Below are positions 1 through 64,000 of a stretch of DNA of 64,000 nt, piece by piece (the stretch's first letter is position 1; every line of letters starts with the position of its first letter). Below the pieces are notes generated by a model that was given only the letters and a program-made list of their open reading frames with translations, searched no databases and had not been told where the DNA came from. The translations under genes were made by a program, and so were the position numbers. The DNA comes from a virus. The stretch is taken from positions 1 through 64,000 of the IMG/VR virus record IMGVR_UViG_3300047552_000880. One strand, given 5' to 3'.

Positions 1-500
1 GTACCGAGAACGTGTGGAGCCAGACTCAGACCAATTGTGTTGCGACCTTCACCGGCGCTCGATGCAGTCTTTCCGTTTTGACCTGTCATCACCAGTTTGT
101 TTTTATCTACGTGACCGCCTTCTTTTGCCATGAAAGCGCGGAAATGCTTATACGACTCACGCGCCTTTGCAACACGTTCTTTGTCTGTCTCGTCATTATC
201 CAGCGCGGCATGGAAACCATCGCGAATACGGGCACGAATAGAAGCCGGTTTAGTACCTGCCTCTTTATGAGAGTCTTGATATGCCTGCTCTTTATCCAGA
301 CCACGGCGAACAATGGTTTCAGGATGAAATTCGTGCTTTGGTTCAGCGCCTTCAACTGACTCCAGCAATGACAAGAATGCTTCATGCAATTCTTTATCGT
401 CTTCATCTTCTGTCAGAGTAGGCGAAGACAGATGCCACAGAAAATTGTCAACAACAGAATTCTTGTCATTGCCTTCCAAATAATCTTTAAAACTACGCAT
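1..500 (-). CDS. Hypothetical protein, 3' end outside the window
   Basis: The first 166 codons of a minus-strand gene are visible and the reading frame continues past base 1. It starts at ATG 500-498, preceded by a good ribosome site (AAGGAAAATA) and, about 30 bp upstream, a late-type promoter element. The protein begins MRSFKDYLEG and has an acidic, charged N-terminal 60 residues, then a basic stretch with RARIRDGFHAAL and a segment reading MTGQNGKTASSAGEGRNTIG. I do not recognise the family with confidence. The late promoter suggests expression with virion genes. Confidence 0.8.
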   Translation of the reverse strand, partial: MRSFKDYLEGNDKNSVVDNFLWHLSSPTLTEDEDDKELHEAFLSLLESVEGAEPKHEFHPETIVRRGLDKEQAYQDSHKEAGTKPASIRARIRDGFHAALDNDETDKERVAKARESYKHFRAFMAKEGGHVDKNKLVMTGQNGKTASSAGEGRNTIGLSLAPHVLG

Positions 501-529
501 TATTTTCCTTATATTAGGGTTGTATTGCT

Positions 530-787
530 TTATTTAATTCCGATGAACTCTCGTAATTCATTGACAGACATTCCGCCGACTTTACGAGCAACTTCATTAC
601 CAGAATCATCCAACTTAACCAAAGTTGGTACACCACGAACCCTAGCCTCTGCTGCCAGTTCTGGATTTTCGTCAATGTCGATATTCTGAATATTCAGATC
701 AGGGAATTCAGGCAAAACTGTATCAATTGTCTTTGATAGTGCCTTACATGGGGCACACCAAGTCGCAGCATATTTCACTAAAATCAT
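530..787 (-). CDS. Thioredoxin/glutaredoxin-like protein
   Basis: This 85-residue protein is a minimal thioredoxin. It opens MILVKYAATWCAPCKALS with the redox motif WCAPC at residues 10-14, and has the cis-proline loop GVPT near residue 53 and GG near 72. It is shorter than cellular thioredoxin (about 105) because the first helix and strand are missing, as is common in phage versions. T4-type phages use such proteins as electron donors for ribonucleotide reductase, which is not in this window. The start ATG overlaps the stop of the 49-residue gene upstream (ATGA), so the two are probably translationally coupled. Confidence 0.9.
   Translation of the reverse strand: MILVKYAATWCAPCKALSKTIDTVLPEFPDLNIQNIDIDENPELAAEARVRGVPTLVKLDDSGNEVARKVGGMSVNELREFIGIK
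531..538 (-). promoter_or_regulatory. Late-type promoter element ATTAAATA
   Basis: On the minus strand the sequence reads ATTAAATA, overlapping the stop codon of the thioredoxin gene and lying about 30 bp before the start of the gene at 500. It matches the element before several other late genes here and resembles the T4 late promoter TATAAATA read by gp55. Assignment is by pattern only. Confidence 0.5.
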
Positions 788-933
788 TTTGTTTCCTTTT
801 TCTCACATTTACATTTATCACAATTCCCACAAGGAGTCTTTTCTTTCTTACCAAAGATAACATCCCAATTGTGGGCGTATTTCTGGTGATCCGTGGGGCG
901 CTGTTTATCACCTTTTCCTGCTTCACTTGCCAT
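784..933 (-). CDS. Small conserved-type phage protein with CxxCxxCxC cluster
   Basis: A 49-residue ORF with ATG at 933-931 and ribosome site AAGGA. It reads MASEAGKGDKQRPT at the start, a leader I recognise from many small phage hypothetical proteins, then has YAHNWDVIFGK and ends with a cysteine cluster (CGNCDKCKCE) that could bind a metal. It overlaps the dCMP deaminase gene by 11 bp upstream and thioredoxin by 4 bp downstream, so it is clearly part of this operon. Function is unknown. A redox or metal partner role beside thioredoxin is only a guess. Confidence 0.8.
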   Translation of the reverse strand: MASEAGKGDKQRPTDHQKYAHNWDVIFGKKEKTPCGNCDKCKCEKKETK

Positions 934-1348
934 CGTTTTTCCTTAAAGACATGTATTTACCAACCTCATTCACAACTTCATTGTGTAACCTATATTCCCG
1001 ATCATATATCACCGAAGTAATACCTGCCTGAAACATATGAGTAGCACACCTCATACAAGGGCTATGGGTACAAACCATTGTTGCCCCTTCGACCGAGATA
1101 CCTCGCCTTGCTGCATGAAGTATTGCATTCATTTCGGCATGAATCACGGTATCCAGTGTAATCAACGAACCGTCTTCCTGTTCTGCCTCACAGACGTTGC
1201 TAGAACCGCGCATAGTGCCGTTTCTGCCAGTGGATATGATGTTACCCATACTATCAGCAATAACAGCGCCTACGCGCATTTTAGTGGCTTTTGACTTATT
1301 TGCTGCTGCCCATGCCACTTGCATCAGAAAATCTGTCTCAAACGCCAT
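923..1348 (-). CDS. dCMP deaminase-like zinc deaminase
   Basis: A 141-residue cytidine/deoxycytidylate deaminase family protein. The zinc motif HAEMNAIL lies near residue 88 and the second motif SPCMRC near residue 115, which together give the His-Cys-Cys zinc site and catalytic Glu. dCMP deaminase converts dCMP to dUMP and feeds dTMP synthesis, as T4 gene cd does. ATG at 1348 is preferred over the TTG immediately upstream because AGGAATTTG sits at the right distance. It overlaps its upstream neighbour by 11 bp. The substrate (dCMP rather than another base) is inferred from the family. Confidence 0.9.
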   Translation of the reverse strand: MAFETDFLMQVAWAAANKSKATKMRVGAVIADSMGNIISTGRNGTMRGSSNVCEAEQEDGSLITLDTVIHAEMNAILHAARRGISVEGATMVCTHSPCMRCATHMFQAGITSVIYDREYRLHNEVVNEVGKYMSLRKNDGK

Positions 1349-1880
1349 CAAACAAATTCCTATCGATAATTGAATGAGAAACTTTATTCATCTGTTTTAA
1401 GGAAACGGGGTACTGAATGTTAATTGAACCCTCGGCTTCAGTTCCATGAGTAAGAACCGCTAGACCAAACTTACGAGCAATATGTCGCATAGCTGCGTTC
1501 TTACTCAGACAGACCATATAAATCTGTTTAATGTTTCTTTCGACCACGATCTGATAACCACGCGCAAAAAGAAACTGACCAAATTTCTGACCTCGGTACT
1601 CAGGCAGAGTAGTGAAAGCAAATTCCGCCACATCGCCACGAATGCTTACATGAAGTGTAGCAGCAATCTCGGATTCAACTTTGATTGCATACCACAGATC
1701 ATCATTAGTTCTTTCGCTTGCTGTATCAAATGTCTTATTGACATACTTGGTGATGTGTTCATCTTGCGCCGAATAACCAAAACGAAGATATCGGTCATCG
1801 GGAGTCAATTTAACGATGTGTTGTATCAGCCACTCTTTTGACTCAGGAAAGAGTCGAATCAGACTAAAATTTTCTATCAT
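1338..1880 (-). CDS. GNAT-family N-acetyltransferase
   Basis: A 180-residue protein with the acetyl-CoA binding signature of GNAT enzymes: the strand AEFAFTTLPEYRGQKFGQFL (about residues 85-105, with the RGQKFG pyrophosphate loop) followed by the C-terminal SKNAAMRHIARKFGL helix. The N-terminal part (TPDDRYLRFGYSA) resembles cellular GNATs that act on proteins or small molecules. The target is unknown; phage GNATs may modify host RNA polymerase or other host proteins. The start overlaps the preceding gene (ATGA), showing operon membership. Confidence 0.85.
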   Translation of the reverse strand: MIENFSLIRLFPESKEWLIQHIVKLTPDDRYLRFGYSAQDEHITKYVNKTFDTASERTNDDLWYAIKVESEIAATLHVSIRGDVAEFAFTTLPEYRGQKFGQFLFARGYQIVVERNIKQIYMVCLSKNAAMRHIARKFGLAVLTHGTEAEGSINIQYPVSLKQMNKVSHSIIDRNLFDGV

Positions 1881-2284
1881 GCTGTAATTGCCAAAACTTT
1901 CAGGCGTTTCACTGAAACATAGGATGTTGTGTTATCCGAGAAGCGCAGACGAGCAACGGTTTCTCGTGTGTCATAAAAAGACTGACCAACGAAATCGATC
2001 TTACCGGGTTCTTTGTATTTCCGGCTATTGATAATAATGGCAGTCTTACCAACACGAGGGATTGATGCCTCTTTAACACTGGCTTCGGACTCCAGCCATT
2101 CTTGATACATTCGCTTTACTGTGTCATCGGCATTGATGACTTCATGATACATTCCGCCAGCAAAGGCAGTTGACCCAATCATTTCTTCTTTGAACGATTT
2201 AGTGCCGGGAATCCAGTAGGTAGCATAAAAGTAGCTATCGTGGTAGCCGTTTGATTCACGTTCAGCGACACAGATGCGGTTCAT
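1877..2284 (-). CDS. Hypothetical protein
   Basis: A 135-residue protein starting MNRICVAERE, chosen because TGGAGAAAATT lies directly before this ATG; an in-frame ATG five codons upstream has no such site. The sequence contains YFYATYWIPGTKSFKEEMIG and a C-terminal TSYVSVKRLKVL strand, and looks like a small soluble alpha/beta protein. I do not recognise it. It is the first gene after one of three identical 35-bp promoter/leader repeats, so it heads the operon running down to at least position 530. Confidence 0.75.
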   Translation of the reverse strand: MNRICVAERESNGYHDSYFYATYWIPGTKSFKEEMIGSTAFAGGMYHEVINADDTVKRMYQEWLESEASVKEASIPRVGKTAIIINSRKYKEPGKIDFVGQSFYDTRETVARLRFSDNTTSYVSVKRLKVLAITA

Positions 2285-2295
2285 AATTTTCTCCA

Positions 2296-2330
2296 TCAAG
2301 TTTTGTTGATGATGTTATTGTATCACAGAA
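2296..2330 (-). repeat. 35-bp promoter/leader repeat, copy 1
   Basis: This 35-bp sequence is identical to 4961-4995 and 5446-5480. On the minus strand it begins TTCTGTGATACAAT (extended -10 element TGTGATACAAT at 2327-2317), continues with about 20 bp of leader and ends TTGA just before the ribosome site of the gene starting at 2284. Perfect identity at three places, each directly upstream of a gene start, shows a mobile or homogenised promoter cassette. Confidence 0.85.
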
Positions 2331-2333
2331 AAA

Positions 2334-2729
2334 TCAATTCCATTCAATGGAGTCGATGTTTTCTTGAACATTTTTTGTTGGCGAACCATACCAAAGTTCA
2401 AGGTAGTGGCGAATTGCCTTGACTTTGGTTGAATAATAAGAATCCGAGTAGCAGTGATTGTTTTTCATTCGGATAGCCTCGATCAAAGCCGAGTGCAATT
2501 CAGCCTTTGTCATTCTTCGACTCTCGGATCGAGAAATGAAACTTGATTGATCCTTGAACCCAACGCGTTGGTAATCATTACCACCATCAATGAAAATCTC
2601 GCCGCAAGAACAATGAACCATATCGTGCCTATGTTTAGACACAATCACATCTTTGCATTTAGCGCACTCGGCAGCGTTCTTTGTGATTACATGAAAGTAA
2701 CCCGAGAAAACAGAGAATTCTTCTGACAT
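2334..2729 (-). CDS. Small phage protein with CxxC/CxC zinc-ribbon-like N-terminus (DUF7695-like)
   Basis: A 131-residue protein. The N-terminal region has ECAKCKDVIVSKHRHDMVHC then CGEIFIDGGNDYQRVG, a CxxC-His-CxC arrangement with the GGxDYxR tail that I recognise from a widespread small phage protein family (DUF7695). The C-terminal half is a separate alpha-helical segment (RMTKAELHSALIEAIRMK). Its start codon overlaps the stop of the 23-codon ORF upstream (TAATG), implying coupled translation. Function is unknown; a zinc-bound nucleic-acid or protein-binding role is plausible but unproven. Confidence 0.75.
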   Translation of the reverse strand: MSEEFSVFSGYFHVITKNAAECAKCKDVIVSKHRHDMVHCSCGEIFIDGGNDYQRVGFKDQSSFISRSESRRMTKAELHSALIEAIRMKNNHCYSDSYYSTKVKAIRHYLELWYGSPTKNVQENIDSIEWN

Positions 2730-2800
2730 TAGAACGTAGACATTGTTAGGTAGATTGTTAGGCTAAGGTAAGAAATTCCAAGAACTGTTTCAAGTATCAT
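2729..2800 (-). CDS. 23-residue hydrophobic micropeptide
   Basis: A tiny ORF starts at ATG 2800-2798 with an excellent ribosome site (AGGAGTCAAAA) and encodes MILETVLGISYLSLTIYLTM plus STF. It ends with a TAA that overlaps the ATG of the next gene. Residues 5-20 are hydrophobic enough to form one membrane span. It lies about 20 bp downstream of an early-type -10 element (2821-2831), so it is the first reading frame of that transcript. It could be a true membrane micropeptide or a leader that couples translation to the next gene. Confidence 0.6.
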   Translation of the reverse strand: MILETVLGISYLSLTIYLTMSTF

Positions 2801-2820
2801 TTTTGACTCCTGTTATTGCA

Positions 2821-2831
2821 ATGATAACACA
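2821..2831 (-). promoter_or_regulatory. Early-type extended -10 promoter TGTGTTATCAT
   Basis: The minus strand reads ATTCTGTGTTATCAT here, matching the other extended -10 elements in this window in the TTCTGTG part. It sits just after the end of the transglycosylase gene and 21 bp before the micropeptide start. No -35 hexamer is evident. Confidence 0.5.
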
Positions 2832-2834
2832 GAA

Positions 2835-3404
2835 TCAGGACAAATTTACTTTAGTAAGAATTTCTGCCTCATATTTTCTTTTTTTCTCGATGACACGATA
2901 TGCATAGGTGCCTGCACTACCGAGTGAGCCATTATATCTTAGTAGCGCCTCGGCTTCGCTTCGAGACTTCTGTAGGCAATCTTTGAGAATCCTTACTCCG
3001 ACTTCGATGTTTCTTTTTGGATCAAACAAAGAAGATGCCATCGTGACCTTATCTCGATGAAACGATGCAACGATCTGCATCAGACCAAGAGCGCCATTTG
3101 ATGACGCCTTGAAGTCGAATTTTGATTCCACTGCAATGACCGACAGGATCAAAATAGGATCGACCGAGTGTTTTATGGAAGCCTCCAGAATTGTGTTTGT
3201 ATACATTCTGGCAACCGATTCACTGGTGTTACCCTCTCTTTTGATGATTGTCTTGATTGCAGTATAAACAGCGCCCTCGTCTTCATATATTATCGTTCCG
3301 TTATTTCCGTTAATACGTTGCTCAAGAACAACCACAGCATAGAAACTAAATGATATGAAGACCGATATAGCAACTGTTATTAGTATCTGTTTTAATTTAT
3401 TCAT
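2835..3404 (-). CDS. Membrane-anchored lytic transglycosylase (SLT family), candidate endolysin
   Basis: A 189-residue protein with a short basic N-terminus and one hydrophobic segment (residues about 7-27, ILITVAISVFISFSFYAVVV) followed by a soluble SLT domain. The catalytic region AVESKFDFKASSNGALGLMQ (about residues 90-109) holds the expected Glu in the ES motif and the GLMQ signature; a late LRYNGS matches the family's third motif. SLT enzymes cleave the glycan of peptidoglycan. The uncleaved-looking signal anchor suggests an exported or signal-anchor-release lysis enzyme, or an internal muralytic protein. It overlaps the upstream gene by 8 bp. Confidence 0.85.
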   Translation of the reverse strand: MNKLKQILITVAISVFISFSFYAVVVLEQRINGNNGTIIYEDEGAVYTAIKTIIKREGNTSESVARMYTNTILEASIKHSVDPILILSVIAVESKFDFKASSNGALGLMQIVASFHRDKVTMASSLFDPKRNIEVGVRILKDCLQKSRSEAEALLRYNGSLGSAGTYAYRVIEKKRKYEAEILTKVNLS

Positions 3405-4023
3405 TACGTTTTTTTAAGTCCATAATAGCCAGATAGAGTTTGTAAAGTTTGTCGTTTTCGTGAACTACATCCATGTGCGGCTCTAAGTCTTTAATGACCT
3501 TCTTTGCTCCAGCAATATCTTGATCCATTCGACAAACAGCAAAATCTTCTAGCAATTTGCTGACATAAACGATTCTACTTTTTTTATTCTCTTTCACCAG
3601 CCGGTTGATATTGATTCTGGTCTTGATGTATTTCAGTCGGTTCAAGTATTTTTCCAGCGGTTCAATGGCACAAATGAAAATTTCGTTGGTTTGATTTTCG
3701 TAAGAGTAAACGATGTATAGTTCGTCACGAATCTCTTTATTTTTCTTATGAGAATATCCGGTTACATTTTCACGAACATACCGCGCCGCATCTTTAAATT
3801 GATTCTCGATATCGGAATAAGAGTCGTTGTCGCCTAAATCAAGCGTCCTACAAAAGATTTCTGTTCCTTCTTGTCGGCGAATGAAATTCATCACAGCAAT
3901 GTCAGAAATTTTAGAAGTTCGTTGATGGAAGGCGTATTCACATAACCCTTCACGATCAGCAACGATTTCTTTTCGCAGGGCGCGAATTTCTTGCAACATT
4001 TCTTTACGAGTCTGATAGTCCAT
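3397..4023 (-). CDS. Hypothetical protein, paralogue of the gene at 5486-6139
   Basis: A 208-residue charged, mostly helical protein. It starts MDYQTRKEMLQEIRALRKEI, very like METRKKLLQEARELR of the protein at 5486-6139. Both also share a middle block (IFICAIEPLEKYLNRLK here, INICIYEKETLQHYCNRLR there), so they are diverged duplicates. No catalytic motif is visible and I do not recognise the family. The start at 4023 is preferred over 4035 because it aligns with the paralogue and follows the upstream stop by one base. Confidence 0.7.
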   Translation of the reverse strand: MDYQTRKEMLQEIRALRKEIVADREGLCEYAFHQRTSKISDIAVMNFIRRQEGTEIFCRTLDLGDNDSYSDIENQFKDAARYVRENVTGYSHKKNKEIRDELYIVYSYENQTNEIFICAIEPLEKYLNRLKYIKTRININRLVKENKKSRIVYVSKLLEDFAVCRMDQDIAGAKKVIKDLEPHMDVVHENDKLYKLYLAIMDLKKRNE

Positions 4024-4024
4024 T

Positions 4025-4267
4025 TTAGTTCTCACTGTTCATAATAATTTCACAACTGTAGACGAGTTTAGCATCTACCTTTTCAATAATTTCTGCATCC
4101 TCACCACTCACATAACGCGGCTTGGGGATTATTGTAACACAATTATAAGGTTCAACGACACAAAAATTGCTGTCATAACGAAGAATCGCCAGATGTTCTG
4201 TTCCGTTTTGACTTGCGTACCAGTAAGTAGGTAATTGAGAGGATTTAATTTTTATTCGGTAAAGCAT
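4025..4267 (-). CDS. Hypothetical protein
   Basis: An 80-residue protein with strands such as RIKIKSSQLPTYWYAS, FCVVEPYNCVTIIP and AKLVYSCEIIMNSEN, compatible with a small beta-rich fold. Not recognised. No ribosome site precedes the ATG at 4267. Instead the late-like element TTTAAATA ends only 5 bp upstream, so a transcript from it would be leaderless or nearly so. Its stop lies one base before the next start. Confidence 0.6.
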   Translation of the reverse strand: MLYRIKIKSSQLPTYWYASQNGTEHLAILRYDSNFCVVEPYNCVTIIPKPRYVSGEDAEIIEKVDAKLVYSCEIIMNSEN

Positions 4268-4272
4268 CGAAC

Positions 4273-4280
4273 TATTTAAA
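4273..4280 (-). promoter_or_regulatory. Possible late-type element TTTAAATA
   Basis: The minus strand reads AATTTAAATAGTTCGATG, placing a TTTAAATA element directly against the start codon at 4267. It resembles the late element elsewhere in the window but is unusually close to the ATG, so it may be chance AT-richness. Confidence 0.25.
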
Positions 4281-4312
4281 TTAAACCCTATCGCACAAAA
4301 TCAGAGAGTCGG

Positions 4313-4756
4313 TTAATTGATTTCCTCAACGACACAGTTTACGACACGCTCGGCATCATCTTCATCGGGGAAGGTTTCAAATCGTGTCGCGTACTCATTG
4401 CAATCCGGGGCGTCGAATACTTTATTAGTATCCTCGAACCGAGATTCTTTGATGGTGTCAATGAAAATAATTGCATCCGCACCAACGATTTCTCTGGTTT
4501 CTTTGGTTGGTGCAACCATGTCAATGATAACAATATCGCGAGCTGAGTATAACGAGAATTCTCGCATTCTGCGTGCTTGTCGTAGGCGACCTGCATATGA
4601 GAAGTCCCAATCATTGTAAAACGAACGCATTTCATCTGCATTCATTTTTCCGATTGTATATGTTGTCATCTGTTTAAACTTGCGAACAAGTTTTTCGGAG
4701 AATGTTGTCTTCCCCGAACCCGGAAGACCCATAATGAGAATGGTATAAGGTTTCAT
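4313..4756 (-). CDS. Adenylylsulfate kinase-like P-loop kinase
   Basis: A 147-residue P-loop protein. The Walker A motif GLPGSGKTT is at about residues 10-18. It then has NDWDFSYAGRLRQARRMREF, a Walker-B-like strand DIVIIDMVAPTKETRE, and FIDTIKESRFEDTNKVFDAP near residue 105. This order matches the compact adenylylsulfate kinase (CysC-like) proteins of marine phages. APS kinase makes PAPS, the donor used by sulfotransferases, two of which lie at 59.2-60.8 kb. True substrate is uncertain, since related phage kinases could phosphorylate nucleotides or nucleic acids. The start at 4756 is favoured by AGGATGCGC; it overlaps the upstream stop (ATGA). Confidence 0.7.
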   Translation of the reverse strand: MKPYTILIMGLPGSGKTTFSEKLVRKFKQMTTYTIGKMNADEMRSFYNDWDFSYAGRLRQARRMREFSLYSARDIVIIDMVAPTKETREIVGADAIIFIDTIKESRFEDTNKVFDAPDCNEYATRFETFPDEDDAERVVNCVVEEIN

Positions 4757-4953
4757 GCGCATCCTGCGTTGGAGTAAAACTTTTTATAAGGAGCGAACTT
4801 TAAACCTTTCACTCCGCCGTTCTGTTTCACCAGACGGTCTATTTCAACAGAACCGATCTGATACAAATCTTTTTTATCATAACCACAGGCTTCGACCAGA
4901 AACCGTGTTTTGATATTAACATCACGAACCAGAAAGTTACCGTAGTTTGTCAT
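4753..4953 (-). CDS. Hypothetical protein
   Basis: A 66-residue basic protein (MTNYGNFLVRDVNIKTRFLV at the start, GLKFAPYKKFYSNAGCA at the end) with ribosome site GAGGCGATT. It is the first gene after promoter/leader repeat copy 2 and overlaps the kinase gene by 4 bp, so the two are coupled. I recognise no domain. Confidence 0.7.
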   Translation of the reverse strand: MTNYGNFLVRDVNIKTRFLVEACGYDKKDLYQIGSVEIDRLVKQNGGVKGLKFAPYKKFYSNAGCA

Positions 4954-4960
4954 AATCGCC

Positions 4961-4995
4961 TCAAGTTTTGTTGATGATGTTATTGTATCACAGAA
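4961..4995 (-). repeat. 35-bp promoter/leader repeat, copy 2
   Basis: Identical over 35 bp to 2296-2330 and 5446-5480. The extended -10 TGTGATACAAT is at 4992-4982 on the minus strand and the leader ends 7 bp before the ATG at 4953. Just upstream, at 5000-5013, GATCG-CAA-CGATC could form a small hairpin within the end of the preceding gene. Confidence 0.85.
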
Positions 4996-5436
4996 TTAGA
5001 TCGTTGCGATCCAATCACGAACATTTTGAATTTCATCTGCAAATTTTTTATCGCGATCATCGACACGGTTGAAAGTGTCGTAAGCGTTATCATGTGCATC
5101 TTGAATTCGTTGCAGGAACTCGACAACAAACCCACGATGCGAATCAACAGTCGTTGTCAAAGAGAAACGAGAAATGATTTTAGACAAGTGTTTACGATTA
5201 GCTTCACTGGAGATTGTGGTGTATTGGATTCCCTTCAGTTCATCTGGTTTCAGGAGCAATCCAATTGCACAACGCTTTCCACCATAAGAATAGCAGGCTC
5301 CTGATGCGGGATGACTGCACCCACCACCTTGTTTCTCTATTCGCCCTACAACTACATCAACCACATCAAGCATACGCTCACGAATGTAGTAACTTGCCTT
5401 ATGAATGCGATTCAGTTTTACAGCGGCTCTGTTCAT
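4996..5436 (-). CDS. Conserved-type phage protein with KCAIG motif
   Basis: A 146-residue protein. The centre reads ACYSYGGKRCAIGLLLKPDE, a cysteine-containing motif (CxY-GGxxCAIGxLL) that I recognise from a family of small phage proteins of unknown function. An N-terminal helix and a long C-terminal helical region (VEFLQRIQDAHDNAYDTFN) flank it. Ribosome site GAGGTG precedes the ATG. It is the first gene after promoter/leader repeat copy 3. Confidence 0.75.
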   Translation of the reverse strand: MNRAAVKLNRIHKASYYIRERMLDVVDVVVGRIEKQGGGCSHPASGACYSYGGKRCAIGLLLKPDELKGIQYTTISSEANRKHLSKIISRFSLTTTVDSHRGFVVEFLQRIQDAHDNAYDTFNRVDDRDKKFADEIQNVRDWIATI

Positions 5437-5445
5437 ATAAACACC

Positions 5446-5480
5446 TCAAGTTTTGTTGATGATGTTATTGTATCACAGAA
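5446..5480 (-). repeat. 35-bp promoter/leader repeat, copy 3
   Basis: Third identical copy of the 35-bp cassette. Extended -10 TGTGATACAAT at 5477-5467 on the minus strand; the leader ends 9 bp before the ATG at 5436. The preceding gene ends at 5486, so the whole intergenic space is this cassette. Confidence 0.85.
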
Positions 5481-5485
5481 ATCTT

Positions 5486-6139
5486 TTATGTAGATTTTTC
5501 AAGAAACTTTTTTGCTTGTGCAATCATTTCCAGTTCATTGTACTCACCATTATGATCATTATGGAAAGCGTTGACGATTGCACTCAACTGGTCAAGACAT
5601 TCCCCGATGGCATAACCATCGAGACTGTTGTGACGCGCTACATAAAGTTTATTCAACACATCATTGGTGTACTCGGTTCGTTTGACCTCAAGTTCCTGCC
5701 GCATATTTTTGATGAGTCCATCATAAAAATTTCGTAGTCTATTACAGTAGTGTTGGAGAGTTTCTTTTTCGTAGATACAAATGTTTATCTCGGCGCAAGT
5801 AAAACCATCAGAACCATGATCAACACATGGATTCAAAATAATTCGACTGATCAAAAATTCGCGTGAATAATCTTTATAAAGAGGCTCCTGAAGTAAATCA
5901 TTCACTAGACGCTCGATCAAATTGTTCAGGCTCGGCAGTGATATTTCTGTTGGAACTACATCAAGTGTATGTAAATATTTTTCTCGATAGAGCAATACGG
6001 GTAATCCAGTACATTGTGATAGATAGTATTCCGAACAGTTCGGAGTAATTATTTTGTGCGTTTCTCGTGGGTAACGAAAGAACACACTACGTAATTCACG
6101 GGCTTCCTGAAGAAGTTTCTTTCTTGTTTCACGTTCCAT
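5486..6139 (-). CDS. Hypothetical protein, paralogue of the gene at 3397-4023
   Basis: A 217-residue protein beginning MERETRKKLLQEARELR. The N-terminal helix and the block INICIYEKETLQHYCNRLR are shared with the protein at 3397-4023, indicating duplication and divergence. Predicted mostly helical, no recognised catalytic motif. The start at 6139 lies two bases after the stop of the upstream gene; an in-frame ATG four codons earlier would overlap that gene. Confidence 0.7.
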   Translation of the reverse strand: MERETRKKLLQEARELRSVFFRYPRETHKIITPNCSEYYLSQCTGLPVLLYREKYLHTLDVVPTEISLPSLNNLIERLVNDLLQEPLYKDYSREFLISRIILNPCVDHGSDGFTCAEINICIYEKETLQHYCNRLRNFYDGLIKNMRQELEVKRTEYTNDVLNKLYVARHNSLDGYAIGECLDQLSAIVNAFHNDHNGEYNELEMIAQAKKFLEKST

Positions 6140-6141
6140 AA

Positions 6142-6888
6142 TTAAGTCCACAGGTAAGAACGATACTTGACGATGTTGGTCAAATGTTTGGTTTCCTTCT
6201 TTTTGAAGGCTTCTTCAAACTTACGAATTCTAGTATAGATCGAATGGACTACATCATCACTAGCCCCGGTCACTTCATCATACATCGCATCTAAGTTAGT
6301 AGGAAAATCTTTCCACTCTGTTTTCGCAAAATGGTATGCAGCAATGATTGCAGCATATGCCTTCTTTCCGTTGGCATCACAATAATCATGCTGGTACTGA
6401 AGCCATTCAAGACCAATCTCTCCACGACTCTGTAAGTTGTCATTTCGTGGAAATAATTTTCGCGTGAAATAGGATTGCTTATTGTAATCCTTGAAACGTA
6501 CATCATCTTTATGACAAATCGCCATCATGTGATAGCACTGGTCTTCCACAAAATTGATCAACTCAAACATCAACCCATCTTCGATCTTTGCATCGACCTC
6601 ACACCATTCACCGCGCTTTTTTCGAGTGACCATTACGTGGCGCGAATTCTTCCAGTTAGAAAGATAGTAGATGGCAGAACTAATCTTTTCTGGAATGAAA
6701 TATACCAGCGACTGGAGACTATCTAGACCATCCAAGGCAGTAGTAACGATTCTACGCTTAGTGGTAGATTTTTCATCAATGTGCCATTGATTCCACTGTT
6801 CAATATTTGCAGCAACAGGGTGTCGAGGGATATCAAATGTATCCCTAACAAAATTAGCAAAATTAGATAGGCTCCAATACTCACGCAT
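6142..6888 (-). CDS. Hypothetical protein
   Basis: A 248-residue soluble protein with an AGGA ribosome site before MREYWSLSNF. It is rich in aromatic residues and helices (FELINFVEDQCYHMMAICH, GKKAYAAIIAAYHFAK) and has a lysine-rich C-terminal helix (KFEEAFKKKETKHL). I do not recognise the family. It sits between a small membrane protein and the paralogue pair member in one operon. Confidence 0.7.
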   Translation of the reverse strand: MREYWSLSNFANFVRDTFDIPRHPVAANIEQWNQWHIDEKSTTKRRIVTTALDGLDSLQSLVYFIPEKISSAIYYLSNWKNSRHVMVTRKKRGEWCEVDAKIEDGLMFELINFVEDQCYHMMAICHKDDVRFKDYNKQSYFTRKLFPRNDNLQSRGEIGLEWLQYQHDYCDANGKKAYAAIIAAYHFAKTEWKDFPTNLDAMYDEVTGASDDVVHSIYTRIRKFEEAFKKKETKHLTNIVKYRSYLWT

Positions 6889-6890
6889 GA

Positions 6891-7136
6891 TTATTTCCTA
6901 TAGCGACGAACTTCTTGTGTGAAGTTAACAATCCAATCAAAAACAGTTAGCACCCAATAAGAGATGACAATGATGGCAGCAAAGAAATTGATCGGAGGAA
7001 TAAAGATCATGAAGGCAGATTCCTTCACATCATGTAAAGAAAACGGCTGTCTAAAATTAAAAACTTGAGTCACTGCCACCAGAGCGAATACAACAATGAC
7101 AGAAAGAAAATAGAACCAGATAAAAAAATCAAACAT
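6891..7136 (-). CDS. Small membrane protein with two transmembrane segments
   Basis: An 81-residue protein with hydrophobic segments at about residues 4-26 (FIWFYFLSVIVVFALVAVTQ) and 43-66 (FMIFIPPINFFAAIIVISYW), separated by a charged loop, and a basic C-terminus (EVRRYRK). The topology would place both ends on the same side. Function unknown; it could be a holin-like or superinfection-related protein. It overlaps the epimerase gene end by 8 bp. Confidence 0.65.
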   Translation of the reverse strand: MFDFFIWFYFLSVIVVFALVAVTQVFNFRQPFSLHDVKESAFMIFIPPINFFAAIIVISYWVLTVFDWIVNFTQEVRRYRK

Positions 7137-7965
7137 TGGTGTTCCTCATAAAAGTGTTTCTTAGTTTATTCGTGTTGGCGCGAGTATATCGCTGATAAGT
7201 TATAGGGAATTTCTTTTCCAATGGTTCGACATAACAATTATACTCGATTGCAGTTTCTTCTGCAATTTCTCGAAATGTCTTTGTCATTCCTGAGCCAACA
7301 TTATAGACACCCGATTTGTAACGCATCAACCGATCTATATAGTATAACACACGATCAATGGAAATGAAGTCTCGTCTTGCTTCTTCCTTTGAATTTTTTG
7401 CAACAAACAATGTAATTTTTCCTTCTTTCATTGCTTGTTTTCTGAACGAATAATGAGGGCTTGGTTGGTCTTTATGTGACTCGGTTTCGCCTTTTTCACT
7501 ATAGACATTGAAGAAGCGCATTCCTATGGCAGTGATACCAGAATCAATCAACCTCTGTGCATCTACCTCATTCATTGCCTTTGATATGGCGTAGGGAGCG
7601 AGTTTGGTGTACGGTATTGGATCGGTTTCCTCGAACGGTCTGCTTGTCTCTGGATTACCATAAACCGCTGCACTACTCGCATATAGCACTCGCTTCACCC
7701 TGTATTTGATGCAAAGCGAAAACAGACACTCGGTCATGGCAATATTGTACATCTGCACTTCTTCCATCGATGCATTGGTGTTGCTAATTGCACCAAGATG
7801 TATAACTGTTTCTATTTCATGATTTTGAAACGTATCAACCAAATCATAGTATGAGTGCGTTTTAACATCATAGAGGTGAATAATATAGGAAGGATTGTTG
7901 ACCCAATAGTTGACTAAGTTCTGTCCTATAAATCCACTTGAACCTGTGATTAGGATGTGATGCAT
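7129..7965 (-). CDS. NAD-dependent sugar epimerase/dehydratase
   Basis: A 278-residue extended short-chain dehydrogenase. The nucleotide-binding motif TGSSGFIGQN is at residues 7-16, the catalytic YAISK near residue 134, the SS(A) active-site strand as YASSAAVYG near 96, and the MRFFNVYS segment near 158. Such enzymes epimerise or dehydrate nucleotide-activated sugars. With the cytidylyltransferase, cupin and HAD genes 2-3 kb upstream it suggests a phage pathway for an activated sugar, for example a heptose or LPS-type sugar. The exact sugar cannot be read from sequence. A terminator precedes it, so it has its own transcription start. Confidence 0.9.
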   Translation of the reverse strand: MHHILITGSSGFIGQNLVNYWVNNPSYIIHLYDVKTHSYYDLVDTFQNHEIETVIHLGAISNTNASMEEVQMYNIAMTECLFSLCIKYRVKRVLYASSAAVYGNPETSRPFEETDPIPYTKLAPYAISKAMNEVDAQRLIDSGITAIGMRFFNVYSEKGETESHKDQPSPHYSFRKQAMKEGKITLFVAKNSKEEARRDFISIDRVLYYIDRLMRYKSGVYNVGSGMTKTFREIAEETAIEYNCYVEPLEKKFPITYQRYTRANTNKLRNTFMRNTNV

Positions 7966-8010
7966 TTAAACGCCTTATAAACGATTATTTCTTATTCTGA
8001 TACCTACACA

Positions 8011-8053
8011 TTAAAAAGCCGTTAAACCGCCTCAAAAACGGTTTTAACGGCTT
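8011..8053 (-). terminator. Rho-independent terminator
   Basis: A strong hairpin (arms 8016-8029 and 8039-8053, 14 pairs with one bulged base, core GCCGTT/AACGGC) is followed on the minus strand by TTTTTAA. It lies between the gene ending at 8064 and the epimerase start at 7965, and ends the upstream minus-strand operon. Confidence 0.9.
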
Positions 8054-8063
8054 CTAGAGGCAT

Positions 8064-8360
8064 TTACGCTTCTTCTGTTTGCTCATTCAGCAATTGTTGC
8101 TGACTAGCTTGCCTTGCCATGTCAAATCCACCGCTTTGCTCGAAATTCAGCAACTCAATCAAGCCACCATTCAGATTGTTGAAGGTTTCTTCATCGATGT
8201 AGTTGTTGACAACATCACCATTTTCGTAACGAATGAATAGAACCGCAAACTTTTCGGCATCCGGTTCGGCTTCATCAACAAGAGTAAGCTGGAAAGTCGA
8301 AACTTTGTCCAGATTGAGAAACATGGCTTTTTTGGTATTAAGATTAAGACGTACAAACAT
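8064..8360 (-). CDS. Hypothetical protein
   Basis: A 98-residue acidic protein starting MFVRLNLNTKKAMFLNLDKV, chosen because GAAAGGAAAATA precedes this ATG. Beta-rich N-terminal part (FAVLFIRYENGDVVNNYID) and a glutamine-rich C-terminal tail (ARQASQQQLLNEQTEEA). Not recognised. It is the last gene of its operon, directly followed by a terminator hairpin. Confidence 0.75.
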   Translation of the reverse strand: MFVRLNLNTKKAMFLNLDKVSTFQLTLVDEAEPDAEKFAVLFIRYENGDVVNNYIDEETFNNLNGGLIELLNFEQSGGFDMARQASQQQLLNEQTEEA

Positions 8361-8370
8361 TATTTTCCTT

Positions 8371-9171
8371 TCAGACTTCAAACACTTTGATAACAAAATT
8401 ATTGGCTATGGGTTCATGTCCTTTATAGCCCCGAGGATTATTTAGCATCCTGATTTTTCGAGTCCCGATTTCAGTTTCCTTGTCTACCGAAGTATGGGTA
8501 TGCCCCGAAATATAGGCAACAGGATTAGCATTATAAACTACATCTTCCATGTCAGTACACCCATAATAGTAAGCGCCATTAAAAGTTCGGTCTTCCTGAA
8601 AATTAACAAACGGAGAATGATGGCTGACCATGATCAATTTCTTATTTGTCATGGAGTTTTCTATCATGAATTGACGATCAGCGTCATGCATGTCACACCA
8701 CTGCACGTTGGTTAACTTTTTTCTTGTTTCTTTTCGGCTTTGAATGTATCGAAAGTCATTCGTGCATCGCGTGGCATCGAACATTACAGAAGGGTCGCCC
8801 TTGTTCATGTCAGTCCATAGTGTTGCTCCAACGATTCTAATATCATTGTAATCGAACGCCACCTGTTTCGAATAATGAATGTTTGTAATAGCATGAGTCG
8901 CGAAATACTTTTCAACCAAAATTGGCGCATCTTCTAACCAGACACCATAGTATTCGTGGTTCCCCGGAATCCAGATGACTTTTTCGTATTTCTTTGATGC
9001 AGCTAAGAAAAAGTCAATAACTCCCGGATAACGATCAAGATTATTGGGAATGAAGGCATCCACTGTAACAATATCGCCTGCCAGAATAAGAATATCGGCG
9101 TCAGGTAGATCAAAGTCCATTCCCCCAAATTCAAGATGCAAGTCCGAACAATAAGCAATTTTAGTCAACAC
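8371..9171 (-). CDS. Calcineurin-like metallophosphoesterase
   Basis: A 266-residue protein with the full metal-binding set of the family: SDLH near residue 9, LILAGDIV near 30, PGNHEYYG near 70, SHHSP near 176 and SGHTHTS near 219. Members hydrolyse phosphodiester or phosphomonoester bonds in nucleotides, nucleic acids or phosphoproteins; the substrate is open. No ATG lies before the first motif, so the start must be GTG at 9171 or TTG at 9168. GAGGA lies just upstream, and its spacing suits the TTG slightly better. It overlaps the stop of the 64-residue gene. Confidence 0.9.
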   Translation of the reverse strand: MLTKIAYCSDLHLEFGGMDFDLPDADILILAGDIVTVDAFIPNNLDRYPGVIDFFLAASKKYEKVIWIPGNHEYYGVWLEDAPILVEKYFATHAITNIHYSKQVAFDYNDIRIVGATLWTDMNKGDPSVMFDATRCTNDFRYIQSRKETRKKLTNVQWCDMHDADRQFMIENSMTNKKLIMVSHHSPFVNFQEDRTFNGAYYYGCTDMEDVVYNANPVAYISGHTHTSVDKETEIGTRKIRMLNNPRGYKGHEPIANNFVIKVFEV

Positions 9172-9359
9172 ATTCCTCGCATGCTAACAATCTTGTCGGC
9201 TTCTTTTTGATAGCCACGAACAACAAGAGAATTCCACAGAAGGGCAATCTCTTTCCATTCCTCTGCACCATCTGAATAAACTTTCTTATCAGAGGAAAGA
9301 TGATAACGCCAATTGTGTCGGATACAAAGACGTTTCAAATGATCTAGCTCAGGTGGCAT
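9165..9359 (-). CDS. Hypothetical protein
   Basis: A 64-residue basic helical protein (MPPELDHLKRLCIRHNWRYH at the start, GYQKEADKIVSMRGMC at the end) with ribosome site GAGGAACTTC. It overlaps the genes on both sides by 7-11 bp. I recognise no family. Confidence 0.7.
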   Translation of the reverse strand: MPPELDHLKRLCIRHNWRYHLSSDKKVYSDGAEEWKEIALLWNSLVVRGYQKEADKIVSMRGMC

Positions 9360-9660
9360 GAAGTTCCTCTACCAGTTCTTCTTCCAAGGTTTCATCAAAG
9401 TTATCTGGCTTCACGGGTTTCAGCCAATGGTCAGGAATGAATCCTTCCCGAGAATCCCCGTACATTGTTTCCAAGTTTCCTTCAACGCACCACAGATATC
9501 CATCCACAACAGAAACCCATGCCTCACCATTATATCGGAAAGTATTGCCTGCATTAACGAAACCTATCAATGCCTTAGGTGTGACAATCTTACCAATATT
9601 CTTTTCACGAATAGCCTTAACAATGAATGCTGGCTCCCCCGCTTTGTTTTTAACGTTCAT
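9349..9660 (-). CDS. Hypothetical protein
   Basis: A 103-residue protein with an SH3-like look: repeated short strands (IGKIVTPKALIGFVNAGNTF, WVSVVDGYLWCVEGN) and the ending FIPDHWLKPVKP followed by an acidic tail. Small phage proteins ending in a PDxxLKP-type motif are common and uncharacterised. The ATG overlaps the HAD gene stop (ATGA) and has AAGGTG upstream. Confidence 0.7.
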   Translation of the reverse strand: MNVKNKAGEPAFIVKAIREKNIGKIVTPKALIGFVNAGNTFRYNGEAWVSVVDGYLWCVEGNLETMYGDSREGFIPDHWLKPVKPDNFDETLEEELVEELHAT

Positions 9661-9965
9661 GAGAACACCTTAGTAAAAAAATCTTCTGAGTTAATTGCTT
9701 TGTCGCAGATCAACAGATCATAAGAGGGTTTATGATTCATAATCAACTGATAATACATACAGCCCCAAGATGCAAGTTGTTTTGCCGTGAAGTCACTGTA
9801 ATCAACACCAGAAATATTTCCTCGGGCAGAATAATAAATGATCTGCTCACCTTCCATATGAAGGCGATTGAAATATTCAATTCTATCAGTCATCGGCACA
9901 CATTCTTCATATGTTCCGTTGGTGCGACAGATTGTTCCATCAATGTCAACGTAAATTTTAGCCAT
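9657..9965 (-). CDS. HAD-superfamily phosphatase-like protein
   Basis: A 102-residue minimal HAD protein. MAKIYVDIDGTICRTNG holds the nucleophile motif DIDGT at residues 7-11, YYSARGN near residue 46 supplies motif II (Ser), and the end LLICDKAIN gives motif IV. The small size resembles phage and LPS-biosynthesis phosphatases with no cap domain. Start 9965 was chosen because GGAG lies 10 bp upstream and the longer frame runs into the cupin gene. With its neighbours it may dephosphorylate a sugar phosphate. Confidence 0.8.
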   Translation of the reverse strand: MAKIYVDIDGTICRTNGTYEECVPMTDRIEYFNRLHMEGEQIIYYSARGNISGVDYSDFTAKQLASWGCMYYQLIMNHKPSYDLLICDKAINSEDFFTKVFS

Positions 9966-10317
9966 TCTGACTATCTCCGGGAATGATTCTGTAATTGTCT
10001 TCAACACTATCTGGTGTACTGACTTCCAGTATTGTACCACTTTCAATGCACAAAACTTGATGTGGCTCCAATACATCGTTATGAATTATATCACCACGCG
10101 ATACATCAAATACACTCAGATCAGCATTGGTTGTGTTTATTTTTCTGATCTGAAATTTACCTGACATAACAATCCACGTTTCTGTCTTATTGGCATGGAA
10201 GTGCATACTGAATTTACCGCCAGCATCGAAAACCAGAAACTTACTGCAATACTTGTCATTTGTCACCCAAATGTCTTCGTATCCCCAAGCCTTCTCAACA
10301 ATACCTTCGTGTCTCAT
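9958..10317 (-). CDS. Cupin, mannose-6-phosphate isomerase type II-like
   Basis: A 119-residue single-domain cupin. EKAWGYEDIWVTN (residues 8-20) and KFSMHFHANKTETWIVMSG (about 35-53, with the HxH...E metal motif) resemble the C-terminal isomerase domain of mannose-1-phosphate guanylyltransferase/phosphomannose isomerase; the second cupin motif is HNDVLEPHQV near 79. It probably isomerises or binds a sugar phosphate. Overlaps both neighbours by a few bases, so it is part of the same cluster as the cytidylyltransferase and HAD genes. Confidence 0.8.
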   Translation of the reverse strand: MRHEGIVEKAWGYEDIWVTNDKYCSKFLVFDAGGKFSMHFHANKTETWIVMSGKFQIRKINTTNADLSVFDVSRGDIIHNDVLEPHQVLCIESGTILEVSTPDSVEDNYRIIPGDSQNG

Positions 10318-10706
10318 TTACTTCTTTCGATGATCTTTGAGCTAGAAAATCCGGGAATGCGTTCAAAGAACTTCAGTTCCTTGGCATACTGCGATCCGAT
10401 AACAAGTTTATCTCTGTAATCAGAACCAACCAGCATTATATCAGGATTCAGAATCTGAATGATCTGTTCGAGTTTTCTGTCTGTCTCAAAAATACCACAT
10501 GGGTGAACACCTTTAATCCGACTCAACTGGTACAGCCTCTGACCTTCTGTGTGTATTGGTCTATCTGCTCCCTTCAGCATCTTCACTCTTTCATCGGCAT
10601 CAATGGCAACATAAACATCACCAAGAGTAGACGCATAGTCAAAGAGTCTGAAATGACCGGGATGAAGAACATCAAACACCCCATTGATAAAAACAAGTTT
10701 TTTCAT
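10314..10706 (-). CDS. Cytidylyltransferase-like nucleotidyltransferase (RfaE/TagD type)
   Basis: A 130-residue protein with the full cytidylyltransferase signature: NGVFDVLHPGHFRLF (residues 8-22, HxGH at 16-19), DADERVK near 36, and the closing FSSSKIIE near 120. Family members attach CMP or AMP to glycerol-3-phosphate, heptose-1-phosphate and similar compounds. Together with cupin, HAD phosphatase and epimerase this suggests synthesis of a nucleotide-activated sugar or polyol. It overlaps the topoisomerase gene stop by 4 bp. Confidence 0.9.
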   Translation of the reverse strand: MKKLVFINGVFDVLHPGHFRLFDYASTLGDVYVAIDADERVKMLKGADRPIHTEGQRLYQLSRIKGVHPCGIFETDRKLEQIIQILNPDIMLVGSDYRDKLVIGSQYAKELKFFERIPGFSSSKIIERSK

Positions 10707-13700
10707 TTTCTCGGAAGCACAGAAATAAATCTGCTAGTAGAAGTCTCTGTTGAAAGCGTATCCAGTTTAGCTCTGATATCAGCAATCTCTGAAATCAGGT
10801 CAGACACCTTATCAGTCGTACATTCGTATATAGCGATATTACTGAATCTGGTTCCAAATTCATTTTCCGTAATATTGCTGCGAATGTAATCTAATAAGTC
10901 ATTCTTACTCATTTTTCGGAAGTCGATCTTATTGTCAATAACATGTTCAATGAAAAGTTTCTTGGCAGTCAGATATTCTACCTGATTATCATAGGTTTTC
11001 TTTTCGTAGTCCAATTTTTGCTGAAACTTTGAGAGTCGATACTCAACGAAGTGGTGTATCAACGAGGCAACGCTCTTGAAGATTTTTAGTTTACCGTGCT
11101 GATCCAATGTCGTTAGATTCTCGCTATGAATCTTCGCCAGCTTGAAATATGACAGCGGGTCTTTATCAATAGAATCTTTCTGCGCTCCAGTTACCTTAAC
11201 AGTGAACACGAACCCGGCGTCACTACAATGATCTTCATAGTCACGAATCTTATCAGAGTCAATCAATGTATTGAGAAAGGTGACATATGTAGCTCTGTCA
11301 TATCCAACTGGCAATTCACTGATTTTATACTGATACTTGCCAATGTACTCGATCTTTCCGAGGCTCTTATACTGATTATCCCCAATAGAGACAACTTCTC
11401 CGTTAAATGAAGGAAACGAAGGCAGTATATCTGCATTGGTATCAAGAAATTTTGTTGGGTTCTTGATACATTCTTTCACAGCGGCTACCAATGAATGTGT
11501 ACTACGCGGAAGAATATTTGAAGCAAAACCAACAGCGATACCAGAAACACCATTGACAAGAACCCAAGGGATAACAGGTAGATAGTGCAGCGGAGCACAT
11601 TGTTCAGGATCATCTGAATAATCAACGACTTCTTCATCAATAAAAAATTTCTTGAAATTATCACTGAGTTTAGCATAGATATAACGTGGCGCAGCAGGTT
11701 CCTGAATCAACCTCGAACCAAAGTTACCCTGACCCTCAAAAATAGGAGCATTGTTAGACCATTCGGCAGTCATACCATTGATAGCAGCAATAGCAGAAAC
11801 TTCGCCATGATGATATCCATATTTGGCAACACTACCACCCAACTCAGATAACTTCTGAAACCCCTTTGGTGAATTCAACATCGCATGAACAAGAATTCGC
11901 TGAACAGGCTTCAGACCATCGATGACGCTTGGAATCGCCCGATTCTCTATTGTATACATTGAGTAATCAAGATACTCGGTGTCAATTGCACTGGTAATCG
12001 TTTTCTTGTCAGTCACAACAGGCTGAACAAAATCTGTGTTCAACATCCATTCTTTTCTGGCATCAGCGGAGTCACCGAAAGCCATTTCAAGGCGCTCAAT
12101 TCCTTCTGGTGTCACTGTGACATATCTAGGGTTATTGATGACCTCAGAATAGATATCCTTTGGCATTGACCCCAATCCCTTGAAGTAAGAAACATTCCAA
12201 CCAGTGGAATCAAACTTCTGAAATTCATCTATTGTGTCAAAGGTTTTTACTTGCTTACCTTTTTTGCAATAGTAAAGCGGAGCCAGTAACCTGACAACTC
12301 TACCGCCATCGAACAGTTCTTTCCAATGAGAAAACAGATTCAGCAACAGACAGAAGATGTTATTACCATCTGTATCCATATCCGTGAATATTGCGATACG
12401 ACCGTAATTTAAATTCGTTGCTGGCTTGCCGAATTCTAGACCAATGATACTTAGTAACTCAGAGATTTCTTTGTTCTTCAGAATTTCAATCGGCTTCATT
12501 CCACGAACATTCATGACCTTCCCCTTAAGAGGGTATCCACCATGAATCTTTGGGTCACGAACTGTTAACAGGCTACCAAGAGCAGACTGACCTTCTGTAA
12601 TACACAGAACTGTCTGTGAACGATCTTTATTCGTTGCAGCAATATGATTGATGATAGGTGTACGCGAAAGAGTCTTCTTTTTCTTTTCTAGTTCGCGCCG
12701 TTCTTCCAATTCTTTTTTGTGTAGGATAGACTGAATCATTGGATCAATGATTTCAGGCGTGTTCAGAACACTTTTTGCGATCTTATCGAAGTCAAACCCA
12801 CTAAGATGACTAGAAAGCTCTGCAACAGTATTCGTTAAACGTTCTTTGGTCTGACTATCAAACTTCATATTAACGAAGTTACGAAGAACAGTCACAACAG
12901 TAAGATGTTGACGGATTGAGTTAGGAAGAACATCAATCTTATGTTTCTTCTTGATGTGCTGGCGCAATGGTTCAATTACACGGTCAACAATATAATTGAT
13001 ATGCGTTCCGCCGTTCTTTAACCACAGACCATTACAATAGGAATGCAATTGGAATTCTTCTGTTGCGCCGCTTGGCGCAAGAATAATTACACCAGCAGAA
13101 TTTTCTGCAATGACATTGACTGGATTAAACTTCGCTGCATACTCTGAAATTTTCTTCACTCGAATGGGTTCATCATTAAACGTGAATTTGATTTCAGGGA
13201 AACAGACAGCCAGATTCTCAAATTGATCTTTGAAGAAGTCAATGTGGTCTTGAGTCAACTCAGATAGCCCGAATGCAGCAACATCGGGAATGAAACTGAC
13301 TCTGGTAAATTTTTGTGTCGATTCCTTGGTGTGAATATTCTTGATATTCGCATTACCATTACACAGCAACCGGAGATATGTCTTTCCATCAGAGGTTTCT
13401 CCAATGAATTCTGTTGAGAAAACATTGGTCAGAAAACTACCAACTCCATTTGCGCCAATGGTTTCACGGCTGTCATCAAAATTCGAACCTGCACGAGCCT
13501 GAGTCCATGCAAGAACAGGTCTATATTGATTTGTTCCATCAACAATGGTAACAGGAATACCTCGACCATTATCTTCAACAATCACCTGATATGGTTCACC
13601 AAGAAGACCAAGGTCAACTTTCTTGATACTCACGCTGATCTTATTAGCGAACTTGTATTTTGTGCGAACAGCTTCATCAATCGAGTTATCAATAATTTCT

Positions 13701-13852
13701 CGAATAATTTTACACAGCGCCGGAACAATGGACAATGTTTGTTTCTGTCCAAAGAACATTCCTGTAATTTCTTCTACTGTCGCTGATCCAGCATACATCT
13801 GGACTCGTTTACGGATGTGTTCTGCATCCGTTAGAATTTTGAATTCACTCAT
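10703..13852 (-). CDS. Single-chain type II DNA topoisomerase (fused T4 gp39-gp60-gp52)
   Basis: A 1049-residue protein containing both halves of a type IIA topoisomerase. ATPase domain: EIIDNSIDEAV near residue 52, VEDNGRGIP near 92, GANGVGSFL near 133. TOPRIM: CITEGQSALGSL near 418 and FTDMDTDGNN near 489. Cleavage domain: PSVIDGLKPVQR near 644 and catalytic tyrosine in AAPRYIYAKL near 720. The C-terminus is a coiled region. T4 splits these functions over genes 39, 60 and 52 (about 1118 residues in total); here they form one chain, as in eukaryotic Top2. It relaxes DNA during replication. Downstream, the sugar genes overlap its end. Confidence 0.95.
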   Translation of the reverse strand: MSEFKILTDAEHIRKRVQMYAGSATVEEITGMFFGQKQTLSIVPALCKIIREIIDNSIDEAVRTKYKFANKISVSIKKVDLGLLGEPYQVIVEDNGRGIPVTIVDGTNQYRPVLAWTQARAGSNFDDSRETIGANGVGSFLTNVFSTEFIGETSDGKTYLRLLCNGNANIKNIHTKESTQKFTRVSFIPDVAAFGLSELTQDHIDFFKDQFENLAVCFPEIKFTFNDEPIRVKKISEYAAKFNPVNVIAENSAGVIILAPSGATEEFQLHSYCNGLWLKNGGTHINYIVDRVIEPLRQHIKKKHKIDVLPNSIRQHLTVVTVLRNFVNMKFDSQTKERLTNTVAELSSHLSGFDFDKIAKSVLNTPEIIDPMIQSILHKKELEERRELEKKKKTLSRTPIINHIAATNKDRSQTVLCITEGQSALGSLLTVRDPKIHGGYPLKGKVMNVRGMKPIEILKNKEISELLSIIGLEFGKPATNLNYGRIAIFTDMDTDGNNIFCLLLNLFSHWKELFDGGRVVRLLAPLYYCKKGKQVKTFDTIDEFQKFDSTGWNVSYFKGLGSMPKDIYSEVINNPRYVTVTPEGIERLEMAFGDSADARKEWMLNTDFVQPVVTDKKTITSAIDTEYLDYSMYTIENRAIPSVIDGLKPVQRILVHAMLNSPKGFQKLSELGGSVAKYGYHHGEVSAIAAINGMTAEWSNNAPIFEGQGNFGSRLIQEPAAPRYIYAKLSDNFKKFFIDEEVVDYSDDPEQCAPLHYLPVIPWVLVNGVSGIAVGFASNILPRSTHSLVAAVKECIKNPTKFLDTNADILPSFPSFNGEVVSIGDNQYKSLGKIEYIGKYQYKISELPVGYDRATYVTFLNTLIDSDKIRDYEDHCSDAGFVFTVKVTGAQKDSIDKDPLSYFKLAKIHSENLTTLDQHGKLKIFKSVASLIHHFVEYRLSKFQQKLDYEKKTYDNQVEYLTAKKLFIEHVIDNKIDFRKMSKNDLLDYIRSNITENEFGTRFSNIAIYECTTDKVSDLISEIADIRAKLDTLSTETSTSRFISVLPRK

Positions 13853-14262
13853 TTGATTTTATATGAAATCAGGTCAAAGATCATTTCACTGATGAATGCG
13901 TGTTTAAGATCATAAAAATCCATCTGAGCAATCATTTGATCAGAAAGAACTTTCTTGAGCGCAGAATTGACAGCAACATGATTGAATTGCATGTAACCTG
14001 ACATGGATTCAATGTGATAATTGACAGTATTATTGTAATCCGCAATCACCATCAATCGAGGCAATTGTGTTGCAAGACGATTATATGAAACCTGACGACC
14101 GATTGATTTATTATAAACATCGCCCTCAGAAAGTTTCGCCCAAGCAAACCAGACATGATTATGTTCACGAATATATGCAACAGTGAAACTGTTGTAGTTA
14201 TCACCTGTCCAATGATCAATAGCATGGATATAGCGAGGGTTCAGGTTACGAGAATCAATCAT
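13849..14262 (-). CDS. Hypothetical protein
   Basis: A 137-residue protein starting MIDSRNLNPRYIHAIDHWTG; the ATG at 14262 has GGAGCTTTCG upstream, whereas the longer frame from 14274 does not. It has several mixed strands (FTVAYIREHNHVWFAWAKL) and a C-terminal helix (FYDLKHAFISEMIFDLI). Not recognised. It overlaps the topoisomerase start by 4 bp, so it may be co-translated with it. Confidence 0.7.
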   Translation of the reverse strand: MIDSRNLNPRYIHAIDHWTGDNYNSFTVAYIREHNHVWFAWAKLSEGDVYNKSIGRQVSYNRLATQLPRLMVIADYNNTVNYHIESMSGYMQFNHVAVNSALKKVLSDQMIAQMDFYDLKHAFISEMIFDLISYKIK

Positions 14263-14398
14263 CGAAAGCTCCATTACGATGTTTAGGGTTACGGGAAACT
14301 TTTTCTTTCTGTTTCTTAGAAAGTTGTTTTGTGGCTTTGTTAAATTGGTTTGCGTGTTTTGCTACCCAATTTCTTGGTTTTACTTTAGGTGATGTCAT
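14255..14398 (-). CDS. Small basic phage protein
   Basis: A 47-residue, highly basic ORF: MTSPKVKPRNWVAKHANQFN then KATKQLSKKQKEKVSRNPKH and a short end. Small phage proteins of the form KPxNWVAKxxxxFNKA are common and uncharacterised; the charge suggests nucleic-acid binding. It starts 5 bp after the stop of the previous gene and overlaps the next by 8 bp, so it is likely coupled, though no clear ribosome site is seen. Confidence 0.65.
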   Translation of the reverse strand: MTSPKVKPRNWVAKHANQFNKATKQLSKKQKEKVSRNPKHRNGAFDD

Positions 14399-14403
14399 AA
14401 TCA

Positions 14404-14652
14404 TTATTGTAAACGATTTTTGTCATGCAGGCGCAGGTTTAGCACAAAATTTTCAACAACCAATTTTGTTACTGTTGCTAACATCGTCATTTCTCTGGCA
14501 TCCTTATCTCCACCAAGGTACATGTCCAGTACATTTGCTGCAATGTAACGGAAAGTGTCTTCTTCTGAGTGTGGAAGGTAGCCGAAGTCGATTGGGTCTG
14601 CTTGGTTGACTTCTAGCGCCAGTTCAGTGAGTTGGTCAAGTAAAGTTTTCAT
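14404..14652 (-). CDS. Hypothetical acidic protein downstream of a structured leader
   Basis: An 82-residue protein (MKTLLDQLTELALEVNQADP at the start, REMTMLATVTKLVVENFVLN near the end), helical and acidic. Not recognised. The ATG at 14652 has no ribosome site and follows by 15 bp a strong hairpin closing the 220-bp structured region upstream. Its translation may therefore be controlled by that RNA. Confidence 0.65.
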   Translation of the reverse strand: MKTLLDQLTELALEVNQADPIDFGYLPHSEEDTFRYIAANVLDMYLGGDKDAREMTMLATVTKLVVENFVLNLRLHDKNRLQ

Positions 14653-14872
14653 GATGATTGATTATTAGTCCCGCTTACAAAATACGGGGACGAACTTTCG
14701 TGTCGTCTGTTCTACCTATCACGGTAGTAACTTCTCGCTCTATGATGGCGTCATAGATGGCAGTGCATGCACTGTTTTACATTGTTTCCTACAAGACAAT
14801 GGACGCTCTAACCGGAACGACACGGACCCAAGGTAGGTATGGTACTCGATGTACGTATCGAGCATTAAACAA
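14653..14872 (-). ncRNA. Predicted structured RNA or riboswitch-like leader, about 210 nt
   Basis: This gene-free stretch folds, on the minus strand, into a string of hairpins: 14845-14862 (6 bp), 14780-14801 (6 bp), 14761-14774 (perfect palindrome CAGTGCATGCACTG), 14740-14756 (6 bp), 14712-14727 (5 bp), 14689-14707 (5 bp) and 14668-14691 (GTCCC/GGGAC). The last two share bases 14689-14691, so they are mutually exclusive, as in a switch. It has its own early-type promoter at 14873-14883. It could be a stand-alone RNA or the 5' leader of the gene at 14404. No known riboswitch motif was recognised. Confidence 0.6.
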
Positions 14873-14883
14873 ATTATAACACA
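14873..14883 (-). promoter_or_regulatory. Early-type extended -10 promoter TGTGTTATAAT
   Basis: The minus strand reads TTCTGTGTTATAAT, the best match to the extended -10 consensus in this window, overlapping the stop codon of the GIY-YIG gene. The predicted transcription start near 14866 lies at the 5' edge of the hairpin-rich region. Confidence 0.65.
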
Positions 14884-15323
14884 GAATTCTTCATATGTTT
14901 TTTATGTATTTTACATGAAATCCAGCTATTGTAATAAAGATCGCTCAAAAGAACATCCCTGATGAGTTGTTCCTTTATTTCATAATACGAAAGTTCTGAC
15001 TTACTATAACAATATCGAATAATTTCTCTGCGATATCGATCAGCGCCATTTTTTGCAATTTCTTCTTTCAGAAAATCGCTGGAGCCATAATAGTCTCGCC
15101 AGTCACTCGGTATCTGAATTTTTGTTTTCTTCTTAACCTTTGATCCTTTATTTACTCCACTTTTTACGGTAACTGTTCTGACCGAATACTTGTGCGAATA
15201 AAGATTCTTCTTACCAATATACATTTTTCCGCTGTCTATATGAGTTATCAGATAGATGAACCCAATAGCTGCTTCTGGTATTTCTGAATCAAGGACAGGT
15301 TTATCATTATACACCCAATCCAT
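14874..15323 (-). CDS. GIY-YIG endonuclease-like protein
   Basis: A 149-residue protein with the GIY-YIG nuclease core: IGFIYLITHIDSGKMYIGKK (about residues 20-39), where FIYLI replaces the first GIY and MYIG is the YIG part, followed by YGSSDFLKEEIAKNGADRYR near 85 and the later Glu in SYYEIKEQLI. Such proteins in T4-type phages are homing endonucleases (Seg, I-TevI) or related nucleases. No DNA-binding C-terminal domain is obvious. The gene lies alone, not in an intron. Its start codon is inside an 8-bp hairpin stem that overlaps a late promoter. Confidence 0.8.
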   Translation of the reverse strand: MDWVYNDKPVLDSEIPEAAIGFIYLITHIDSGKMYIGKKNLYSHKYSVRTVTVKSGVNKGSKVKKKTKIQIPSDWRDYYGSSDFLKEEIAKNGADRYRREIIRYCYSKSELSYYEIKEQLIRDVLLSDLYYNSWISCKIHKKHMKNSVL

Positions 15324-15348
15324 AAGCTGCCTTTCATTGACAGCTTAT
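15322..15348 (-). promoter_or_regulatory. Start-codon hairpin overlapping a late promoter
   Basis: On the minus strand ATAAGCTG (15348-15341) pairs perfectly with CAGCTTAT (15329-15322), whose last two bases are the AT of the start codon at 15323. The ribosome site AAAGG is in the 11-nt loop. The upstream arm overlaps the late-type element ATTAAATA (15353-15346). RNA reading through from upstream genes would carry the whole hairpin and block the start; RNA begun at the late promoter would lack the 5' arm. Confidence 0.65.
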
Positions 15349-15352
15349 TTAA

Positions 15353-15529
15353 TTACTTCAGATAACGAGTATATGCAGCGGCTTCTTCTTCGTCATCGAA
15401 CCCCATTTCATCGTATGCATCAAATCTTGGTCGCTTTGTCCTTGATTCAGCCTTTTTCTTCGCAGCAATATGAGATTCATTTTCATATTCACTGTTTGTA
15501 TTGCGATTACGATTTTGTTGAGTTTCCAT
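15353..15529 (-). CDS. Hypothetical small charged protein
   Basis: A 58-residue protein beginning METQQNRNRNTNSEYENESH, then a lysine-rich stretch AAKKKAESRTKRPRFDAYDE and the acidic end MGFDDEEEAAAYTRYLK. It looks largely disordered. The ATG at 15529 is used rather than an upstream TTG. It overlaps the gp59-like gene by 23 bp. Position between gp59 and the GIY-YIG gene; no family recognised. Confidence 0.6.
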   Translation of the reverse strand: METQQNRNRNTNSEYENESHIAAKKKAESRTKRPRFDAYDEMGFDDEEEAAAYTRYLK

Positions 15530-16061
15530 TTTCAATTAAGGGTTGATATTTTGATACGTTAAAGAAGTCTTTGTACTTCCGAAGTTTTCTGATTCTATCA
15601 GAGGAAAAGGCAAAGTTCGGTGAATTCTGCATCTTATCCAGATTATCGCCAAAGCGAAGTATAACATATTCTGGGGTGTACTGACCGCCAAGGTAGCCAA
15701 AAAACACATCAGAGTTGGTTGCATTCGCCAAGTTTGCTTTCTCTATATCACATTTAATATAATAACCAAGTGATGCTCTACGTCCTTTGAAGTTGTAATA
15801 CAGGCTCTGTATTTCTTCGTTTTCAGTGTACTGGAGAATTTTCATTTCCAATTCACATGCAATACAGGCATAAACAAGATCGGTGACAGTAGAATATTTT
15901 CTTGCTAACCAATCGAACTTGAATGCCTGATTTCTTGTTAAAGAATTGTATGCTTTCTCGGATTGTTTTGTGTGAATCCCATATTTCTTAAGAGAATATG
16001 CTTCGTCCCTAAAGTGAAGACGAAGCCCCCAATAATATTTGAAAGCAGTTTCGATGTTCAC
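15507..16061 (-). CDS. 59: gp59-like replicative helicase loader
   Basis: A 184-residue helical protein. The N-terminus TAFKYYWGLRLHFRDEAYSL-KKYG resembles the start of T4-type gp59 (xxYKLYLxLKxHFxxxxYDxxKYxG), and the ASLGYYIKCDIEK block fits the middle of that family. gp59 binds forked DNA and gp32 and loads the gp41 helicase. Gene order supports the call: T4 has 59-33-dsbA-rnh, and here the order is this gene, gp33-like, a small protein and RNase H. The start is GTG, overlapping the upstream stop (GTGA). Helicase and gp32 are outside the window. Confidence 0.65.
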   Translation of the reverse strand: MNIETAFKYYWGLRLHFRDEAYSLKKYGIHTKQSEKAYNSLTRNQAFKFDWLARKYSTVTDLVYACIACELEMKILQYTENEEIQSLYYNFKGRRASLGYYIKCDIEKANLANATNSDVFFGYLGGQYTPEYVILRFGDNLDKMQNSPNFAFSSDRIRKLRKYKDFFNVSKYQPLIENGNSTKS

Positions 16062-16297
16062 AGCAATTCGTCAATAGAATAAACTTCTTTACGATAATGA
16101 CCTTCATCAATAGCTGACTGTTGTACTTTCTCAAGTAGAACCGTACTCATGTACTGTAACAGTTCCTCTGGCTCTTTATCAGATTCTTCGCTGAAATGAA
16201 GGATGGCATCAAAATATGAAACTGCATTGTCGATGACATATTTCTCGATATACTCACTGAATGTAGTTTTGTTCAGGAACATTTCTTCTGGATTCAT
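16058..16297 (-). CDS. 33: gp33-like late transcription coactivator
   Basis: A 79-residue acidic protein. EKYVIDNAVSYFDAILHFSE (about residues 18-37) followed by EPEELLQYMSTVLLEKVQQS matches the pattern of cyanophage gp33 (helix with SYxDAxxxxCEE, then an EVEExAKLIxxxLKxKIxxEA-type helix). T4 gp33 bridges the RNA polymerase beta flap and the sliding clamp to activate gp55-dependent late transcription. The position between gp59 and RNase H-side genes is as in T4. Both ends overlap neighbours (ATGA, GTGA). Identification rests on pattern and synteny. Confidence 0.65.
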   Translation of the reverse strand: MNPEEMFLNKTTFSEYIEKYVIDNAVSYFDAILHFSEESDKEPEELLQYMSTVLLEKVQQSAIDEGHYRKEVYSIDELL

Positions 16298-16731
16298 TGT
16301 TCTTCTTTCAGTGCTTCGCAGATCAATTCATGTGTCAGTGTTGGGTACAGAGATTCAACATTCTTAAGAAGAATTGCCTTCAGCAATTTTGCCTCTGATT
16401 CACATAACATTTCTGTCATGTTCTTGTACTGCAACGTCTTTGTTCGTTTCGGAATTTTTGATGACGCTGGCGCAAAAAAGATACCTTCAAAAATCTGTGT
16501 TGTGGCACGAGATAACAAAGATGTTCCGGCAAGGCTCCTATGATAGATCGGATTTGTTGTTTTGATTTCATTGATATCAACATCAACCCACTTATCATCA
16601 ACAGCAGATAACAACAATCGCTTTGCGAAAGAATTTGTTTTAATCAACTGGCGCAACTCATTGAGTTTGTTGTCAGATTGATCTATTTTAGATAGGATTT
16701 CATCCAATCCATAGACAGCCACATTTTGCAT
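16294..16731 (-). CDS. Hypothetical protein in the T4 dsbA position
   Basis: A 145-residue protein between RNase H and gp33, the place of dsbA in T4. It is not obviously DsbA (89 residues in T4). The mid-region KTNSFAKRLLLSAVDDKWVD and the end AILLKNVESLYPTLTHELIC resemble small T4-superfamily proteins grouped as DUF6433, but I am not certain. Overlaps its neighbours by 1 and 4 bp. Function unknown. Confidence 0.65.
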   Translation of the reverse strand: MQNVAVYGLDEILSKIDQSDNKLNELRQLIKTNSFAKRLLLSAVDDKWVDVDINEIKTTNPIYHRSLAGTSLLSRATTQIFEGIFFAPASSKIPKRTKTLQYKNMTEMLCESEAKLLKAILLKNVESLYPTLTHELICEALKEEQ

Positions 16732-17651
16732 TAGAAAAAATCCTCTAAACTTCCTGAAAGATTACTGAAACGACGACTAGCAAAATATTTCAATAGACCC
16801 ATTTTGCTTCCTTTTTTATCCAATTGTGCATTATAGCACTCAAGAATCCTGTTAGCCACCACATCAGGAATTTTTTCATATGAAACGAGCGTTTCGTTCC
16901 TGATATAGTTTTTTCTCTGTTCTTCGTCTTCACATGCATCGATGGGATTCTTTGCATCAAAGAATGATTGAAGATATTTTGCTGAGATAGATTTCTGCCT
17001 TGCGCCAGCTTCTTTTGTTGCAAAGAAATTTGCAGGAGATTTGATCGAAGGAATTCCGTCGCCACTGTCGCCCTTAACAATTTTTTCGATAAGTGCTTTT
17101 CTGGCTCCGAATTCAGGTTTCACCTGTTTCTTGATTGCTGGAGAAAACTGTCTTACATTATCATACCGATGTAGTTGGTAATTATCTTTGTCACTGGAGA
17201 TAATTAGAATGTTTTCTGGCTCCAGTTCATCGAACATATTCATGACACCTGTTGTGGTACTGATGTGTTTAGTCAGCACACCAATAATGTCATCTGCCTC
17301 TGCGCCCTCTACCTTGATCACAGGATAATGCATGTACTCTTGGCAGATAGAAACTACGTCTGAAATACATTCGTTAACAAAATTCCAGTCGATATCTTCT
17401 TTTTCTTTTTTATTTTTCCGAGAATATTTGTACTCAGGGAAAATGTCATAGCGCCACGATTTACTGTCAATAGCAAGAACCATTTTTCCGTAATTGACTC
17501 GGTGTTCGCGGTTATTTGCACGAAGACTATTCAGGATAATATGATGCAGAACATCTTTACTTTCCTTACTAGGGTTGCATGCACATTGATGTGCAGTTGT
17601 ATCTGCATAGATCGTTGCAATGGCGATCTGACTAAAATCAGTTATTATCAT
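16731..17651 (-). CDS. rnh: RNase H / 5'-3' flap exonuclease (T4 Rnh-like)
   Basis: A 306-residue FEN/RNase H family nuclease. The acidic metal residues are visible in VLAIDSKSWR (about residue 60), VEGAEADDIIGVL (about 130), IISSDKDNYQL (about 152) and KGDSGDGIP (about 196). Length and motifs match T4 RNase H (305 residues), which removes RNA primers and adjacent DNA from lagging-strand fragments. It begins an operon section continuing to gp33 and gp59 and overlaps the tiny membrane-protein gene upstream by 14 bp. Confidence 0.95.
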   Translation of the reverse strand: MIITDFSQIAIATIYADTTAHQCACNPSKESKDVLHHIILNSLRANNREHRVNYGKMVLAIDSKSWRYDIFPEYKYSRKNKKEKEDIDWNFVNECISDVVSICQEYMHYPVIKVEGAEADDIIGVLTKHISTTTGVMNMFDELEPENILIISSDKDNYQLHRYDNVRQFSPAIKKQVKPEFGARKALIEKIVKGDSGDGIPSIKSPANFFATKEAGARQKSISAKYLQSFFDAKNPIDACEDEEQRKNYIRNETLVSYEKIPDVVANRILECYNAQLDKKGSKMGLLKYFASRRFSNLSGSLEDFF

Positions 17652-17829
17652 CTTTAGAAATTATTGACCATGCGGCCATCAGTAAAATTGAAATGCCAAC
17701 AAACTTAAACAAAGAAGGTTTTGTTATTGTTTCATCGTCACTGAACATCGGAGCAATCTTCAGATAAAGTTTATGAAGCGCCCAAAGAACAGCAACAAGA
17801 AAACATACACCAAAGATAGCCCCGATCAT
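17638..17829 (-). CDS. Small membrane protein with two transmembrane segments
   Basis: A 63-residue ORF starting MIGAIFGVCFLVAVLWALHK, with a second hydrophobic segment FKFVGISILLMAAWSII and a charged loop (SDDETITKPS). The ATG at 17829 overlaps the stop of the 50-residue ORF upstream (ATGA) and has AGGTAGAG before it. A longer frame starting at 17892 would overlap that ORF. Two spans with a short acidic tail are compatible with a small holin or membrane regulator; function unknown. Confidence 0.65.
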   Translation of the reverse strand: MIGAIFGVCFLVAVLWALHKLYLKIAPMFSDDETITKPSLFKFVGISILLMAAWSIISKDDNN

Positions 17830-17978
17830 GACTTCTCTACCTGAGTTTGACTGAATGTCAGACAACCGAACACAAGTGTCAATACCGCGCATAAAACACT
17901 ACTGACAAATCCTTGGCTTTCGATCAAGGAACTTGCGCTAATGATGGTCAGCACGAAAAAGATAGAGAGTTTCAACAT
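17826..17978 (-). CDS. Tiny membrane protein
   Basis: A 50-residue ORF beginning MLKLSIFFVLTIISASSLIE, followed by VSSVLCAVLTLVFGCLTFSQ and a short charged end. Two hydrophobic stretches, the first resembling a signal peptide. GAAAGGTTTGTT provides a ribosome site before the ATG at 17978. It is the first gene after a promoter with a palindromic operator-like site (17991-18014). It is coupled to the next small membrane gene. Confidence 0.65.
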   Translation of the reverse strand: MLKLSIFFVLTIISASSLIESQGFVSSVLCAVLTLVFGCLTFSQTQVEKS

Positions 17979-17990
17979 AACAAACCTTTC

Positions 17991-18014
17991 TAGATTGGAA
18001 TCTATTGTATCACA
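17991..18014 (-). promoter_or_regulatory. Early-type promoter with operator-like palindrome
   Basis: The minus strand has TGTGATACAAT at 18014-18004, overlapping the stop codon of gp46, followed immediately by TAGATTCCAATCTA (18004-17991), a perfect dyad. The palindrome covers the expected transcription start, as an operator would. It drives the two tiny membrane genes and perhaps RNase H, 33 and 59. Confidence 0.55.
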
Positions 18015-19731
18015 ACTTGGTGACAGTTTCAATGTGGCTGAAATTATTTTCTTTCTTGACATGAATGAGTCGATCAAAACTTTCTGCGAACTTCTCTGCG
18101 CTCCGATGACTAACAACAAAAACGTTGATGTTATCTTCTGTTGCATCAATGATCTTCATCAGATTTTCAATACCAGCTTCATCAAGGCTCGAATCAAGAA
18201 TCTCATCAAAGAATAACAGGTTGCATTCAAATGCACTACGCATCTTAGCAATATTCCTGAATGTCAGCAGCATTGCAAGATCAATTCTCTGTCTTTCACC
18301 TGCCGAGAAACTAGAGTAGCTGAACTTGTCCCGGTGGCGAGACTTGATGACTTCCTTGAATTCACTGTCCAGTTCAAATGAAACAAAAAAATCGAGTTGG
18401 CTGAGATAATCATTAACATAAGAGTTAATGACTGGTATGAACTGTTCAACAATCTTGCCCTTGATACCATCGTCCTTGAGCAATTCTTGCATCGCGGTAT
18501 TGTGCTCTTGATCCGTTGTGATGGAAGCAATGTCTTGCATGATATCCAGAGACTCTTTAGCAGAGTCACGTAGAGTTTCCTTCAGCTTAGTGATATCACC
18601 TGTAATTGTCTGACTGTTCTTTTCTGCCTCGCATCTAGCAACTTCTTTCATTGAAGCATTGATGCTAAACAAGGTAACATTCATATCTCCCTTAACGGTC
18701 GATATATCAGTTTTTGTGGTTGAATATAGTTCTTCTATGCCTTCATATGATTCTAATTCTGCTCGATATTTGTTGGCAGCAGACTGATATGTTGATACTT
18801 CTTTCTCAACATCACTGTAGACCGTTTTAATGTGGCTAGGATCGATTTTCTGCTTACAGGTAGGGCAACCATCATTCTCGTCAAAAAAACTCAACTCAGA
18901 CAGTTTTGATGCGATCTTGGTATCGATTTTGTTGATATAACTTGTCAGCTTCTTATATTCCTCTAGACGAGCCTCAATATCAGTGATCTTTTCTTGCAGA
19001 CATTCAATTTGTTTCTTCTGTCCCGCTAACTTGATTTCATTTTGATCAATTAAGGCTTGCGCAGATTTCTGTCGCGACTCAATCTCGTCTATATTGAATG
19101 TTCTGATATTTTCCAGTTGAGTAATATGAGTTTTCTGTAGCTCAATATTTTGTTTCAGCCCCCGAAGTTTTTCATTAAGAAGTTTCAATTCCTCTTTGTT
19201 CTTCGCAACTCTTGTTTTGACGATCTGGTTCATATAAGTGAAAACCCTGATATCAAGAATGTCTTCAATGAAGTTGCGCCTGTCTCCCTTACTGAGAGAC
19301 ATGAATGGGGTGTAATTCTCAATCGAGAGAATTGTTGTCTGCATGAAGGTTCTGTAATTGATCTTGAGAATATTCTTCTCAAGGTAATCCTGAAAATCTC
19401 CGGTCAGCGTTGCATCCAGAGCAACACCGTCTTCGATGATATCGAATACAGATGGTTTAATTCCTCGCCTAACAGTGTATTGCTTTCCGTTTGAGATAAA
19501 GTCAATTTCGACCAAGCAATTTTTTGTATTGATCGAGTTAACGACCTGCGGTTTGTTGATTTCCTTGATCGTCTTATCAAAAAGAGCAAACGTGATCATG
19601 TTGCCAGTAGTTGACTTACCGGCTCCGTTTTCACCGAACATCACTGTTTTCTTATAACCAGTGAATTCGACTTCATTGAAAGCATTACCAATAGAGAGAA
19701 AGTTTTTCCCTCGCACACGTTGAATAATCAT
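18010..19731 (-). CDS. 46: Recombination endonuclease subunit gp46 (Rad50/SbcC-like ATPase)
   Basis: A 573-residue SMC-type ATPase. Walker A FGENGAGKST is near residues 32-41, the zinc hook CPTCKQ near residue 287 sits between two coiled-coil arms, the ABC signature FSAGERQR is near 474 and Walker B LLFFDEILDSS near 508. It pairs with gp47 to process DNA ends for recombination-dependent replication and to degrade host DNA, as in T4 (gp46 is 560 residues). The start overlaps the gp47 stop by 4 bp. Part of the minus-strand operon 55-47-46. Confidence 0.95.
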   Translation of the reverse strand: MIIQRVRGKNFLSIGNAFNEVEFTGYKKTVMFGENGAGKSTTGNMITFALFDKTIKEINKPQVVNSINTKNCLVEIDFISNGKQYTVRRGIKPSVFDIIEDGVALDATLTGDFQDYLEKNILKINYRTFMQTTILSIENYTPFMSLSKGDRRNFIEDILDIRVFTYMNQIVKTRVAKNKEELKLLNEKLRGLKQNIELQKTHITQLENIRTFNIDEIESRQKSAQALIDQNEIKLAGQKKQIECLQEKITDIEARLEEYKKLTSYINKIDTKIASKLSELSFFDENDGCPTCKQKIDPSHIKTVYSDVEKEVSTYQSAANKYRAELESYEGIEELYSTTKTDISTVKGDMNVTLFSINASMKEVARCEAEKNSQTITGDITKLKETLRDSAKESLDIMQDIASITTDQEHNTAMQELLKDDGIKGKIVEQFIPVINSYVNDYLSQLDFFVSFELDSEFKEVIKSRHRDKFSYSSFSAGERQRIDLAMLLTFRNIAKMRSAFECNLLFFDEILDSSLDEAGIENLMKIIDATEDNINVFVVSHRSAEKFAESFDRLIHVKKENNFSHIETVTKL

Positions 19732-20759
19732 AATTTAGAGAGTTCCATTGCCTCTGTATAGATTTCTGACATTTTCTTTTTTAACACATCTTTATCATTA
19801 ACCGCAATATCATCAATAACATGCATTAGCATATGATGTGTTCCCTTGAATTCAATTTTTGTATTCAGAGCAGTCTCAACAGATTTCTGCATTTCGGTAT
19901 CAATAATCTGTAATGATAATGGCTGTGTTTGCTGAACACGCTCAATGAACTTGTCGAATTTCTTCTGATCGGTTTTGTTGACCACTGTCACTTTAATATG
20001 ATGTGGATATTCTAGCTCAATATCTGGTACTTCGTTTTCATCATATGAAAATTTGTGATGTAAGGTAAACGGGTTTCGATTGAACTGGTAGCTACCATCA
20101 TCTTTCAGTATAGTGAATCCTTTTGGGTCATTGTAATCAGACCAATCCATTTCATACGGTGTACCAACATAGATAACATTATCTTTCTGGCTCCGCGTGT
20201 GATAGTGACCACTGAAGACTGTTTTGTATTTGGATAGTTTGCTGTGGTCTAATCCATGTTCAGCGATTGTTCCGGGATGTAGAGGAAAATTTGCGAACTC
20301 GAAATGACCGATAGCAACATTAGATTCAGACTCATTTGCGAACTTGAGTGATGCTGGCTCGTTTTCCTCATTGATCCAAGGGTATAAATCGACGTATAAG
20401 CCGTTTTTATTGATTGTATGTGGGTAGGTATCAACCACTGTCATAAAACGCCTCTGAAGCAGTTTTGGTGCGTTTACGCGGTTAGTTGAACGATAGAAGC
20501 TGTCATGGTTTCCGCAGACAACATACAATTCGATATTTCTGGCGTCTAACTGATCAAAAAACATTTCATTTGCTTTCTGAAGCGACAGAAAGTTGACTGA
20601 CTTTCTCTTATCAAAAAGATCGCCTGTCTGAATAATTGTTTTTACGTTATGAAGATCAATGAAGTCGAACAAGTAGTCATAGAATTTCTTCTGGTACTCG
20701 TACATGAAAGGAATATTTTCGCGAATTCCGAAATGTGTATCACCAAGAATAATAATCAT
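19728..20759 (-). CDS. 47: Recombination endonuclease subunit gp47 (Mre11/SbcD-like)
   Basis: A 343-residue metallophosphoesterase-type nuclease. The metal site is read as GDTHFGIRE (residues 6-14), QTGDLFDKR (about 44-52), VCGNHDSFY (about 81-89) and SGHYHTRS (about 185-192). T4 gp47 (339 residues) forms the nuclease of the gp46/gp47 complex. It overlaps gp55 at the start and gp46 at the end, both by 4 bp, consistent with coupled production of the complex. Confidence 0.95.
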   Translation of the reverse strand: MIIILGDTHFGIRENIPFMYEYQKKFYDYLFDFIDLHNVKTIIQTGDLFDKRKSVNFLSLQKANEMFFDQLDARNIELYVVCGNHDSFYRSTNRVNAPKLLQRRFMTVVDTYPHTINKNGLYVDLYPWINEENEPASLKFANESESNVAIGHFEFANFPLHPGTIAEHGLDHSKLSKYKTVFSGHYHTRSQKDNVIYVGTPYEMDWSDYNDPKGFTILKDDGSYQFNRNPFTLHHKFSYDENEVPDIELEYPHHIKVTVVNKTDQKKFDKFIERVQQTQPLSLQIIDTEMQKSVETALNTKIEFKGTHHMLMHVIDDIAVNDKDVLKKKMSEIYTEAMELSKL

Positions 20760-21364
20760 GCTAATAGACTACAAATATCGTTACCGTTGTTCTGTTCTTT
20801 TTGTTTCTTGGCAGTATACGGTGTTTTATTCTTGTGGCGCAGACTTGGATGCAATAAGCCTGTCTGATCTTTTTCTGTGTCTTCGCGAAGGCGATCAACA
20901 AAAATATCATTGTCTTCCAGAAACTCTACGAATGCGTTTCCTACTTCAACGTCGTTGTATATAGATTGCTGAACAAATTCGCTACTGAGTTTCTGTTGAA
21001 TCAATGCTGCCTTGACGGAATGTTCACGTTGCTCGATCTTGATACGAGTGATATATTCGTTCCAACAAATCTGAGAGAAATATGCAAATGGGTTCTCGCC
21101 ACGATTAGGATCAAATCTATCGATCTTGATCATGCACTTGAGAATGGCATCAGAAATCATTTCATCGCGAAAAGAGTAGCCAATGAAATTATAGAGGTTG
21201 CTCATGTTAGTGGCAATTCTGATGATTGCGTTCGCAATGTCGTCCGGGATTACCGGACGTTCTTCATTATTTTCTATTGACAGTTTCAACTCAGACAGAT
21301 AGATGCACATTGCTGCATATAAGTCTTTGTTAGAAACATAATGTGTTGGCTTCAATTCACTCAT
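20756..21364 (-). CDS. 55: Late-transcription sigma factor gp55
   Basis: A 202-residue protein starting MSELKPTHYVSNKDLYAAMC; GCGGAGAAATT before this ATG decides it over the in-frame ATG seven codons earlier. The sigma region-2 like segment is IGYSFRDEMISDAILKCMIK followed by FDPNRGENPFAYFSQICWNE, typical of gp55, which recruits host RNA polymerase to late promoters. T4 gp55 is 185 residues. Two promoter elements precede it, an early-type one and a late-type one, so it may be expressed in both phases. Confidence 0.92.
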   Translation of the reverse strand: MSELKPTHYVSNKDLYAAMCIYLSELKLSIENNEERPVIPDDIANAIIRIATNMSNLYNFIGYSFRDEMISDAILKCMIKIDRFDPNRGENPFAYFSQICWNEYITRIKIEQREHSVKAALIQQKLSSEFVQQSIYNDVEVGNAFVEFLEDNDIFVDRLREDTEKDQTGLLHPSLRHKNKTPYTAKKQKEQNNGNDICSLLA

Positions 21365-21383
21365 AATTTCTCCGCAAAATATC

Positions 21384-21404
21384 ATTATAACACAATTATT
21401 TAAT
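21384..21404 (-). promoter_or_regulatory. Paired late-type and early-type promoter elements before gp55
   Basis: On the minus strand the late-type element ATTAAATA (21404-21397) is followed directly by the extended -10 TGTGTTATAAT (21394-21384). The early start would fall near 21377, 13 bp before the gp55 ATG. A stem of CCGCA (21409-21405) with TGCGG (near 21375-21371) would enclose both. Confidence 0.6.
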
Positions 21405-21960
21405 GCGGTTTCATTTCTCCATAGGGAAAGCAGTAGGGTGAACTATTGGGGAATAACTTCTAGGGATTCTAAGGCTTAGGGGTATCTTTTAATATTAGAT
21501 ACTACTCTTTACTTAGATTAGTCCGAAGGACTGTTGCGTAGCAACCCATAGAACATTCTCAGTTCATTCCTACTTCGAGTATTAGATTACTCTAATACGC
21601 TCTTGACACTTTCCATACTGAGTGTACTTATGTCTCAACTCTAACCCTCTTATCGACCGAGTTTTTATCAGGCTACCTTACGGTCATGCCTGCACAGACT
21701 CCATACCAAGAGTTGCAATCTCTCGGAAACTGTGTATGGTTATCACCCTTTTCAGGAGGTCGTTTGTAGCAATGATTGAGTGAACCAATGCTCCGGCTGC
21801 TTTCCAATTCCCCGGTGGGTCAGTTTATATTCTTACATGCTCATGATGCTTCATGAGGTTTTTACGTGAACCTTTAAACTGTAACTTAAACACGATCCCT
21901 ACTTTGACACGGTGCTAGGATTTGGCATTAAAGTAGATAGTAAGTGTCACTAACCATCTA
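21405..21960 (-). ncRNA. Predicted large structured noncoding RNA, about 550 nt
   Basis: No ORF or ribosome site is present across this stretch, the longest gene-free one in the window. Minus-strand RNA can form: 21933-21961, 21841-21856 (TCATGA-AGCA-TCATGA), 21856-21873, a bulged 12-bp hairpin 21701-21739, 21669-21692 (inner ACC-GTAA-GGT with a GNRA loop), 21579-21598 (8 bp, tetraloop), 21533-21545, 21520-21532 (TTCG loop), 21482-21502. CACAG (21734-21730) and CTGTG (21697-21693) would make a pseudoknot. Two promoter elements lie at the 5' edge. It is comparable in size to GOLLD and ROOL RNAs, but membership is not shown. Confidence 0.65.
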
Positions 21961-21964
21961 CAGT

Positions 21965-21983
21965 TATTTATCATTCTAACACA
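21965..21983 (-). promoter_or_regulatory. Paired early-type and late-type promoter elements before the large RNA
   Basis: The minus strand reads TGTGTTAGAAT (21983-21973), one base from the best extended -10 in the window, then GATAAATA (21972-21965), a good late-type element. Both lie between the gp2-like gene and the hairpin-rich region, so the RNA could be made early and late. CATTCT/AGAATG may also form a hairpin here (21972-21997). Confidence 0.55.
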
Positions 21984-21997
21984 AGAAAATCAGAATG

Positions 21998-22660
21998 TCA
22001 AAACTTTTTTTGTCTTGCTGCATGCATTGTTGCAGAAATTTCTGATACCGCCCATCTGTTGACCTGTGCTTGATGCATTTTCACGAAGTCGCTGTTACTT
22101 AGCATGATGGCTGTCTTCCAGTCTTCGATGGGTATCTGCATGAATCTACTTCTGACATGTGACCATAGATATTGTCTCACGGCTGGTCTAACTTCAGGGA
22201 ACGTAGCAACATTAGACAGATACTGCCAGTTGAGTTTCTGTACCTGCTGCCTTGGATTGTTCCTATTTGCCTTTGCGATTTGCCACATCTTATCAAACAG
22301 TTTTCCTCGAATGATGTACGGCAGAATGTGAAAGTTAATCCCAAAGAACGATTTTGGTGTCACATTGAATATGAAGCTAAGAGGGAACCTGTCATAGAAA
22401 GGCAGAGTATCCTTATGCTTTGGGTCATAGAAGAAGAAATACATACTTCCGGGAAGTACGATATTTTTTTGCAGAGATTTGTGTTGATGAAGAAATTCCT
22501 GTCTCTCTGAGCCATCAAACTTCAGCTTGTTTAGTTTTTCTCGAAACCAATCTACACTTTTTGCTTGATGGAAATTTTTATCCTGCCGAATGATATCAAG
22601 AATCGACATTCCCTCTTGATGATCGATTTTCTTTTTCTGAGGGTTTGATTGTACTTCCAC
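21998..22660 (-). CDS. 2: gp2-like DNA end-protector protein
   Basis: A 220-residue protein. The core PGSMYFFFYDPKHKDTLPFY followed by DRFPLSFIFNV and FFGINFHILPYIIRGKLFD is a block I associate with the T4-superfamily protein annotated as DNA end protector gp2 (YDPKxKxTLPFYDRFPL...GxNFHYL). In T4, gp2 binds packaged DNA ends and blocks RecBCD, and gene 2 lies near gene 4, as here. It begins with GTG, with AGGAATCTAAA as ribosome site. The function is inferred from family memory and synteny. Confidence 0.6.
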   Translation of the reverse strand: MEVQSNPQKKKIDHQEGMSILDIIRQDKNFHQAKSVDWFREKLNKLKFDGSERQEFLHQHKSLQKNIVLPGSMYFFFYDPKHKDTLPFYDRFPLSFIFNVTPKSFFGINFHILPYIIRGKLFDKMWQIAKANRNNPRQQVQKLNWQYLSNVATFPEVRPAVRQYLWSHVRSRFMQIPIEDWKTAIMLSNSDFVKMHQAQVNRWAVSEISATMHAARQKKF

Positions 22661-22661
22661 T

Positions 22662-23102
22662 TTAGATTCCTAGATCGTCTTCTGTTAACACAATGAATTC
22701 TATTCCCTTTGAGCGACAGAAAGCTGTTGCTGCCTTCCATTTTGCCTGATTGATCAGAAACGTTTTAAGAGCCTCTGCATAGGTCGCTTTGTTCTTTTTC
22801 ATCACTGGTGGCAATGTCTCGTGTTTTGGTTTAATCTCAATTGCATATGTCTTTATTTCATCGTTTCTATTTTTGATCTTTGCAATGAAGTCAACAAAGT
22901 ACCGATGTGGCTTATTATCAATTGGACTTATATAAGGGATTACCAATGTTTCTGATGAGTAGAGAACAACATTTTTATTGGCATCAAGCCAGTTCAGAAA
23001 ACGGGTTTCCCACGAAGATCGTGAAACGATTTCATTGAGATTTCCTACATATTTTTCTGGCGCTATTTTTGGAACCCATTTTCTTGGTGTTGCTCTAGCC
23101 AT
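22662..23102 (-). CDS. 4: Head completion nuclease gp4
   Basis: A 146-residue TnsA-like nuclease. RSSWETRFLNWLDAN (about residues 28-42), HRYFVDFIAKIKN (about 66-78) with the metal Asp, and YAIEIKPKHET (about 86-96) with the ExK part give the E-D-ExK site of restriction-like nucleases. T4 gp4 (about 150 residues) trims DNA after packaging to complete the head. It overlaps the small gp51-like frame upstream by 8 bp. Confidence 0.85.
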   Translation of the reverse strand: MARATPRKWVPKIAPEKYVGNLNEIVSRSSWETRFLNWLDANKNVVLYSSETLVIPYISPIDNKPHRYFVDFIAKIKNRNDEIKTYAIEIKPKHETLPPVMKKNKATYAEALKTFLINQAKWKAATAFCRSKGIEFIVLTEDDLGI

Positions 23103-23283
23103 AATGTTGTTCTTTGTTTCGCTCTTGAATCTCTTTGGTAAGATCGCTGATGATCATGCTCACTTCAATGTCCCTTTCCCACGGAAGCATTTTCTCAATT
23201 GATTCGATATTGTATTTGAACCTATACGCCAATGTGTGCATCAGCGTATAGTAGTCCTTCAGATCAAGTGAGGAAAGGGTTAT
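23095..23283 (-). CDS. 51: gp51-like baseplate hub assembly protein with a non-ATG start
   Basis: An open frame between gp26 and gp4 encodes, after its first codons, LSSLDLKDYYTLMHTLAYRF then EKMLPWERDIEVSMIISDL. This matches the small gp51-type protein of T4-superfamily phages (SLDLRDYYT...MPWERD), which sits beside gp26 and helps assemble the hub. No ATG lies before this block. The frame most simply begins at AUA (23283-23281), which overlaps the gp26 stop in the way ATG overlaps elsewhere. The only in-frame ATG would cut off the conserved start. Confidence 0.65.
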   Translation of the reverse strand: MTLSSLDLKDYYTLMHTLAYRFKYNIESIEKMLPWERDIEVSMIISDLTKEIQERNKEQHYG

Positions 23284-23963
23284 AGAAAAAAATTCTCGTA
23301 TCCAGACAATACAGATTCATGTTGCTTGCCACATTTACGACATGTGTAGGATGCATTCAGTTTAACGGCAGGCATCTTGGCAATGAATTCTTCGATACCC
23401 TTACGTTGTCTACGTGAGATTGATTGAATGAATTCCAATTTCTCGGCTCTGTTTTTATCCAGTATGTCATCTTCCGTTAAAACAGATTCAATGCAGTCAA
23501 CAACAATTTCATCTGCATCTTTTCCTTCACCAAGAGCAATGAAGTCATCAAGGCTCGGGTGATGCATCTTCACAAAATATTTTGTGTCGGTAATAGGAAT
23601 CATCCCCATGTCTTTTGTTGGTGCTGGCTCAATGATTACGTCATCGATATTAACATGAAATTCTGTCTTAACAGGTGTTTCTTCGCAGTCACATTTACCG
23701 ATCAATTCAACAATTTCACCAATTGATTTTGATCTGATTTTCAGAAAGATGTATTCTAGATCATAGTAAGGAATCTTGTTTGCATCAAGACCAGTGCAGA
23801 TATTAACAATCTTTTTGATTGCGTTAATGATGGTGTCAATGCTGTCGTCCTGTAATGCCAGAAGCAATGCTTTTTCTTCTTTGACCGTAAATGGTCTGTA
23901 AGAGATTTTTGCGCCTGTACTTGGTTGTGTCAGGGTATATGATGGTAAAAGTTCTTCACTCAC
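23280..23963 (-). CDS. 26: Baseplate hub subunit gp26
   Basis: A 227-residue protein of the T4 baseplate family. ISYRPFTVKEEKALLLALQD near the start and the block DNKIPYYDLEYIFLKIRSKS-like region (about residues 70-90) fit gp26. A C-terminal CRKCGKQHESVL suggests a zinc-binding end. The start is taken as GTG at 23963 because AAAGGA lies upstream; a TTG at 23987 is the alternative and would overlap the gp54 gene. gp26 is part of the hub assembly pathway with gp51, 27, 28 and 29. Confidence 0.8.
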   Translation of the reverse strand: MSEELLPSYTLTQPSTGAKISYRPFTVKEEKALLLALQDDSIDTIINAIKKIVNICTGLDANKIPYYDLEYIFLKIRSKSIGEIVELIGKCDCEETPVKTEFHVNIDDVIIEPAPTKDMGMIPITDTKYFVKMHHPSLDDFIALGEGKDADEIVVDCIESVLTEDDILDKNRAEKLEFIQSISRRQRKGIEEFIAKMPAVKLNASYTCRKCGKQHESVLSGYENFFL

Positions 23964-23977
23964 TTTAATATTTTCCT

Positions 23978-24658
23978 TTATTGCCAATATTCATCTGGTA
24001 TGTTTTGGTAGTCACCAGCAAAGTTTCCTAGTTGATCGTATTGAGGTTCATTAGTGGCACTATAGCCCTCATCAGACTCTGTTGGTAACGTTTCGGAGTC
24101 TTTAACAGCGCCGCCATCAAACGTTTCATCAGATTTCTTGATATCCATGTATGAGTAACAAAATTCTGTTGAGAATGTGCTTATCTGACCCATACCAGAC
24201 CAATTTAATTCAATTTCGCTCAGAGTCTTCGGAAATGCATCTTTGAGTACATAGGTCATGATACTCTTGTCTTGCATGTTCTTGATGTTGACCTGTATCT
24301 CTGTTGAATAGTCGCTTGGATATCCGAATGTTCTCTTTTTACTAACAATGAACTTCATCCATTTTTCAAAGAACATTCTGATATTCATCTGTTGATCGGC
24401 ATAGAAAGACAATCTTACATCTGTCTTATCTGCGTCATATACAAAATGTCGTTTCGTGTCAACATCAATATATTGATCATTTGTTGAAAACGAAATTCCC
24501 GGCACATTTGCATTAAAGCAAAATAGGTTGATGTATTTCTGTGTATCAGAAATGTCATTGTCGCCTTGCATACACGGAGGAACAGTAATACCTACCGAGA
24601 ATAGATAAGGTCTTGATATATTACGTTCCCGTAATTCGTTTCTGAATTGTTCTAACAT
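23978..24658 (-). CDS. 54: Baseplate tail-tube initiator gp54
   Basis: A 226-residue tail-tube-like protein. CFNANVPGISFSTND (about residues 47-61), VRLSFYADQQMNIRMFFEKW (about 82-101) and the late YVLKDAFPKTLSEIELNWSG (about 138-157) match the tube fold shared by gp19 and gp54. The C-terminal 50 residues are acidic and probably flexible. The gene is the first on the minus side of the divergent late promoter at 24682-24701. No ribosome site is clear before the ATG. T4 gp54 is 320 residues, so this is a short version. Confidence 0.8.
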   Translation of the reverse strand: MLEQFRNELRERNISRPYLFSVGITVPPCMQGDNDISDTQKYINLFCFNANVPGISFSTNDQYIDVDTKRHFVYDADKTDVRLSFYADQQMNIRMFFEKWMKFIVSKKRTFGYPSDYSTEIQVNIKNMQDKSIMTYVLKDAFPKTLSEIELNWSGMGQISTFSTEFCYSYMDIKKSDETFDGGAVKDSETLPTESDEGYSATNEPQYDQLGNFAGDYQNIPDEYWQ

Positions 24659-24681
24659 TTTGTGTTGAATTGTCTATTTTT

Positions 24682-24701
24682 CTATTTAATGGATTAAATA
24701 G
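24682..24701. promoter_or_regulatory. Divergent palindromic late promoter
   Basis: CTATTTAATGGATTAAATAG is a perfect inverted repeat of two 9-base arms around GG. Each arm is a late-type element (ATTAAATA), one facing the minus-strand gp54 gene (start 24658) and one facing the plus-strand gp48 gene (start 24722). It is the point where coding direction switches for the rest of the window. Confidence 0.7.
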
Positions 24702-24721
24702 TACAAACAAATATCTATGCT

Positions 24722-25687
24722 ATGTCACAAAAGTTTTTATACTACCCTTCCAAATTAGCAGCATTAACATCATCGCCGGATACTGCATATACTATGTTCT
24801 ATATCAATAGTGATGTTCGCGCATCTAAATTGAAGAACGATAAGAGTATGGGTGACGTATATGTTGATGCTTCGACCACAAGAACCAGTGCCCAAGATTC
24901 TTTTTCTTCTGACGGTTCAAACGGTTATGGTAATTCTATTATCAGAAATAAAGAAGATGATCCTGCTCTGAGTATCAAGGATACAGAAAATCGCAATCTT
25001 AGATTCAAGAAGCAAGATAACATGACTCGATTGGATAGAGCTATTGTTCTTCCGATGCCATCCAATCTGATTTTCAACGATTCTGTTCACTACGGGGAAG
25101 AACCAGCAAACCTTCTGTCACTGACAATGGACACTGGCGCTGATCTTATTCAGGGTGGCAATAGACTCGCAAAGGCTGGTAATATTGCAACAGCAATTGC
25201 TGCATCTTATGCCGCATCAAACAGTAAAACAGGAACCGCCGCCAATTCTTATTTGAAGGCAGAAAGAAAAGTTTTCAACCCGCGAAAAGAACAAGTATTC
25301 AATAACGTCGATTTTCGGACATTCAATTTTCAGTATACGTTTTCACCAACTTCTCGTGCCGAGGCAGATTCAGTTCAAGAAATCATCAAGTCGTTCAGAT
25401 ATTATTCCATGCCATTCATGGACAGTTCAAAATTGTTCTATTTGACTCCGGCTGAATTTGTTATCAATTTCATGTTGGGGTCAGGCACTAACACAGCCAT
25501 TCCAAGAATCATGACTTCTGTTCTCACGAATGTAACAACAAATTTGACTCCGAACAATCAGTGGGCAAATTTCGAGAATGGGTTTCCGCCATTCATCGAT
25601 TTCGTGTTGACGTTCAAAGAATTGGAAACTCTTAACAGGGATCGTATTGAGGCTCCTGACGGTATGAAAGATGCAGGTGGATACTAA
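24722..25687 (+). CDS. 48: Baseplate tail-tube cap gp48
   Basis: A 321-residue protein. After a variable N-terminal half, the block IVLPMPSNLIFNDSVHYGEE, the tube-like NVDFRTFNFQYTFSPTSRAE and the end PPFIDFVLTFKELETLNRDR match gp48 of T4 (364 residues), which caps the hub and, with gp54, starts tube polymerisation. It opens the plus-strand structural operon, 21 bp after the divergent late promoter. No ribosome site is evident, so initiation may rely on the short AT-rich leader. Confidence 0.85.
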   Translation: MSQKFLYYPSKLAALTSSPDTAYTMFYINSDVRASKLKNDKSMGDVYVDASTTRTSAQDSFSSDGSNGYGNSIIRNKEDDPALSIKDTENRNLRFKKQDNMTRLDRAIVLPMPSNLIFNDSVHYGEEPANLLSLTMDTGADLIQGGNRLAKAGNIATAIAASYAASNSKTGTAANSYLKAERKVFNPRKEQVFNNVDFRTFNFQYTFSPTSRAEADSVQEIIKSFRYYSMPFMDSSKLFYLTPAEFVINFMLGSGTNTAIPRIMTSVLTNVTTNLTPNNQWANFENGFPPFIDFVLTFKELETLNRDRIEAPDGMKDAGGY

Positions 25688-26217
25688 TGAATTACTTTAA
25701 TCAGTTTCCTCTCATTCAATATGACTTCGATGGCGTTAGTCATGTACTAACGGATATCTTTCGTAGATCGCGTTTAAACCCCATATACGAGGATTTGACC
25801 GATATGTATACCACATACTCAGTCAATGACGGAGAAACGCCAGAAGACGTTTCTATGCGGTTCTATAAGACTCCTGATCTACATTGGGTGATACTTGTGA
25901 TCAACAAGATTATCAACCCATATACAGATTGGGTTCAACCAGAACATGTGATTGAAGAAATTGCCAAAGAGAAATATGGCGATGACTATCAGAAAACTTG
26001 GTACTACGAAGATTCTGATGGCGATGTTGTATCTGTGATCAAGGAATATAAGAAGGGCGCTGTCTGGACTTCTCCTACTGATACAGGAAATCACCTTGCA
26101 GTTACTTTTTTGGATCATGAGCTTAGACTGAATGAAAAGCGCCGAGAAATAAAGATTCTTAGGGTTGAGTTGGTCACTGATTTCATTTCTGAATATATAC
26201 GGACAATCAGAAGATGA
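25687..26217 (+). CDS. 53: Baseplate wedge subunit gp53
   Basis: A 176-residue protein with the gp53 signature: NYFNQFPLIQYDFDG at the start and YSVNDGETPEDVSMRFYKTP followed by DLHWVILVINKIINPYTDW (about residues 39-76), a LysM-like fold. gp53 links neighbouring wedges around the hub in T4. It overlaps gp48 by one base and the gp27 gene by 4 bp. Confidence 0.92.
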   Translation: MNYFNQFPLIQYDFDGVSHVLTDIFRRSRLNPIYEDLTDMYTTYSVNDGETPEDVSMRFYKTPDLHWVILVINKIINPYTDWVQPEHVIEEIAKEKYGDDYQKTWYYEDSDGDVVSVIKEYKKGAVWTSPTDTGNHLAVTFLDHELRLNEKRREIKILRVELVTDFISEYIRTIRR

Positions 26218-27479
26218 GCGAAGTCATTTCAAGTAATGCTGTTGCGTTTCCGGGTGAAGTTAATATATCAAAAGCCGACTTGATTACTCATGCCGGGGTA
26301 AGAATTGATATAACAGGGATCATTCAGCAATTCAATATATTTGAAGACCTCTATTCAAATTATTTGACCTGTACAATTATTATTTCTGATGCTGTTGGTC
26401 TGTTTTCAATGTCTCCTTTAATTGGACAGGAACTGATTGATATTGAACTACAGACTCCTTCTTTAAAAGAAACTCTCAACAAGACCTTCTATATTCATAA
26501 GTTGGATGACCGTCAGTTTGAGGGAGCCAGAGTACAGACATATAGTTTACATTGCTGTAGTCGCGAAGCCGTTGTATCGAGTAATCTGAAAATATCAAGA
26601 TCATTCAAAGATAAGCCTATTTCAGAACATGTCGCTGATATCTTTCAAAAAGATTTACAGTCAGAGACTTTGTGTTATGTCGAAGATACTAGCAATAATT
26701 TTAAATTTATTGCACCGTATTGGTCGCCATTCGAAACAATCAACTGGTTATCTAATAGAGCATTGAATGCGAATGAGAATGCTGGATTTCTGTTCTTTGA
26801 AACGAATCAAAGTTACGAATTCACATCACTTGAAATGTTGATGGGAGCCAATCCAGCACATACGTACATCTATGCAGATCAGAGTGGAAGAACATCTAGT
26901 AACAACTTGAATGAAGATATCAAGTATTCGTTTGTTGAATCTATGTATACGGACGTTGGGTTTGATTACTTCCGTAGATTGCATCAGGGCGCATATGCAA
27001 GTAAGGTAACGACATTTGATATGACCCTGAAAACTTTTGCTTCAACTGATTACGATTATGTACGTGATTTCAATAAAACAATGCATTTGGATGATTATCC
27101 ATTGACTTCATCGACATTGGTGCGCTCAAGAATAGCACATCAATATTTTGTTACAAAGAATAACTATCTATTTGGTGATAAATTTGATCAGGGGCATAGA
27201 AATTGGTTGCTATCAAGAAATGCGCTCTACCAACAAACATTCATGCACAAGATCAATCTTCGGGTTATCGGAAGATTTGATATTAAGGTAGGTAATGTCA
27301 TTAAGTTGAAGATCAATGATTTTCGGGCGTTTGGTGAACAGGAATCTACTGAGATAGAGGATGATATGTATACCGGTCGTTATCTTGTTACGGCTATCAG
27401 ACATATCATTGCTGCCAATAAGCATACCATGTACCTTGAAGTCATCAAGGATTCCTTTACAGTTAATTTGGATGAGTGA
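26214..27479 (+). CDS. 27: Baseplate hub subunit gp27
   Basis: A 421-residue protein that fits the hub ring. The N-terminal tube-like part reads GVRIDITGIIQQFNIFEDLY with LTCTIIISDAVGLFS, and the second domain ends INLRVIGRFDIKVGNVIKLK and GRYLVTAIRHIIAANKHTMY. T4 gp27 is 391 residues and forms the trimer that holds gp5. The gp5 gene follows with a one-base overlap, as expected for partners. Confidence 0.85.
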   Translation: MSEVISSNAVAFPGEVNISKADLITHAGVRIDITGIIQQFNIFEDLYSNYLTCTIIISDAVGLFSMSPLIGQELIDIELQTPSLKETLNKTFYIHKLDDRQFEGARVQTYSLHCCSREAVVSSNLKISRSFKDKPISEHVADIFQKDLQSETLCYVEDTSNNFKFIAPYWSPFETINWLSNRALNANENAGFLFFETNQSYEFTSLEMLMGANPAHTYIYADQSGRTSSNNLNEDIKYSFVESMYTDVGFDYFRRLHQGAYASKVTTFDMTLKTFASTDYDYVRDFNKTMHLDDYPLTSSTLVRSRIAHQYFVTKNNYLFGDKFDQGHRNWLLSRNALYQQTFMHKINLRVIGRFDIKVGNVIKLKINDFRAFGEQESTEIEDDMYTGRYLVTAIRHIIAANKHTMYLEVIKDSFTVNLDE

Positions 27480-29971
27480 TGTTTCAAAATTTTTATCAAG
27501 CAATTGTTGAATCAAGAAAAGACCCACTGAAATTGGGTCGCTGTCAGGTGCGCGTTTTTGGAGTTCATACCGAATCGCTGACCCTTATTCCAACAGAAGA
27601 TTTGCCTTGGGCAACCATTTTGATGCCTCCTACCAGTGCCTCTATTTCTGGTATAGGAAACTCACCAACAGGTTTGGTTGAAGGTTCATTGGTCATGGTT
27701 GTTTTCCTTGATGGCGAATCGAAACAACAGCCAATGATTGTTGGTAGCGTTCATGGAATCCCTCAGAAGAAAAATGCTTTCTCTGCGGCAGAGAATGATG
27801 GTACAACCACAGAATCGGAATCTCCTACACAACCAGATCAAACCGATTCTAATGTAGATACACAGAAAGCAGAAGAAACGCCAACAGAAACAGGTGATTG
27901 TTGCAGTAGCGTTGATAGTTCTGCGATGGTCGCTAAATTTGGCTCCAATGTTACTACTGTCTGTGAGACTTTATGTGCATATGGTATTAAGAATCCGTAT
28001 GCAGTTGTTGCTATATTGGCTAACGTGGCAAAGGAATGTGGATTCAAACCTCAAAGAGAATCCATGAAATATAGTAGTGCTGATAGACTACGCGCTATTT
28101 TTCCGAGCAAGTTCAATTCAATGTCTGATACCGATATTCAGAAATATGTCAACAATGAACAGACTCTTGCTAATTACGTTTATTCGAATCGTGAAGGGAA
28201 TGGTGACGCAGCATCCGGTGACGGATACAAATATCGTGGCGGTGGTCTAATTCAACTTACATTCAAAAACAATTATATTTCTATTGGTAGTAAAATTGGC
28301 GTCGATTTAGCTGCCAATCCAGATAAAGTCAATGATCCTTCTATTGCAGCAAAGGTTGTTGCTCAGTATATGATCAATCGCTATGGCGGGGCAGGTAGAT
28401 TGAATTTCAGTGATCTGAACACGGCTCTATCTGATGTAACACGTAAAATAAATCCGGGCGGCGTTGATAACGATCTTCCGAAGGTCACTTCATATGCGTC
28501 TTTGTGTTCTGTTATTGGTGATCCATCAACAAAGAAAGCTGCTGACAAGGAATTGGCTAAGACTGTTCCGGCAGGTCAAGTTAAGCCGGACGGTACTATT
28601 TCTGATGGCATACCTGATAGTCATAAGACCAATGATGATATGGGTTTCAAAGACCCAAATAATGTTTACCCGCTAGAAGATTTTCTGAAGGAACCTGATG
28701 TAAATCGACTTGCACGAAGAATTACTAAGATGACTCCGGTCGAGGTAAAACGAAATAATCGTAGAAAGTCTATCAAGTCAGTTGACTCCGAATTCTTTGA
28801 GCCACCTATTCCTTATAATGCCAAATATCCTTACAATCACGTAAGGTTTTCGGAGAGTGGTCATTTAGAAGAAGTTGATGATACGCCTAGTGCAGAAAGA
28901 TTGCATTGGTATCATACCGCAGGAACATATCAAGAAATTGATGCTCATGGTACTCGGGTCAATAAAATTGTTGGTGATGACTTTACGATTATTGAACGGA
29001 ATGGTTACGTCTATGTTGATGGCGTCATAAGACTCACTACCGGCTCTCATGCCAAATTGCTGATTCAAGGTAATATGGACGTTCGAGTAAACGGTGATTT
29101 GACATATGATGTTGGCGGTGATATTAAAATGTCTGCTGCTGGCTCTGTTAATTTTACTGCTGGATCAGAAACACACATTTATTCGGGCGGTTCTGTTAAC
29201 GTACAGGGGTCTGGTGTTTATTGGCAATCTGGTACAGCTAAGGGGTATGGTGCTTCTGCTGGTACAGCAAATGATAATGATTATCCTTTCCAACAAAATG
29301 AGACTGCTGAAGATCAGGAAGTCATTGATTTGGATGATGCCGATGAAGAAGAAGTTACTGCGGCAAGAGAAAAGGCTATCAAGGAAGGTAAGATAACTCA
29401 GGCAGAAGTTGATGAAGCCAAAAATGTTGAGTCAACCCAAGAGGATACAAAGGAGCCTGATGTAAATATCGATGCATATCCTGCGTCTTGTTCTGCCTTC
29501 ATCAATAAATCTGATATACCTTCTAGTATAAAACTGAGTCAATATTTTACATTAGGCTCATTAACAGAATCTGTTGTGTTTAGTCATACAGTTGTACCAA
29601 ACCTCGGTAAGACCAAGGGTGAAATTGTATGTAACTTAAAGCAATTGGCAGAGAATTGTTTGGACAAGATAAAATCGAAATATCCAAATATGATGGTCAC
29701 TTGTACATTCAGACCTAACTCAAATACAAGCCAGCATAATATAGGTCAGGCAGCGGATATTCAATTTACTGGCGCAAGTAAGGCAGAATATTTTGAAATT
29801 GCTAAATGGATTAAATCCAATGTGTTGTTTGATCAGCTTTTGTTGGAATATAAAACAACTGGAACGAAATTACCTTGGATACATATTAGCTACACAGAGT
29901 CACCGAGAAGACAGGTAATGACTTTCTTGAACAACACAAAATACGCAGACGGTTTGCATAGGATTGAATAA
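27479..29971 (+). CDS. 5: Baseplate spike gp5 with GH19 muramidase and M15-like peptidase domains
   Basis: An 830-residue spike protein. Residues 1-95 form the gp5 OB domain (DPLKLGRCQVRVFGVHTESL). Residues about 145-335 are a GH19 chitinase/lysozyme-like domain (VAILANVAKECGF and YKYRGGGLIQLTFKNNY). Residues about 430-590 are the repetitive beta-helix (VGDDFTIIERNGYVYVDG, GDIKMSAAGSVNFTAGS). Residues about 655-830 resemble M15/DacB-type metallopeptidases (TSQHNIGQAADIQ, LPWIHISYTE). T4 gp5 has only a lysozyme of another family. The spike thus appears to carry a glycan-cleaving and a peptide-cleaving domain for entry. ATG 27479 overlaps the gp27 stop. Confidence 0.88.
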   Translation: MFQNFYQAIVESRKDPLKLGRCQVRVFGVHTESLTLIPTEDLPWATILMPPTSASISGIGNSPTGLVEGSLVMVVFLDGESKQQPMIVGSVHGIPQKKNAFSAAENDGTTTESESPTQPDQTDSNVDTQKAEETPTETGDCCSSVDSSAMVAKFGSNVTTVCETLCAYGIKNPYAVVAILANVAKECGFKPQRESMKYSSADRLRAIFPSKFNSMSDTDIQKYVNNEQTLANYVYSNREGNGDAASGDGYKYRGGGLIQLTFKNNYISIGSKIGVDLAANPDKVNDPSIAAKVVAQYMINRYGGAGRLNFSDLNTALSDVTRKINPGGVDNDLPKVTSYASLCSVIGDPSTKKAADKELAKTVPAGQVKPDGTISDGIPDSHKTNDDMGFKDPNNVYPLEDFLKEPDVNRLARRITKMTPVEVKRNNRRKSIKSVDSEFFEPPIPYNAKYPYNHVRFSESGHLEEVDDTPSAERLHWYHTAGTYQEIDAHGTRVNKIVGDDFTIIERNGYVYVDGVIRLTTGSHAKLLIQGNMDVRVNGDLTYDVGGDIKMSAAGSVNFTAGSETHIYSGGSVNVQGSGVYWQSGTAKGYGASAGTANDNDYPFQQNETAEDQEVIDLDDADEEEVTAAREKAIKEGKITQAEVDEAKNVESTQEDTKEPDVNIDAYPASCSAFINKSDIPSSIKLSQYFTLGSLTESVVFSHTVVPNLGKTKGEIVCNLKQLAENCLDKIKSKYPNMMVTCTFRPNSNTSQHNIGQAADIQFTGASKAEYFEIAKWIKSNVLFDQLLLEYKTTGTKLPWIHISYTESPRRQVMTFLNNTKYADGLHRIE

Positions 29972-30369
29972 TGCCAACAATAACAAAAGAAGTACGGGAA
30001 TATAAAGACATTGCCTTTATGATGGAAAGCCATCCCCTTTCAGGGGAGATTGTCACCAAGAAAAATGCAGAGGCTATTAAACAGAGCATTCGCAATCTAT
30101 TACTTACCAGAAAGGGAAGTCGTAAATTTGATCCAGAGTTTGGTTCACCGATATACGAATTTCTTTTTGAGAATTTCACTGGCGCAGCCATCTATGCATG
30201 TAGAACACAAATAGCAAGCATGCTAGGTAAATATGAACCTCGATTTTCTGTGAGAAAGGTTGATATCACGTCTCCTTCTCCGAATACAATAAATATAGAG
30301 ATTGAGGGTCTTATTGTCAATACAACCAGACCAATCACAATAACACTTCTTGTTGATAGATTGCGGTAA
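29971..30369 (+). CDS. 25: Baseplate wedge subunit gp25
   Basis: A 132-residue protein of the gp25/lysozyme-like baseplate family. AEAIKQSIRNLLLTRKGSRK then FDPEFGSPIYEFLFENF (about residues 30-66) is the family core, with the EPR-type site as YEPRFSVRKVDI near 88. gp25 joins gp6 and gp53 in the wedge core and is conserved in all contractile injection systems. Overlaps gp5 by one base. Confidence 0.95.
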   Translation: MPTITKEVREYKDIAFMMESHPLSGEIVTKKNAEAIKQSIRNLLLTRKGSRKFDPEFGSPIYEFLFENFTGAAIYACRTQIASMLGKYEPRFSVRKVDITSPSPNTINIEIEGLIVNTTRPITITLLVDRLR

Positions 30370-30370
30370 A

Positions 30371-32164
30371 ATGACTCCAGCAAAACAATACACTTCCCTT
30401 GATTTCGATGTAATTAAACAAAGCATCATTGATAATTTTAAGAGCGATCCTACATTTACGGATTACGATTTTAGTGGCAGTGCAATAAACACACTTATTG
30501 AGATTCTTGCATATAACCAGCATTACCACGCGGTATATGCAAATGCTGTTCAGAATGAAATGTTTCTTGACACGGCGCAGACAAGAAACTCGGTCGTCAG
30601 TAAGGCAAAGGAATTGGGATATATTCCTCGTTCTGTTGTGGCCTCAACTGCATTTGTCAACCTTACATGCAACAATGTAAATCAAAACGTTACTTCTCTT
30701 TTACTCCCTCGTGGTACTCAATTTAAATCATCCAATGATTCTGGTGATCAAAAATTTGTTGTTGCTAAAGATGTGTATTCATCTATGGTCGGCGGAGTAT
30801 TCAGATTCAATGATGTTGAATTGAAAGAGGGTAAACTCGTTGAGAATGTATTTTTGATCGAGAATGGACAGAAAACAATAACTATACCTAACCAGAATAT
30901 TGACACCACAACAATAGTCATGAAGATTAAACCTTCATCTGATACTAATGTTGCTTGGGTTGAGTATTTTGATGCACGTAGTTTTTCTACTATTGATGGC
31001 GCTTCGCATGCATTCTTTCTTCAAGAAGGATATGACGGAAAATACCAGATTTATTTTGGTGACGATATTTTTGGTAAATCCATTCAGGATGGAAATGTAA
31101 TCAACGTAAGCTATGTGGCTAGTACAGGAGTTGCTGGTAATCAGTGTAAAGTATTTGCTCTTGCTGGTAGTATTACGAATGTTGGTTCTGTTACGGTTAG
31201 TACAATCATGGCGGCATCCGGTGGTAGTGCAAGAGAGACAATTGACTCGATCAAATTCTATGCTCCTTTGCAATATCAGTCTCAAAATCGATCTGTAACA
31301 AAAAACGATTTCCTTGTTGCTATTAAGAATGAGGTTCCTTATATTCGATCTGTGAGTGTTTGGGGCGGAGAAGAAAATGATCCTCCGATGTACGGTAAGG
31401 TTTTCTGCTCTTTGAATGCAGAAACAGGGTATGCGATTACTGATAGTGTTAAAGAAAACATCATAAAGCCTTTGATTCGTAAGAAATCTAGTATCACCGT
31501 CATACCTGAAATTATTGACCCTGATTATTTGTTTATCTCAATTCAGACAAGAGTGAAGATCAACCGCAGTAAGATGGTTGGTAGTTACTCTGACATGATT
31601 ACTTCTGTGTCAAATTCCATCATTCAGTATTTTGCCAATGACGTTGAAGAATTCGGTAAAGAATTTTATCTGAGTTCTGTTATGGATAAAATTGGAGCTA
31701 TCAATTCTTCTGTCATTTCCAATAAAACAGATTTTGTTGTACACAAAAGGTTTATTCCGACACTAAGAACAGCTAATAGAATTCAGACTTCATTTGGATC
31801 AGCAATAAAAGAAATTTGGTCAAATACATTTTTTGTTATGGTAAATGGAACATTGACTAAATGTAGATTTGTTGATGACGGTATTGGTGGTATTGATTTG
31901 GTCAATTCTGCTGGTGAAGTTATATACGCTTCAATTGGTACAGTGTCATATTCTACCGGTAAAATAGATTTGGTATCCGAGGTTTATTCATTAAATAATC
32001 AACAAGTCTATATCAACGTGTATGCGCGTTTTCTGGATACAGACATTAAACCAATTCGTAATCAAATGATATTTCTTTCTGGTCAGCCAGTTAATGTTAT
32101 TACTGGTGATATCGCTGGTCTTGAAATTCAATTAGTGGATCAGAACAATATTCAATTGAATTAA
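30371..32164 (+). CDS. 6: Baseplate wedge subunit gp6
   Basis: A 597-residue protein of the gp6/J-like family. The opening TSLDFDVIKQSIIDNFKSDP, TDYDFSGSAINTLIEILAYN and NAVQNEMFLDTAQTRNSVVS is characteristic, as is the central ASGGSARETIDSIKFYAPLQ with QNRSVTKNDF. gp6 forms the inner ring of the baseplate. Start ATG 30371 lies after the gp25 stop; the longer frame overlaps gp25 and lacks a ribosome site. Confidence 0.93.
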   Translation: MTPAKQYTSLDFDVIKQSIIDNFKSDPTFTDYDFSGSAINTLIEILAYNQHYHAVYANAVQNEMFLDTAQTRNSVVSKAKELGYIPRSVVASTAFVNLTCNNVNQNVTSLLLPRGTQFKSSNDSGDQKFVVAKDVYSSMVGGVFRFNDVELKEGKLVENVFLIENGQKTITIPNQNIDTTTIVMKIKPSSDTNVAWVEYFDARSFSTIDGASHAFFLQEGYDGKYQIYFGDDIFGKSIQDGNVINVSYVASTGVAGNQCKVFALAGSITNVGSVTVSTIMAASGGSARETIDSIKFYAPLQYQSQNRSVTKNDFLVAIKNEVPYIRSVSVWGGEENDPPMYGKVFCSLNAETGYAITDSVKENIIKPLIRKKSSITVIPEIIDPDYLFISIQTRVKINRSKMVGSYSDMITSVSNSIIQYFANDVEEFGKEFYLSSVMDKIGAINSSVISNKTDFVVHKRFIPTLRTANRIQTSFGSAIKEIWSNTFFVMVNGTLTKCRFVDDGIGGIDLVNSAGEVIYASIGTVSYSTGKIDLVSEVYSLNNQQVYINVYARFLDTDIKPIRNQMIFLSGQPVNVITGDIAGLEIQLVDQNNIQLN

Positions 32165-32165
32165 A

Positions 32166-34148
32166 ATGGTAAGCAAACAAGTCATTACCCAACTCGCGGA
32201 ACATATTCAGCAAGACTATCCGAAGTTCGGTAAGTTCATTGAGTCTTACTATAAGCATCTTGAGAAGACAGATCAGCCACTGAATGTTCTTCAGGCTGTT
32301 CGTGATAACGCAGATATCGATAGAACCGATTATAGGCTCTTAGACGAGTTTTTTAAGACCTATGGTATAGAGATACCTAGTGGTGTCAAATATGACCGTA
32401 GAAAGCTGATTAAAGCCCTTAAAGACCTATATCTACATAAGGGAACTGCTAAGGCATTCGAAATCCTGTTCAGAGCATTCTATGACACAGGTGTTCATGT
32501 AAGAAATCTCGGTGATGCGATGTTTCGTAGCAGTGACTCTGTATGGTCACAGAACGTGTCTATTAGAGTCTCCCTTGATTCCGACATTCAGCCTGATGTT
32601 GGTCTTACCTTGGGGTGGGAGAACAATGGATACGAATATAAATTTGAGATATATGAATTAAGATTTATTTCTGGTAACACATACGAAATATTTCTTTCAA
32701 GTAAATTGAAATTAGATTTTGTTTTTGGCGACAAAATAACAATTTACAATCATTATGGCGTAAAAATATCTTCTGGTGCTATTAGACCTTCTTTCACGAA
32801 ATTCGAGATAATAGAAACAGGAAAAAGATTTAAACGCGGCGAAGTTTATTCTGTCACAGATACAAGTAGCGAAACCAAAACAGTTTTTAAAGTAACTGAG
32901 GTCGGTTCTCTTGGTGAATTGAAGAAAATCAAATTACTTGAATTTGGTTTTGGCATAGGTGTACCTACACAGATAAATGTTGTCCCGAGAATTAGTTTAC
33001 CTAGTCAGGGTGTTTATTATAGTAACGGACACCAGTGGATAAATGACACCACATTCGGGATGAATGAGTCCGGTACTATTATCCAATCTTCTGCTCCCGG
33101 AAATCCAAATAATTATTATTTAGAAGATTATGTGCTCGACGTGACCTATGTCGGGTATGAAGCAGCTTCTTTTAATAACAACTTGGCAATGGCTCCTGTC
33201 GATAACTTTATCACAGAGACAGTTACAACAGAAGAATATTTTCTTTCGATAGCAACAATAAGGCTCATACCACAGACAGTATGTAGACACCCCGGAACAT
33301 ATACAAAACTTTCTGGTATTGCAAGTGAACCAACAACCAGAATTCAGGATTCATATTACACACAGGCGTTTGCATATGAATTAGAGAGCAACATAGAGCG
33401 TAGCGATTATTCCAGCGCAGTTGATTCACTGTTACACCCTGCTGGATTGAAACGTTTCAGTAATCGTGTTATCGATTCGTCTGTTGATTTTGGTAACGTC
33501 ATTCAAATTGTTGTTGCGCGTCATCTGAAATTGTTGCTGGTTGATTCGATTGATCTGTTTGCTGAGAACGTTTCAATTGATCTAGAAAAATATCTCAATG
33601 ATTCTACGGGAGTCGCTGATACAGTTGCGTTGCTTGTTAATAAAGCGTTGCAGGAATCTGTTTCGACTTCTGATGCCATTGATAATTTTTCTATTCAGAA
33701 ATATCTTTCTGATATTGCTTCTTCTGGTGATACATATACGATTGATTATTCTGCTGTTTATGCGGATTCTATTGGTACGAGCGATGTTTCATCCAGTGTC
33801 ATTGAGAAGGTTCTCAGTGATCTAGTAAATGCAACAGATGTAATTTCTTCGGCATATACAACAGGCGTCAGTGAAACTCTGGCTTCAACTGATTCTTCTT
33901 TGATAACGGTTGGACTGAATCCGACAGATGCTACTTCTGTTTCTGATACCAATGCAACCCAGATCAATAAAGGATCAACAGATTCTGTTGCTGCAACGGA
34001 TTCCATTCTATCCAATAGTTCATCAGGAATAACGGACACAAATACGGCAACTGATACTCTGAACGTATTCTTAATGGATTATGTTACTAATCCATATGAC
34101 TATTTTGCAACAGGTGACTATGTTGGTCAGATTGTTGCAACGGCTTAA
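32166..34148 (+). CDS. 7: Baseplate wedge protein in the gp7 position
   Basis: A 660-residue protein between gp6 and gp8. The N-terminus (DYPKFGKFIESYYKHLEKTD, RRKLIKALKDLYLHKGTAKA, FEILFRAFYDTGVHVRN) matches the gp7-position structural protein of cyanophages. From about residue 440 it carries tandem repeats of a short D/S-rich unit (for example VNATDVISSAYTTGVSETLA and TSDAIDNFSIQKYLSDIASS), probably a fibrous extension. T4 gp7 is longer (1032) and not evidently similar. Function is inferred from position and N-terminal resemblance. Confidence 0.7.
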   Translation: MVSKQVITQLAEHIQQDYPKFGKFIESYYKHLEKTDQPLNVLQAVRDNADIDRTDYRLLDEFFKTYGIEIPSGVKYDRRKLIKALKDLYLHKGTAKAFEILFRAFYDTGVHVRNLGDAMFRSSDSVWSQNVSIRVSLDSDIQPDVGLTLGWENNGYEYKFEIYELRFISGNTYEIFLSSKLKLDFVFGDKITIYNHYGVKISSGAIRPSFTKFEIIETGKRFKRGEVYSVTDTSSETKTVFKVTEVGSLGELKKIKLLEFGFGIGVPTQINVVPRISLPSQGVYYSNGHQWINDTTFGMNESGTIIQSSAPGNPNNYYLEDYVLDVTYVGYEAASFNNNLAMAPVDNFITETVTTEEYFLSIATIRLIPQTVCRHPGTYTKLSGIASEPTTRIQDSYYTQAFAYELESNIERSDYSSAVDSLLHPAGLKRFSNRVIDSSVDFGNVIQIVVARHLKLLLVDSIDLFAENVSIDLEKYLNDSTGVADTVALLVNKALQESVSTSDAIDNFSIQKYLSDIASSGDTYTIDYSAVYADSIGTSDVSSSVIEKVLSDLVNATDVISSAYTTGVSETLASTDSSLITVGLNPTDATSVSDTNATQINKGSTDSVAATDSILSNSSSGITDTNTATDTLNVFLMDYVTNPYDYFATGDYVGQIVATA

Positions 34149-34151
34149 ATA
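34144..34151 (+). promoter_or_regulatory. Late-type promoter element CTTAAATA
   Basis: CTTAAATA overlaps the stop of the gp7-position gene, 30 bp before the start of the next gene at 34182, the same spacing as other late elements here. A second TTAAAT follows at 34153-34158. Confidence 0.5.
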
Positions 34152-34181
34152 CTTAAATCAAAATTTCTTCAAGGACACATA

Positions 34182-34619
34182 ATGTTTAATGAAACTATCA
34201 AGGCAACTGGTAAACTGAGTATTGTTCAGACAGATGCAAATGGGAATGTTGTTGATACCCGTAATATCGATAACTTGGTTGTTACTGTTGGGAAAGGCTT
34301 TATTGCAAGTCGCATGAAAGACGCAACTGCGGCTGCGATGAGTCATATGGCAGTAGGAACAGACTCAACAGCGGCAGCCGCAGGTCAGACTGCTCTTGGC
34401 GCTCAACTGACTCGTGTTGCGCTGACTTCAACTACTGTTTCTGCTAATACAGTTACTTATGTAGCCACTTTCGGTTCCGGCACTTCTGGTGCGCTGACTG
34501 AGGCGGGTCTGTTCAATGATCCTACTGCTGGAACTATGCTCGCTCGAACAACTTACAGCGTTATCAACAAAGGCACCGCTGATACAATCACAATCACTTG
34601 GGCAGTGACTATCTCCTAA
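34182..34619 (+). CDS. Small virion structural protein
   Basis: A 145-residue beta-rich protein with ribosome site AAGGACACATA. It has NLVVTVGKGFIASRMKDATA, MSHMAVGTDSTAAAAGQTAL and the end DTITITWAVTIS. This pattern (GKxFIAxRM...MxHMAVGTGxxAAAxGxTxL) recurs in small structural or fibre-associated proteins of many phages and also in prophages. It lies between gp7- and gp8-position genes and has its own late promoter, suggesting high copy. Confidence 0.75.
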   Translation: MFNETIKATGKLSIVQTDANGNVVDTRNIDNLVVTVGKGFIASRMKDATAAAMSHMAVGTDSTAAAAGQTALGAQLTRVALTSTTVSANTVTYVATFGSGTSGALTEAGLFNDPTAGTMLARTTYSVINKGTADTITITWAVTIS

Positions 34620-34634
34620 GAATTGGGGAACCTA

Positions 34635-36194
34635 ATGGCTGTAATTGTTTCATCTGAAATGCATCGCTCCATTGCGGAGCAATTTTACACAGATTTGGCA
34701 ACTCAACGCGGGAACTATTATTACTTCGTTGGTGCAACAACAGAGTCATTTGGTTCCGCTGACATTGCTTATAACAGAGAGGCAGAGCTAAACGTTAGAA
34801 ATAGCATTGTTCTCTACAAAAAATTAACGATTAACAATATCGCATACACCATTCCAAGAATTGATTGGGTTTCTGGAATGGTGTATGACATGTTTGATTC
34901 GTCTTATGATACGGAGTATCCATCATCCACTGGTGCTACTTCTATTCGTGACGCAAATTTTTATGTTGTCACGGATCAATATAATGTTTATAAGTGTATC
35001 GACAATTATGGTGGCGGATTTTCTACTGTTAAGCCTGTTTTGACTGGTACAGAGGTTTTCACTACATCAGATGGTTATGTGTGGAAATTTATGTACCACA
35101 TAGAACCGGTGTTTCGTAAGTTCATGACAACTGACACGAAACTTATTCCTGTGTTTCGTTCTGTTTACGAGAAATTCTATAATCGCGGAACAATCAGTGC
35201 AGTTAATATTGATAACCCCGGATCAGGATATGACGACACAACAATTATAATTGTTGATGGTGACGGTTCTGGTGCTGTGTTGACTCCTGTTGTTTCTGGG
35301 GGTCAAATATCCGATGTTGTCATCGCTGACCCCGGTTCTGGTTATTCTTATGTTTCGCTGACAGTTGTTGGTCCAAATGGCTCCGGTGGTGCTATTCTTT
35401 CTGTTGATACATTTGAAGGAACATTGAACACAAAGCAAGCTGATGTTGAATTTGCTGCGGTTGATGGTGCTATCAATGCAATTCGGGTCTTGAACGGTGG
35501 AGCAAATTATGTTTCCCCTCAACTTGTTGTGAGTGGGGATGGCGTTGGTTTAGAAGGAATTGTTAAAGTCATTAACGGTTCAGTACATCATATTGAAATA
35601 ACCAATCCGGGATATGGTTATTCTTATGCCGATGTAACTGTGTTTGATGCTGGCGGAGGAACCGGCGCTGTTTTGCGTGGTGTTATTGCTCCGAAGGGAG
35701 GGCACGGATTCAATGCACCAAAGGAATTCTTCACAAATTCTGTTTCTATTCACACTGTTTTGAACAATGACAGGATTGGCGGCATTTCGATCAATAACGA
35801 TTACCGACAATTTGGTATCATCAAAAATTTAAAAAAATATAATGGCGTCGAAAAATATGTCAACTTAACTGGCGTATCTGGTTTTGTTATAACAGTTGAC
35901 AATATGACGAAATACTCAATAACCAAAGACTCTCTGATAGAGGATTCGTTGGGTTATAAATATACTGTCATTCAAATTTCTGGTAATAAGATGTTTGTTC
36001 TTGCTGACCATAATAGACCAATAACAGCGAACACCCATCTACTTGATGTTAACAGAAACGGTATTGCGATGACTGAGATTATTGATCCAACAGTTGATAA
36101 ATTGTCTGGCGATATTCTTTTTGTTGATATACAGACAGCGGTTGAACTTTCGGCTGATCAAGTGGTAACAGGAAAAACACTTTTCAAATTTTAA
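34635..36194 (+). CDS. 8: Baseplate wedge subunit gp8-like
   Basis: A 519-residue protein starting MAVIVSSEMHRSIAEQFYTD; TTGGGGAACCTA before this ATG fixes the start. N-terminal YYYFVGATTESFGSADIAYN and VWKFMYHIEPVFRKFMTTD are typical of gp8. Residues about 185-345 are an insertion of repeated NPGSGYDDTTI, DPGSGYSYVSL and NPGYGYSYADV units, a beta-rich decoration absent from T4 gp8 (334 residues). gp8 binds gp7 and gp10 in the outer wedge. The gp10-like gene follows. Confidence 0.8.
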   Translation: MAVIVSSEMHRSIAEQFYTDLATQRGNYYYFVGATTESFGSADIAYNREAELNVRNSIVLYKKLTINNIAYTIPRIDWVSGMVYDMFDSSYDTEYPSSTGATSIRDANFYVVTDQYNVYKCIDNYGGGFSTVKPVLTGTEVFTTSDGYVWKFMYHIEPVFRKFMTTDTKLIPVFRSVYEKFYNRGTISAVNIDNPGSGYDDTTIIIVDGDGSGAVLTPVVSGGQISDVVIADPGSGYSYVSLTVVGPNGSGGAILSVDTFEGTLNTKQADVEFAAVDGAINAIRVLNGGANYVSPQLVVSGDGVGLEGIVKVINGSVHHIEITNPGYGYSYADVTVFDAGGGTGAVLRGVIAPKGGHGFNAPKEFFTNSVSIHTVLNNDRIGGISINNDYRQFGIIKNLKKYNGVEKYVNLTGVSGFVITVDNMTKYSITKDSLIEDSLGYKYTVIQISGNKMFVLADHNRPITANTHLLDVNRNGIAMTEIIDPTVDKLSGDILFVDIQTAVELSADQVVTGKTLFKF

Positions 36195-36205
36195 GATAGA
36201 AAACA

Positions 36206-39200
36206 ATGGAACTGAACGTACAACCATACTTTGACGATTTTTCGCAAGCCAAGAAATACCAACGTATTCTCTTTAAACCCGGTTTTGCGGTTCAGGCGCG
36301 TGAACTAACACAGTTGCAAACAATTCTGCAAAACCAGATTGAACAGTTTGGTTCGCATATCTTTAAAGATGGTTCTATTGTTCATGGTCTGAAACAGACA
36401 TACCAACAGAATGTCCTTTCGATCAATATCAGTTTCAATTATGACCCTTCTTTGCTAGAAGGTAAGACAGTTACTTTCTCGGGTGGCGCAACCGCTATCG
36501 TTAAGAAGGGAACGATTGTTGATTCGAAAAAATATATATTCGTTTCGATTCTGAACGGTATTAAAGTTTCTCCTGCCGAGACATTGACAGTTGAAACTTA
36601 TACTGCCACTGTTGCGTCTGATATCACTTCAATCAATGCTGCCAACCTTTTCTCGGTCAGCGAAGGTATCATGTTCGCGAATGGTTTCTTCGCTTATGTG
36701 AATCCACAGACCAAGAATTTGGGTGTATCCTCTATTGCCGATTCTTTCTATATTGGATTTGATGTAGTTGAATCAACTGTTGATGTTGATACAGACGACT
36801 CTTTGTTGGATAACAGTATTGGTAGCAATAACTATTCTGCACCCGGCGCGGATCGTCTTAAACTTGACTTGCAGTTGAATGCTTATCAGTATGACCCAAC
36901 CGGGGCAGTTGATTATCCGAAGGCTCCTAAGAACTTTATTCAGATTGCTACCGTTGAATACGGAACTCTGATTCAGGCAACAACTAAACCAGAATACTCG
37001 GAACTTGAAACTGCTCTGGCTAATCGTACCTTCGATGAATCAGGTAACTACACTGTTCGTCCTTTCATTGCATCCATTGATAAGAGTATCAAGGGGCGCG
37101 ACGATTACATGACCCTGAAAGTTGGTGCAGGTAAGGCTTATGTTGCGGGTTATGAATACGAGACAACTGGAACAACCAACATAGAAATCTATCGAGGTCG
37201 CGATGTTGCTCCGACTGTCTATGATGACGCGATTTTAGCCCATTACGGCGATTATGTTCATCTGGTGGCATCTCCCTATGGACTGATCAATTTTAACGCT
37301 CTACCGACCGTTAATCTATATTCCGTGACATATGCAAGCGCAGGCGTTGGTACAAAGATCGGCACAGCACGACTGAAGCACTATAAATTTGATGGCAACA
37401 ATCATCGTCTTTATCTGAGTGAGATTTCTGTTGATACAGGAAAATCTTTTGCTGACGTTAAGTCCTGTATGTATGGCAGCACGTTTAAAGCCGATTTCGA
37501 TACTACCGTTGGCTTGGTTCGCGAGAAGGCATCTGTTTCATCTTTGGTTTTCAGTGTACCTCAACATGCAGTGAAAACTATGTTGCCCGATGCTGTTGCT
37601 AACATGGATTACCGGTATCGCAAATTCGTTACACTGAATTTTGTCAATAACGTTGCGACAATGAGTCTGGCTTCCGGCGAGTCTTTTATTGCTGGTAGTA
37701 ATAACGATTTGGTGAAATCTCAATACTTCAATATCGTTCCTACTAGCGGCACTACTCCTGCGCCGGGGACCGATATCATTGGTGATATTACTGTTACGAT
37801 TGCTGGCGGTACAGCGACATTCACTCGTTCTGGCACATCGGCTTCATTCTCGGCATCGGCTCAGGTTGAAGTGAAAATGTCAAACATCATGTCTAAACAA
37901 AAGACATTGACATTGGGCACTCAGTATTTCACTGCTGCTGAACTTGCAACCGATCTTTCGTTGAAGATTGCTGATGGCGTTCGTCTGATTAGTGTTCGCG
38001 ATGATGCTGGTAATGATTACACTTCTCGTTATGACTTCTATACAGGTCAGACCGACAATTTGTATGACCATTGTGGAATCCGTTTGATCGGTACATCACC
38101 TTTGGTTTCTAACACTGAACTGGTTCGTCTGGAAGTCACTTTCTCGTATTTCAAACACTCGGATGGCGCTGGTTTCTTCACTGTTGATTCGTACACAGGT
38201 TCTGGTGCTCTGTATGACCAGATTCCGTATGTTCGTATGAGTGATGGCTCGATGCTTGACTTGGCTTCTAGTATCGACTTCCGCCCTCGTAAACTTGCTG
38301 ATGGTTCAATTGAAGGTGGTTATATTGTATCACCTTTCAGTGAGATTAATGCATCATACCAATACTATGTTGGTCGAATCGATAAGCTGGTTCTGACAAA
38401 GGACAAAAAGTTTGATCTGATTACAGGAGTTCCTGCTGTCAATCCAAAGGTTCCTGCTGATCTACCTGATGCAATGACTCTGTATGTCATCGAGATTCCT
38501 GCATACACATACCGTCCTGCTGACGTTAAGATGACGTATGTCGAGAATAGACGATATACCATGCGCGACATTGGTAAGATCGACACTCGTGTATCAAAGT
38601 TGGAATACTACGCTTCTCTGTCGCTTTTAGAGAAACAAGCCGCTGACGAAAAGGTTCCGGGTATTGCTGGTATTGATAAATTCAAGAATGGCATTCTGGT
38701 TGACTCGTTTGCTGGTCACTCGGTTGGCGATGTAACTTCTCCTGAATATAATTGCTCAATTGATCAAGAGAATCGTGTTCTGCGTCCTAGATTTGACCAA
38801 AAATCTTTGGACATGGAATTCACTCTGCAATCAGGTATGAAGCGTCATGCTAATCTGATTACACTGGATTATGACACTGTTCCTTATATCGAACAGCCAT
38901 ATGCAACCAAGACTGTCAATCTGAACCCCTATGGTGTGTTTAGTTGGGTTGGTCATATGACCCTTTCTCCTTCTAGCGACAATTGGGTTGACGAAAAAAC
39001 AAATCCAGCGGTCATTGTTAATACCAATGGTGTTAATGATGCGTTCTCGATTATATCTGATACTGTTCCTGCTGGTGCAACACTTTCGACTCGTTGGAAT
39101 TCTTGGCAGTCTGTTGTCAAGGGTATTAGTTCTGTTGGAACCGAGTTTTCTTCTGACTCAACCACAACCACTAGCGGATATAAAGTCACTGACACTACGG

Positions 39201-42200
39201 CAGTAACTGGTAAACAGACTCTGACATACAACGAAACCACGGCTCGTATTGGTCTTGAGATTGCTTCTGCCCCAAGTACAATTAACACCGATCTTGGGTC
39301 AAAGGTAGTTGACGTTTCTTTGGCTCCTTATATTCGCAGCCGTGAAGTCAAATTCACTGCTATTGCTCTGCAACCGAACACTTCACTGAATGCTTATTTC
39401 GATAATGTTCTGGTAACAGATTATGTCAATCCTGCAATCTGTTTTGTCATCAATGCAGTCTCGGTTGACCCAACTGTTAAGACTTTTGTGCAACAAGGTA
39501 CAAACAATGAAGTAGAGGTCATTGGTGTATTTGGTAATCGTATCTATGGTCGCATTAAGGGCGCTGATATTACGGTCGGTAATATTGTTGCAGCAACCGA
39601 CACAGGTACTGTCACCTATTCTATTTCAAAGATCATTCGTAATACATCGACTGGCACAAAACTGGCTACCAATGAATTCGGTGAAATCTGCGGTATATTC
39701 GTTGTTCCTAATAATGATACATTGAGATTTACTGTCGGTGATCGTGCATTTAGATTGTCCGATGAAATTGATTCAAAGGATTCTCGTTGTATTGCTGAGA
39801 CTCGGTATACTGCTCAGGGACTGAATAAGACTACCGAAAAAACAATTATTTCAACTCGTGTGAATGTCATTAACATTCAACCAAAAATGCAGGTCGAAAC
39901 TGCTGTGGTTGGTGTTGAAGTTAAAGACTATGCTGTATCAACAATTTCTTATACAACCGACATTACTCCTGTTAAGCAATATGTTCTGAATGCCAATAAG
40001 ACATTGATTACTGAAGGCGAGTCGGTTAACTTTACTGTTTCTACTCAGAATGTCAATGATGGCGAGTCCATTCCATATACAATTACTGGTGTATCGTCAA
40101 ACGACATTACTGCGCCATTAACAGGTACATTAGTCATTAAAGACAATGCCGCCTCTTTGAATGTTCTTGCGACCGAAGATTTGACTACCGAAGGTTTAGA
40201 AAATATTGCATTCACAATTTCTCCTGCTAACGTAACACCACAGACAGTATCGGTTGCTATTACTGACACATCCACTGCGCCGACCATCAAGTTTGTTTTG
40301 ACAGCAAACAAGACAGTTGTAAATGAAGGCGATACAATTACATTCAGTCTCGCAACAACTGGCGTTGCCAATGGTATCAATGTGCCATATTCTATCAGCG
40401 GAGTAAATAGCGCAGATATCAGTGGCGGTGTGATGACAGGTAATTTGATCATTAGTAGCAATGCTGCATCATTGACAGTTACCATGTCTTCTGACTCATT
40501 GACCGAGGGTGTTGAGTATATTCAATTTACAATCACACCTCCAGGATATGACACACAATCGGTTGCAGCAATTGTTAATGATACTTCTTTGTCAACACCA
40601 GCGGCTTCTTATGTTCTGAATGCAAACCGTACATCGGTCAATGAAGGTCAATCAGTTACTATTACACTGAATACGCAAAACGTGTCTAATGGAACCACAG
40701 TTGCTTATACCATTACACCGAAGGCAGGTAGTACATTGACTGCTGCTGAATTGGGAATTGGTTCTCTGACCGGAAACTTCACGGTCAACAGTAATACCGC
40801 ATCTATCACCATCACACCAACGGTTGATGTGTTGACCGAAGGAACCGAGACATTCATTGTTTCTCTGGATTCTGTTGTGTGTAATAATCTGGAAATTGAT
40901 ATTGTTGACACATCGACTTCTCCTACCTATGTCGTTAATGCGAATAAGGACACCGTAAGCGAAGGCGGTACTGTCACGTTTGCGGTATCTGCAATTGGCA
41001 TGACTGGTGGCGCAATCAGCGTTCCTTATACTTTGACAGGAACGGGTATTACTTCAAGTGATCTGAATGGTGCTTCTTTGAGTGGTACATTGAGTGGGCT
41101 GAACAATAACACGGTTTCCCTACCACTGACAATTAGTACCGATGCAGCAACCGAGGGCGATGAGTCTCTGACATTCACAGCAACCATCGGCGGCGTTAAT
41201 TACACCAAAACAGTTTCTATCATTGATAGTAGTCAAGCTGCCGTGACTTATGCTGTTGTGTCGGATATGACTTCGATTGCCGAAGGTTCTACTGTCACGT
41301 TTACTGTTCAGACAACAAACCTCCCTGCATCTACTCAGTTGCAATATCGTATCAGCGGTGTTTCTTCTGGTGATATTAGTGTTGCTCCTATTGGATATTT
41401 GACTATCAATGGTTCTGGTTCTGCAACACTGGCGGTTCAATTGGTTGCAGATAGTTCAACCGAAGGTCAAGAGACACTGGTGTTTGATGTATATGGCGTT
41501 GCTAATACTATTGTGGCAACAGCAACTGTTTTGGTGCAAGACACATCAACTTCCCCTTCCACATATAGCCTGACTTCTAATGCTAGTTCTATCTATGAGG
41601 GCGGAAGTGTCACGTTTACGCTGACAACCACTAACGTTGCATCAGGAACTCTGGTGCCATATTCTATCACAGGTATATCAACTTCCGATTTGGTTTCTGG
41701 CTCTCAACTGAGTGGTTTCCTGACATTGACAGGCGGAAGTGCTTCTCATACAGTCACATTATCAGAAGATGCATTGACTGAAGGAACCGAAGTTCTGACA
41801 TTCACCATCAATCACAATGGAAATACTCGTAGTCAGAACGTCAGTGTCATTGATACCAGTTCATCGGTTCCTACATTCGTTTTGAATTCTGATAAGAGCA
41901 ACGTTGTTGAAGGCGGCACTGTTCGTTTCACTATCAACACAACAAACTACGAAACAGGTGTTATTCCTTGGTCTTTGAGTGGTACAGGAATTACTTCTGG
42001 TGACGTTAATATCATGTCGGGTAACTTGAGTGTTGTCAATGGAACTGCTTATGTTGATGTACAGATTACATCTGACGGAACAACAGAGGGCGATGAAACA
42101 TTTACATTCACTGCTACTCCTATCGGTGGGTATTCTTGTGCTCCTGTCAGTGTAACAATTTCTGATACCTCGGGTACTCCTGTTACTTATAACCTGACTA

Positions 42201-42532
42201 CAACGACTCCTACTGTCAATGAAGGGGCTTCGGTTACTGTTACATTGACCACAACAGGTCTGTCGGCAGGAACAACCATACCATATGCAATCGGTGGCAC
42301 GGGCGTAACGGCAGCGGATATTGTTGGTGGGTTGACAGGTAACTTTACATTGAATAGTTCTGGTACAGCGACAACTACATTTACTGTTGCTAACGATTTT
42401 GCAACTGAGGGCGGCGAGACGTTGGTATTCACGACAACTCATAATGGTATTAGTCGCTCATTAAATATCTTTGTAAGTGACACCAGCCAAAACGTACCTA
42501 CATTTGTGCTAAACGTGTCGTCAATTTCTTAA
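36206..42532 (+). CDS. Giant DUF4815-type wedge/fibre protein, N-terminal part with eight Calx-beta repeats
   Basis: A 2108-residue protein. The first 300 residues (ELNVQPYFDDFSQAKKYQRI, FQVQARELTQLQTILQNQ-like block) are the DUF4815 domain of cyanophage gp10-position baseplate proteins. From about residue 1255 there are eight Calx-beta type repeats of about 105 residues, each with an NEGxSV-like motif and a TEGxE motif (for example VNEGDTITF, VNEGQSVTI, TEGDETFTF). The frame stops after the first strand of a ninth repeat (TFVLNVSSIS). The next ORF resumes the same repeat, so the two are probably halves of one ancestral protein. Role: baseplate-attached fibre, possibly calcium-stabilised. Confidence 0.85.
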   Translation: MELNVQPYFDDFSQAKKYQRILFKPGFAVQARELTQLQTILQNQIEQFGSHIFKDGSIVHGLKQTYQQNVLSINISFNYDPSLLEGKTVTFSGGATAIVKKGTIVDSKKYIFVSILNGIKVSPAETLTVETYTATVASDITSINAANLFSVSEGIMFANGFFAYVNPQTKNLGVSSIADSFYIGFDVVESTVDVDTDDSLLDNSIGSNNYSAPGADRLKLDLQLNAYQYDPTGAVDYPKAPKNFIQIATVEYGTLIQATTKPEYSELETALANRTFDESGNYTVRPFIASIDKSIKGRDDYMTLKVGAGKAYVAGYEYETTGTTNIEIYRGRDVAPTVYDDAILAHYGDYVHLVASPYGLINFNALPTVNLYSVTYASAGVGTKIGTARLKHYKFDGNNHRLYLSEISVDTGKSFADVKSCMYGSTFKADFDTTVGLVREKASVSSLVFSVPQHAVKTMLPDAVANMDYRYRKFVTLNFVNNVATMSLASGESFIAGSNNDLVKSQYFNIVPTSGTTPAPGTDIIGDITVTIAGGTATFTRSGTSASFSASAQVEVKMSNIMSKQKTLTLGTQYFTAAELATDLSLKIADGVRLISVRDDAGNDYTSRYDFYTGQTDNLYDHCGIRLIGTSPLVSNTELVRLEVTFSYFKHSDGAGFFTVDSYTGSGALYDQIPYVRMSDGSMLDLASSIDFRPRKLADGSIEGGYIVSPFSEINASYQYYVGRIDKLVLTKDKKFDLITGVPAVNPKVPADLPDAMTLYVIEIPAYTYRPADVKMTYVENRRYTMRDIGKIDTRVSKLEYYASLSLLEKQAADEKVPGIAGIDKFKNGILVDSFAGHSVGDVTSPEYNCSIDQENRVLRPRFDQKSLDMEFTLQSGMKRHANLITLDYDTVPYIEQPYATKTVNLNPYGVFSWVGHMTLSPSSDNWVDEKTNPAVIVNTNGVNDAFSIISDTVPAGATLSTRWNSWQSVVKGISSVGTEFSSDSTTTTSGYKVTDTTAVTGKQTLTYNETTARIGLEIASAPSTINTDLGSKVVDVSLAPYIRSREVKFTAIALQPNTSLNAYFDNVLVTDYVNPAICFVINAVSVDPTVKTFVQQGTNNEVEVIGVFGNRIYGRIKGADITVGNIVAATDTGTVTYSISKIIRNTSTGTKLATNEFGEICGIFVVPNNDTLRFTVGDRAFRLSDEIDSKDSRCIAETRYTAQGLNKTTEKTIISTRVNVINIQPKMQVETAVVGVEVKDYAVSTISYTTDITPVKQYVLNANKTLITEGESVNFTVSTQNVNDGESIPYTITGVSSNDITAPLTGTLVIKDNAASLNVLATEDLTTEGLENIAFTISPANVTPQTVSVAITDTSTAPTIKFVLTANKTVVNEGDTITFSLATTGVANGINVPYSISGVNSADISGGVMTGNLIISSNAASLTVTMSSDSLTEGVEYIQFTITPPGYDTQSVAAIVNDTSLSTPAASYVLNANRTSVNEGQSVTITLNTQNVSNGTTVAYTITPKAGSTLTAAELGIGSLTGNFTVNSNTASITITPTVDVLTEGTETFIVSLDSVVCNNLEIDIVDTSTSPTYVVNANKDTVSEGGTVTFAVSAIGMTGGAISVPYTLTGTGITSSDLNGASLSGTLSGLNNNTVSLPLTISTDAATEGDESLTFTATIGGVNYTKTVSIIDSSQAAVTYAVVSDMTSIAEGSTVTFTVQTTNLPASTQLQYRISGVSSGDISVAPIGYLTINGSGSATLAVQLVADSSTEGQETLVFDVYGVANTIVATATVLVQDTSTSPSTYSLTSNASSIYEGGSVTFTLTTTNVASGTLVPYSITGISTSDLVSGSQLSGFLTLTGGSASHTVTLSEDALTEGTEVLTFTINHNGNTRSQNVSVIDTSSSVPTFVLNSDKSNVVEGGTVRFTINTTNYETGVIPWSLSGTGITSGDVNIMSGNLSVVNGTAYVDVQITSDGTTEGDETFTFTATPIGGYSCAPVSVTISDTSGTPVTYNLTTTTPTVNEGASVTVTLTTTGLSAGTTIPYAIGGTGVTAADIVGGLTGNFTLNSSGTATTTFTVANDFATEGGETLVFTTTHNGISRSLNIFVSDTSQNVPTFVLNVSSIS

Positions 42533-42542
42533 ATGGAAAACA

Positions 42543-45500
42543 ATGAGCGCATATACAATCAATGAGGGACAAACAGTAAATTTGTCCCTGAATACTACTA
42601 ATTTCGGGGTAACAAATTCTGGTACAGTCCCTTATTCGATTGCAGGAACAGGAATTACTTCCGGCGACATTTCAATTCCGCTGACAGGTAATATCAATGT
42701 CACCAATGGTGTTGGCACACTGTCGTTCACTGTTTTGGCGGATACTACTACAGAGGGCGGCGAGACACTTACTGTCACATGTAATCCTGTTGGTTATCAG
42801 TGTAACAGCGTCAATTTCTCGATTCTTGATACTTCAACGACTCCTGTCTCATATACCTTAAACACCAACAAGAGTGTGGTAAATGAGGGAGATTCGTTCT
42901 CAGTGACCATGCAGGCAACTGCTAACGTTACTGCAACGATTCCTTATACTGTTACGGGTATCAATGCTGCTGACATTTCTAATGGCACTCCACTGACAGG
43001 TAACTTTGTTTTCAGTAACTCAAACACGGCGACTATTCAGTTTCAGTTGGCAAATGATGTTACTGTTAATGAGGGAACCGAAACATTGGTTATTACTGCG
43101 GGTGGCATGACTCGCAATGTTACTGTAAATGACACCTCATATGCTCCTGTTTCGTATTCATTGACTTCTAGTGCAGATGCAGTCAATGAAGGCGGCTCTG
43201 TTTCATTCACATTCACGGCAGTCAATTTACCATCTGATATTACTTGCGGTTACACTATTGCTGGTAACGGAATTACTTCTGCTGACCTTAGCGGCGCTCC
43301 ATTGACAGGAAGTTTTACTACTGTTGGCGGAACAAAAACAATTGGTCCCTTCACGATTGCTGCTGATGCTGCAACAGAAGGGGATGAAACATTCCAGTTC
43401 ATTGTTAACGGAATCTCGGGCGTTGATCTTCGACGTTCTGTTGTGATTCGTGATACAAGTCAGACACCGACTGTTTATTCGATTGCGTCCGATAAATCGA
43501 TCATGAATGAAGGTGAATCCGTTACATTCACTTTCTATTCTAGTACACCAAAGATTGTTAGTTTTGTTGTCAATGGGGTTAGTCCTAGCGATGTTACTAG
43601 CGGCGCTCTGTCTGGGACACTGAATATTACCTCTGGTAGTGCTTCTCATTCAATTGCACTTGCGAACAATAATTTTACGGACGGTGATCGTCAAATCAAT
43701 TTTGTTGTAACGACTCCTGATAATCAAGGGTTTAGTTCAATCGTAACTGTTCGTGATACCAGCAAGACAAAAGAGACTACTGCTATTTGGGTTCGGCGTG
43801 CGGTCAACAATAGTATGTTGGCGAACGAGACTACCGATCGTTGGGTTGTATATGATTTTATTCCAAATAACTTACCATCCGATATAGAACATTGGTGGAG
43901 GTCGTATATTGCGTTAAGCGTCCAGAACGTAAACGGAACGAAATTACAATCAGATTTTGAATTAGATGAATGTAAAGTATTCAATGGTTCTTTTGGAGGG
44001 GCTATTGGCGTTGGCGGAGAATTGTTGGGTGTAATGTCACACACAAGTGGAAGTGGTTTAGGACAATTTAGTTTCACAGTTGATAGTGCTACATTGAACT
44101 CTGTTCAGACTTGTCATATTGTGTTAAAAATTAAACAAGATGGACTAACAGAAGATGTTGAAACTTTCTTCATGCGTGCATCTTTGGGGTCACGCACATT
44201 CGATTCATCCGAATTCACAGTCATCGACTCCAGTACAACCGTAATTCCTGAAATATCAGTTACATCGGACAAAGAAATTATTGCCGAAGGGCAGACTGTT
44301 AAAATCACTGCCTCGACATTCAATTCAGGATCAACTGTACCATATCTTTGGTCAGCACCAATTACATATACTATCGCAAACATTGCGGCAACTGATGTTA
44401 ATATTCCTCTTACCGGAACACTGACACAGGGCGCGAATGGTATTGCTGAATTGTTTATCACTGCACTTGATGACAAAAATTACGGTGAAGGCACTGAGCG
44501 ATTCCAAGTTTATATTACATTCCCGAATGGCGAATCCCGTAATCTGACAATTGGTATCACTGACTCTACTCCTGATATTGTTCCAACAGATGCTGTTGTG
44601 AACGTTGCTCGTGGAGGTGTTGGTTTGTCAGAAGCATTGGCAAAAACAATGCACCACTCAACCTATACGTATATCGTTGATATTCCTGCTGCACAGACAG
44701 GTTTGTTTGAATATGTGTTTGATTTCTCGGGCGAACCCTCTGATGTTACGGGGCGTGAATATATTACCAATGAACAAAAAACATTGAGTCAAAACCAGTT
44801 GGTTGTTAATGTCGGCGGCGCAGCGGTTTCAAAGGTAGAAGTCGATGGTTCTCCTTTATTGTCATCCGATAGCCGAGTTGAACAAGCCTTCAATACGATT
44901 GGCATGAATACAACGAGCAAATATCGCTGCTCGATTTTCATTCCTAAGTGGGACAGTAATCCACTTACACTGTTCTTTGCCCTGCAATGGAAACATACCA
45001 TGTGGGAAGAATATTTTGGTAATGTTGGTACTGTTAGTGCAACATCAACTGAAGCTCCTGCACAGGTTGTCACACTCCGTCCCGGTGATGGCAATCTTTC
45101 TCGATACAATTCTTCTGCAAACGCTGCATGGGGTTGGTTGTCAAGACGCAACAAAGTCAATTTTAGTAGTGTCAGTACAGCCGATGTTACGGGTCTGAAT
45201 GGATCAGGTCAATTGCCGAATGGTATTGTCCCCGGAGTTACTTTACAGGCATTGACAGGCGAACAGTTGGGAGCAACTGTCAACGGCGCTTCGTTTGTTC
45301 CTTCATATGGGTTTAGTTATAATCCTGCCGATTTTTTACTTGCCCCTAAATTGGCAGGTGGTTTAGCATATACATTCATTGTGCCATTGTTTCCTGCTAA
45401 TCCAGAAGTTTCTTCGATGGTTAAAGTACATCCTGATCTTCTGAATAATTTCAGATCATCTACTTCTGAATTGGTTGTTACATATTCTCTGTTCAAACTG

Positions 45501-47054
45501 AGTTATTCCAATATTGGTACACAATTAACAGGCGGTGGTGATGTTAATTTCTTGGCGGGAAGCGCAATTTCTTCGACCGAGATTGTTGATTTCTCAAAAT
45601 ATGCCGTTTATTATCTGGTCAATGTTGCTTTGGATATCAATGCTGCTAAGAATACTTTCGGAACAACCGATATGTCGGTTCTTCAGGGTAAAATAAACAG
45701 TTACATGAACTCTAACCCGAATTGTTTGTCGGTTACATACAATATATCTTCGGGTCAAGTGTCGGATAGTTATGGTGGAACCTTACCATTCACGATCAAC
45801 ACCAGTTCATGGCAATTTATTATCAATAACGATCCCGTTGCTCAGACATTCTTTGTGGATCGCGTTTCGAGCAATGAAGGTTGCTTTGTTAAGAGTGTCG
45901 ATGTATTCTTTAAGAAGAAGTCTTCATCCGTTCCAGTTACTCTGCAATTGCGCCCTGTGGTGAATGGTTATCCTTCATCTAATACTGTTCTACCTTTCGG
46001 GGCAGTGACATTGGCGGCAGATAATATTATTGCATCCTCTACTCCTGATGTTACTAAGTACACTCGGTTTGAGTTTAGTGATCCTGTTTATTTGCCTCCC
46101 GGCGAATACTCGGTTGTCATGATAACCAATACGACTGAGTACGAAACTTATGTTGCTGAGTTGGGCGGTTTCCGACTCGATGATACATCGAAACGTATTA
46201 GTACACAAGCGTATACGGGGTCTTTCTTTGAATCGCAGAATGGTAGTACATGGAGTGCTAACCAGAATGTTGATTTGATGTTCCGTATCAATCGCTGTTC
46301 ATTCAAATCATCTGGTTCGGTTCTAATGATTCCTGATAATGATGTGCAATCAATGCCCGTTGACTTGTTCTATGTCGGCGGAGAAATGTTGGATTTCGCG
46401 GCAACCAATGTTGATATGTCTTATAACGTGGCTAACACTGGCTTCAAACCTTACATGTATGAAACTAATCAGCCAGTCGATACAAGGGTCACTATTCCGG
46501 GTCGCAACAACGGAACTGCCTACAATAGTCCAATTGTATTCAAAGCAGATGTTAAGACAACCAATGATTATATCAGTCCTGTTCTGGATACCGAGCGTAT
46601 CAGCGGTGTTTATGTCAACAACATTGTCAATTCAACTGCAACTAACGAGACATTACCACAGGGCGGCACCGCATATGCCAAGTATCTGACTCGCCGAGTG
46701 ACGCTGGATAAGAATTTCTATGCTCAGGACTTGCGGGTTCTAATGGCGGCATCGGTTCCATCCGAATGTAATGTTCGTGTGTTCTATAAGGTTCTGCCAG
46801 TTGAAGACAATGCAACTCCGTTTGATCTTCAGCCATATTACGAAATGGTCCCTGAGTATAGTCAGACCGTTGTCCCCGGTACATTCGGTGAAGTTAAATT
46901 CAAACCATCATTCGTTGATAGCAATGGAACACCTTCTTGCCTTGAAAATGACGGTTATTTCTCATCATTTGTTATCAAGGTAGTCATGGAATCTAGTGAC
47001 ACAACAAAGGTTCCTCTGATTCGTGACCTACGAGTAATGGCACTTGATTTATGA
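42543..47054 (+). CDS. Giant wedge/fibre protein, C-terminal part with Calx-beta repeats
   Basis: A 1503-residue protein that begins in mid-repeat (MSAYTINEGQTVNLSLNTTN) and carries about six more Calx-beta units, one degenerate with an insertion, up to about residue 690. The C-terminal third has VAQTFFVDRVSSNEGCFVKS and VTLQLRPVVNGYPSSNTVLP, which I recall as the C-terminal region of DUF4815-type cyanophage proteins. It therefore supplies the missing end of the preceding ORF. Its start follows the previous stop by 10 bp, and the leader GAAAACAATG is shared with the start of the first half. The frame is +1 relative to it. Confidence 0.85.
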   Translation: MSAYTINEGQTVNLSLNTTNFGVTNSGTVPYSIAGTGITSGDISIPLTGNINVTNGVGTLSFTVLADTTTEGGETLTVTCNPVGYQCNSVNFSILDTSTTPVSYTLNTNKSVVNEGDSFSVTMQATANVTATIPYTVTGINAADISNGTPLTGNFVFSNSNTATIQFQLANDVTVNEGTETLVITAGGMTRNVTVNDTSYAPVSYSLTSSADAVNEGGSVSFTFTAVNLPSDITCGYTIAGNGITSADLSGAPLTGSFTTVGGTKTIGPFTIAADAATEGDETFQFIVNGISGVDLRRSVVIRDTSQTPTVYSIASDKSIMNEGESVTFTFYSSTPKIVSFVVNGVSPSDVTSGALSGTLNITSGSASHSIALANNNFTDGDRQINFVVTTPDNQGFSSIVTVRDTSKTKETTAIWVRRAVNNSMLANETTDRWVVYDFIPNNLPSDIEHWWRSYIALSVQNVNGTKLQSDFELDECKVFNGSFGGAIGVGGELLGVMSHTSGSGLGQFSFTVDSATLNSVQTCHIVLKIKQDGLTEDVETFFMRASLGSRTFDSSEFTVIDSSTTVIPEISVTSDKEIIAEGQTVKITASTFNSGSTVPYLWSAPITYTIANIAATDVNIPLTGTLTQGANGIAELFITALDDKNYGEGTERFQVYITFPNGESRNLTIGITDSTPDIVPTDAVVNVARGGVGLSEALAKTMHHSTYTYIVDIPAAQTGLFEYVFDFSGEPSDVTGREYITNEQKTLSQNQLVVNVGGAAVSKVEVDGSPLLSSDSRVEQAFNTIGMNTTSKYRCSIFIPKWDSNPLTLFFALQWKHTMWEEYFGNVGTVSATSTEAPAQVVTLRPGDGNLSRYNSSANAAWGWLSRRNKVNFSSVSTADVTGLNGSGQLPNGIVPGVTLQALTGEQLGATVNGASFVPSYGFSYNPADFLLAPKLAGGLAYTFIVPLFPANPEVSSMVKVHPDLLNNFRSSTSELVVTYSLFKLSYSNIGTQLTGGGDVNFLAGSAISSTEIVDFSKYAVYYLVNVALDINAAKNTFGTTDMSVLQGKINSYMNSNPNCLSVTYNISSGQVSDSYGGTLPFTINTSSWQFIINNDPVAQTFFVDRVSSNEGCFVKSVDVFFKKKSSSVPVTLQLRPVVNGYPSSNTVLPFGAVTLAADNIIASSTPDVTKYTRFEFSDPVYLPPGEYSVVMITNTTEYETYVAELGGFRLDDTSKRISTQAYTGSFFESQNGSTWSANQNVDLMFRINRCSFKSSGSVLMIPDNDVQSMPVDLFYVGGEMLDFAATNVDMSYNVANTGFKPYMYETNQPVDTRVTIPGRNNGTAYNSPIVFKADVKTTNDYISPVLDTERISGVYVNNIVNSTATNETLPQGGTAYAKYLTRRVTLDKNFYAQDLRVLMAASVPSECNVRVFYKVLPVEDNATPFDLQPYYEMVPEYSQTVVPGTFGEVKFKPSFVDSNGTPSCLENDGYFSSFVIKVVMESSDTTKVPLIRDLRVMALDL

Positions 47055-47278
47055 GTGAAATGATTAAGATAGAGGGTTCGCCTACATTATTGCGTGACCC
47101 TCATTCAAAGGCAGTGTTAAATACTAACATTGGTGAACGCGAAGCAAGGAAACAGCAACGCGACTTCTTTTTGTCTATGCAGGCGCAGAAAAATGAAGTG
47201 GAAAAACTGAAAGAAGAATTCGGTGAAATGAAAGATGCGCTATTCCAGATTTTAAATTTGCTGAAAGATAAGAAATAA
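47051..47278 (+). CDS. Small coiled-coil protein
   Basis: A 75-residue protein. The second half (RKQQRDFFLSMQAQKNEVEK, LKEEFGEMKDALFQILNLLK) is a clear amphipathic coiled coil with a lysine-rich end. Overlaps the giant protein stop (ATGA) and the next start. Probably a fibre-assembly or trimerisation helper, judging only from its position between fibre genes. Confidence 0.7.
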   Translation: MSEMIKIEGSPTLLRDPHSKAVLNTNIGEREARKQQRDFFLSMQAQKNEVEKLKEEFGEMKDALFQILNLLKDKK

Positions 47279-49011
47279 TGGCAACATTAGTCCTTCGTGC
47301 TACTAAAGGCGCACCCCTAACGAATACTGAAGTAGATAATAACTTTAGTAACCTGAATACCGATATTGCGGGTAAGGTAGCAACAACTACAACAATCTCT
47401 GCTGGCACTGGTTTGTCGGGCGGCGGTGATCTTTCGGCAAATCGTTCATTGAGTCTTGCTAATACCACGGTCACTCCGGGTTCGTATGGTAGTAGTTCTG
47501 CTATTCCTACTTTCACGGTCGATGCACAGGGTCGATTGACAGCCGCAGGAACCACATCAATTACTTTGCCAAGCGGATTGACTTCAGGTAGTGCAGGCGT
47601 TGGTTATGTCACATATAACGGAACTACTGCAACTGTTGGTCAATTTGATGGCGGGACAACTGCTCCAAGTGGCACCACTAGACTGAATTATGGTGGTAAT
47701 TTCTATGCCACTAATTTCTATGGCATTGGAACCAATTTAACGGCTCTTAGCGCCTCGAACGTCAATACAGGTACTCTAGGGTCAACTTATGGTGGAACGG
47801 GCGTTAACAACGGTTCTAGCACCCTTACAATGGCTGGATCGGTTACGCATGCAGGGGCGTTTGCGAGAACATTTACTGCAACAGGTATAACCAACCTAAC
47901 ATTGCCGACTTCTGGTACATTGGCAACACTGGCAGGAACCGAGACATTCACTAACAAGACATGGAACGGGGCTGTAATTGGTGCTGCATATGGTGGTACT
48001 GGTCAGACTTCATATACTATCGGTGACTTGTTGTATGCATCAGGGACAACTACACTGTCTAAGTTATCCGCAGGTACTTCTGGATACGTGTTGGTTTCTG
48101 GTGGTGCAGGAGTTGCCCCTTATTGGGCAGCATCTGGTGCAAATGCAGGTTGGTTGAATCCAACGCCAATCAAGACCGCTGCTTATACTGCTGTTAAGGG
48201 TGATCTAGTTCGTTGTAATACCTCGGGTGGTGCATTTACAGTTACTTTGCCTGCCGCACCTGCTGATGGAGATTTAATCGGCATCATTGATATTTCTAAT
48301 ACTGCTGCTACATCAAATATTACGATTGCTCCTAATGGCAAGACTGTTGAGGGCGATGCAACTTCTTTGATCATTAACCTAAATGGTGCATGTGTTGTTC
48401 TTACATATAACAGTGCAGCAACAAACTGGAAATTGGTTGATACTCCTGTTCCGGGAGGTTGGTTGCCATCACAGGGCGGTAATTCAAACAAAGTTCTTTC
48501 GACCGATGGTTCAACTGCTTCTTGGGTAACTACCACTGTTGCGATGGGTGGTACTGGTGCAACTACCTTGACAGGTCTTATTAAAGGTAATGGTACTGCT
48601 GCAATGACTGCCGCTGTTGGTGGAACAGATTATACCACACCAACAGGAACCGAGTCACTGAGCAATAAGACTTTGGTCAATCCTGTTATTACCAACTATA
48701 CTGAAACTACTGTTGTCGCTAATAGTGGAACTGCATATACATTCAACTTAGCAAACGGCACTAAGTTTTTCATTACACTGACAGGGAACGTCACTTATAC
48801 ATTCCCTACTGCTGCTGTTGGCAAATCTTTTGTTCTTTATCAACTACAAGATGCAACGGGTGGTCGTTCTGTTACATGGGCAGGTAATGTGAAATTTCCG
48901 GGTGGTACAACACCGACAATCACGACTACTGCGAATAAGGCGGATAAATTTGTGTTTGATTGTTTTGATGGAACGAATTGGGTCGCTAGCTTGGCAGGAG
49001 CGAATTACTAA
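47278..49011 (+). CDS. Tail fibre protein
   Basis: A 577-residue fibre protein. It opens with LRATKGAPLTNTEVDNNFSN, a common phage tail-fibre start, then has TGLSGGGDLSANRSLSLANT. It consists of repeats such as YGGTGVNNGSSTLTMAG, YGGTGQTSYTIGDLLYASGT and MGGTGATTLTGLIKGNGTAA, with the end GNVTYTFPTAAVGKSFVLYQ. The YGGTGQTSYTIGD repeat reappears in the fibre at 51569. No cleavage domain. Likely a baseplate-attached fibre or its shaft. Confidence 0.85.
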   Translation: MATLVLRATKGAPLTNTEVDNNFSNLNTDIAGKVATTTTISAGTGLSGGGDLSANRSLSLANTTVTPGSYGSSSAIPTFTVDAQGRLTAAGTTSITLPSGLTSGSAGVGYVTYNGTTATVGQFDGGTTAPSGTTRLNYGGNFYATNFYGIGTNLTALSASNVNTGTLGSTYGGTGVNNGSSTLTMAGSVTHAGAFARTFTATGITNLTLPTSGTLATLAGTETFTNKTWNGAVIGAAYGGTGQTSYTIGDLLYASGTTTLSKLSAGTSGYVLVSGGAGVAPYWAASGANAGWLNPTPIKTAAYTAVKGDLVRCNTSGGAFTVTLPAAPADGDLIGIIDISNTAATSNITIAPNGKTVEGDATSLIINLNGACVVLTYNSAATNWKLVDTPVPGGWLPSQGGNSNKVLSTDGSTASWVTTTVAMGGTGATTLTGLIKGNGTAAMTAAVGGTDYTTPTGTESLSNKTLVNPVITNYTETTVVANSGTAYTFNLANGTKFFITLTGNVTYTFPTAAVGKSFVLYQLQDATGGRSVTWAGNVKFPGGTTPTITTTANKADKFVFDCFDGTNWVASLAGANY

Positions 49012-50978
49012 TGTTTAGTGCAAATTCTTCGGCAGCTAGTTCCGACAAATTATACGTCGATGACGTATTCAGCACTTACCTTTACACAGGCAATGGGTCA
49101 TCTCTGACGATCAACAACGGAATTGATCTTGCGGGTAAGGGTGGGATGGTCTGGATTAAGAGACGAAATGGCGCTGAAAGCAACGTACTGCTGGATACCG
49201 TTAGAGGGACTAATTCCGTACTTGTCACTGAAGGCTCCAACCCTGCACTATCAGGATACCCGTGGAATGATGTTGTCACTGCGTTCAACACGAACGGGTT
49301 TACTGCTGGTGCCAGCGTCAGCACTATCAATACTTACGCCTCTTGGACATTCCGCAAAGCACCTAAGTTTTTTGATGTGGTGACTTATACGGGTACGGGT
49401 TCATATATAGATGTTAGCCATTCGTTAGGAGTGAAACCGGGGTTGATCGTCGTGAAGCCATTATCACAATCTGGGTCATGGTGCGTATGGGCACGTGCCT
49501 CCGATACCGATTGTGCAACTTCGGGATTTAATCTTAATACCGTTGACGCCGCTACGTACATAAATTCAGCGTTTAACGGATATGCAAATGCGTCCAGCTT
49601 TAATACCCTTGCATTAGGCGCAAACATAGCAAATTGCAGTCTATCCGGCGTCACCTACGTAGCTTACCTATTCGCCCACGACACCAGCGCAGACGGGTTG
49701 ATTCAATGCGGAAGTTTTACTACCGATGCATCAGGCAACGCTTCAGTGACTTCGTTGGGGTGGGAACCTCAGTTCTTGCTGGCTAAATGTGCGTCATCCA
49801 CAGGTGATTGGTTGGTGTTGGATAGCCAGCGTGGATGGAATATGACCGCCAACGATGCTGTATTAAAAGCCAACTTGACAGATGCCGAGTCAACATCCAC
49901 CGAGTACGGTAATCCAACTGCAACTGGTTTTGATTTCAAAGGTGGTTCGGCAAGTCAGACCTACATCTACATGGCAATTCGCAGACCTAACAAGCCGCCG
50001 ACAACGGGAACACAGGTTTTTACGCCCTACGCAGATGCTTACAGCGGGTATGTGACAGGCGATTCATCTTCGTCACACCCTAGTAAGATTGATTCTGTTT
50101 GGTACGCAGCGAGGAATTTCCCTACGATGCCGACAGACAATGGATCAATGAAGGTGTTTTCTGTCACAGACCGTGTTCGTGGGTTTGATGGCACATCTGC
50201 AATTGGCAGCGGGCCTATATTTACGACCCCTACTTTGAATACGTCAGCCACCGCCGCAGAAACCACTACTTCGGGAAATATATTGCAGAGGAAGGATCAG
50301 CCCCCTGCAATGTATTTCGGTATGAACTACGGAAATATACCCCATGTCCGTTATGCTTTCAAACGCGCCCCCGGCTTCTTTGATGTGGTTTGTTATACGG
50401 GAACTGGAAATCCTGGGCTGGTTGTGCCGCATAGTCTATCGGCAATACCGGAATTGATTCTCATAAAAGCAAGGAAATTTGGTGGATCGGGTTGGGAATG
50501 GATAATTCTCCACATGGAAACAGCCCGTTTTTCATTTTTAGATAATGCCGCCATGTCGCTTGGCGCTTCAACCATCGTAACCAGTAGAACAAGTAACTCT
50601 ATTACTTTAGCTTCTGATTCGCGATATAACACCACGACTGAATACGTCGCTTACCTTTTTGCCACACTCCCCGGAATCAGCAAAATAGGCAGCTACACCG
50701 GAAATGGCTCAAGCCAAACCATCAATTGCGGTTTTACTACTGGTGCAAGGTTTGTATTAATCAAGCGCACGGACTCCACTGGTGACTGGTACGTGTGGGA
50801 TACAGTGCGTGGGTTGACTTCATCAACTGATCCACATCTGAGCATGAATTCAACAGCCGCAGAAGTCACTACAGATGATTCTGTTGACCCAGATACCTCT
50901 GGTTTCATTGTGAACCAAGACGCATCGACTAACATCAACGTCAATGCTGGCACATATCTGTACCTCGCAATTGCATAA
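49011..50978 (+). CDS. Tail fibre/receptor-binding protein with repeated beta-rich modules
   Basis: A 655-residue protein containing four related modules that begin FFDVVTYTGTGSYIDVSHSL, FFDVVCYTGTGNPGLVVPHS or SKIGSYTGNGSSQTINCGFT-like, each followed by KPGLIVVK, IPELILIK or RFVLIKR and WYVWDTVRG. I associate this DUF7483-type module with cyanophage and other marine phage fibres. The N-terminal TYLYTGNGSSLTINNGIDLA and MVWIKRRNGAESN form another copy. Probable cell-surface binding module, inferred from repeat type and location. Confidence 0.8.
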   Translation: MFSANSSAASSDKLYVDDVFSTYLYTGNGSSLTINNGIDLAGKGGMVWIKRRNGAESNVLLDTVRGTNSVLVTEGSNPALSGYPWNDVVTAFNTNGFTAGASVSTINTYASWTFRKAPKFFDVVTYTGTGSYIDVSHSLGVKPGLIVVKPLSQSGSWCVWARASDTDCATSGFNLNTVDAATYINSAFNGYANASSFNTLALGANIANCSLSGVTYVAYLFAHDTSADGLIQCGSFTTDASGNASVTSLGWEPQFLLAKCASSTGDWLVLDSQRGWNMTANDAVLKANLTDAESTSTEYGNPTATGFDFKGGSASQTYIYMAIRRPNKPPTTGTQVFTPYADAYSGYVTGDSSSSHPSKIDSVWYAARNFPTMPTDNGSMKVFSVTDRVRGFDGTSAIGSGPIFTTPTLNTSATAAETTTSGNILQRKDQPPAMYFGMNYGNIPHVRYAFKRAPGFFDVVCYTGTGNPGLVVPHSLSAIPELILIKARKFGGSGWEWIILHMETARFSFLDNAAMSLGASTIVTSRTSNSITLASDSRYNTTTEYVAYLFATLPGISKIGSYTGNGSSQTINCGFTTGARFVLIKRTDSTGDWYVWDTVRGLTSSTDPHLSMNSTAAEVTTDDSVDPDTSGFIVNQDASTNINVNAGTYLYLAIA

Positions 50979-50986
50979 GGAACCCT

Positions 50987-51547
50987 ATGCCATACATCAA
51001 TACAAAAACTAAAAAATATCCTCTCTCATTTCTTGACATTCAGCAAGAAAATCCAATGACAAGTTTCGATGCTACATCGATTCCTGCTGCTTATGCGTGG
51101 GTGTTCCCAACACCAACTCCGACATACGATTCTTTGCTGCAATATGTCGTTGAAGGTACTCCCAAGAAAACTACTGATAAGACATACGAACAGACTTGGC
51201 AAGTAGTTGATAAGTATACCACACAAGAAGAAATTGATGCAGCAATCGCAGCAAATGAAAAGTCTAAACTTGATGCAATGGTGCGCGAAGTAACTCAGAT
51301 GGTTCAGAATAAGCTAGATGATTTTGCCAAGTCAAGAAACTATGATTCTATTTTATCGGCAGCAACCTATGCAACATCAGCTATTCCTAAATTTCAACAG
51401 GAAGGTCAGGATGCCGTGAATGTACGCGATACCACATGGGCGTCTCTTTATAAGATTATGACCGATGTTATGACCGGTAAACGTGCTGTACCAACTATTG
51501 CCGATATTATGGCAGAGTTGCCTGTCATGGAATGGACAAATAAATAA
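50987..51547 (+). CDS. Tail-fibre associated protein, assembly-chaperone-like
   Basis: A 186-residue protein between two fibre genes. C-terminal block NVRDTTWASLYKIMTDVMTG then KRAVPTIADIMAELPVMEW resembles small phage proteins that follow fibre genes, in the DUF4376 or fibre-assembly group. The long helix SKLDAMVREVTQMVQNKLDD is central. Function is inferred from location only. The protein at 54300 has a similar position. Confidence 0.6.
   Translation: MPYINTKTKKYPLSFLDIQQENPMTSFDATSIPAAYAWVFPTPTPTYDSLLQYVVEGTPKKTTDKTYEQTWQVVDKYTTQEEIDAAIAANEKSKLDAMVREVTQMVQNKLDDFAKSRNYDSILSAATYATSAIPKFQQEGQDAVNVRDTTWASLYKIMTDVMTGKRAVPTIADIMAELPVMEWTNK
51539..51546 (+). promoter_or_regulatory. Late-type promoter element AATAAATA
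   Basis: AATAAATA at the stop of the preceding gene, about 22 bp before the fibre start at 51569, matches the T4-like late element used elsewhere in this window. Confidence 0.5.
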
Positions 51548-51568
51548 TAGATCAATATCGGGTAAGAC

Positions 51569-53143
51569 ATGGCAATCACACTATCACAATATCTTCAAGT
51601 CGGGGCTAATGGTCCAATTGGTATAACCGCTGGCGGCACGGGCGGCACAACTGCTGCTTCGGCTCGTGCTTCGCTAGGTGCGGCAGCGGCAGGTGCTAAC
51701 ACCGACATTACTTCATTGTCAAGTGGTGTTTGGGCACCTTTGTTGAAAGGGTCTGGGAGCACTTATTCTGCGGCAGGAACAAATTTAGCTACAGCCGCCC
51801 CTATTGTTTCAGATACTGTGGTAGTCACGAGTAGCAGCGCAAGTGCATATTGTTTAGCACTTCCTGCATTTACAGATGATTATAAGAGCCAAAAAATAAC
51901 AGTATATAATCAGACCGCGTTGCCAATAAATGTTTATGCACAGGGAACTGGAACTATAACCTTAACACATACAGGCACTGCCCCTTCATTTTATACGATT
52001 CCTGCGATGGCTTCTGCCGTTTTTGACAGTGGGATTAGTGGAGCGAATGACAATAGATGGATTGTATCGAGTGCACAAGTTACCGACCCATCCGCCTTGA
52101 CAGCCGCTGTTCCTGCCAATAAAGGTGGTACTGGTCAGGTTTCGTATACAGTTGGTGATATTCTCTATGCGTCAGGAACCACAACAATCAGTAAATTGAT
52201 TGCTGCATCAACTGGTTTTGCATTGATTTCAAATGGAGTCGGTGTTGCTCCTAGTTGGGGTAAAATTGATCTAACCACAACTGTTAGTGGTACTTTGCCG
52301 GTTGCGAATGGTGGCACTGGTGTTACCACATCAACTGGTTCTGGTAATAATGTTCTCAGTTCAAGTCCTACCTTAACAACTCCTATTTTATCAGCGGCAA
52401 CGAGTTCAACGGCAGGTGCTATTGGTTATAGTACCGGTGTTCTGACATATGGCGACGGGTCTTCAACCATATCAATTGCTAACTTGACAGGCACTCAGAC
52501 ATTTAGCAACAAAACATTAAGTACAGGATGCTCGTGGGCGGGTGGTTTGATTACTCCTACTTATGGCGGTACAGGTGCTAATTTATCTGGTGCTGCTGGT
52601 GGTGGGGTTGCTTACTTTTTTGGTGGACAAATTTCTGTTACTTCGGCGGGAACAGCGGGTCAGGTTCTTCAATCAAATGGTGCATCGGCTCCTAGTTGGG
52701 TAACAATCTCTGGCGGTGCAACGCTTTCGGATGATACCACAACCAATGCATCTTATTATCCTGTCTTTGCTACCGCAACATCAGGAACAATGTCTACTGC
52801 CAAGGTTGCATCAACGAAACTGAATTTTAACCCTTCTACGGGCACATTGTCAAGTACACAATTCAATGCCACATCGGATTCTGATGTTAAGACCAATGTA
52901 GTTGCCGCAGAAGGTATTGCTATTGTCAATCAATTGAATGGCGTTGAGTTTGACTGGAAAGATGGTACAGGTCATTCGGCAGGTGTAATTGCTCAGGATG
53001 TTGAAACTGTTTTGCCATTCTTGGTTCAGACTGATCCTATTCATGGAAAGAGCGTCAACTATCTTGGAATCATTGCGTATCTTATTCAGTCGGTCAAGGA
53101 ACTAGATGCACGAGTGAAAGAATTGGAGAAATTGAATGGCTAA
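51569..53143 (+). CDS. Tail fibre with C-terminal S74 self-cleaving chaperone
   Basis: A 524-residue fibre. Repeats include NKGGTGQVSYTVGDILYASG, VANGGTGVTTSTGSGNNVLS and TGTQTFSNKTLSTGCSWAGG. The last 95 residues are an S74 peptidase/intramolecular chaperone: SDSDVKTNVVAAEGIAIVNQ (Ser-Lys catalytic pair in SDxxVK), NGVEFDWKDGTGHSAGVIAQ and the coiled-coil end SVKELDARVKELEKLNG. S74 domains drive trimer folding and then cut themselves off. Expected mature fibre ends just before the SDSD motif. Confidence 0.88.
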   Translation: MAITLSQYLQVGANGPIGITAGGTGGTTAASARASLGAAAAGANTDITSLSSGVWAPLLKGSGSTYSAAGTNLATAAPIVSDTVVVTSSSASAYCLALPAFTDDYKSQKITVYNQTALPINVYAQGTGTITLTHTGTAPSFYTIPAMASAVFDSGISGANDNRWIVSSAQVTDPSALTAAVPANKGGTGQVSYTVGDILYASGTTTISKLIAASTGFALISNGVGVAPSWGKIDLTTTVSGTLPVANGGTGVTTSTGSGNNVLSSSPTLTTPILSAATSSTAGAIGYSTGVLTYGDGSSTISIANLTGTQTFSNKTLSTGCSWAGGLITPTYGGTGANLSGAAGGGVAYFFGGQISVTSAGTAGQVLQSNGASAPSWVTISGGATLSDDTTTNASYYPVFATATSGTMSTAKVASTKLNFNPSTGTLSSTQFNATSDSDVKTNVVAAEGIAIVNQLNGVEFDWKDGTGHSAGVIAQDVETVLPFLVQTDPIHGKSVNYLGIIAYLIQSVKELDARVKELEKLNG

Positions 53144-54290
53144 TTTTCTATATAGCGGAACCAGTGGAACGCTAGAGGAAAAATATGTTACGTTCGATGA
53201 AATGGGGTTTGATTCTCCATCTAATTCTGCTGGATCGTTATGGGGTTGGGGAGACAATACAGATGGTCAATTAGGTCTTAACAATGTGACAAATGTAAGT
53301 TCTCCTGTTCAGATCGGTTCATTGACTGACTGGAAACAGGTGTCGATGGGAGGATATCATACAACAGCAATCAAAACAGATGGCACTCTTTGGAGCTGTG
53401 GAAATAATTTATATGGTCAATTAGGACTCAATGACACGACTAAAAGAAGTTCACCCGTTCAAATAGGATCGTTGACTAATTGGAAATTAGTCAGTTGCGG
53501 AAGGTATCATACAACAGCAATTAAAACAGATGGCACGCTCTGGGTTTGGGGATATAACAACCAAGGACAATTAGGGCTTAACAATGTGACAAATATAAGT
53601 TCTCCTGTTCAAGTAGGTACAATGACTGACTGGAAAACATTGACTGGGAATTTGTATAATACGTTTTCTGTTAAGAACGATGGTTCATTGTGGGGTTGGG
53701 GCGGCAATATTTTCGGTCAATTAGGACTTAATGACTATATATATAGAAGTTCACCGGTTCAAATAGGATCGTTGACTAATTGGAAACAAGTATCTATGTC
53801 AAGTGTCTTCTCTGTTGCCGCAATAAAGACAGATGGTTCATTGTGGGGGTGGGGGACAAATACTAACGGTCAAATTGGCTTAGGTAATACAACAGAATAT
53901 TCTTCTCCTGTTCAAGTCGGAACGATGACTAACTGGAAAACATTGTCAACCGGTGGCGTTGCTAACGTTCTTGCTACAAAGACAGATGGTTCATTGTGGG
54001 CATGGGGTTATAACTATGGTGGTCTTGGTCTAGGTGATAGCCTTGCCAGAAGCTCTCCTATTCAAGTCGGATCATTGACTAATTGGAAATCTGTTTCTTG
54101 TAGTACTTCACAAGGTTCTTCCTTTGCTGTTAAAACAGATGGCACTCTCTGGGCTTTTGGGCAAAATGCCTCTAAAAATCTAGGACTCGGCGATAACGTC
54201 AGTAATTCTTCTCCTGTGCAAATCGGAACATCAACTGGATGGAAATCGGTTTCTACTGGATACACTTCTGCCATTGCAATCAAATACTAA
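53136..54290 (+). CDS. RCC1 beta-propeller fibre tip protein, paralogue 1
   Basis: A 384-residue protein of about seven RCC1 repeats of about 50 residues, each with SLWGWGDN or TLWSCGNN-like starts, GQLGLN, SSPVQIGSLTNWK and a TTAIKTDGT strand. Overlaps the S74 fibre gene by 8 bp. RCC1 propellers in phages are likely adhesins at fibre tips. Two more copies lie at 54931 and 58043. The short N-terminal region (FLYSGTSGTLEEKYVTFDEM) is not shared with them and may attach it to the fibre. Confidence 0.88.
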   Translation: MANFLYSGTSGTLEEKYVTFDEMGFDSPSNSAGSLWGWGDNTDGQLGLNNVTNVSSPVQIGSLTDWKQVSMGGYHTTAIKTDGTLWSCGNNLYGQLGLNDTTKRSSPVQIGSLTNWKLVSCGRYHTTAIKTDGTLWVWGYNNQGQLGLNNVTNISSPVQVGTMTDWKTLTGNLYNTFSVKNDGSLWGWGGNIFGQLGLNDYIYRSSPVQIGSLTNWKQVSMSSVFSVAAIKTDGSLWGWGTNTNGQIGLGNTTEYSSPVQVGTMTNWKTLSTGGVANVLATKTDGSLWAWGYNYGGLGLGDSLARSSPIQVGSLTNWKSVSCSTSQGSSFAVKTDGTLWAFGQNASKNLGLGDNVSNSSPVQIGTSTGWKSVSTGYTSAIAIKY

Positions 54291-54299
54291 AGAAAAAAT

Positions 54300-54941
54300 A
54301 TGTACGCACTAATTCATAACAATCAAATTCAAGTTGGTCCTCGTCAATGGTCATATTCTTTCTTCAAGGAATATCTGGTTGAAGAAGGATTGGATTTTTC
54401 GGCGCTAACTGTTCGTGAGCAACCAACAGGTATTCACACATCAACTTATAGAATTGTTCCTGTAACAATTACAAAACACGCGAACGTTGAACCCATTTAC
54501 GAACAACCTTCTGGTCCGTTTTGGACAATCTACGAAGATCGTGTTGAGGGTGAATACAAATCGGCTCCTGTTTCTATTGATGCAGTCAAATCTATTCTGA
54601 AGCAAAAAGCAGCAGAAGAAAGATATAAGAAAGAAACCTCAGGAACCAAGGCAATTATCAGTGTCGGAGAAGTTAATCTATATACTGATCGTGATACTCG
54701 CAAGACTTATCTAGAGGCGTTGCAATTGATTCCTGACGATGTTTCTACATTCAATTTCAAATTCAGTAATGGATTCTTTCCGGTCAATAAAGGCGATCTG
54801 ACTTTGATTGTTTCAACAATTGTTACTCATGTTCAGGCTGCATTTGATTGGGAAGCTGGTATTGTAGCTGCTATTGATTCTGCTACTACTATTGCTGAAT
54901 TGAAGGCAATTGTTATTGAGGAAAAGAAGAATGCCATCTAA
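54300..54941 (+). CDS. Tail-fibre associated protein (DUF4376-like)
   Basis: A 213-residue protein with an N-terminal IHNNQIQVGPRQWSYSFFKE, and a C-terminal domain YLEALQLIPDDVSTFNFKFS with QAAFDWEAGIVAAIDSATTI, which resembles the DUF4376 fibre-associated domain. It sits between two RCC1 propeller genes. Likely fibre assembly or attachment. Confidence 0.65.
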   Translation: MYALIHNNQIQVGPRQWSYSFFKEYLVEEGLDFSALTVREQPTGIHTSTYRIVPVTITKHANVEPIYEQPSGPFWTIYEDRVEGEYKSAPVSIDAVKSILKQKAAEERYKKETSGTKAIISVGEVNLYTDRDTRKTYLEALQLIPDDVSTFNFKFSNGFFPVNKGDLTLIVSTIVTHVQAAFDWEAGIVAAIDSATTIAELKAIVIEEKKNAI

Positions 54942-56133
54942 TTTGACTGGTTTCCGGGAGAATGGGGTTGATATCAGTGACCTTTATTTGAATGGCTCGG
55001 GTATCAATGGAACCGATGATCGTGGTCAGGTTTATGATTATTTGACTGATACTGGTAAGATAAATTATGAAACCGGTTCATTATGGAGTTGGGGTTGGAA
55101 TGCATACGGAAATTTAGGACTAAACGACATTATAGATAGAAGTTCTCCTGTTCAAGTCGGTTCATTAACTAATTGGAAACAAATAACATCTTCATCTTCT
55201 GCTGGTCATTACCTTTCTACCGCGATCAAAACAGACGGAACTCTTTGGAGTTGGGGCAAAAATCAATTTGGCGAATTGGGACTCAACGACACGACTAACC
55301 GAAACTCTCCTGTTCAAGTCGGTTCATTGACTAATTGGAAACAAGTGTCTACCGGGGGGTTTTTTTCTTTTGCGATCAAAACAGACGGAACTCTTTGGAG
55401 TTGGGGTAAGAACGATGTTGGTCAATTAGGACTCAATAACCAAACGAATATAAGCTCTCCTGTTCAAGTTGGTTCATTAACTAATTGGAAATTGGTTTCT
55501 TGTGGTGCATATCATCAATCGTTTATTGACAATTACGGGCAGTTGTGGAGTTGTGGAAATAATTTATACGGTCAATTAGGACTCAATAACCAAACGAATA
55601 TAAGCTCTCCTGTTCAAGTTGGTTCATTAACTAATTGGAAATTGGTTTCTTGTGGAGACAGACACACAACAGCAATCAAAACAGACGGAACTCTTTGGAG
55701 TTGGGGTTGGAATGCGGTTGGTCAATTAGGTCTTAATGACACGGCATATAGAAGTTCACCTGTTCAAGTCGGAACAATGGCTAACTGGAAATCGGTTTTT
55801 TCTGGTGAGTTTATAACATTTGCCACAAAGACAGACGGATCATTGTGGGGATGGGGATATAATCTATACGGTCAATTGGGACTCAATGACACTACCGACA
55901 GAAGCTCTCCTGTTCAAGTTGGTTCTTTAACTAATTGGAAATCTGTCGCTGCGGGGCAATCTGTTGTATATGTAAAAAATGACGGGACACTATGGAGTGC
56001 TGGTAATAATGCGCATGGTCAATTGGGGCTAGGTGATAATTCTCATAGAAGCTCTCCTGTTCAAGTTGGTTCGTTGACTAATTGGAAACTAATTTCAGGC
56101 GGTTCTATGGCGATAATTTCCACGAAAGGTTAA
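54931..56133 (+). CDS. RCC1 beta-propeller fibre tip protein, paralogue 2
   Basis: A 400-residue protein: an N-terminal NLTGFRENGVDISDLYLNGS region, then about seven RCC1 repeats (SLWSWGWNAYGNLGLNDI, TLWSWGKNQFGELGLNDT). Start 54931 is favoured by GAGGAAAAGAAG over the frame start at 54910. Two adjacent blades are identical over 86 bp at the DNA level (55420-55505 and 55570-55655, period 150 bp), which shows very recent duplication or conversion. Confidence 0.88.
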   Translation: MPSNLTGFRENGVDISDLYLNGSGINGTDDRGQVYDYLTDTGKINYETGSLWSWGWNAYGNLGLNDIIDRSSPVQVGSLTNWKQITSSSSAGHYLSTAIKTDGTLWSWGKNQFGELGLNDTTNRNSPVQVGSLTNWKQVSTGGFFSFAIKTDGTLWSWGKNDVGQLGLNNQTNISSPVQVGSLTNWKLVSCGAYHQSFIDNYGQLWSCGNNLYGQLGLNNQTNISSPVQVGSLTNWKLVSCGDRHTTAIKTDGTLWSWGWNAVGQLGLNDTAYRSSPVQVGTMANWKSVFSGEFITFATKTDGSLWGWGYNLYGQLGLNDTTDRSSPVQVGSLTNWKSVAAGQSVVYVKNDGTLWSAGNNAHGQLGLGDNSHRSSPVQVGSLTNWKLISGGSMAIISTKG

Positions 56134-56136
56134 ATA
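56129..56136 (+). promoter_or_regulatory. Late-type promoter element GTTAAATA
   Basis: GTTAAATACC overlaps the stop of the RCC1 gene, 27 bp before the methyltransferase-like start at 56164. The same TAAATACC appears at 59186-59193. Confidence 0.5.
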
Positions 56137-56163
56137 CCATCCCACAAACAAACAATTTTCATT

Positions 56164-56721
56164 ATGAAAAAACTGAATCTAGGATCGGGGTACAAAAGAT
56201 ACCCCGATTTTATTAACATCGATCAAGATCATCATTGTAATCCCGATATTGTAACTGATCTAGAATCCCCGAATTGTCTCTCCATGATACCCGATGATTC
56301 GGTCGAGATAATTCTTGCACATCACATTCTTGAACATATCGGAAGTAATTATATTCCGCTGCTCAAAGAATTATATCGAGTCGCCAAACACAAAGCAATT
56401 ATTGATATACGGGTTCCTCATCCGAATCATGAAATATTCTTGAATGACCCGACTCATAAAAGACCAATTACGGTTGAAGGTCTAAGATTGTTCTCAAAAC
56501 AATATAACCTACAAGAAATTCAAAGAGGCGGAAGTTCATCGACACTCGGAATCATGAATGACATTGATTTTGAGATTGTTCACTTTGATTACATTCATGA
56601 TCCATATTACGACAACATCAAGACAACTGCAACACCCGAGCAATTGGAAAGAATATTTCGTTCAGAAATAAATACGACTCTTGAAATTCACGTTGTTCTA
56701 ACTGTTATTAAAAATGTTTGA
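56164..56721 (+). CDS. SAM-dependent methyltransferase-like protein
   Basis: A 185-residue class I methyltransferase. KLNLGSGYKRYPDFINIDQD (residues 3-22) holds the SAM-binding GxGxxxx and acidic motif II; VTDLESPNCLSMIPDDSVEI and AHHILEHIGS (about 57-66) give motifs III-IV; YRVAKHKAIIDIRVPHPNH fits the later core. Phages of the cyanophage branch carry similar proteins close to tail-fibre genes. Substrate (protein, lipid or glycan) is unknown. Overlaps the next gene by 8 bp. Confidence 0.78.
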   Translation: MKKLNLGSGYKRYPDFINIDQDHHCNPDIVTDLESPNCLSMIPDDSVEIILAHHILEHIGSNYIPLLKELYRVAKHKAIIDIRVPHPNHEIFLNDPTHKRPITVEGLRLFSKQYNLQEIQRGGSSSTLGIMNDIDFEIVHFDYIHDPYYDNIKTTATPEQLERIFRSEINTTLEIHVVLTVIKNV

Positions 56722-58039
56722 TTACCAAAATTCATCTATTATGCAAGCCGCCTTTGCTGCAAAGAGCATTGGTAGATCGATGGACATGTATGCGCCATTG
56801 AAAACGATTGCTCAGTATATCTATGCAATCGATAAGCTAGACGAGATTGCCTATATTCAAAATGAATTGAAGGATTACGAGGGTTCAGTTGCGACTCTCA
56901 ACAAGATGGCATCCATTTCGATGAATAATCAGGAAAAATATTCGATTAGAGCCAATCTTGCGAAGATGTACAATCATCTGAATAAACCAGAAGAATCGCT
57001 TGCTGAGTCACAATTGAATGATATGGTGTCAAATGGTAATGACCTAGACACATGGATGGAAATGGCGTTCAGCTATTATCTGTTAGGTCAATATAATAAG
57101 TCCGAAGAAATGATGCGCAAGATTTCTTGTATTGATAATATCTCGGATGAATTAAGAGGTCGAGTTGAATACAACCTAGGCTCCTATGATATTGAGCATG
57201 GCGAGTTCAAGAAAGGAATTCGTGGCTTCATTGATGTTGGACATAAGATCGGTATTTGGCATCCGAAGGGCATTGATGGTGTTCCTACATGGAAGGGCGA
57301 AACCGATAAACAATTCATTGTCATTCATGGCGAAGGCGGTATCGGTGACGAATTGATCAACTTTCGTTTCACCAATAATATCAAGTCAATGGGATTGACT
57401 CCTATCTGGATTACTAATCACAAAGAACTGGTTCCTGTGTTTGAGCGCCATGACGTGAAGACGATAATGAATCATCAAATTGATAAAGAGAATTCGTATC
57501 AGATCAATGCAATGTACTTACCAATTGTACTAGACCTTGATGCAGATCAGTTATGGAGTGGCGCTTATTTGATTCCTTGTTCCGAACATGTTGCCAAGTG
57601 GCGTGATATATTACCGAGCGGTAGAAAGATCGGTGTCAAGTGGAGTGGCAATCCTGCCTATGAACAGGACCTACATCGAGGGCTGACAACCGATTTTATT
57701 GATGCATTGGAATTCGATGCAGTGAAGGTGAATCTTCAGATCGATGCGTTGAAGGATCATTATTTCTCGGTTCCAATAAATAGTATTGAAGACACATTGG
57801 CAATCTTATCGCTTGTTGATGTTACGGTTACTTCATGCACATCGGTTGCTCACATGGCAGGGGCAATTGGTTCAAAAGTTATTGTATGCCCTCCTATTGC
57901 TTGCTACTATGTATGGCTAGGGCGGAATGATGGATACAGTAACTGGTACGGCAAAAACACAATGGTGGTTCGACAGACGAAACACAATAATCGTGATGAT
58001 GTTTTGGTGAAGGTTAACGAATTACTGAGTAAGGTTTAA
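56714..58039 (+). CDS. TPR protein with a glycosyltransferase-like C-terminus
   Basis: A 441-residue protein. The first half is built of helices with TPR-like spacing (KTIAQYIYAIDKLDEIAYIQ, MEMAFSYYLLGQYNKSEEMM). The second half has HGEGGIGDELINFRFTNNIK, WITNHKELVPVF and GRKIGVKWSGNPAYEQDLHR, resembling the TPR/glycosyltransferase-9-like proteins in cyanophages. It could transfer a sugar to a fibre or surface component. No catalytic residue can be assigned with certainty. Coupled to the methyltransferase and followed by an RCC1 gene. Confidence 0.65.
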   Translation: MFDYQNSSIMQAAFAAKSIGRSMDMYAPLKTIAQYIYAIDKLDEIAYIQNELKDYEGSVATLNKMASISMNNQEKYSIRANLAKMYNHLNKPEESLAESQLNDMVSNGNDLDTWMEMAFSYYLLGQYNKSEEMMRKISCIDNISDELRGRVEYNLGSYDIEHGEFKKGIRGFIDVGHKIGIWHPKGIDGVPTWKGETDKQFIVIHGEGGIGDELINFRFTNNIKSMGLTPIWITNHKELVPVFERHDVKTIMNHQIDKENSYQINAMYLPIVLDLDADQLWSGAYLIPCSEHVAKWRDILPSGRKIGVKWSGNPAYEQDLHRGLTTDFIDALEFDAVKVNLQIDALKDHYFSVPINSIEDTLAILSLVDVTVTSCTSVAHMAGAIGSKVIVCPPIACYYVWLGRNDGYSNWYGKNTMVVRQTKHNNRDDVLVKVNELLSKV

Positions 58040-58042
58040 TAT

Positions 58043-59188
58043 ATGGCAAGCGGGTTTCAGATTAACGGAGTTGATACCGATACAATTTTTCTTAATCGTT
58101 CGGATACGATTTTGGATAGTGTTTCTGTGCCCGGTAAGTTGTGGAGTTGGGGGAAAAATTCATACTACGGTCAATTGGGACTCAATGACACTATCAACAG
58201 AAGCTCACCTGTTCAAGTTGGAGTATTGACTAATTGGAAACAAATCGGTGGCGGTAACGATTCCCTAATTGCAATTAAAACAGACGGTACACTTTGGAAT
58301 TGGGGTTATAATTCACATGGTCAATTAGGACTAGGGGATATTTCTCATAGAAGCTCTCCTGTTCAAGTCGGTACGTTGACTAATTGGAAACTAATTTCAC
58401 AACATGCATCTCAATATAGCAGAATATCAATCAAAACAGATGGAACTCTTTGGAGTTGGGGATATAATAATAACGGCGAGCTAGGGTTAAATGATGTAAA
58501 CCACAGAAGTTCTCCTGTTCAAGTTGGTTCATTGACTAACTGGAAATATATCAGTTCGGTTAATCACGCAATTGCGATTAAAACAGATGGAACTCTTTGG
58601 AGTTGGGGATATAATCCATATGGTCAATTAGGACTAGGGGATATTTCTCATAGAAGCTCTCCTGTTCAAGTCGGTACGTTGACTAATTGGAAATCGGTTT
58701 CTTGCGGTGCTAATCACAACGCAGTGATTAAAACAGATGGAACTCTTTGGAGTTGGGGGCAAAATACATACGGAAGTTTGGGTCTAAACGATACCTCGCC
58801 AAGAAGCTCTCCTGTTCAGGTTGGTTCATTGACTAATTGGAAATCAGTTTCTTGTGGAAACTACCATGTTCTTGCGATTAAAACAGATGGTACATTGTGG
58901 AGTTGGGGTATTAATGGCAACGGGCAATTGGGGCTAAATGACTTAACCTATAGAAGCTCTCCTGTTCAAGTCGGTACGTTGACTAATTGGAAATCGGTTT
59001 CTTGCGGTGATGCACATACTACCGCAATTAAAACAGATGGAACTCTTTGGAGTTGGGGAACGCACAACAATGGTCAATTAGGTCTTAATGGAACGACACA
59101 AGTAAGCTCTCCTGTTCAAGTTGGTTCATTGACTAATTGGAAATCTGTTGCAGGTAGTTTCAGAGCATCTTTAGCAATCTCATCATAA
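58043..59188 (+). CDS. RCC1 beta-propeller fibre tip protein, paralogue 3
   Basis: A 381-residue protein with an N-terminal FQINGVDTDTIFLNRSDTIL, similar to that of paralogue 2, and about seven RCC1 blades. Long DNA identities between blades are seen, for example near 58318-58390 and 58619-58691. A late-type element follows at 59184. The three propellers in one region suggest alternative or mixed receptor-binding tips. Confidence 0.88.
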   Translation: MASGFQINGVDTDTIFLNRSDTILDSVSVPGKLWSWGKNSYYGQLGLNDTINRSSPVQVGVLTNWKQIGGGNDSLIAIKTDGTLWNWGYNSHGQLGLGDISHRSSPVQVGTLTNWKLISQHASQYSRISIKTDGTLWSWGYNNNGELGLNDVNHRSSPVQVGSLTNWKYISSVNHAIAIKTDGTLWSWGYNPYGQLGLGDISHRSSPVQVGTLTNWKSVSCGANHNAVIKTDGTLWSWGQNTYGSLGLNDTSPRSSPVQVGSLTNWKSVSCGNYHVLAIKTDGTLWSWGINGNGQLGLNDLTYRSSPVQVGTLTNWKSVSCGDAHTTAIKTDGTLWSWGTHNNGQLGLNGTTQVSSPVQVGSLTNWKSVAGSFRASLAISS

Positions 59189-59191
59189 ATA
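59184..59191 (+). promoter_or_regulatory. Late-type promoter element CATAAATA
   Basis: CATAAATACC at the stop of the RCC1 gene, 28 bp before the first sulfotransferase start at 59219. Closest match in the window to the T4 late promoter TATAAATA. Confidence 0.55.
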
Positions 59192-59218
59192 CCAATCCAG
59201 CAATCTTTATTATTCAAA

Positions 59219-60010
59219 GTGAAACAATTTTTCTTTCTATCTGGTCTACCAAGATCGGGTTCAACTGTTCTTGCTAGTATCCTTAATCAGCATCCCGAGA
59301 TTCACGTAACGCCAACTTCTCCGTTACTTGATTTACTTTACCTCAATGAACAGAACTACCGATCAAATCCATCGGTAATCGCGAATCCAACTCATACCTC
59401 ATATGAGTCTATTTCAAAATCAATCATTGAAGGTACATGGAAGCACGTTAATAAACCAATCATCGTTGATAAACACAGAGCATGGGCAAGAAATATTCCT
59501 ACCATTCGACGTGTGTTTGAAACCGATCCAAAGGTTATTCTGACAGTTCGCTCGATTCCCGAGATTGTTGCCAGTTTCTTTACTCTCCTAAGAAAAACAA
59601 AACAATCGCCACATTACATTGATCAAATTCTATTACAAAGAAATGCACCGATCAATGATATGAACCGCGCATATATTCTGTGGCATGATTTTATTGCAAA
59701 TACCGTTGAATCGGCGTTGATCGGGTTCAAAACAAATCGAGCAAATATTCATCTGGTTGATTACAATGACTTGATACAATGTCCTGAAGAAGAACTGAAA
59801 AAGATATATCAGTTCCTTGCGCTTCCATCATATCAACATGATCTAAACAATATCGTTAATGATACCAATGACGATGATCTCGCGGCATGGGGAATCGAGA
59901 ATCTTCATCAAATACGCCCGGTATTGAAAAGAACATCATCAGATGCAAAAGAAATACTCGGTGATGTTTATCATGTCGTCAATTCATTGAATGCCGAGTT
60001 CTGGAGATAA
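59219..60010 (+). CDS. Sulfotransferase family protein 1
   Basis: A 263-residue protein. The PAPS-binding loop is SGLPRSGSTVLASILNQHPE (residues 8-27), and the 3'-phosphate site is ILTVRSIPEIVASF (about 111-124). The DDDLAAWGIENLHQIRPVLK end is shared with the next gene. Begins with GTG; no ATG lies before the binding loop and no strong ribosome site is seen. Sulfotransferases move sulfate from PAPS to a hydroxyl or amine of a sugar, lipid or protein. The acceptor is unknown. Confidence 0.82.
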   Translation: MKQFFFLSGLPRSGSTVLASILNQHPEIHVTPTSPLLDLLYLNEQNYRSNPSVIANPTHTSYESISKSIIEGTWKHVNKPIIVDKHRAWARNIPTIRRVFETDPKVILTVRSIPEIVASFFTLLRKTKQSPHYIDQILLQRNAPINDMNRAYILWHDFIANTVESALIGFKTNRANIHLVDYNDLIQCPEEELKKIYQFLALPSYQHDLNNIVNDTNDDDLAAWGIENLHQIRPVLKRTSSDAKEILGDVYHVVNSLNAEFWR

Positions 60011-60012
60011 TT

Positions 60013-60795
60013 ATGTTTTATATGATCGGTCTACCAAGATCGGGTTCAACTGTTCTTGCTAGTATCCTTAATCAACATCCCGAGATTCATGTAACTCCAA
60101 CTTCTCCTTTGCTGGATCAATTGGTTGCGAATCAGGATATCTATCATTCATTACAGGCAGTTCGCGCAAATCCTGTTCCGGGTCAACTGGAAAATATCAC
60201 CCATTCCATTATCAATGGTATGTACAGTCATATCAAGAAGCCTATTATCATTGACAAGAATCGGGGATGGGGAAAGAATGTCAGGGATGCAACCACACTT
60301 CTTGGAAAAGAAATGAAAATGATTGCGACCACTCGTTCACTTCCTGCGGTCATGGAATCTTGGCTCCGCATTATTAAAAAGAACCCCAATAGTTTCGTTC
60401 ACCGTGAACTAAAAGGTCTTGTTACCGATGCTCGAATCCTTTCCTATATGTGGGAACATCAGGTCAAAGATTGTGTTGAAAGTCTTCATACCGCTATTCA
60501 ATACAATAAGAAAAATGTATTGATCGTTGATTATGATGCTCTGGTAGATAACCCGGTCGAACAATTAAATCGAGTCGTTGAGTTTACGGGCGCATCTGAT
60601 TTCACATTTGATCTGAATAACATTAAGAGCGAAACGAAGGATGATGACCTTGCTGCATGGGGTATTGATGGCATGCATACTGTTCAGCCATCTCTGAAGC
60701 GTTTAAACGCGATTACAGGCGTTTTAACACAGGAGCAGTATGTTCGGTTCAAATCGCTTGAAAAATCGTTTGTAGGCGTTTTTAATGCGTTCTAG
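60013..60795 (+). CDS. Sulfotransferase family protein 2
   Basis: A 260-residue paralogue of the preceding gene, starting 3 bp after it with ribosome site GGAGATAATT. It has MIGLPRSGSTVLASILNQHP (residues 4-23) and IATTRSLPAVMESW near 110. The first 90 bases of the shared domain are almost identical in DNA to the first copy (47 bp exact, 60028-60074), whereas the middle differs, so the 5' end seems homogenised. Both act in the same late operon and may use different acceptors. Confidence 0.82.
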   Translation: MFYMIGLPRSGSTVLASILNQHPEIHVTPTSPLLDQLVANQDIYHSLQAVRANPVPGQLENITHSIINGMYSHIKKPIIIDKNRGWGKNVRDATTLLGKEMKMIATTRSLPAVMESWLRIIKKNPNSFVHRELKGLVTDARILSYMWEHQVKDCVESLHTAIQYNKKNVLIVDYDALVDNPVEQLNRVVEFTGASDFTFDLNNIKSETKDDDLAAWGIDGMHTVQPSLKRLNAITGVLTQEQYVRFKSLEKSFVGVFNAF

Positions 60796-60976
60796 CCACA
60801 TTCTAACATTGCTCAAGACAATTACTTGGCGAATAACAGGAAGTGGAGCGACTTTTGCAATATCTTACATCTATACAGGAAGTACTTCATTTGCCTCTGG
60901 TATTGCACTGACTCAGATGGTTGTCAATAGCATCCTTTACTATGTACATGAAAGAATTTGGAATTATGTTGAATAG
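60785..60976 (+). CDS. DUF2061 small membrane protein
   Basis: A 63-residue protein with the DUF2061 pattern: LLKTITWRITGSGATFAISY, TGSTSFASGIALTQMVVNSI and the closing YYVHERIWNYVE. Two predicted membrane segments. In bacteria DUF2061 is known next to or fused with sulfate-activation genes such as APS kinase, which fits the neighbouring sulfotransferases. Overlaps both neighbours by 11 bp. The AGGCG before the ATG is a modest ribosome site. Confidence 0.8.
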   Translation: MRSSHILTLLKTITWRITGSGATFAISYIYTGSTSFASGIALTQMVVNSILYYVHERIWNYVE

Positions 60977-61577
60977 AATTTATATTGTTGATGATTTTTA
61001 TCCTAATCCTGATGGCGTGATGGAGAATGTCTTTAATGACGAACGAGAAGATAACTCGGGCGGCAATTACGCGGGTGTCATGAATTCAACCAATTTCTTT
61101 ACTCCTGAACATCAAAGAGTGTTTCAGCAATTGGTCGGGCATCCTGTTTCGGCAGGAACATCTTTAACCGGAAAGTTTCGTTTCTCGTGTGTCAATGATA
61201 CTTATAAGCAGAATATTCATTTTGATGCCGGTGGTGAGAATCTTGCATGGGCAGGTGTTGTCTATATGCAGAAACATTATGAAGAAGGAATCGAAGGAAC
61301 TTCATTTTATAAACACAAGGAAACTGGATTAGAAGAAATACCTAGGTCGATTGAAGGTTGTTCTAAATATGGATGGAATTCAATTGCTGATCTTAAGAAG
61401 TTTCTGGATACCGATGGTGTCGATGATTCGAAATGGATCAAGACACTAACAGTTCCTTATAAGTACAATCGATTGGTATTATTTCGCCCTTGGTTGTTTC
61501 ATGCTCCGGGAAAGGCTTTCGGCAGTTCAATTGAAACATCACGAATCGTTCAAACAATTTTTCTTAATCAGGAATAA
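60966..61577 (+). CDS. DUF6445/2OG-Fe(II) oxygenase-like protein
   Basis: A 203-residue protein beginning MLNRIYIVDDFYPNPDGVME, which resembles the DUF6445 family related to 2-oxoglutarate/iron oxygenases. The possible iron-binding residues are IHFDAGG near residue 83 (HxD) and LFHAPG near 183. If active, it would hydroxylate a protein or small molecule. Start 60966 is set by TTTGGAATT; frames from 60921 or 60948 are possible. Phage homologues lie near fibre genes too. Confidence 0.65.
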   Translation: MLNRIYIVDDFYPNPDGVMENVFNDEREDNSGGNYAGVMNSTNFFTPEHQRVFQQLVGHPVSAGTSLTGKFRFSCVNDTYKQNIHFDAGGENLAWAGVVYMQKHYEEGIEGTSFYKHKETGLEEIPRSIEGCSKYGWNSIADLKKFLDTDGVDDSKWIKTLTVPYKYNRLVLFRPWLFHAPGKAFGSSIETSRIVQTIFLNQE

Positions 61578-61579
61578 AC

Positions 61580-61876
61580 ATGCCATTTCCAACATCAAGC
61601 GCTTCGTTCAATGCAACGCCCGGTGCATATGATTACTCTGAAATTCTAGGTGCATTCTATACTATGTTCGAGACACGGTTGACTGCAATTGAAACTAACC
61701 AACTTGCATTAAATACTGATATTGCATCTATTAAAAATAATATCCAGACTCTTATGGATCGTGCGACCGATGCAAATAAAGGTATTGTCACTAAGGGTGC
61801 AGCGGAGTTTTCGCCCGAAGGTTATCAGACATATTTGCAACTCAAGGAATATTACACCGCACGCGGAATTGGATAA
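61580..61876 (+). CDS. Hypothetical protein
   Basis: A 98-residue protein with ribosome site AGGAATAAAC. Its centre is a heptad-like helix (MFETRLTAIETNQLALNTDI, ASIKNNIQTLMDRATDANKG) and the end SPEGYQTYLQLKEYYTARGI. A coiled-coil virion or assembly protein is likely from the pattern; no family recognised. Confidence 0.65.
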   Translation: MPFPTSSASFNATPGAYDYSEILGAFYTMFETRLTAIETNQLALNTDIASIKNNIQTLMDRATDANKGIVTKGAAEFSPEGYQTYLQLKEYYTARGIG

Positions 61877-61880
61877 TTAA

Positions 61881-64000
61881 ATGCAGAATTTGTTCCATGA
61901 CACAATGGCAGCAGCCGCAATGAATGTATTGCGCGAGAATCCTAATATCTCCAAGGTTGATAAAGGTCTGCTGCACGAAATCACGGTTCAAATAGCAAAG
62001 GCAACTGCAAAGGGAAACGAACCAGTTGCTGCCATGATCGATAATCTGGTCAACGAACTCAAAAAGAGCGAACAGATAAAAGATGATGCGTTTGAGAGAC
62101 TTCTGAAATCAGAGAGAGAAAATACCAGACGTATTATTGATGCCCTCAATAAATGGAACGCAAAACAAGGTTATGGAACCGACAAGGAATCTATCAAAGA
62201 TTCTATGCGCGAAGTCATTGAGAAGATCGAGAACTCCGAAGACAAGAAAGAACTTGCTAAGGAGTTCAAGGAATTCCATCGAGAGTTTATTGCAATCGTT
62301 GATACATTAGAGGCAGAGGCTCTAAAGAGTTCACATCATCTTAGTACAATAGAGCAACATACCAAAGAATTAAAATCAATTGACAAGGTTCTTCATACAA
62401 TTGATGAAGGCGAACATCAGCTTGTTAATCAAGAGCATTCCGATTCAACTGTCAAAGAATCCTATACTTCCGAGACAGAAAAAACTTCTGATTCTGAGAC
62501 AGAAAAAATTTCTGTTGAAAGTTCGACCGATACGCAAAAAACTAATAAAGTCGAAGCAAAGCAGTCTTCTGATACCAATGTACTAAAAGAAACTGTTGAT
62601 CAGAGTTCAAAGACAGACGCGAAATCTGAAAATAAAACAAATACCACTGGACAGAATACACCTGAGACAAAGAAAGCAGTAACTGCCAAAGAAGCATTTG
62701 CCTCTGGTGTTAAACGTCATGCAGAAGATTATAACCCATATTATAGTCAGGGTATGACACATGACGTAAAAAGAATGGTAGGCGCGGGCGTTGCTAACGT
62801 TCTTATTACCAAATTAGCGCAGACAGGTAAGTTTGATAAGAACGGAAATGAAATTAAGCCGAAGGAACCTGAAGTCGATTCCGATGGTAATCCGATTATA
62901 AAGAAACCTTCATTCAAGGAAATGTTTGTTCAACAGGCGCAGATGCATGCTGAGAACTATAATCCTTATTTTAGTCGAGGTATCGTCGGTGATGTGATGC
63001 ACATCGGTGGTATGGCTCTGCGTGGCGCTGTCATTCATAAAATATCTGAACTGTTCCATAAAAAGACTGTCGAGAAGAATACAGAACAGAAAGACTCGCC
63101 TGAATCTTCGATTGAGCCGAAACAGCAATCTGATGTATCCGAGTTAAAAACAGCAACAGAAACCGTTTCAAAGAACACGGCAAATAATGTTGTGAATTCT
63201 TCTATTGAGAAGAAAGAATCTTCTACTGATCAAATGGTCAATATTTTGACCAAAAAATCTGATGAAATAACAACTGCACCAAGTGTTGTTATGGGCAAAC
63301 CTTTAACCAAGGCAGCTATCAGAAAACAGGAAAAAGAAAAGAATCGGGTCAACTTCACTAAAGTCAAAAAGGCAAGAGAAGCCGCGATTGCTGATCCTAC
63401 ACCTGTTATCAATACGCCAGTTGAATCAAAGAAGATCGAACAGAAGATAACAGATTCTACAACAGAAAAGCTGTCTGATGTAGCAACTAAATCAAATAAC
63501 GTTGAATCAAAGAATACAACAAGTTTACTGGAAAAGGTAAGCGTAAAGGCATCTGAATCAAATAATGTTTCTAACGTTGAATCAAAGAATACTAATTCAT
63601 CACAAGTAAAAACATTATATGATGTAAATAAAACTTCTACTGATTCTCTGTCTGATGTAGCAACTAAATCAAATAACGTTGAATCAAAGAATACAAATAA
63701 AACTTCTACTGATTCTCTGTCTGATGTAGCAACTAAATCAAATAACGTTGAATCAAAGAATACAACAAGTTTACTTTCAAAACTCAGCCAAAATACATCT
63801 AATGTAGCCAGTAATGTTTTTGGTGCGCTGAAAGAAAAATACGATCAACTAACTTCTCGTAAAGAAAATAAAACTTCTACCAACGAATCTCTAAGAGATA
63901 CTGTTATCAATTTGCGCGGAAAGACTATTGTCAATTTCATGGGTAAATTGAAACAAGATCGCAAACAGTTGGAAGCAGTAGGAGAAGTAACAAAGAAAGA
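61881..64000 (+). CDS. Long repetitive Ser/Thr/Lys-rich protein, 3' end outside the window
   Basis: The frame starts at ATG 61881, is open for 706 codons and runs off the right edge. N-terminal 160 residues are helical (AAMNVLRENPNISKVDKGLL). Residues about 278 and 355 start two copies of a motif, HAEDYNPYYSQGMTHDV and HAENYNPYFSRGIVGDV. Between and after these lies low-complexity charged sequence. From residue about 530 there are near-identical 23-residue repeats (TSTDSLSDVATKSNNVESKN). Unknown; probably a virion or tail-associated protein because it follows the fibre operon with no gap. Confidence 0.75.
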   Translation, partial: MQNLFHDTMAAAAMNVLRENPNISKVDKGLLHEITVQIAKATAKGNEPVAAMIDNLVNELKKSEQIKDDAFERLLKSERENTRRIIDALNKWNAKQGYGTDKESIKDSMREVIEKIENSEDKKELAKEFKEFHREFIAIVDTLEAEALKSSHHLSTIEQHTKELKSIDKVLHTIDEGEHQLVNQEHSDSTVKESYTSETEKTSDSETEKISVESSTDTQKTNKVEAKQSSDTNVLKETVDQSSKTDAKSENKTNTTGQNTPETKKAVTAKEAFASGVKRHAEDYNPYYSQGMTHDVKRMVGAGVANVLITKLAQTGKFDKNGNEIKPKEPEVDSDGNPIIKKPSFKEMFVQQAQMHAENYNPYFSRGIVGDVMHIGGMALRGAVIHKISELFHKKTVEKNTEQKDSPESSIEPKQQSDVSELKTATETVSKNTANNVVNSSIEKKESSTDQMVNILTKKSDEITTAPSVVMGKPLTKAAIRKQEKEKNRVNFTKVKKAREAAIADPTPVINTPVESKKIEQKITDSTTEKLSDVATKSNNVESKNTTSLLEKVSVKASESNNVSNVESKNTNSSQVKTLYDVNKTSTDSLSDVATKSNNVESKNTNKTSTDSLSDVATKSNNVESKNTTSLLSKLSQNTSNVASNVFGALKEKYDQLTSRKENKTSTNESLRDTVINLRGKTIVNFMGKLKQDRKQLEAVGEVTKK
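63463..63776 (+). repeat. 69-bp in-frame tandem repeat inside the long ORF
   Basis: Two adjacent 69-bp units (63626-63694 and 63695-63763) are identical, each 23 codons. Part of the unit also occurs once at about 63471-63528, with the same following bases ACAAGTTTACT seen again at 63764-63774. It adds repeats to the protein and would allow length change by slippage or recombination. Confidence 0.8.

Follow-up and report, generated by a model that had tools for sequence, protein, structure and literature searches.

What is the run of short hairpins that separates a homing endonuclease gene from a topoisomerase operon in a T4-like phage, and what could it do as RNA? The window, i.e., the whole 64,000-nt stretch of DNA that was analysed, is part of such a phage, whose full IMG/VR record comprises 126 kb. 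Its minus strand carries T4-type early genes, including those for the late sigma factor, gp46/47-like proteins, an rnh-like exonuclease, gp33, gp59, and a topoisomerase. A second IMG/VR contig of 178 kb was 100% identical to the window in all compared stretches (13 kb round the hairpin array and a further 20 kb), and it therefore added no variation. Offsets in the positions of motifs shared by the two records (G000 and G001) suggest that the phage genome is circularly permuted and about 178 kb long, the 126-kb record being a fragment of it.

Along the minus strand, the endonuclease gene is followed by a promoter, the hairpin RNA, an 82-aa gene, a DUF7230 gene, a 141-aa gene, and the topoisomerase gene (Table 1). 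Overlapping genes (overlaps of 1 to 119 nt) run from 14652 down to at least 9349, and the 221-nt gap that holds the hairpins is the only non-coding interval in this chain; the next gap upstream measures 29 nt. The reading we favor, with a little over even confidence, is that the array is the structured 5' leader of a transcript covering the 82-aa, DUF7230, 141-aa, and topoisomerase genes together with the genes that follow.

Table 1. Features of the hairpin locus, in order along the minus strand (coordinates are those of the window)
Feature	Coordinates	Strand	Support
Free-standing GIY-YIG (SegE-like) homing endonuclease gene; promoter in its 3' end	14874..15323	-	PF19835, E 1.4e-30
Extended -10 promoter TGTGTTATAAT	14873..14883	-	motif copies at gene starts
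Predicted structured 5' leader RNA, ~214 nt	14653..14866	-	start placed from -10 position; local-fold z -4.3
Hairpin 1, 8 bp, 5'-terminal	14843..14864	-	global and local folds; pair probability 0.75-1.0 (global ensemble)
Hairpin 2, 8 bp in local fold; 5 bp (14838-14826) in global fold	14821..14841	-	folding
Hairpin 3, 5 bp	14804..14819	-	local fold only
Hairpin 4, 8 bp in local fold; globally partly replaced by a longer composite arm	14780..14801	-	folding
Hairpin 5, 14-nt perfect palindrome CAGTGCATGCACTG	14761..14774	-	local fold
Hairpin 6, 7 bp	14739..14757	-	both folds
Hairpin 7, 8 bp	14709..14731	-	both folds
Hairpin 8, GAAA loop closed by C-G; in the global MFE its 5' strand pairs with 14824-14816	14689..14707	-	
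Hairpin 9, full length overlaps hairpin 8 by 14689-14691; no T-run after it	14668..14691	-	folding
82-aa gene, first of operon; uncharacterised phage family, motif VENFVLNL	14404..14652	-	alignment, AlphaFold2
49-aa DUF7230 gene, 1-nt overlap with 82-aa gene	14255..14404	-	PF23876, 28.3 bits
141-aa gene of unknown function, 20-nt overlap	13849..14274	-	
Single-ORF type II DNA topoisomerase gene (large and medium subunits), 4-nt overlap	10703..13852	-	phrog_543, phrog_551

The preliminary description had given the array an extended -10 promoter of its own, and this was borne out. The TAA stop of the endonuclease gene (14876-14874) falls inside the TATAAT of TGTGTTATAAT, so that the end of this endonuclease cassette embeds a promoter for what lies downstream. 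While 0.135 copies of TGTGTTATAAT were expected from shuffles, two were found in the 126-kb record. The 178-kb assembly holds five, and the four other than the leader's own are each placed just upstream of a gene start, with ATCTACAC preceding two of them and the near-match ATCTACACATT a third. Given these positions, and the ATCTACAC or near-match ATCTACACATT upstream of three copies, we take TGTGTTATAAT to be the phage's own promoter form. The copy at the leader has no good -35 match and is without a ATCTACAC-type upstream element; that no -35 is recognisable counts against the leader model, as does the fact that no diverged second copy was found. The syntenic relative G003 has extended -10 sites of this kind (GTGTGGTATAAT, GTATGGTATAAT), with short leaders, before genes of this cassette and also directly before the topoisomerase gene. 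At three loci of the 178-kb assembly (L093, L094, and L095), a common early-promoter form, ATCTACAC ... GTGTTATAAT, was seen, and G003 has TTTACACATAATTGCTNGTGTGGTATAAT.

At the start of the endonuclease gene, a 10-bp hairpin (15320-15353, minus strand; z -4.3) reaches into the start codon, and just upstream of it is TTAAATA, a sequence that recurs some 30 nt ahead of several late genes. Taken together, these elements look like the T4 design for a homing endonuclease that is blocked early and expressed late.

Judged from the position of the -10 alone, RNA polymerase would start near 14866, driven by the promoter in the last codons of the endonuclease gene and two bases before the first hairpin, which begins at 14864. 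About 214 nt of untranslated RNA would then fold locally while emerging, giving about nine short hairpins, and transcription would continue from this leader into the operon as an early or middle transcript. No terminator-like site was found on the minus strand from 14873 to the topoisomerase gene and, together with the overlaps between the genes, this means that the promoter most simply drives the operon and that the RNA is its leader. The layout is that of a structured operon leader, with a promoter upstream and neither an ORF nor a terminator before the first gene of the predicted transcript; the longest reading frame within the leader has 41 aa and is not convincing. Inside hairpin 4 (14778-14791, minus strand), AGGAAACAATGTAA combines a Shine-Dalgarno-like AGGA with a start codon and an immediate stop, which may be chance.

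The missing terminator also bears on the proposal, made in the preliminary description, of a small RNA. Such an independent RNA, about 200 nt long and working either in trans or as a decoy that binds host proteins, would have to be processed from the leader, since no intrinsic terminator follows the array and hairpin 9 is without a T-run. The element does have its own promoter, dense structure, and no convincing ORF (at most 41 aa), and stable RNAs are not unusual beside the 82-aa gene, which in several phages comes directly after a tRNA gene and in several lies inside a tRNA gene array. With no homologue in Rfam or any searched collection, however, we regard a processed small RNA as unlikely.

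Among the products of the operon, the 82-aa protein belongs to a family whose motif, EDPIDWGML...VENFVLNL, was present in at least 188 viral-contig stretches. Scans assigned it to no Pfam or PHROG family, and its AlphaFold2 model has three helices with a mean pLDDT of 87. A search with the 141-aa gene retrieved the same phage only. The topoisomerase (10703-13852) is a single ORF of 1049 aa, as it is in the relative G002, and is divided into two ORFs in G003.

The hairpins exceed what chance would give. The array consists of about nine short hairpins set back to back from 14864 to 14668 on the minus strand, with centers about 20 nt apart. When pairing was limited to 30 nt, the local MFE comprised nine helices between 14864 and 14670 and reached -54.4 kcal/mol, compared to -33.6 ± 4.8 in dinucleotide shuffles (z -4.3; 0 of 500), and six disjoint perfect hairpins of at least 5 bp were counted where shuffles gave a mean of 1.55 (0 of 500). 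These shuffle statistics flatter the array, as the region was picked for its hairpins; its rank across the genome, a fairer measure that partly corrects for this, was about 10th of the 3542 windows of the 126-kb record by raw local energy. Folded as a whole, the RNA was only modestly more stable than its shuffles (z -2.01, 9 of 200; z -2.95, 2 of 500) and, after GC correction, ordinary among genome windows (z -1.1). A strong local excess with a modest global fold indicates that the signal is a chain of short hairpins and not a single global architecture. The seven hairpins in 210 nt of the preliminary description thus hold up as a run beyond chance, with about nine in the local fold, but not as a whole-RNA fold of unusual stability.

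We also looked for relatives of the RNA. In Rfam, no family reached gathering scores in the window, and only chance matches (E up to 10) lay below them, so the Rfam search that had been proposed assigned the array to no riboswitch or other known RNA family. Phages and plasmids yielded no DNA match of note. Patterns of 19 to 24 bases recovered the same phage only in IMG/VR and nothing in the bacterial and archaeal genome collection; scans of this exact-pattern type overlook relatives of less than about 90% identity, and elsewhere there may be a diverged homologue. A covariance model of the array core (R1) found only itself among 80 loci round relatives of the 82-aa gene, 33 loci round endonuclease relatives, and 18 further whole phage contigs or genomes. 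The same genome holds no further copies, and no homologue of the hairpin RNA was found in either of the two nearest relatives. G003 keeps the gene order rnh, 145-aa gene, gp33, gp59, 60-aa gene, and then topoisomerase, and between the last two it has quite different genes and no such RNA.

Three more specific origins were rejected. Conservation of the RNA together with the 82-aa gene was discarded, as other genes or tRNAs lie upstream of the relatives of that gene. A group I intron, suggested by the adjacent endonuclease, was dismissed because there was no Rfam group I match; in the 32 listed endonuclease relatives, what comes next is other sequence, for the most part protein genes, and never this RNA. 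A tRNA or tRNA remnant was ruled out, since ARAGORN found none in the window and no tRNA model matched. The global fold is a cloverleaf-like four-way junction, but its stems have the wrong lengths and its loops the wrong sequences for a tRNA.

That the array was found in one phage only would suit a neutral, DNA-level feature: a hairpin-rich insertion, or inverted repeats left by template switching, within a variable cassette beside a homing endonuclease gene, with no RNA function beyond carrying the promoter. The entirely different genes that G003 holds between its 60-aa gene and its topoisomerase fit this, as does the nearly equal folding of the two strands. The small difference between the strands favors the leader, the transcribed strand being slightly better in local folding than its complement (-54.4 versus -51.1). 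Neutrality is harder to reconcile with nine hairpins of unrelated sequence that stand next to each other exactly between a promoter and the start of an operon, in a genome where non-coding bases are scarce, and we consider this explanation rather unlikely.

Elsewhere in the window, a non-coding stretch of about 610 nt (21386-21997, minus strand) lies between the genes for the DNA-end protector and the late sigma factor. It begins with a promoter-like TTGACA-17-TAGAAT preceded by TG (22001-21973), ends with another TGTGTTATAAT, contains several strong hairpins, and matches no Rfam family. This is probably the first structured RNA of the preliminary description.

The 82-aa gene had been described as lacking a ribosome site. 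Indeed, by reading of the sequence no Shine-Dalgarno precedes 14652, but this is ordinary in this phage: about half of the 37 genes sampled pair only weakly with the 16S 3' end, the topoisomerase, 141-aa, and DUF7230 genes among them. The start at 14652 was the most open of the 25 genes tested, with a mean unpaired probability of 0.81 from -15 to +10, and it is therefore not covered by a T4-type blocking hairpin. Shuffled leaders left the start about as open (0.68 ± 0.10 versus 0.72), indicating that the start codon is not hidden by the leader and does not depend on it for its openness; a role of the leader in holding the start open was dropped on the same grounds. In T4 genes 25 and 38, RNA structure helps an upstream Shine-Dalgarno (PMC3014915), and reading of the sequence upstream of hairpin 9 revealed none. 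The first gene would thus be translated from an open, AU-rich start without a Shine-Dalgarno, as many genes here seem to be.

The last two stems had been said to exclude each other. Bases 14689-14691 are indeed common to the stem 14707-14689 and the full-length stem 14691-14668, but the exclusion applies only to full-length hairpin 9: in the tail folded alone, both hairpins formed, with hairpin 9 shortened to 14688-14670 (-13.5 kcal/mol). Hairpin 8 gives way to a long-range helix (14824-14816 with 14707-14699) in the global MFE. These alternatives could make the leader regulatory, with a ligand or a phage protein, e.g., an operon product, choosing between the long-range helix, hairpin 8, and full-length hairpin 9. 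The 3' strand of the long-range helix is common to an alternative hairpin, a riboswitch-like layout, and T4 itself employs structures in leader RNAs as well as autogenous repression (PMC3014915). However, by our own estimate a 9-bp long-range helix within 212 nt is roughly what chance provides, hairpins 8 and 9 are able to form side by side, the start site stays open whether or not the leader is included, and no Rfam family or conservation in relatives was found, all of which makes a choice between exclusive folds quite improbable. Of the cis-acting switch suggested in the preliminary description, the cis-acting part survives in the weak sense of a 5' leader that has a promoter of its own and reaches the gene without a terminator, whereas the switch itself lacks support, the start codon not being sequestered in the folds. 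Nor is a conserved switch supported, as no relative of the hairpin RNA was found elsewhere: the relatives of the 82-aa gene, those of the endonuclease, and the syntenic G003 have neither the stems nor the arrangement, which is largely the outcome in homologous phages that the preliminary description had named as refuting its proposal.

For the favored reading, that of an operon leader, the most likely role would be protection, with the 5'-terminal stem-loop and the scarcity of single-stranded RNA shielding the operon mRNA from 5'-end-dependent decay. In E. coli, 5' hairpins impede RppH and can stabilise mRNA (PMC3997798), and hairpin 1 would be placed in this way if transcription starts near 14866. 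A leader of nine hairpins is much more than this would need, which argues against a stabiliser role. It is also conceivable, though fairly improbable, that the array is a previously undescribed, lineage-specific hairpin-chain RNA that serves as a regulator in early infection or as a protein or nuclease decoy, in addition to being the leader of the topoisomerase operon. If made, the RNA would be a natural leader unusually dense in hairpins, heading an early phage operon to which the replication topoisomerase belongs. The array offers a concrete candidate leader for work on mRNA decay or riboregulation in environmental T4-like phages, though it points to no new mechanism.

The locus can be compared with four kinds of known system. 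Like riboswitch-type leaders, it has a multi-helix domain and a closing long-range helix with a 3' strand that can also pair elsewhere; unlike them, it has no Rfam match, no homologues found, and neither a terminator nor a sequestered start site as an expression platform. With the T4-type translation-blocking hairpins (gene e, I-TevI, Aeh1 mobE, and T4 segB), it shares leader hairpins in a T4-like phage, and the upstream endonuclease gene (15323) has a hairpin of that type, whereas no start codon or Shine-Dalgarno is sequestered at 14652. The E. coli 5' stem-loop stabilisers (the ompA and papA leaders and the hairpin appended to bla) resemble it in that only a few nucleotides separate a hairpin from the inferred 5' end, and that this hairpin lies ahead of the start codon without covering it. 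These have one or two hairpins, as opposed to about nine over 200 nt in the present leader, a putative stabiliser in a phage. In T4, the free-standing endonuclease genes segG, segA, segE, mobB, and mobC have embedded promoters for downstream genes (PMC2988022). The present cassette likewise has a GIY-YIG endonuclease gene, oriented like the gene downstream, and the promoter of that downstream gene sits within the last part of the endonuclease reading frame. If the RNA is made, the cassette would add to the cases in which an endonuclease gene supplies the promoter for the genes after it and thereby becomes hard to lose. It differs from the T4 cassettes in its neighboring genes and in the long hairpin leader that follows the promoter.

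Follow-up and report, generated by a model that had tools for sequence, protein, structure and literature searches.

To our knowledge only a few classes of very large structured RNAs have been described in bacteria and phages, and the role of those found in phages is unknown. Two of these classes, GOLLD and ROOL, usually lie beside tRNA genes, which is a tendency and not a strict rule. ColE1 RNA II, a folded primer precursor similar in length to the RNA described below, is transcribed from a host promoter. The expression of GOLLD has been linked to the lytic cycle, ROOL makes kissing-type contacts and its function is unknown, and OLE, of about 600 nt, forms homo-oligomers (PMC12286853). OLE is bacterial and not a phage RNA (PMC9723947). 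One of the origins of phage T4, ori(uvsY), is started by an R-loop-forming transcript (PMC3016281), and T4 late promoters consist of an 8-bp TATA box (PMC2988020).

The window, as the whole stretch of 64,000 nucleotides analysed is called here, belongs to a T4-like phage; Synechococcus phage BUCT-ZZ01 (Kyanoviridae) is its nearest named relative, with about 41% identity in gp55 and gp2. A fuller record of the same phage, G001, comprises 178,209 bases, with one mismatch in 126 kb and ends overlapping by 127 bases. In the complete G001 only two gene-free gaps exceed 500 bases, one at the gp55 site and the other adjacent to uvsY. The former, flanked by gp2 and gp55, corresponds to positions 21365-21997 of the window and has the characteristics of a structured RNA encoded on the minus strand. 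Its downstream neighbour encodes the late sigma factor gp55 (20756-21364, minus strand), recognized by tblastn to annotated gp55 genes and by a Pfam Sigma70_r2 match below the cut-off; the best start is an ATG near 21364, preceded by GCGGAG. The upstream neighbour is gp2 (21998-22660, minus strand), recognized by tblastn to annotated DNA end protector proteins. The initial annotation had pointed to about 580 bp without an ORF, and this was borne out: the longest ORF between the gp2 stop (21998) and gp55 has 53 aa, a Pfam search of the stretch gave zero matches, and the longest same-strand ORFs across the family members described below range from 26 to 88 aa, with no conserved reading frame. 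There are no tRNA genes in the window, and the two found in G001 are at about 61-62 kb, distant from the RNA at 149 kb.

Folding of the single sequence gave a first view of this stretch. Compared with shuffled sequence the minus strand is more stably folded (z -3.8), although 5 of 88 background windows have a lower folding z, with coding windows among the comparable ones. As comparable energies also occur in coding windows of this phage, the folding energy is suggestive only and was dropped as proof of a structured RNA. The stretch ranks 13th of 395 windows for well-defined pairing. The count of GNRA tetraloops is more telling than the folding energy, since the stretch has two confident ones and at least two are found in only one of 394 other windows. 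The hairpins listed in the initial annotation were recovered and pair with high probability; among their loops are two GUAA tetraloops and one GAAA.

Relatives of the RNA were not found by nucleotide searches with the window RNA against phages and plasmids, nor with the other family members against phages. A gene-neighbour search through relatives of gp55 and gp2 gave no gap holding an RNA of this family, and BUCT-ZZ01, the nearest cultured relative, has no such gap at its gp55/gp2 locus and no match to the RNA. A 17-mer from the GAAA hairpin was discarded as a probe, as its matches outside the phage itself all fall within protein genes, and gapped-pattern matches in bacterial genomes were chance only. 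The first relative, an IMG/VR contig, was reached by a back-translated search using a chance reading frame across the core; it aligns with the window RNA over 441 positions (E 7e-20), and two blocks, of 24 and 21 bases, are identical in both. Patterns built from these two invariant blocks recovered the remaining members, likewise in IMG/VR. The family thus defined has five distinct sequences in four phages, namely the window copy, copies A and B of G011 (a single phage contig of 198 kb), G008 and G009, the last of which is cut off at its 3' end. In an alignment of 448 columns the pairwise identity of the five members is 52-77%, and a core covariance model scores homologues at 148-166 bits. The same model had no match in 12 named T4-like phages, 48 other T4-like contigs and 784 sampled bacterial genomes; distant members may have been missed, because the pattern scans of viral contigs demand exact blocks. 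No earlier description of the family was found in the literature searched, which consisted largely of open-access journal papers.

The five sequences provide the decisive evidence for a structured RNA, which is covariation. With an alignment made from sequence only, RNAalifold predicted 68 pairs, of which 42 show a compensatory change (both sides changed and pairing kept) in at least one sequence. The score was -51.0, against -13.2 (sd 3.3) for column shuffles (z about -11), none of the 100 shuffles falling below -22.2, and the reverse strand scored worse (-44.9). In our own structure, which was drawn on the window sequence and includes a loop-loop pair, two-sided changes affect 37 pairs, while 18.7 would be expected by shuffling; none of 500 shuffles equals this structure on any measure and the signal collapses once the partners are slid. 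In this structure 79% of the cells are paired, a lower bound because hairpins of unequal length in the relatives are misaligned to a structure drawn on the window. Moreover, a covariance model built from the four other sequences retrieves the window with 114 bits (E 9.5e-24), the runner-up having 16.6 bits. Conservation and covariation in related phages, which the initial annotation had named as the check to be made, are hence both present, and it is practically certain that the RNA family is real.

The family member of the window, assigned by homology and covariation, is located at 21425-21966 on the minus strand, as are all the elements that follow. Its 3' end extends at least to 21425, for a total length of about 540-550 nt, and its 5' end would be near 21966 if transcription starts from a host-type promoter or at 21959 if it starts from a late-type one. 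The model of the RNA comprises about 14 helices, one of them a long-range helix that closes the molecule; GNRA loops and a loop-loop contact are present, and the core is conserved. The 5' terminal hairpin P1 (GUAGAUGGUUAGU/ACUUACUAUCUAC, 21933-21961) has a pairing probability of 0.96 and two-sided changes in five of six counted pairs. Its neighbour P2 (21895-21921) has the stem AUCC/GGAU, with two-sided changes in two of four pairs and 90% of the cells paired. P3 (21865-21894), CGUG/CACG in the window, becomes CGCC/GGCG, CGUC/GACG and CGAG/CUCG in relatives, and P4 (21840-21857), a hairpin CUCAUGA-AGCA-UCAUGAG, is fully paired in all five members, each with a different stem. A further stem, UUUAAUGC/GCAUUAAA (21932-21925/21406-21399), is strong in the window fold; it is absent from the relatives and hence not claimed.

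A pseudoknot had been proposed between 21730-21734 and 21693-21697, but these strands form a nested stem, P9, which covaries. By covariation the true loop-loop pairing, kissing or pseudoknot, is predicted to be that of GACAC (21948-21944) with GUGUC (21910-21906), the latter strand being carried by the loop of P2. It is 100% paired in the five sequences, with two-sided changes in four of five pairs, and in relatives it becomes GGUAC/GUACC and UGUGC/GCACA. The long-range helix P5, which is outside the main alignment and was tested apart, joins its 5' strand GGAAAGCAG (21797-21805) to its 3' strand CUGCUUUCC (21433-21425) by nine perfect pairs in the window. The four members with an intact 3' end all have eight or nine perfect pairs in differing sequence, which amounts to three independent versions because those of G011 copies A and B are nearly identical.

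The hairpin P6 (21768-21792) has two-sided changes in five of six counted pairs, and it is followed by two core blocks that are near-identical in all five members. Block 1 (AAACGACCUCCUGAAAAGGGUGAUA, 21741-21765) includes the 5' strand of P7 (CGACC) and the GAAA-loop hairpin P8, in which CCU/AGG becomes CAU/AUG in G008, and block 2 (GAUAAAAACUCGGUCGAUAAG, 21649-21669) includes the 3' strand of P7 (GGUCG). Between them lie P9 (CACAG/CUGUG, 21693-21734; CUCAG/CUGAG and GACAG/CUGUC in relatives), enclosing the hairpin P10 (CCGAGAG/CUCUUGG), and the hairpin P11 (CAGGC/GCCUG, 21669-21692), whose GUAA loop is GCAA in two relatives. Further on, P12 (GACAU/GUGUC, 21605-21634), with two-sided changes in four of five pairs, encloses the invariant letters AGUA and GGAA, which may be a loop-E-like element. 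P13 (GUAUUAGA-GUAA-UCUAAUAC, 21579-21598) has a pairing probability of 0.98 and four different stems in five members. The 3' arm P14 (21432-21574) has the base AGUAGG/CCUACU, which covaries (GUAGGAU/AUCCUAC, GUAUGGU/ACCAUAC and GCAGCAU/AUGCUGC in relatives), and beyond it the window fold gives a variable arm that ends in a four-way junction with two triloop hairpins. P14 and its continuation correspond to the bulged 12-bp stem of the initial annotation, the base of which is conserved while the triloop hairpins of the arm vary.

Two promoter elements had also been reported at the 5' edge of the stretch, and both an early-type and a late-type element are present there as sequence motifs. The host-type promoter TTGACA-N17-TAGAAT (21973-22001) agrees with 11 of 12 consensus positions. 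It is directly followed by the T4-late-type octamer GATAAATA (21965-21972), a motif with seven of eight positions identical to TATAAATA. Both early and late use of these putative promoters is plausible. All members have a TTGAC[A/T]-N16/17-TATAAT-like element immediately before the 5' hairpin. A check of the 3' end of the RNA for an intrinsic terminator was negative.

The family members occupy two sites. At site A, in G011 (copy A) and G008, gp4 and gp55 flank the RNA and share its strand; in the phage of the window gp2 intervenes between gp4 and the RNA. At site B, in G011 (copy B) and G009, it adjoins uvsY and is oriented away from it; these copies lead no gene and are on the strand opposite to their neighbours. 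The identity of UvsY comes from a Pfam match (PF11056) on the gene of the window phage and from homologues 50-55% identical in the relatives. When the window phage is compared with the phages of the other members, the proteins flanking the loci reach only about 41-55% identity, hence both arrangements must be old. The gene order differs among relatives, because in the contig 3300043433_000179 (L003/G002) a gp2 relative with 55% identity is followed by a gene resembling the one before site B of G011; this contig ends before the point where the RNA would start.

The phage of the window has a single recognisable copy of the RNA. Its second gene-free stretch, of about 930 nt, is at the uvsY site (G001:37211-38139, minus strand; L182 17211-18139), where relatives have the site-B RNA; it lies outside the window and partly within the record from which the window was taken. 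It was considered as a second copy, but the core model was negative. On the minus strand it carries TTGACT-N16-TATAGT together with GATAAATA, and it has a long GAAA-loop hairpin whose G-U pairs favour that strand. It also contains direct repeats ACAGAACAGTAGTTTTAAGTGGTACTCGTCACT, two copies and a third partial one, at G001:37890-38060 (L182 17890-18060). In G011 further long gene-poor gaps, up to 2.3 kb, occur at about 68.9-82.7 kb and 195.4-197.7 kb, without a match to the core model. The G009 relative alone has a 354-aa ORF between uvsY and uvsW (G009:4708-5772, minus strand; L471), the start of which resembles by eye a GIY-YIG homing endonuclease. In G001 and G011 the turning point of the cumulative GC skew is close to the gene-strand switch, itself some 3 kb away from site A, the coordinates given with this observation being 37.2 kb and 149.3 kb for G001 and 43.7 kb and 175.6 kb for G011.

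The RNA probably acts in trans as a folded object, because it has its own promoters and some of its copies lead no gene. Near-invariant unpaired blocks combined with freely covarying stems are typical of cases where a three-dimensional fold or a partner-binding surface is selected. As an independent RNA gene, the region would be transcribed from its own host-type promoter into an RNA of about 540 nt, the covarying stems of which would hold the invariant blocks in place. Within the core, the unpaired and almost invariant blocks could then offer a tertiary or partner-binding surface, and the loop-loop contact might either close the molecule or, as in GOLLD and ROOL, link several copies in a multimer. 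Such multimers are speculative for this family, and we hold them to be somewhat doubtful.

Several other explanations were weighed against action in trans. That intergenic or decayed coding DNA folds in this way by chance would agree with the folding energies of some coding windows, but this is effectively excluded by covariation, since conserved and covarying stems are found across diverged phages. The RNA could instead be a leader of the gp55 message that regulates this gene in cis, as the site-A copies are directly before gp55 on the same strand and no intrinsic terminator was seen at the 3' end. This is nevertheless very unlikely, because every copy has its own promoter and the site-B copies share the core but point away from uvsY and precede no gene; moreover, gp55 of G011 and of G008 has its own TTGACA promoter, located after the RNA. 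The opposite strand of the site-B copies relative to their neighbours might suggest that they silence, as antisense RNAs, transcription that reads into uvsY from the gene upstream of it. Such interference would require no covarying fold and does not fit site A, where RNA and neighbours have the same strand, and we consider it highly improbable.

A role as origin RNA is the main rival, although it is also unlikely; the transcripts at uvsY and close to the gene-strand switch would then serve as markers or primers of replication origins. Site B is at uvsY, where T4 has oriF (PMC3016281), and T4 origins tend towards strand switches (PMC3016281), site A being about 3 kb from one. The host-type promoter and the length would be in agreement with a primer precursor such as ColE1 RNA II. 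However, the minimum of the cumulative GC skew is at the strand switch and not at the RNA, and the skew was therefore rejected as support for an origin. In addition, T4 R-loops need no specific RNA sequence (PMC3016281), for which reason an origin RNA fails to explain the near-invariant blocks common to the copies of both sites. A far-diverged GOLLD or ROOL RNA would share with this family its phage origin, a length of about 550 nt, an elaborate fold and kissing-type pairing (PMC12286853), but neither model matches the window or its relatives and the RNA is not beside tRNA genes, which makes such descent very improbable.

The diverged large RNAs at the late-sigma locus (gp55) and the recombination/origin locus (uvsY) could cooperate, or work side by side, when the phage passes from origin-driven to recombination-driven replication and to late transcription; they would do so as origin RNAs or else as an RNA-only particle. 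We regard this proposal as quite unlikely, but if true it would represent a new kind of phage RNA machine. Whatever its role, the RNA adds to the known classes a strongly covarying family of its own, whose two fixed loci are tied to late transcription and to recombination or replication initiation. As the phage is T4-like, a route to genetics would be available if a cultured relative is found. The consensus can also be used to design constructs for cryo-EM, and it should be interesting to ask whether unrelated large phage RNAs share RNA-only assembly.

It had been proposed that the RNA is of the GOLLD or ROOL kind or else belongs to a new class. A large structured noncoding RNA of a new class is what stands, while no link to GOLLD or ROOL was found in Rfam. 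The search with Rfam models, suggested at the same time, was run: no family matches the window or the other members, and cmscan was empty for the window at E<=10 and for the other members at E<=5, ROOL and GOLLD included. The ROOL model (RF03087) had no match in G000 and G001 at E<=10, control genomes being without a match either, and the GOLLD model (RF02032) had none in G001 and reached 7.5 bits in G011, elsewhere in the genome. Judged by its sequence, the RNA is a new family within the kind "large structured phage RNA".

Compared with the known systems, the RNA is similar to ColE1 RNA II in length and in its host-type promoter, and no sequence relation is seen between them. With the T4 ori(uvsY) transcript it shares a place at or near uvsY (PMC3016281); again no sequence relation is seen, and the R-loops of T4 are not sequence-specific. 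OLE is likewise a large ornate RNA (PMC12286853), but it is of bacterial and not phage origin (PMC9723947), and its Rfam model gave no match here. Among known large phage RNAs, those nearest in size and elaboration are ROOL and GOLLD (PMC12286853). GOLLD is a large structured RNA encoded by phages (PMC12286853); the present RNA is shorter, is not beside tRNA genes and has no match to the GOLLD model, whose best score of 7.5 bits falls elsewhere in the genome. ROOL is also phage-encoded, of similar length (574 positions in its model) and elaborately folded with kissing-type contacts (PMC12286853). ROOL forms a homo-oligomeric nanocage. The present RNA differs from ROOL in having no match to its model, in lying outside tRNA islands and in occupying two fixed loci, at gp55 and at uvsY.

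Follow-up and report, generated by a model that had tools for sequence, protein, structure and literature searches.

A late phage gene block in which RCC1 propeller genes alternate with sulfotransferases and other modifying enzymes, and its possible role in fibre decoration

INTRODUCTION

In Caulobacter the flagellin O-glycosyltransferase FlmG is a cytoplasmic enzyme with an N-terminal TPR part, which binds flagellin, and a C-terminal GT-B domain (PMC7591256). In phages, sulfotransferases have been counted among the auxiliary metabolic genes whose function is unclear (PMC10580990), and a possible DNA-organising role has been discussed for RCC1 proteins of one phage (PMC7247149). Genes of both kinds occur together in the Synechococcus cyanophage S-SRM01 (Serangoonvirus), where gp334-gp352, with gp335, gp337 and gp344 as the RCC1 proteins, run in the order S74 fibre, RCC1, DUF4376, RCC1, TPR-glycosyltransferase and 2OG oxygenase and, further on, RCC1 and sulfotransferase. 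The main text of the S-SRM01 genome paper mentions neither the sulfotransferase nor the RCC1 genes (PMC8557907). Our literature search, which covered few subscription papers, returned no paper joining RCC1 fibres with phage sulfotransferases, which is weak evidence of novelty.

Here we describe a viral gene block that follows the S-SRM01 order. The DUF4376, TPR-glycosyltransferase and sulfotransferase proteins of the two phages are 27-42% identical, and the DUF4376 homologue (28%) occupies the same place. Unlike our block, S-SRM01 has more glycosyltransferases, a nucleotide-sugar epimerase and a single sulfotransferase. An earlier statement that similar neighbourhoods occur in cyanophages is therefore correct.

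RESULTS

The window, by which we mean the whole stretch of 64,000 nucleotides analysed, carries a plus-strand block headed by an S74-chaperone tail fibre gene (51569..53143; PF13884, E 2.5e-11, with PHROG tail fibre matches). Three of the genes behind it, RCC1a (53136..54290), RCC1b (54931..56133) and RCC1c (58043..59188), encode seven-bladed propellers: each shows seven PF00415 stretches, as expected for seven RCC1 repeats of ~50 residues, and the blades in the window are 47-54 residues long. Judging from their position among fibre and baseplate genes, the RCC1 proteins presumably form receptor-binding tips of the virion. Between RCC1a and RCC1b sits the gene of a DUF4376 tail-fibre protein or putative fibre chaperone (54300..54941; PF14301, E 4e-11; phrog_10508, tail fibre). 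A SAM-methyltransferase (56164..56721; phrog_6636 methyltransferase, E 9e-11, with sub-threshold Pfam matches only) and a TPR-glycosyltransferase (56714..58039), whose genes overlap, stand between RCC1b and RCC1c. Behind RCC1c follow the sulfotransferases ST1 (59219..60010) and ST2 (60013..60795), a small predicted membrane protein of DUF2061 (60785..60976; PF09834, E 8e-20) and a DUF6445 protein (60966..61577; PF20043, E 1.3e-11), for which an ATG at 60966 is a better start than a TTG at 60921. Open reading frames and family matches agree with the preliminary description, which had placed a methyltransferase, a TPR/glycosyltransferase-like gene, two sulfotransferases and DUF6445 between and after three RCC1 genes in the late direction. 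It had missed the DUF2061 and DUF4376 genes and the distant kinase gene described below. A megablast search with the structural block gave no match among phage records.

Ahead of late genes on the plus strand, at a distance of 20-45 nt, the element WTAAATA occurs 11 times, against 0.7 expected; in 1000 shuffles the mean was 1.0 and the maximum 5. One copy, at 51540, precedes the S74 fibre gene. Two late elements had been reported inside the block and both were recovered, as TTAAATA at 56130..56136 and ATAAATA at 59185..59191 on the plus strand; they precede the methyltransferase and ST1, not propeller genes. The exact sequence TAAATACC was rejected as the late element, its frequency being no higher than chance, whereas the enrichment of its shorter core, WTAAATA, between -45 and -20 reaches significance.

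The 441-residue TPR-glycosyltransferase is predicted (AlphaFold2, pLDDT 93.7) to consist of a TPR domain (residues ~1-183) and a GT9-like GT-B domain (~194-441). VIA-align comparisons of the latter gave Z scores of 17.2, 16.9, 15.9 and 15.8, with 17.2 for heptosyltransferase II and 15.8 for TibC. The predicted fold is closest to WaaC, WaaF and TibC (Z 15.8-17.2 over ~220-231 residues at 9-15% identity), which would place the domain in GT9 by fold; by sequence, the Pfam GT9 profile gave no match at E 0.01. The phage TPR domain takes the place of the N-terminal part of TibC. With the whole architecture Foldseek returned OGT and SPINDLY, and the predicted succession of TPR and GT-B domains is of the FlmG/OGT type. 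The likeness to FlmG is one of architecture, and FlmG transfers pseudaminic acid, whereas the phage domain is GT9-like. Searching solved structures by sequence returned just TPR proteins and the TPR parts of OGT and SPINDLY; the glycosyltransferase domain surfaced by fold alone. A methyltransferase homologue lies immediately upstream of the TPR-glycosyltransferase in 15 of 35 distinct loci, and in phage BUCT-ZZ01 the two form a single fused protein.

ST1 (PF13469, E 1.2e-20, 75 bits) and ST2 (E 5e-14, 53 bits) both exceed the Sulfotransfer_3 cut-off of 27 bits, possess the 5' and 3' PAPS loops and are 41% identical to each other. ST1 has the PAPS motif PRSGST, for which the family motif is GLPR-G-T, and its R111 and S119 are invariant in a seven-sequence alignment. 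The best profile matches in the PDB are the protein-tyrosine sulfotransferases TPST1/2 (E 2.5e-10), with which the phage proteins share PAPS-binding loops. The catalytic Glu of the TPSTs, which we take to be the second Glu of GEETR in TPST2, aligns with Thr in the phage family, where the stretch reads TPTSP. Protein tyrosine is therefore a doubtful substrate, and we dropped membership of the TPST family for lack of this residue.

On the minus strand, ~50 kb from the block, lies the gene of an APS-kinase-like P-loop kinase (4313..4762) that matches the APS kinase family (PF01583, 35.7 bits against a cut-off of 21.1) and has adenylyl-sulfate kinases as its best PDB profile matches (2yvu, E 4.7e-13). 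The protein is 38-51% identical to kinases inside the cassettes of relatives, where such kinases adjoin or are fused to sulfation-linked genes. Judged by its sequence it could be a PAPS supplier. Unlike APS kinase and PAPS synthetase it is short and diverged, with similarity also to KTI12 and Ser-tRNA kinases; lying on the opposite strand in a different region, it might phosphorylate another compound.

For DUF6445 a profile search gave nothing useful, but a fold search succeeded. The predicted structure (AlphaFold2, pLDDT 91) is a double-stranded beta-helix like that of OGFOD1, PHD2 and viral collagen prolyl 4-hydroxylase, with Z of about 11-13 over ~150-160 residues (13.4 to human OGFOD1) at ~10-15% identity. 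Alignment places the HxD...H motif at H85-x-D87 and H179, and the 2OG-binding Arg (R193) is invariant, consistent with a prolyl-hydroxylase-like 2OG-Fe(II) oxygenase. Some paralogues miss the HxD. PHROG 1644 labels this family as a minor coat protein.

A scan with the single TPR-glycosyltransferase found the same virus only, and we therefore adopted profile scans. In viral contigs at least one of the enzyme families was present in 55 of 63 distinct RCC1 loci, mainly downstream, and in none of seven control loci around PhoH, tallies that include related phages and rest on mechanically called ORFs. As this control comprises just seven other loci, the asymmetry between the 3' and 5' sides is the stronger one: RCC1 is immediately upstream of a sulfotransferase in 13 of 34 distinct loci and immediately downstream in one (Fisher p 5e-4), and enzymes occupy position +2 of RCC1 in 22 of 55 loci but position -2 in 2 of 50 (p 6e-6). 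In the domain scan 15 distinct proteins were sulfotransferase-glycosyltransferase fusions, 12 of them encoded immediately after RCC1. Further fusions join GT2 to a methyltransferase (S-SRM01), an APS-kinase-like domain to DUF2061 (relatives L121 and L141) and an oxygenase to an APS-kinase-like domain. In RCC1-free loci, the neighbours of these enzymes are fibres of a Kelch-like or collagen-like kind.

DISCUSSION

The same gene set recurs beside propellers in many phages, and the parts that grip the host are therefore probably decorated. With moderate confidence we interpret the block as a late-expressed cassette dedicated to modifying the phage's own propeller fibres by building a sulfated, methylated glycan on them. 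We infer the substrate, the order of steps and the chemistry as follows. While in the cytoplasm, a fibre protein (the RCC1 propeller) would be bound by the TPR domain and receive a sugar from the GT9-like domain, in parallel with FlmG on flagellin and TibC on its adhesin. The methyltransferase and both sulfotransferases might then methylate and sulfate the glycan, or side chains close to it; the APS-kinase-like protein, together with the linked DUF2061 protein, would provide the PAPS or raise its supply. Finally, DUF6445 may hydroxylate fibre or glycan, possibly making an acceptor hydroxyl. The outcome would be charged, decorated fibre tips and an altered adsorption specificity. The extra genes of AG-345-E08, for a PfkB-type kinase and cytidylyltransferase-like sugar-nucleotide enzymes, also speak for such a pathway.

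The conserved linkage and the fusions place phage sulfotransferases and RCC1 genes in one testable picture, that of self-decorated fibre tips. If it is true, knowing the fibre sequence would not suffice to predict the adsorption specificity of many phages from fresh water and the sea, and recombinant fibres produced without the enzymes may be inactive. Were propellers sulfated post-translationally, a glycan code would join the protein sequence in setting the host range. More tentatively, there might be a widespread class of phages with an almost self-sufficient pathway (APS kinase, sulfotransferase, TPR/GT9, methyltransferase and 2OG oxygenase) that places sulfated, methylated glycoprotein adhesins on virions.

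Some observations count against a fibre-modifying cassette: gene linkage names no substrate, DUF2061 is a predicted membrane protein, the sulfotransferases are without the TPST catalytic Glu and the APS-kinase-like gene lies far off on the opposite strand.

The enzymes might instead add a sugar, sulfate or methyl group to a polysaccharide of the host surface, be it LPS, capsule or S-layer glycan, masking the receptor of these very propellers and blocking superinfection or the re-adsorption of progeny to debris. The preliminary description had named fibre and host surface alike as targets; its coupling of the enzymes to propeller and fibre genes is strongly borne out by the neighbourhoods in distant phages, the 3'-side bias and the fusions, and the choice of target leans towards the fibre. 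WaaC and WaaF, the best fold matches, are LPS heptosyltransferases of GT9; sugar-nucleotide and epimerase genes occur in some relatives, and DUF2061 is a predicted membrane protein. Receptor-altering enzymes would likewise be co-inherited with a receptor-binding gene. However, late co-expression with the fibres comes late for surface remodelling by a lytic phage, the glycosyltransferase bears a protein-binding TPR module, and the same enzymes accompany Kelch-like or collagen-like fibres where these replace RCC1. Moreover, no flippase, polymerase, undecaprenyl-phosphate transferase or other lipid-carrier gene was noticed in the inspected cassettes. For these reasons we favour the fibre and regard a host-surface target as unlikely.

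It is rather improbable that the enzymes are hitch-hiking cargo, gathered as auxiliary metabolic genes at the fibre loci of T4-like phages, which are recombination hot spots, and unrelated to the fibre in function. Gene order does vary among close relatives (L096 versus the window), sulfotransferases lie away from RCC1 genes in S-SKS1 and S-SCSM1, and ST1 and ST2 share a recently homogenised segment. However, distant phages show the same families again and again, strongly biased to the 3' side of RCC1, and fusions between the enzymes are encoded immediately after it. Random cargo would not keep sulfotransferase, glycosyltransferase, methyltransferase and APS kinase together. The enzymes might also act elsewhere in the virion or the cell, on baseplate, capsid, DNA or a small molecule, and simply have the late block in common with the fibres. 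This would agree with the minor coat label of DUF6445 and with the occurrence of GT-B folds in further modifying enzymes, but is very improbable given that the enzymes keep company with propeller genes rather than with genes for the capsid or for DNA metabolism, and that the predicted fold of DUF6445 is that of a prolyl-hydroxylase-type enzyme.

RESULTS

The window represents 64 kb out of a 125.9-kb virus record, and its end is identical across the overlap to a 178-kb assembly from a different sample. Judged by a run of T4-type baseplate PHROGs, the virus is a T4-like myovirus. Using ORFs and family profiles we found all genes named in the preliminary description at their positions. RCC1a (53136-54290), RCC1b (54931-56133) and RCC1c (58043-59188) each encode a complete seven-bladed propeller, RCC1b and RCC1c being 57-59% identical to RCC1a, and a DUF4376 tail-fibre protein gene sits between RCC1a and RCC1b. 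The genes for the methyltransferase (MT, 56164-56721) and for a protein with TPR and glycosyltransferase domains (TPR-GT, 56714-58039) overlap by 8 nt. They are accompanied by two sulfotransferase genes, ST1 (59219-60010) and ST2 (60013-60795), and the DUF6445 gene (60966-61577); a gene for a 63-aa DUF2061 membrane protein (60785-60976), which had not been listed before, is located 3' of ST2 and overlaps it. Blades appear to have been exchanged or duplicated within and among the three RCC1 genes (53136-59188), with near-identical stretches in, for example, b3/b4 and a2/b4. Upstream of the block (42543-50978) lie very large fibre-region genes, encoding 1503 aa (no Pfam match) and 655 aa (DUF7483), and at 63471-63819 a stretch encoding about DVATKSNNVESKNT is repeated in tandem within a long structural gene.

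The T4-like late core WTAAATA was observed 11 times 20-45 nt upstream of late genes, compared to 0.7 expected. Such sites precede the S74 fibre gene (51569-53143), MT and ST1. From their positions, the block seems to be divided into three late units: S74 fibre-RCC1a-DUF4376-RCC1b, MT-TPR-GT-RCC1c and ST1-ST2-DUF2061-DUF6445. The ST1 and ST2 proteins are 41% identical; at the 5' ends of their genes (59243-59332 and 60028-60117) DNA identity reaches 93% over 90 nt, and identical residues share codons in 20/23 cases inside this stretch compared to 25/78 elsewhere. Together this suggests recent gene conversion between the two 5' ends.

Structure prediction of TPR-GT (pLDDT 93.7) gave a TPR array as N-terminal half and a GT-B domain as C-terminal half. 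In this predicted model the GT-B domain most resembles those of the GT9 heptosyltransferases (Z 17.2 to heptosyltransferase II, 15.9 to WaaC and 15.8 to TibC), and Foldseek matched the whole architecture to OGT and SPINDLY. DUF6445 (pLDDT 91) has a predicted fold resembling 2OG prolyl hydroxylases, namely OGFOD1 (Z 13.4), PHD2 and P4H. ST1 and ST2 retain their PAPS loops, and the closest solved relatives are protein-tyrosine sulfotransferases. Because the catalytic Glu of those enzymes is not conserved in the phage proteins, a sugar seems at least as likely an acceptor as tyrosine.

Near sulfotransferases of relatives a small kinase is repeatedly found, fused to DUF2061 in L121 and L141 and to an oxygenase-like domain in L032 (loci on other contigs). 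The L141 kinase matches Pfam APS kinase with 43.1 bits (cut-off 21.1), and adenylyl-sulfate kinases rank first among the PDB profile matches of the small kinase. Far from the cassette, the window carries a homologue (4313-4762, minus strand) that is 38-51% identical to the kinases inside relatives' cassettes. It scores above the Pfam APS-kinase cut-off. With this putative enzyme the phage probably produces PAPS itself or raises the supply.

When viral contigs were scanned with profiles for TPR-GT and sulfotransferase, each profile matched more than 570 relatives, of which the best 80 were retained. Loci in these related phages were counted with mechanical ORFs and profiles built in this analysis; the counts thus describe best matches, no random sample, and the PhoH control is small. 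At least one enzyme family was present in 55 of 63 distinct RCC1 loci. Enzymes occupied the first and second positions 3' of RCC1 in 25/61 and 22/55 loci, and the corresponding 5' positions in 7/60 and 2/50. RCC1 lay directly upstream of a sulfotransferase in 13 of 34 loci and directly downstream in one (near-duplicates removed; p 5e-4). The freshwater cyanophage S-SRM01 matches the window in gene order (S74 fibre-RCC1-DUF4376-RCC1-TPR-GT-2OG-...-RCC1-ST), and variants occur in the single-cell marine virus AG-345-E08 and the lake phage BUCT-ZZ01. A near relative (L096/L184) has the same genes in a different order: RCC1-DUF4376-RCC1-RCC1-TPR-GT-DUF6445-MT-ST-ST-APS-kinase-like gene, then DUF2061.

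Enzyme fusions were established as well. Single chains of sulfotransferase and GT domain were found in 46 ORFs (15 distinct; sulfotransferase part checked by Pfam), 12 of the 15 immediately after an RCC1 gene. In BUCT-ZZ01 TPR-GT is fused to a methyltransferase, and in S-SRM01 a methyltransferase to a GT2 domain. Given these fusions and the MT/TPR-GT gene overlap, it is likely that glycosylation, methylation and sulfation act on a single product.

DISCUSSION

It had been proposed that the enzymes either decorate the fibres or alter the host surface. Some loci are free of RCC1 but contain the same enzymes; the flanking genes there encode Kelch-like repeat proteins (L158, L163, L164 and AG-345-L05; Kelch profile matches weak) or a collagen-like fibre (L106). 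Hence the enzymes track the fibre role and not one particular fold, which fits fibre modification and fits modification of the host surface less well. The analysis demonstrates what the enzymes are or how they fold, the late elements, the conserved linkage and the fusions; we infer that the fibre is the substrate of the enzymes. TPR-GT would place a glycan core on the fibre, methylation and sulfation would come afterwards, DUF6445 would hydroxylate, and the modification might affect adsorption. The best functional precedent is FlmG, a cytoplasmic TPR-GT that acts on a surface appendage (PMC7591256).

In marine relatives (L011:25193-27024, L010:6037-7840) the cassettes contain sugar-nucleotide genes (PfkB-type kinase, cytidylyltransferase-like, cupin), suggestive of activated heptose. 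A scan of bacterial genomes yielded eight MAG contigs (L271-L278), six with RCC1 directly beside TPR-GT. A methyltransferase is sometimes present too, and several of the contigs are labelled as Bdellovibrio relatives; they may represent a prophage, phage sequence that was binned wrongly, or a counterpart of the cassette in bacteria. Inteins were noted in other loci (L003:16959-18737, L004:8956-11748), where an intein-like insert splits the prohead protease frame and a ribonucleotide reductase carries a LAGLIDADG/intein domain.

Follow-up and report, generated by a model that had tools for sequence, protein, structure and literature searches.

A candidate sulfation module beside the tail-fibre genes of a T4-like phage

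The DNA analysed here, called the window throughout, covers 64,000 nt of a virus record that is 125,892 bases long. This virus, a T4-like myovirus, is known from metagenomes. T4-like markers in the window include a gp5-type hub, a baseplate wedge and SbcC/SbcD-like genes; the closest match of the hub protein is from a cyanophage (40%). A scan of the window for the T4-type late-promoter motif TATAAATA gave a single occurrence, against 3.4 expected by chance, a number that says nothing about timing. A search of positions 56000-64000 for RNA families found none. A near-identical relative, IMGVR_UViG_3300042988_001121, extends to 178 kb, and a search of this record for psbA found no such gene.

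The gene cluster of interest lies on the plus strand. At its upstream end is a tail-fibre protein with an S74 chaperone domain (51569-53143, +; Pfam PF13884, 2.5e-11). Two RCC1-repeat proteins of the fibre-end cluster (53136-54290 and 54910-56133, both +; Pfam RCC1), a methyltransferase-like protein (56164-56721, +; phrog_6636, 9.4e-11) and a protein with weak TPR matches (56714-58039, +) follow. By eye, and without HMM support, the C-terminal half of the TPR protein is glycosyltransferase-like. A further RCC1-repeat protein (58043-59188, +; Pfam RCC1) lies immediately 5' of two tandem sulfotransferase genes, ST1 (59219-60010, +; 263 aa, GTG start) and its paralogue ST2 (60013-60795, +; 260 aa). 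Next come a small predicted membrane protein of family DUF2061 (60785-60976, +; 63 aa) and a DUF6445 protein (60966-61577, +; 203 aa; Pfam PF20043, 1.3e-11), each gene overlapping the one before it by 11 nt. The DUF6445 protein has, by eye, a 2OG-oxygenase-like HxD...H...R pattern. An earlier note on this DNA had drawn a candidate module from 59219 to 60976; its genes are as described, and the overlapping DUF6445 gene had been missed. Three RCC1-repeat proteins are encoded downstream of the fibre gene and ahead of the sulfotransferases, and RCC1 repeats recur in related clusters.

The remaining component, a stand-alone APS-kinase-like protein of 149 aa, is encoded about 54 kb from the sulfotransferases and on the opposite strand. 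The earlier note had recognised this protein but placed it at 4313-4756; the open reading frame is 4313-4762 (-). Both sulfotransferases, the DUF2061 protein and the kinase are all present in the near-identical 178-kb record, which excludes an assembly accident.

The sulfotransferases were identified with confidence, in agreement with the earlier note. ST1 and ST2 score 75.2 and 53.4 bits against Pfam Sulfotransfer_3 (PF13469; 1.2e-20 and 5.3e-14), where the cut-off is 27, and both contain the PAPS-loop GLPRSGST. The 3'-phosphate-binding residues R111 and S119 are invariant across 16 sequences of the family; His230, too, is invariant in the family. ST1, the one sulfotransferase modelled, gave an AF2 model with a pLDDT of 92.8. 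Its nearest solved fold is human TPST1 (VIA Z 19.2; 232 residues aligned, 3.3 A). Curacin and olefin-synthase domains (16.9 and 16.0), heparan 3-O-sulfotransferases (13.9) and cytosolic enzymes (~12) rank lower, and all 50 of the 50 matches listed are sulfotransferases or sulfotransferase domains. The TPST-like fold is nevertheless accompanied by only 16-17% identity to human TPST1/2. Moreover, in a phmmer alignment to TPST1, the TPST catalytic glutamate (E99 of TPST2) aligns with Thr33 of ST1. Hence, the fold leaves the substrate undecided, and tyrosine sulfation of the TPST type, considered on the basis of homology, was dropped because the catalytic Glu is absent.

Beyond their first 50 residues, ST1 and ST2 are 32.9% identical. 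We compared them with the two sulfotransferases of a related IMG/VR contig, L197. Over the same region, ST1 is 40.2% identical to the first L197 protein and 37.4% to the second; ST2 is 46.6% identical to the second and 30.0% to the first. This pairing indicates that the tandem pair probably predates the split between the window phage and the L197 phage. A repeat search also found that the PAPS-loop ends of the two genes (59243-59332 in ST1 and 60028-60117 in ST2) share 93% DNA identity over 90 nt. Such a near-identical stretch is likely to reflect later gene conversion.

The kinase scores 35.7 bits against Pfam APS_kinase (PF01583; 1.1e-8), above the cut-off of 21.1, with the match limited to residues 5-93. 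Conversely, it falls far short of the CysC equivalog NCBIfam TIGR00455 (31.8 bits against a cut-off of 138.7) and is under every NCBIfam cut-off among the matches listed. A Walker A P-loop, GLPGSGKT, is present. The AF2 model (pLDDT 94.5) best matches APS kinases, with Z scores of 17-18 over ~146 of the 149 residues. APS kinases, or the APS-kinase domains found in sulfurylase or PAPS synthase chains, occupy all of the top 30 structural matches (Z 14.9-18.0); gluconate kinase (14.8), Kti12 (14.1) and PSTK (13.5) rank lower. Compared with true CysC, the APS site is altered. It has NADxxR in place of DGDxxR, with the Arg kept; F54, which matches the Phe of FS, and R59 are also kept, and Gln62 replaces the Asn of CysC ENxRR. 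The CysC lid, KGLYKKAR...GI...Y, is absent, and a short RFEDTNKVF, invariant or almost so across the family, stands instead. Given the loss of the lid and the failed NCBIfam cut-offs, we assign the protein to a short-lid APS-kinase-like subfamily rather than to plain CysC. A kinase of this type would be expected to make PAPS from APS and ATP.

The DUF2061 protein matches its profile well (PF09834; 71.4 bits against a cut-off of 23.1, 8.3e-20), and so its earlier assignment stands. The same note had stated that DUF2061 occurs beside or fused to sulfate-activation genes, and this proved correct. In Aestuariivivens (L195), DUF2061 lies between an IMPase-family (cysQ-like) gene and cysC, in overlapping frames; viral genomes have it as a fusion with the short-lid kinase. 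The Aestuariivivens locus differs in that its CysC is full length (APS_kinase 1e-64) with a normal lid, and no sulfotransferase was seen in it. A cellular setting was also found for the short-lid kinase itself: on a Burkholderiales MAG contig (L194, 6001-7286), its gene overlaps a Sulfotransfer_3 gene by 4 nt, among neighbours of housekeeping type (pyrG-, kdsA- and eno-like, named by eye). Among 80 bacterial genomes, G092 and its relatives, the kinase was present in one, G092 itself, and so no common bacterial source was found in this set.

We scanned IMG/VR with the kinase, which gave at least 403 loci, of which 80 were kept. The kinase was seen as a stand-alone gene, as a DUF2061 fusion (L007, L015 and L016) and as a fusion with an NMNAT-like nucleotidyltransferase (L022, L033 and others). 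Sulfotransfer_3 matches were present in 24 of 50 kinase-bearing records, and exceeded the cut-off in 21. Of the 14 non-redundant records with a sulfotransferase, 11 have it no more than 7 kb from the kinase; random placement would give such closeness with a combined probability of ~3e-6. In L022, L033, L056 and L208, the two reading frames share a few nucleotides. The DUF2061 profile matched 17 of the 50 records, nearly always as a kinase fusion or an adjoining gene.

As a control we used 33 terminase-seeded T4-like records, which replaced a gp6-like-seeded set of 11 loci. One of these has a sulfotransferase and two have the kinase; the record with the sulfotransferase was also kinase-positive, and the 31 kinase-negative records contained no sulfotransferase. 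The association gives a Fisher p of ~1e-5 by record, or 0.001 with the kinase records collapsed to clusters, values that are rough because only T4-like records served as controls, these were not de-replicated, and fragments are common among the records.

In more than half of the kinase clusters, no recognised sulfotransferase lies nearby. A phage of Stenotrophomonas, for instance, encodes a kinase-NMNAT-like fusion with no sulfotransferase annotated in its vicinity. In four loci (L029, 6596-7234; L036, 4797-5426; L047, 7148-7777; L057, 6313-7999), genes adjoining the kinase have PRSGST-like N-terminal motifs. None of the four had a Pfam match, and they were therefore left out of the sulfotransferase counts; they are possibly unrecognised sulfotransferases. 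Other clusters without a Sulfotransfer_3 neighbour (L008, L015, L018, L023 and L024) have in common that the kinase is flanked by proteins that look by eye like NodU-type carbamoyltransferases and GDSL proteins.

The converse scan was seeded with the sulfotransferases and ranked by similarity to ST1 of the window. It covered 82 loci, including three obtained earlier. The kinase was inside the 8-kb flanks at 15 of these, a count mildly biased by the inclusion in the seed alignment of some sulfotransferases picked for their kinase neighbours. After clustering at 75% identity, 11 of 38 sulfotransferase clusters had a kinase within 8 kb, nine of them within 750 nt.

The L197 contig is the most informative relative. 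Its order is fibre end, RCC1, DUF4376, RCC1, RCC1, TPR protein, DUF6445, methyltransferase, sulfotransferase, sulfotransferase, kinase-nucleotidyltransferase and DUF2061. Several frames overlap, including the run from the sulfotransferases through the kinase to DUF2061. The homologue of the methyltransferase-like protein thus immediately precedes the sulfotransferases, and nearly all genes of the window cluster have L197 counterparts. The simplest reading of the sequences is that the window phage carries an operon of the L197 type minus the fused kinase, and has a stand-alone kinase elsewhere. Further versions are seen in L216 (sulfotransferase, nucleotidyltransferase and kinase-DUF2061, overlapping) and L199 (sulfotransferase, DUF6445 and kinase, overlapping). 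The DUF6445 gene is therefore a recurring member of the module: it separates the sulfotransferase from the kinase in L199, and L197 has it in the corresponding cluster. Homologues of the TPR protein were found in the L197, L212, L215 and L208 clusters. Between the sulfotransferase and kinase of L212, an open reading frame at 8779-9672 encodes an N-terminal part that resembles the window DUF6445 protein by eye, with no Pfam DUF6445 match, and a degenerate, kinase-like C-terminal part.

NMNAT-like nucleotidyltransferases are fused to or adjoin the kinase in L073 (7995-9110), L008 (7633-8612), L022 and L033. Together, this domain, the kinase and DUF2061 form a three-part set that could mimic ATP sulfurylase plus APS kinase. 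The profile of the domain matches NadM/NMNAT structures (4.2e-9), and matched no ATP sulfurylase chains; hence, an ATP-sulfurylase role stays hypothetical. The domain was considered, and rejected, as part of the window module: the sole match in the 178-kb relative is partial and falls in a 339-codon frame elsewhere.

The earlier note had treated the kinase, sulfotransferases and DUF2061 as one functional set. Their fusion or overlap in related viruses agrees with this proposal, as does the outcome of a search for PAPS reductase and ATP sulfurylase genes. PF01507 (CysH/CysD, PAPS_reduct) and PF01747 (ATP sulfurylase) were found in none of 18 module records, which include the 178-kb relative and several fragments. 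This fits PAPS production for sulfation better than it fits assimilation, and leaves the sulfotransferases as the obvious consumers of PAPS. Several points weigh against the proposal: the distance and opposite strand of the window kinase, its lost lid, Gln62 and NCBIfam scores, the many kinase clusters in which no sulfotransferase was recognised, and cyanophages S-SRM01 and S-SKS1, which have the sulfotransferase but no such kinase. In the pathway that we propose, the short-lid kinase would phosphorylate host-made APS to give PAPS, and DUF2061 may act as a small membrane-associated partner of this PAPS-making step. With this PAPS, ST1 and ST2 would then sulfate an acceptor associated with the tail-fibre and RCC1 cluster. 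The identities of the genes, the folds and the recurring operon are observed; the catalytic steps, the acceptor and what DUF2061 does are inferred, as is the timing put forward in the earlier note, with PAPS supplied early and sulfation late.

The position of the sulfotransferases among fibre, RCC1, TPR/glycosyltransferase-like and methyltransferase genes suggests that a protein or glycan is decorated. NodU-type carbamoyltransferase and glycosyltransferase genes beside the sulfotransferases of relatives suggest the same. The acceptor would most likely be a fibre protein, or a glycan prepared by the TPR/glycosyltransferase-like, methyltransferase and DUF6445 proteins; the RCC1-repeat protein at 58043-59188 is a candidate target. 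PAPS supply coupled to sulfotransfer is, in our view, the probable function of these genes. Granted that function, a fibre-linked acceptor seems reasonably likely, and for the whole we lean cautiously towards a sulfation module whose acceptor, on the fibre or on a surface, is only partly specified. A bolder proposal is a self-contained, compact phage sulfation pathway whose targets are tail-fibre proteins, RCC1 proteins or the glycans on either. Here, the kinase, an NMNAT-like stand-in for ATP sulfurylase, DUF2061 and TPST-fold sulfotransferases of relatives would be parts of one overlapping operon. We regard this only as a tentative possibility; if true, the product would be a sulfated bacteriophage virion.

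The sulfotransferases might instead modify host cell-surface sugars, such as LPS or exopolysaccharide, so that the receptor is altered and superinfection blocked, with PAPS supply unchanged. LPS sulfotransferases do exist in bacteria (LpsS, as cited in PMC12445080). The sole NCBIfam match of ST1 and ST2, albeit far under its cut-off, is the nodulation sulfotransferase NoeE, and the carbamoyltransferase and glycosyltransferase neighbours noted above would suit such a target. However, in the window, L197, L212 and L215 the sulfotransferases stand at the end of a fibre operon, in the company of fibre and RCC1 genes, and the ST1 fold is nearest to protein-tyrosine sulfotransferases. Neither point decides the acceptor and, viewed through sequence, a virion acceptor and a host-surface acceptor would be indistinguishable. 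We consider modification of the host surface rather unlikely. It is less likely still that the kinase has another substrate, for example as part of a NAD-salvage enzyme, and that the sulfotransferases rely on host PAPS alone. The fusion to an NMNAT-like domain in many relatives, the lost lid and altered APS site, and the several kinase clusters without a sulfotransferase would all be accommodated. Conversely, APS kinases come first among the fold neighbours, the kinase is linked to sulfotransferases and to DUF2061, which itself adjoins a true cysC in Aestuariivivens, and the window kinase has no fused NMNAT-like domain.

Phage cysC genes are usually viewed differently, as auxiliary genes of assimilatory sulfate reduction that serve cysteine supply; the kinase would then be independent of the sulfotransferases. 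In a 2025 review, cysC of aquatic phages appears under this heading, marked as not validated (PMC12713726). With no PAPS reductase or ATP sulfurylase family gene in the 18 module records, and with kinase and sulfotransferase as overlapping neighbours in many lineages, we think this role very unlikely. Sulfation of modified DNA bases is more improbable again, even though phage sulfotransferase-based modification systems have been described (Iyer et al. 2013, as cited in a metagenome paper, PMC10829341). A thymidylate-synthase-family (base hydroxymethylase) gene was sought in the 178-kb relative and none was found, which weakens this explanation, and the sulfotransferases are placed with fibre genes, away from replication genes.

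For the favoured interpretation, PAPS made for sulfation, the nearest parallel described is a predicted one in giant viruses of amoebae. The glycan cluster of Moumouvirus australiensis and Cotonvirus includes a SAT/APS kinase (Ma457) and a sulfotransferase (Ma461) for fibril glycans (PMC10117803). Virus-encoded sulfate activation plus a sulfotransferase is thus common to both systems. In the giant viruses, both genes are inside a cluster thought to decorate the virion surface, a prediction for which the authors call for experimental validation (PMC10117803). The giant-virus enzyme is a full bifunctional sulfate adenylyltransferase/APS kinase, whereas the phage has a short-lid kinase, no ATP sulfurylase, a DUF2061 protein and a tail-fibre setting. 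Cyanophages S-SRM01 and S-SKS1 encode members of the same sulfotransferase family (phrog_27463; 42% and 36% identity). The S-SRM01 gene is likewise near fibre, TPR, glycosyltransferase and epimerase genes. Unlike the window phage, each has a single sulfotransferase and neither genome has a kinase of the short-lid family; the only DUF2061 match among phage records was in one unrelated environmental phage. Mycobacteriophages Che8, Corndog and Myrna also decorate their own virion proteins with phage-encoded enzymes, the decoration being sugars only, with no sulfate reported in the part of the source consulted (cited in PMC12363180).

The function of phage sulfotransferases 'remains unclear' according to a 2023 paper (PMC10580990). 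We found no account of a phage kinase and sulfotransferase together, which is weak evidence as most subscription papers were outside the search. Sulfotransferase and cysC have repeatedly been reported as viral auxiliary genes; the recurring operon unites the two annotations in a single pathway, in which the kinase appears to serve sulfation rather than cysteine supply. Phage sulfotransferases would thereby gain a testable role, probably on the phage's own fibres or the host surface. Were the target on the virion, sulfate would be a new phage surface decoration, with a bearing on receptor binding and host range.

Two further genes on the minus strand deserve mention. A NAD-dependent epimerase/dehydratase family protein (7129-7965, -) is another possible glycan gene. 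The type II topoisomerase of T4 is split over several genes. In the window, a 1049-aa open reading frame (10703-13852, -) matches the large subunit of phage topoisomerase II over residues 2-606 and the family of the other subunit over residues 615-1042, and is thus a type II topoisomerase in one chain.
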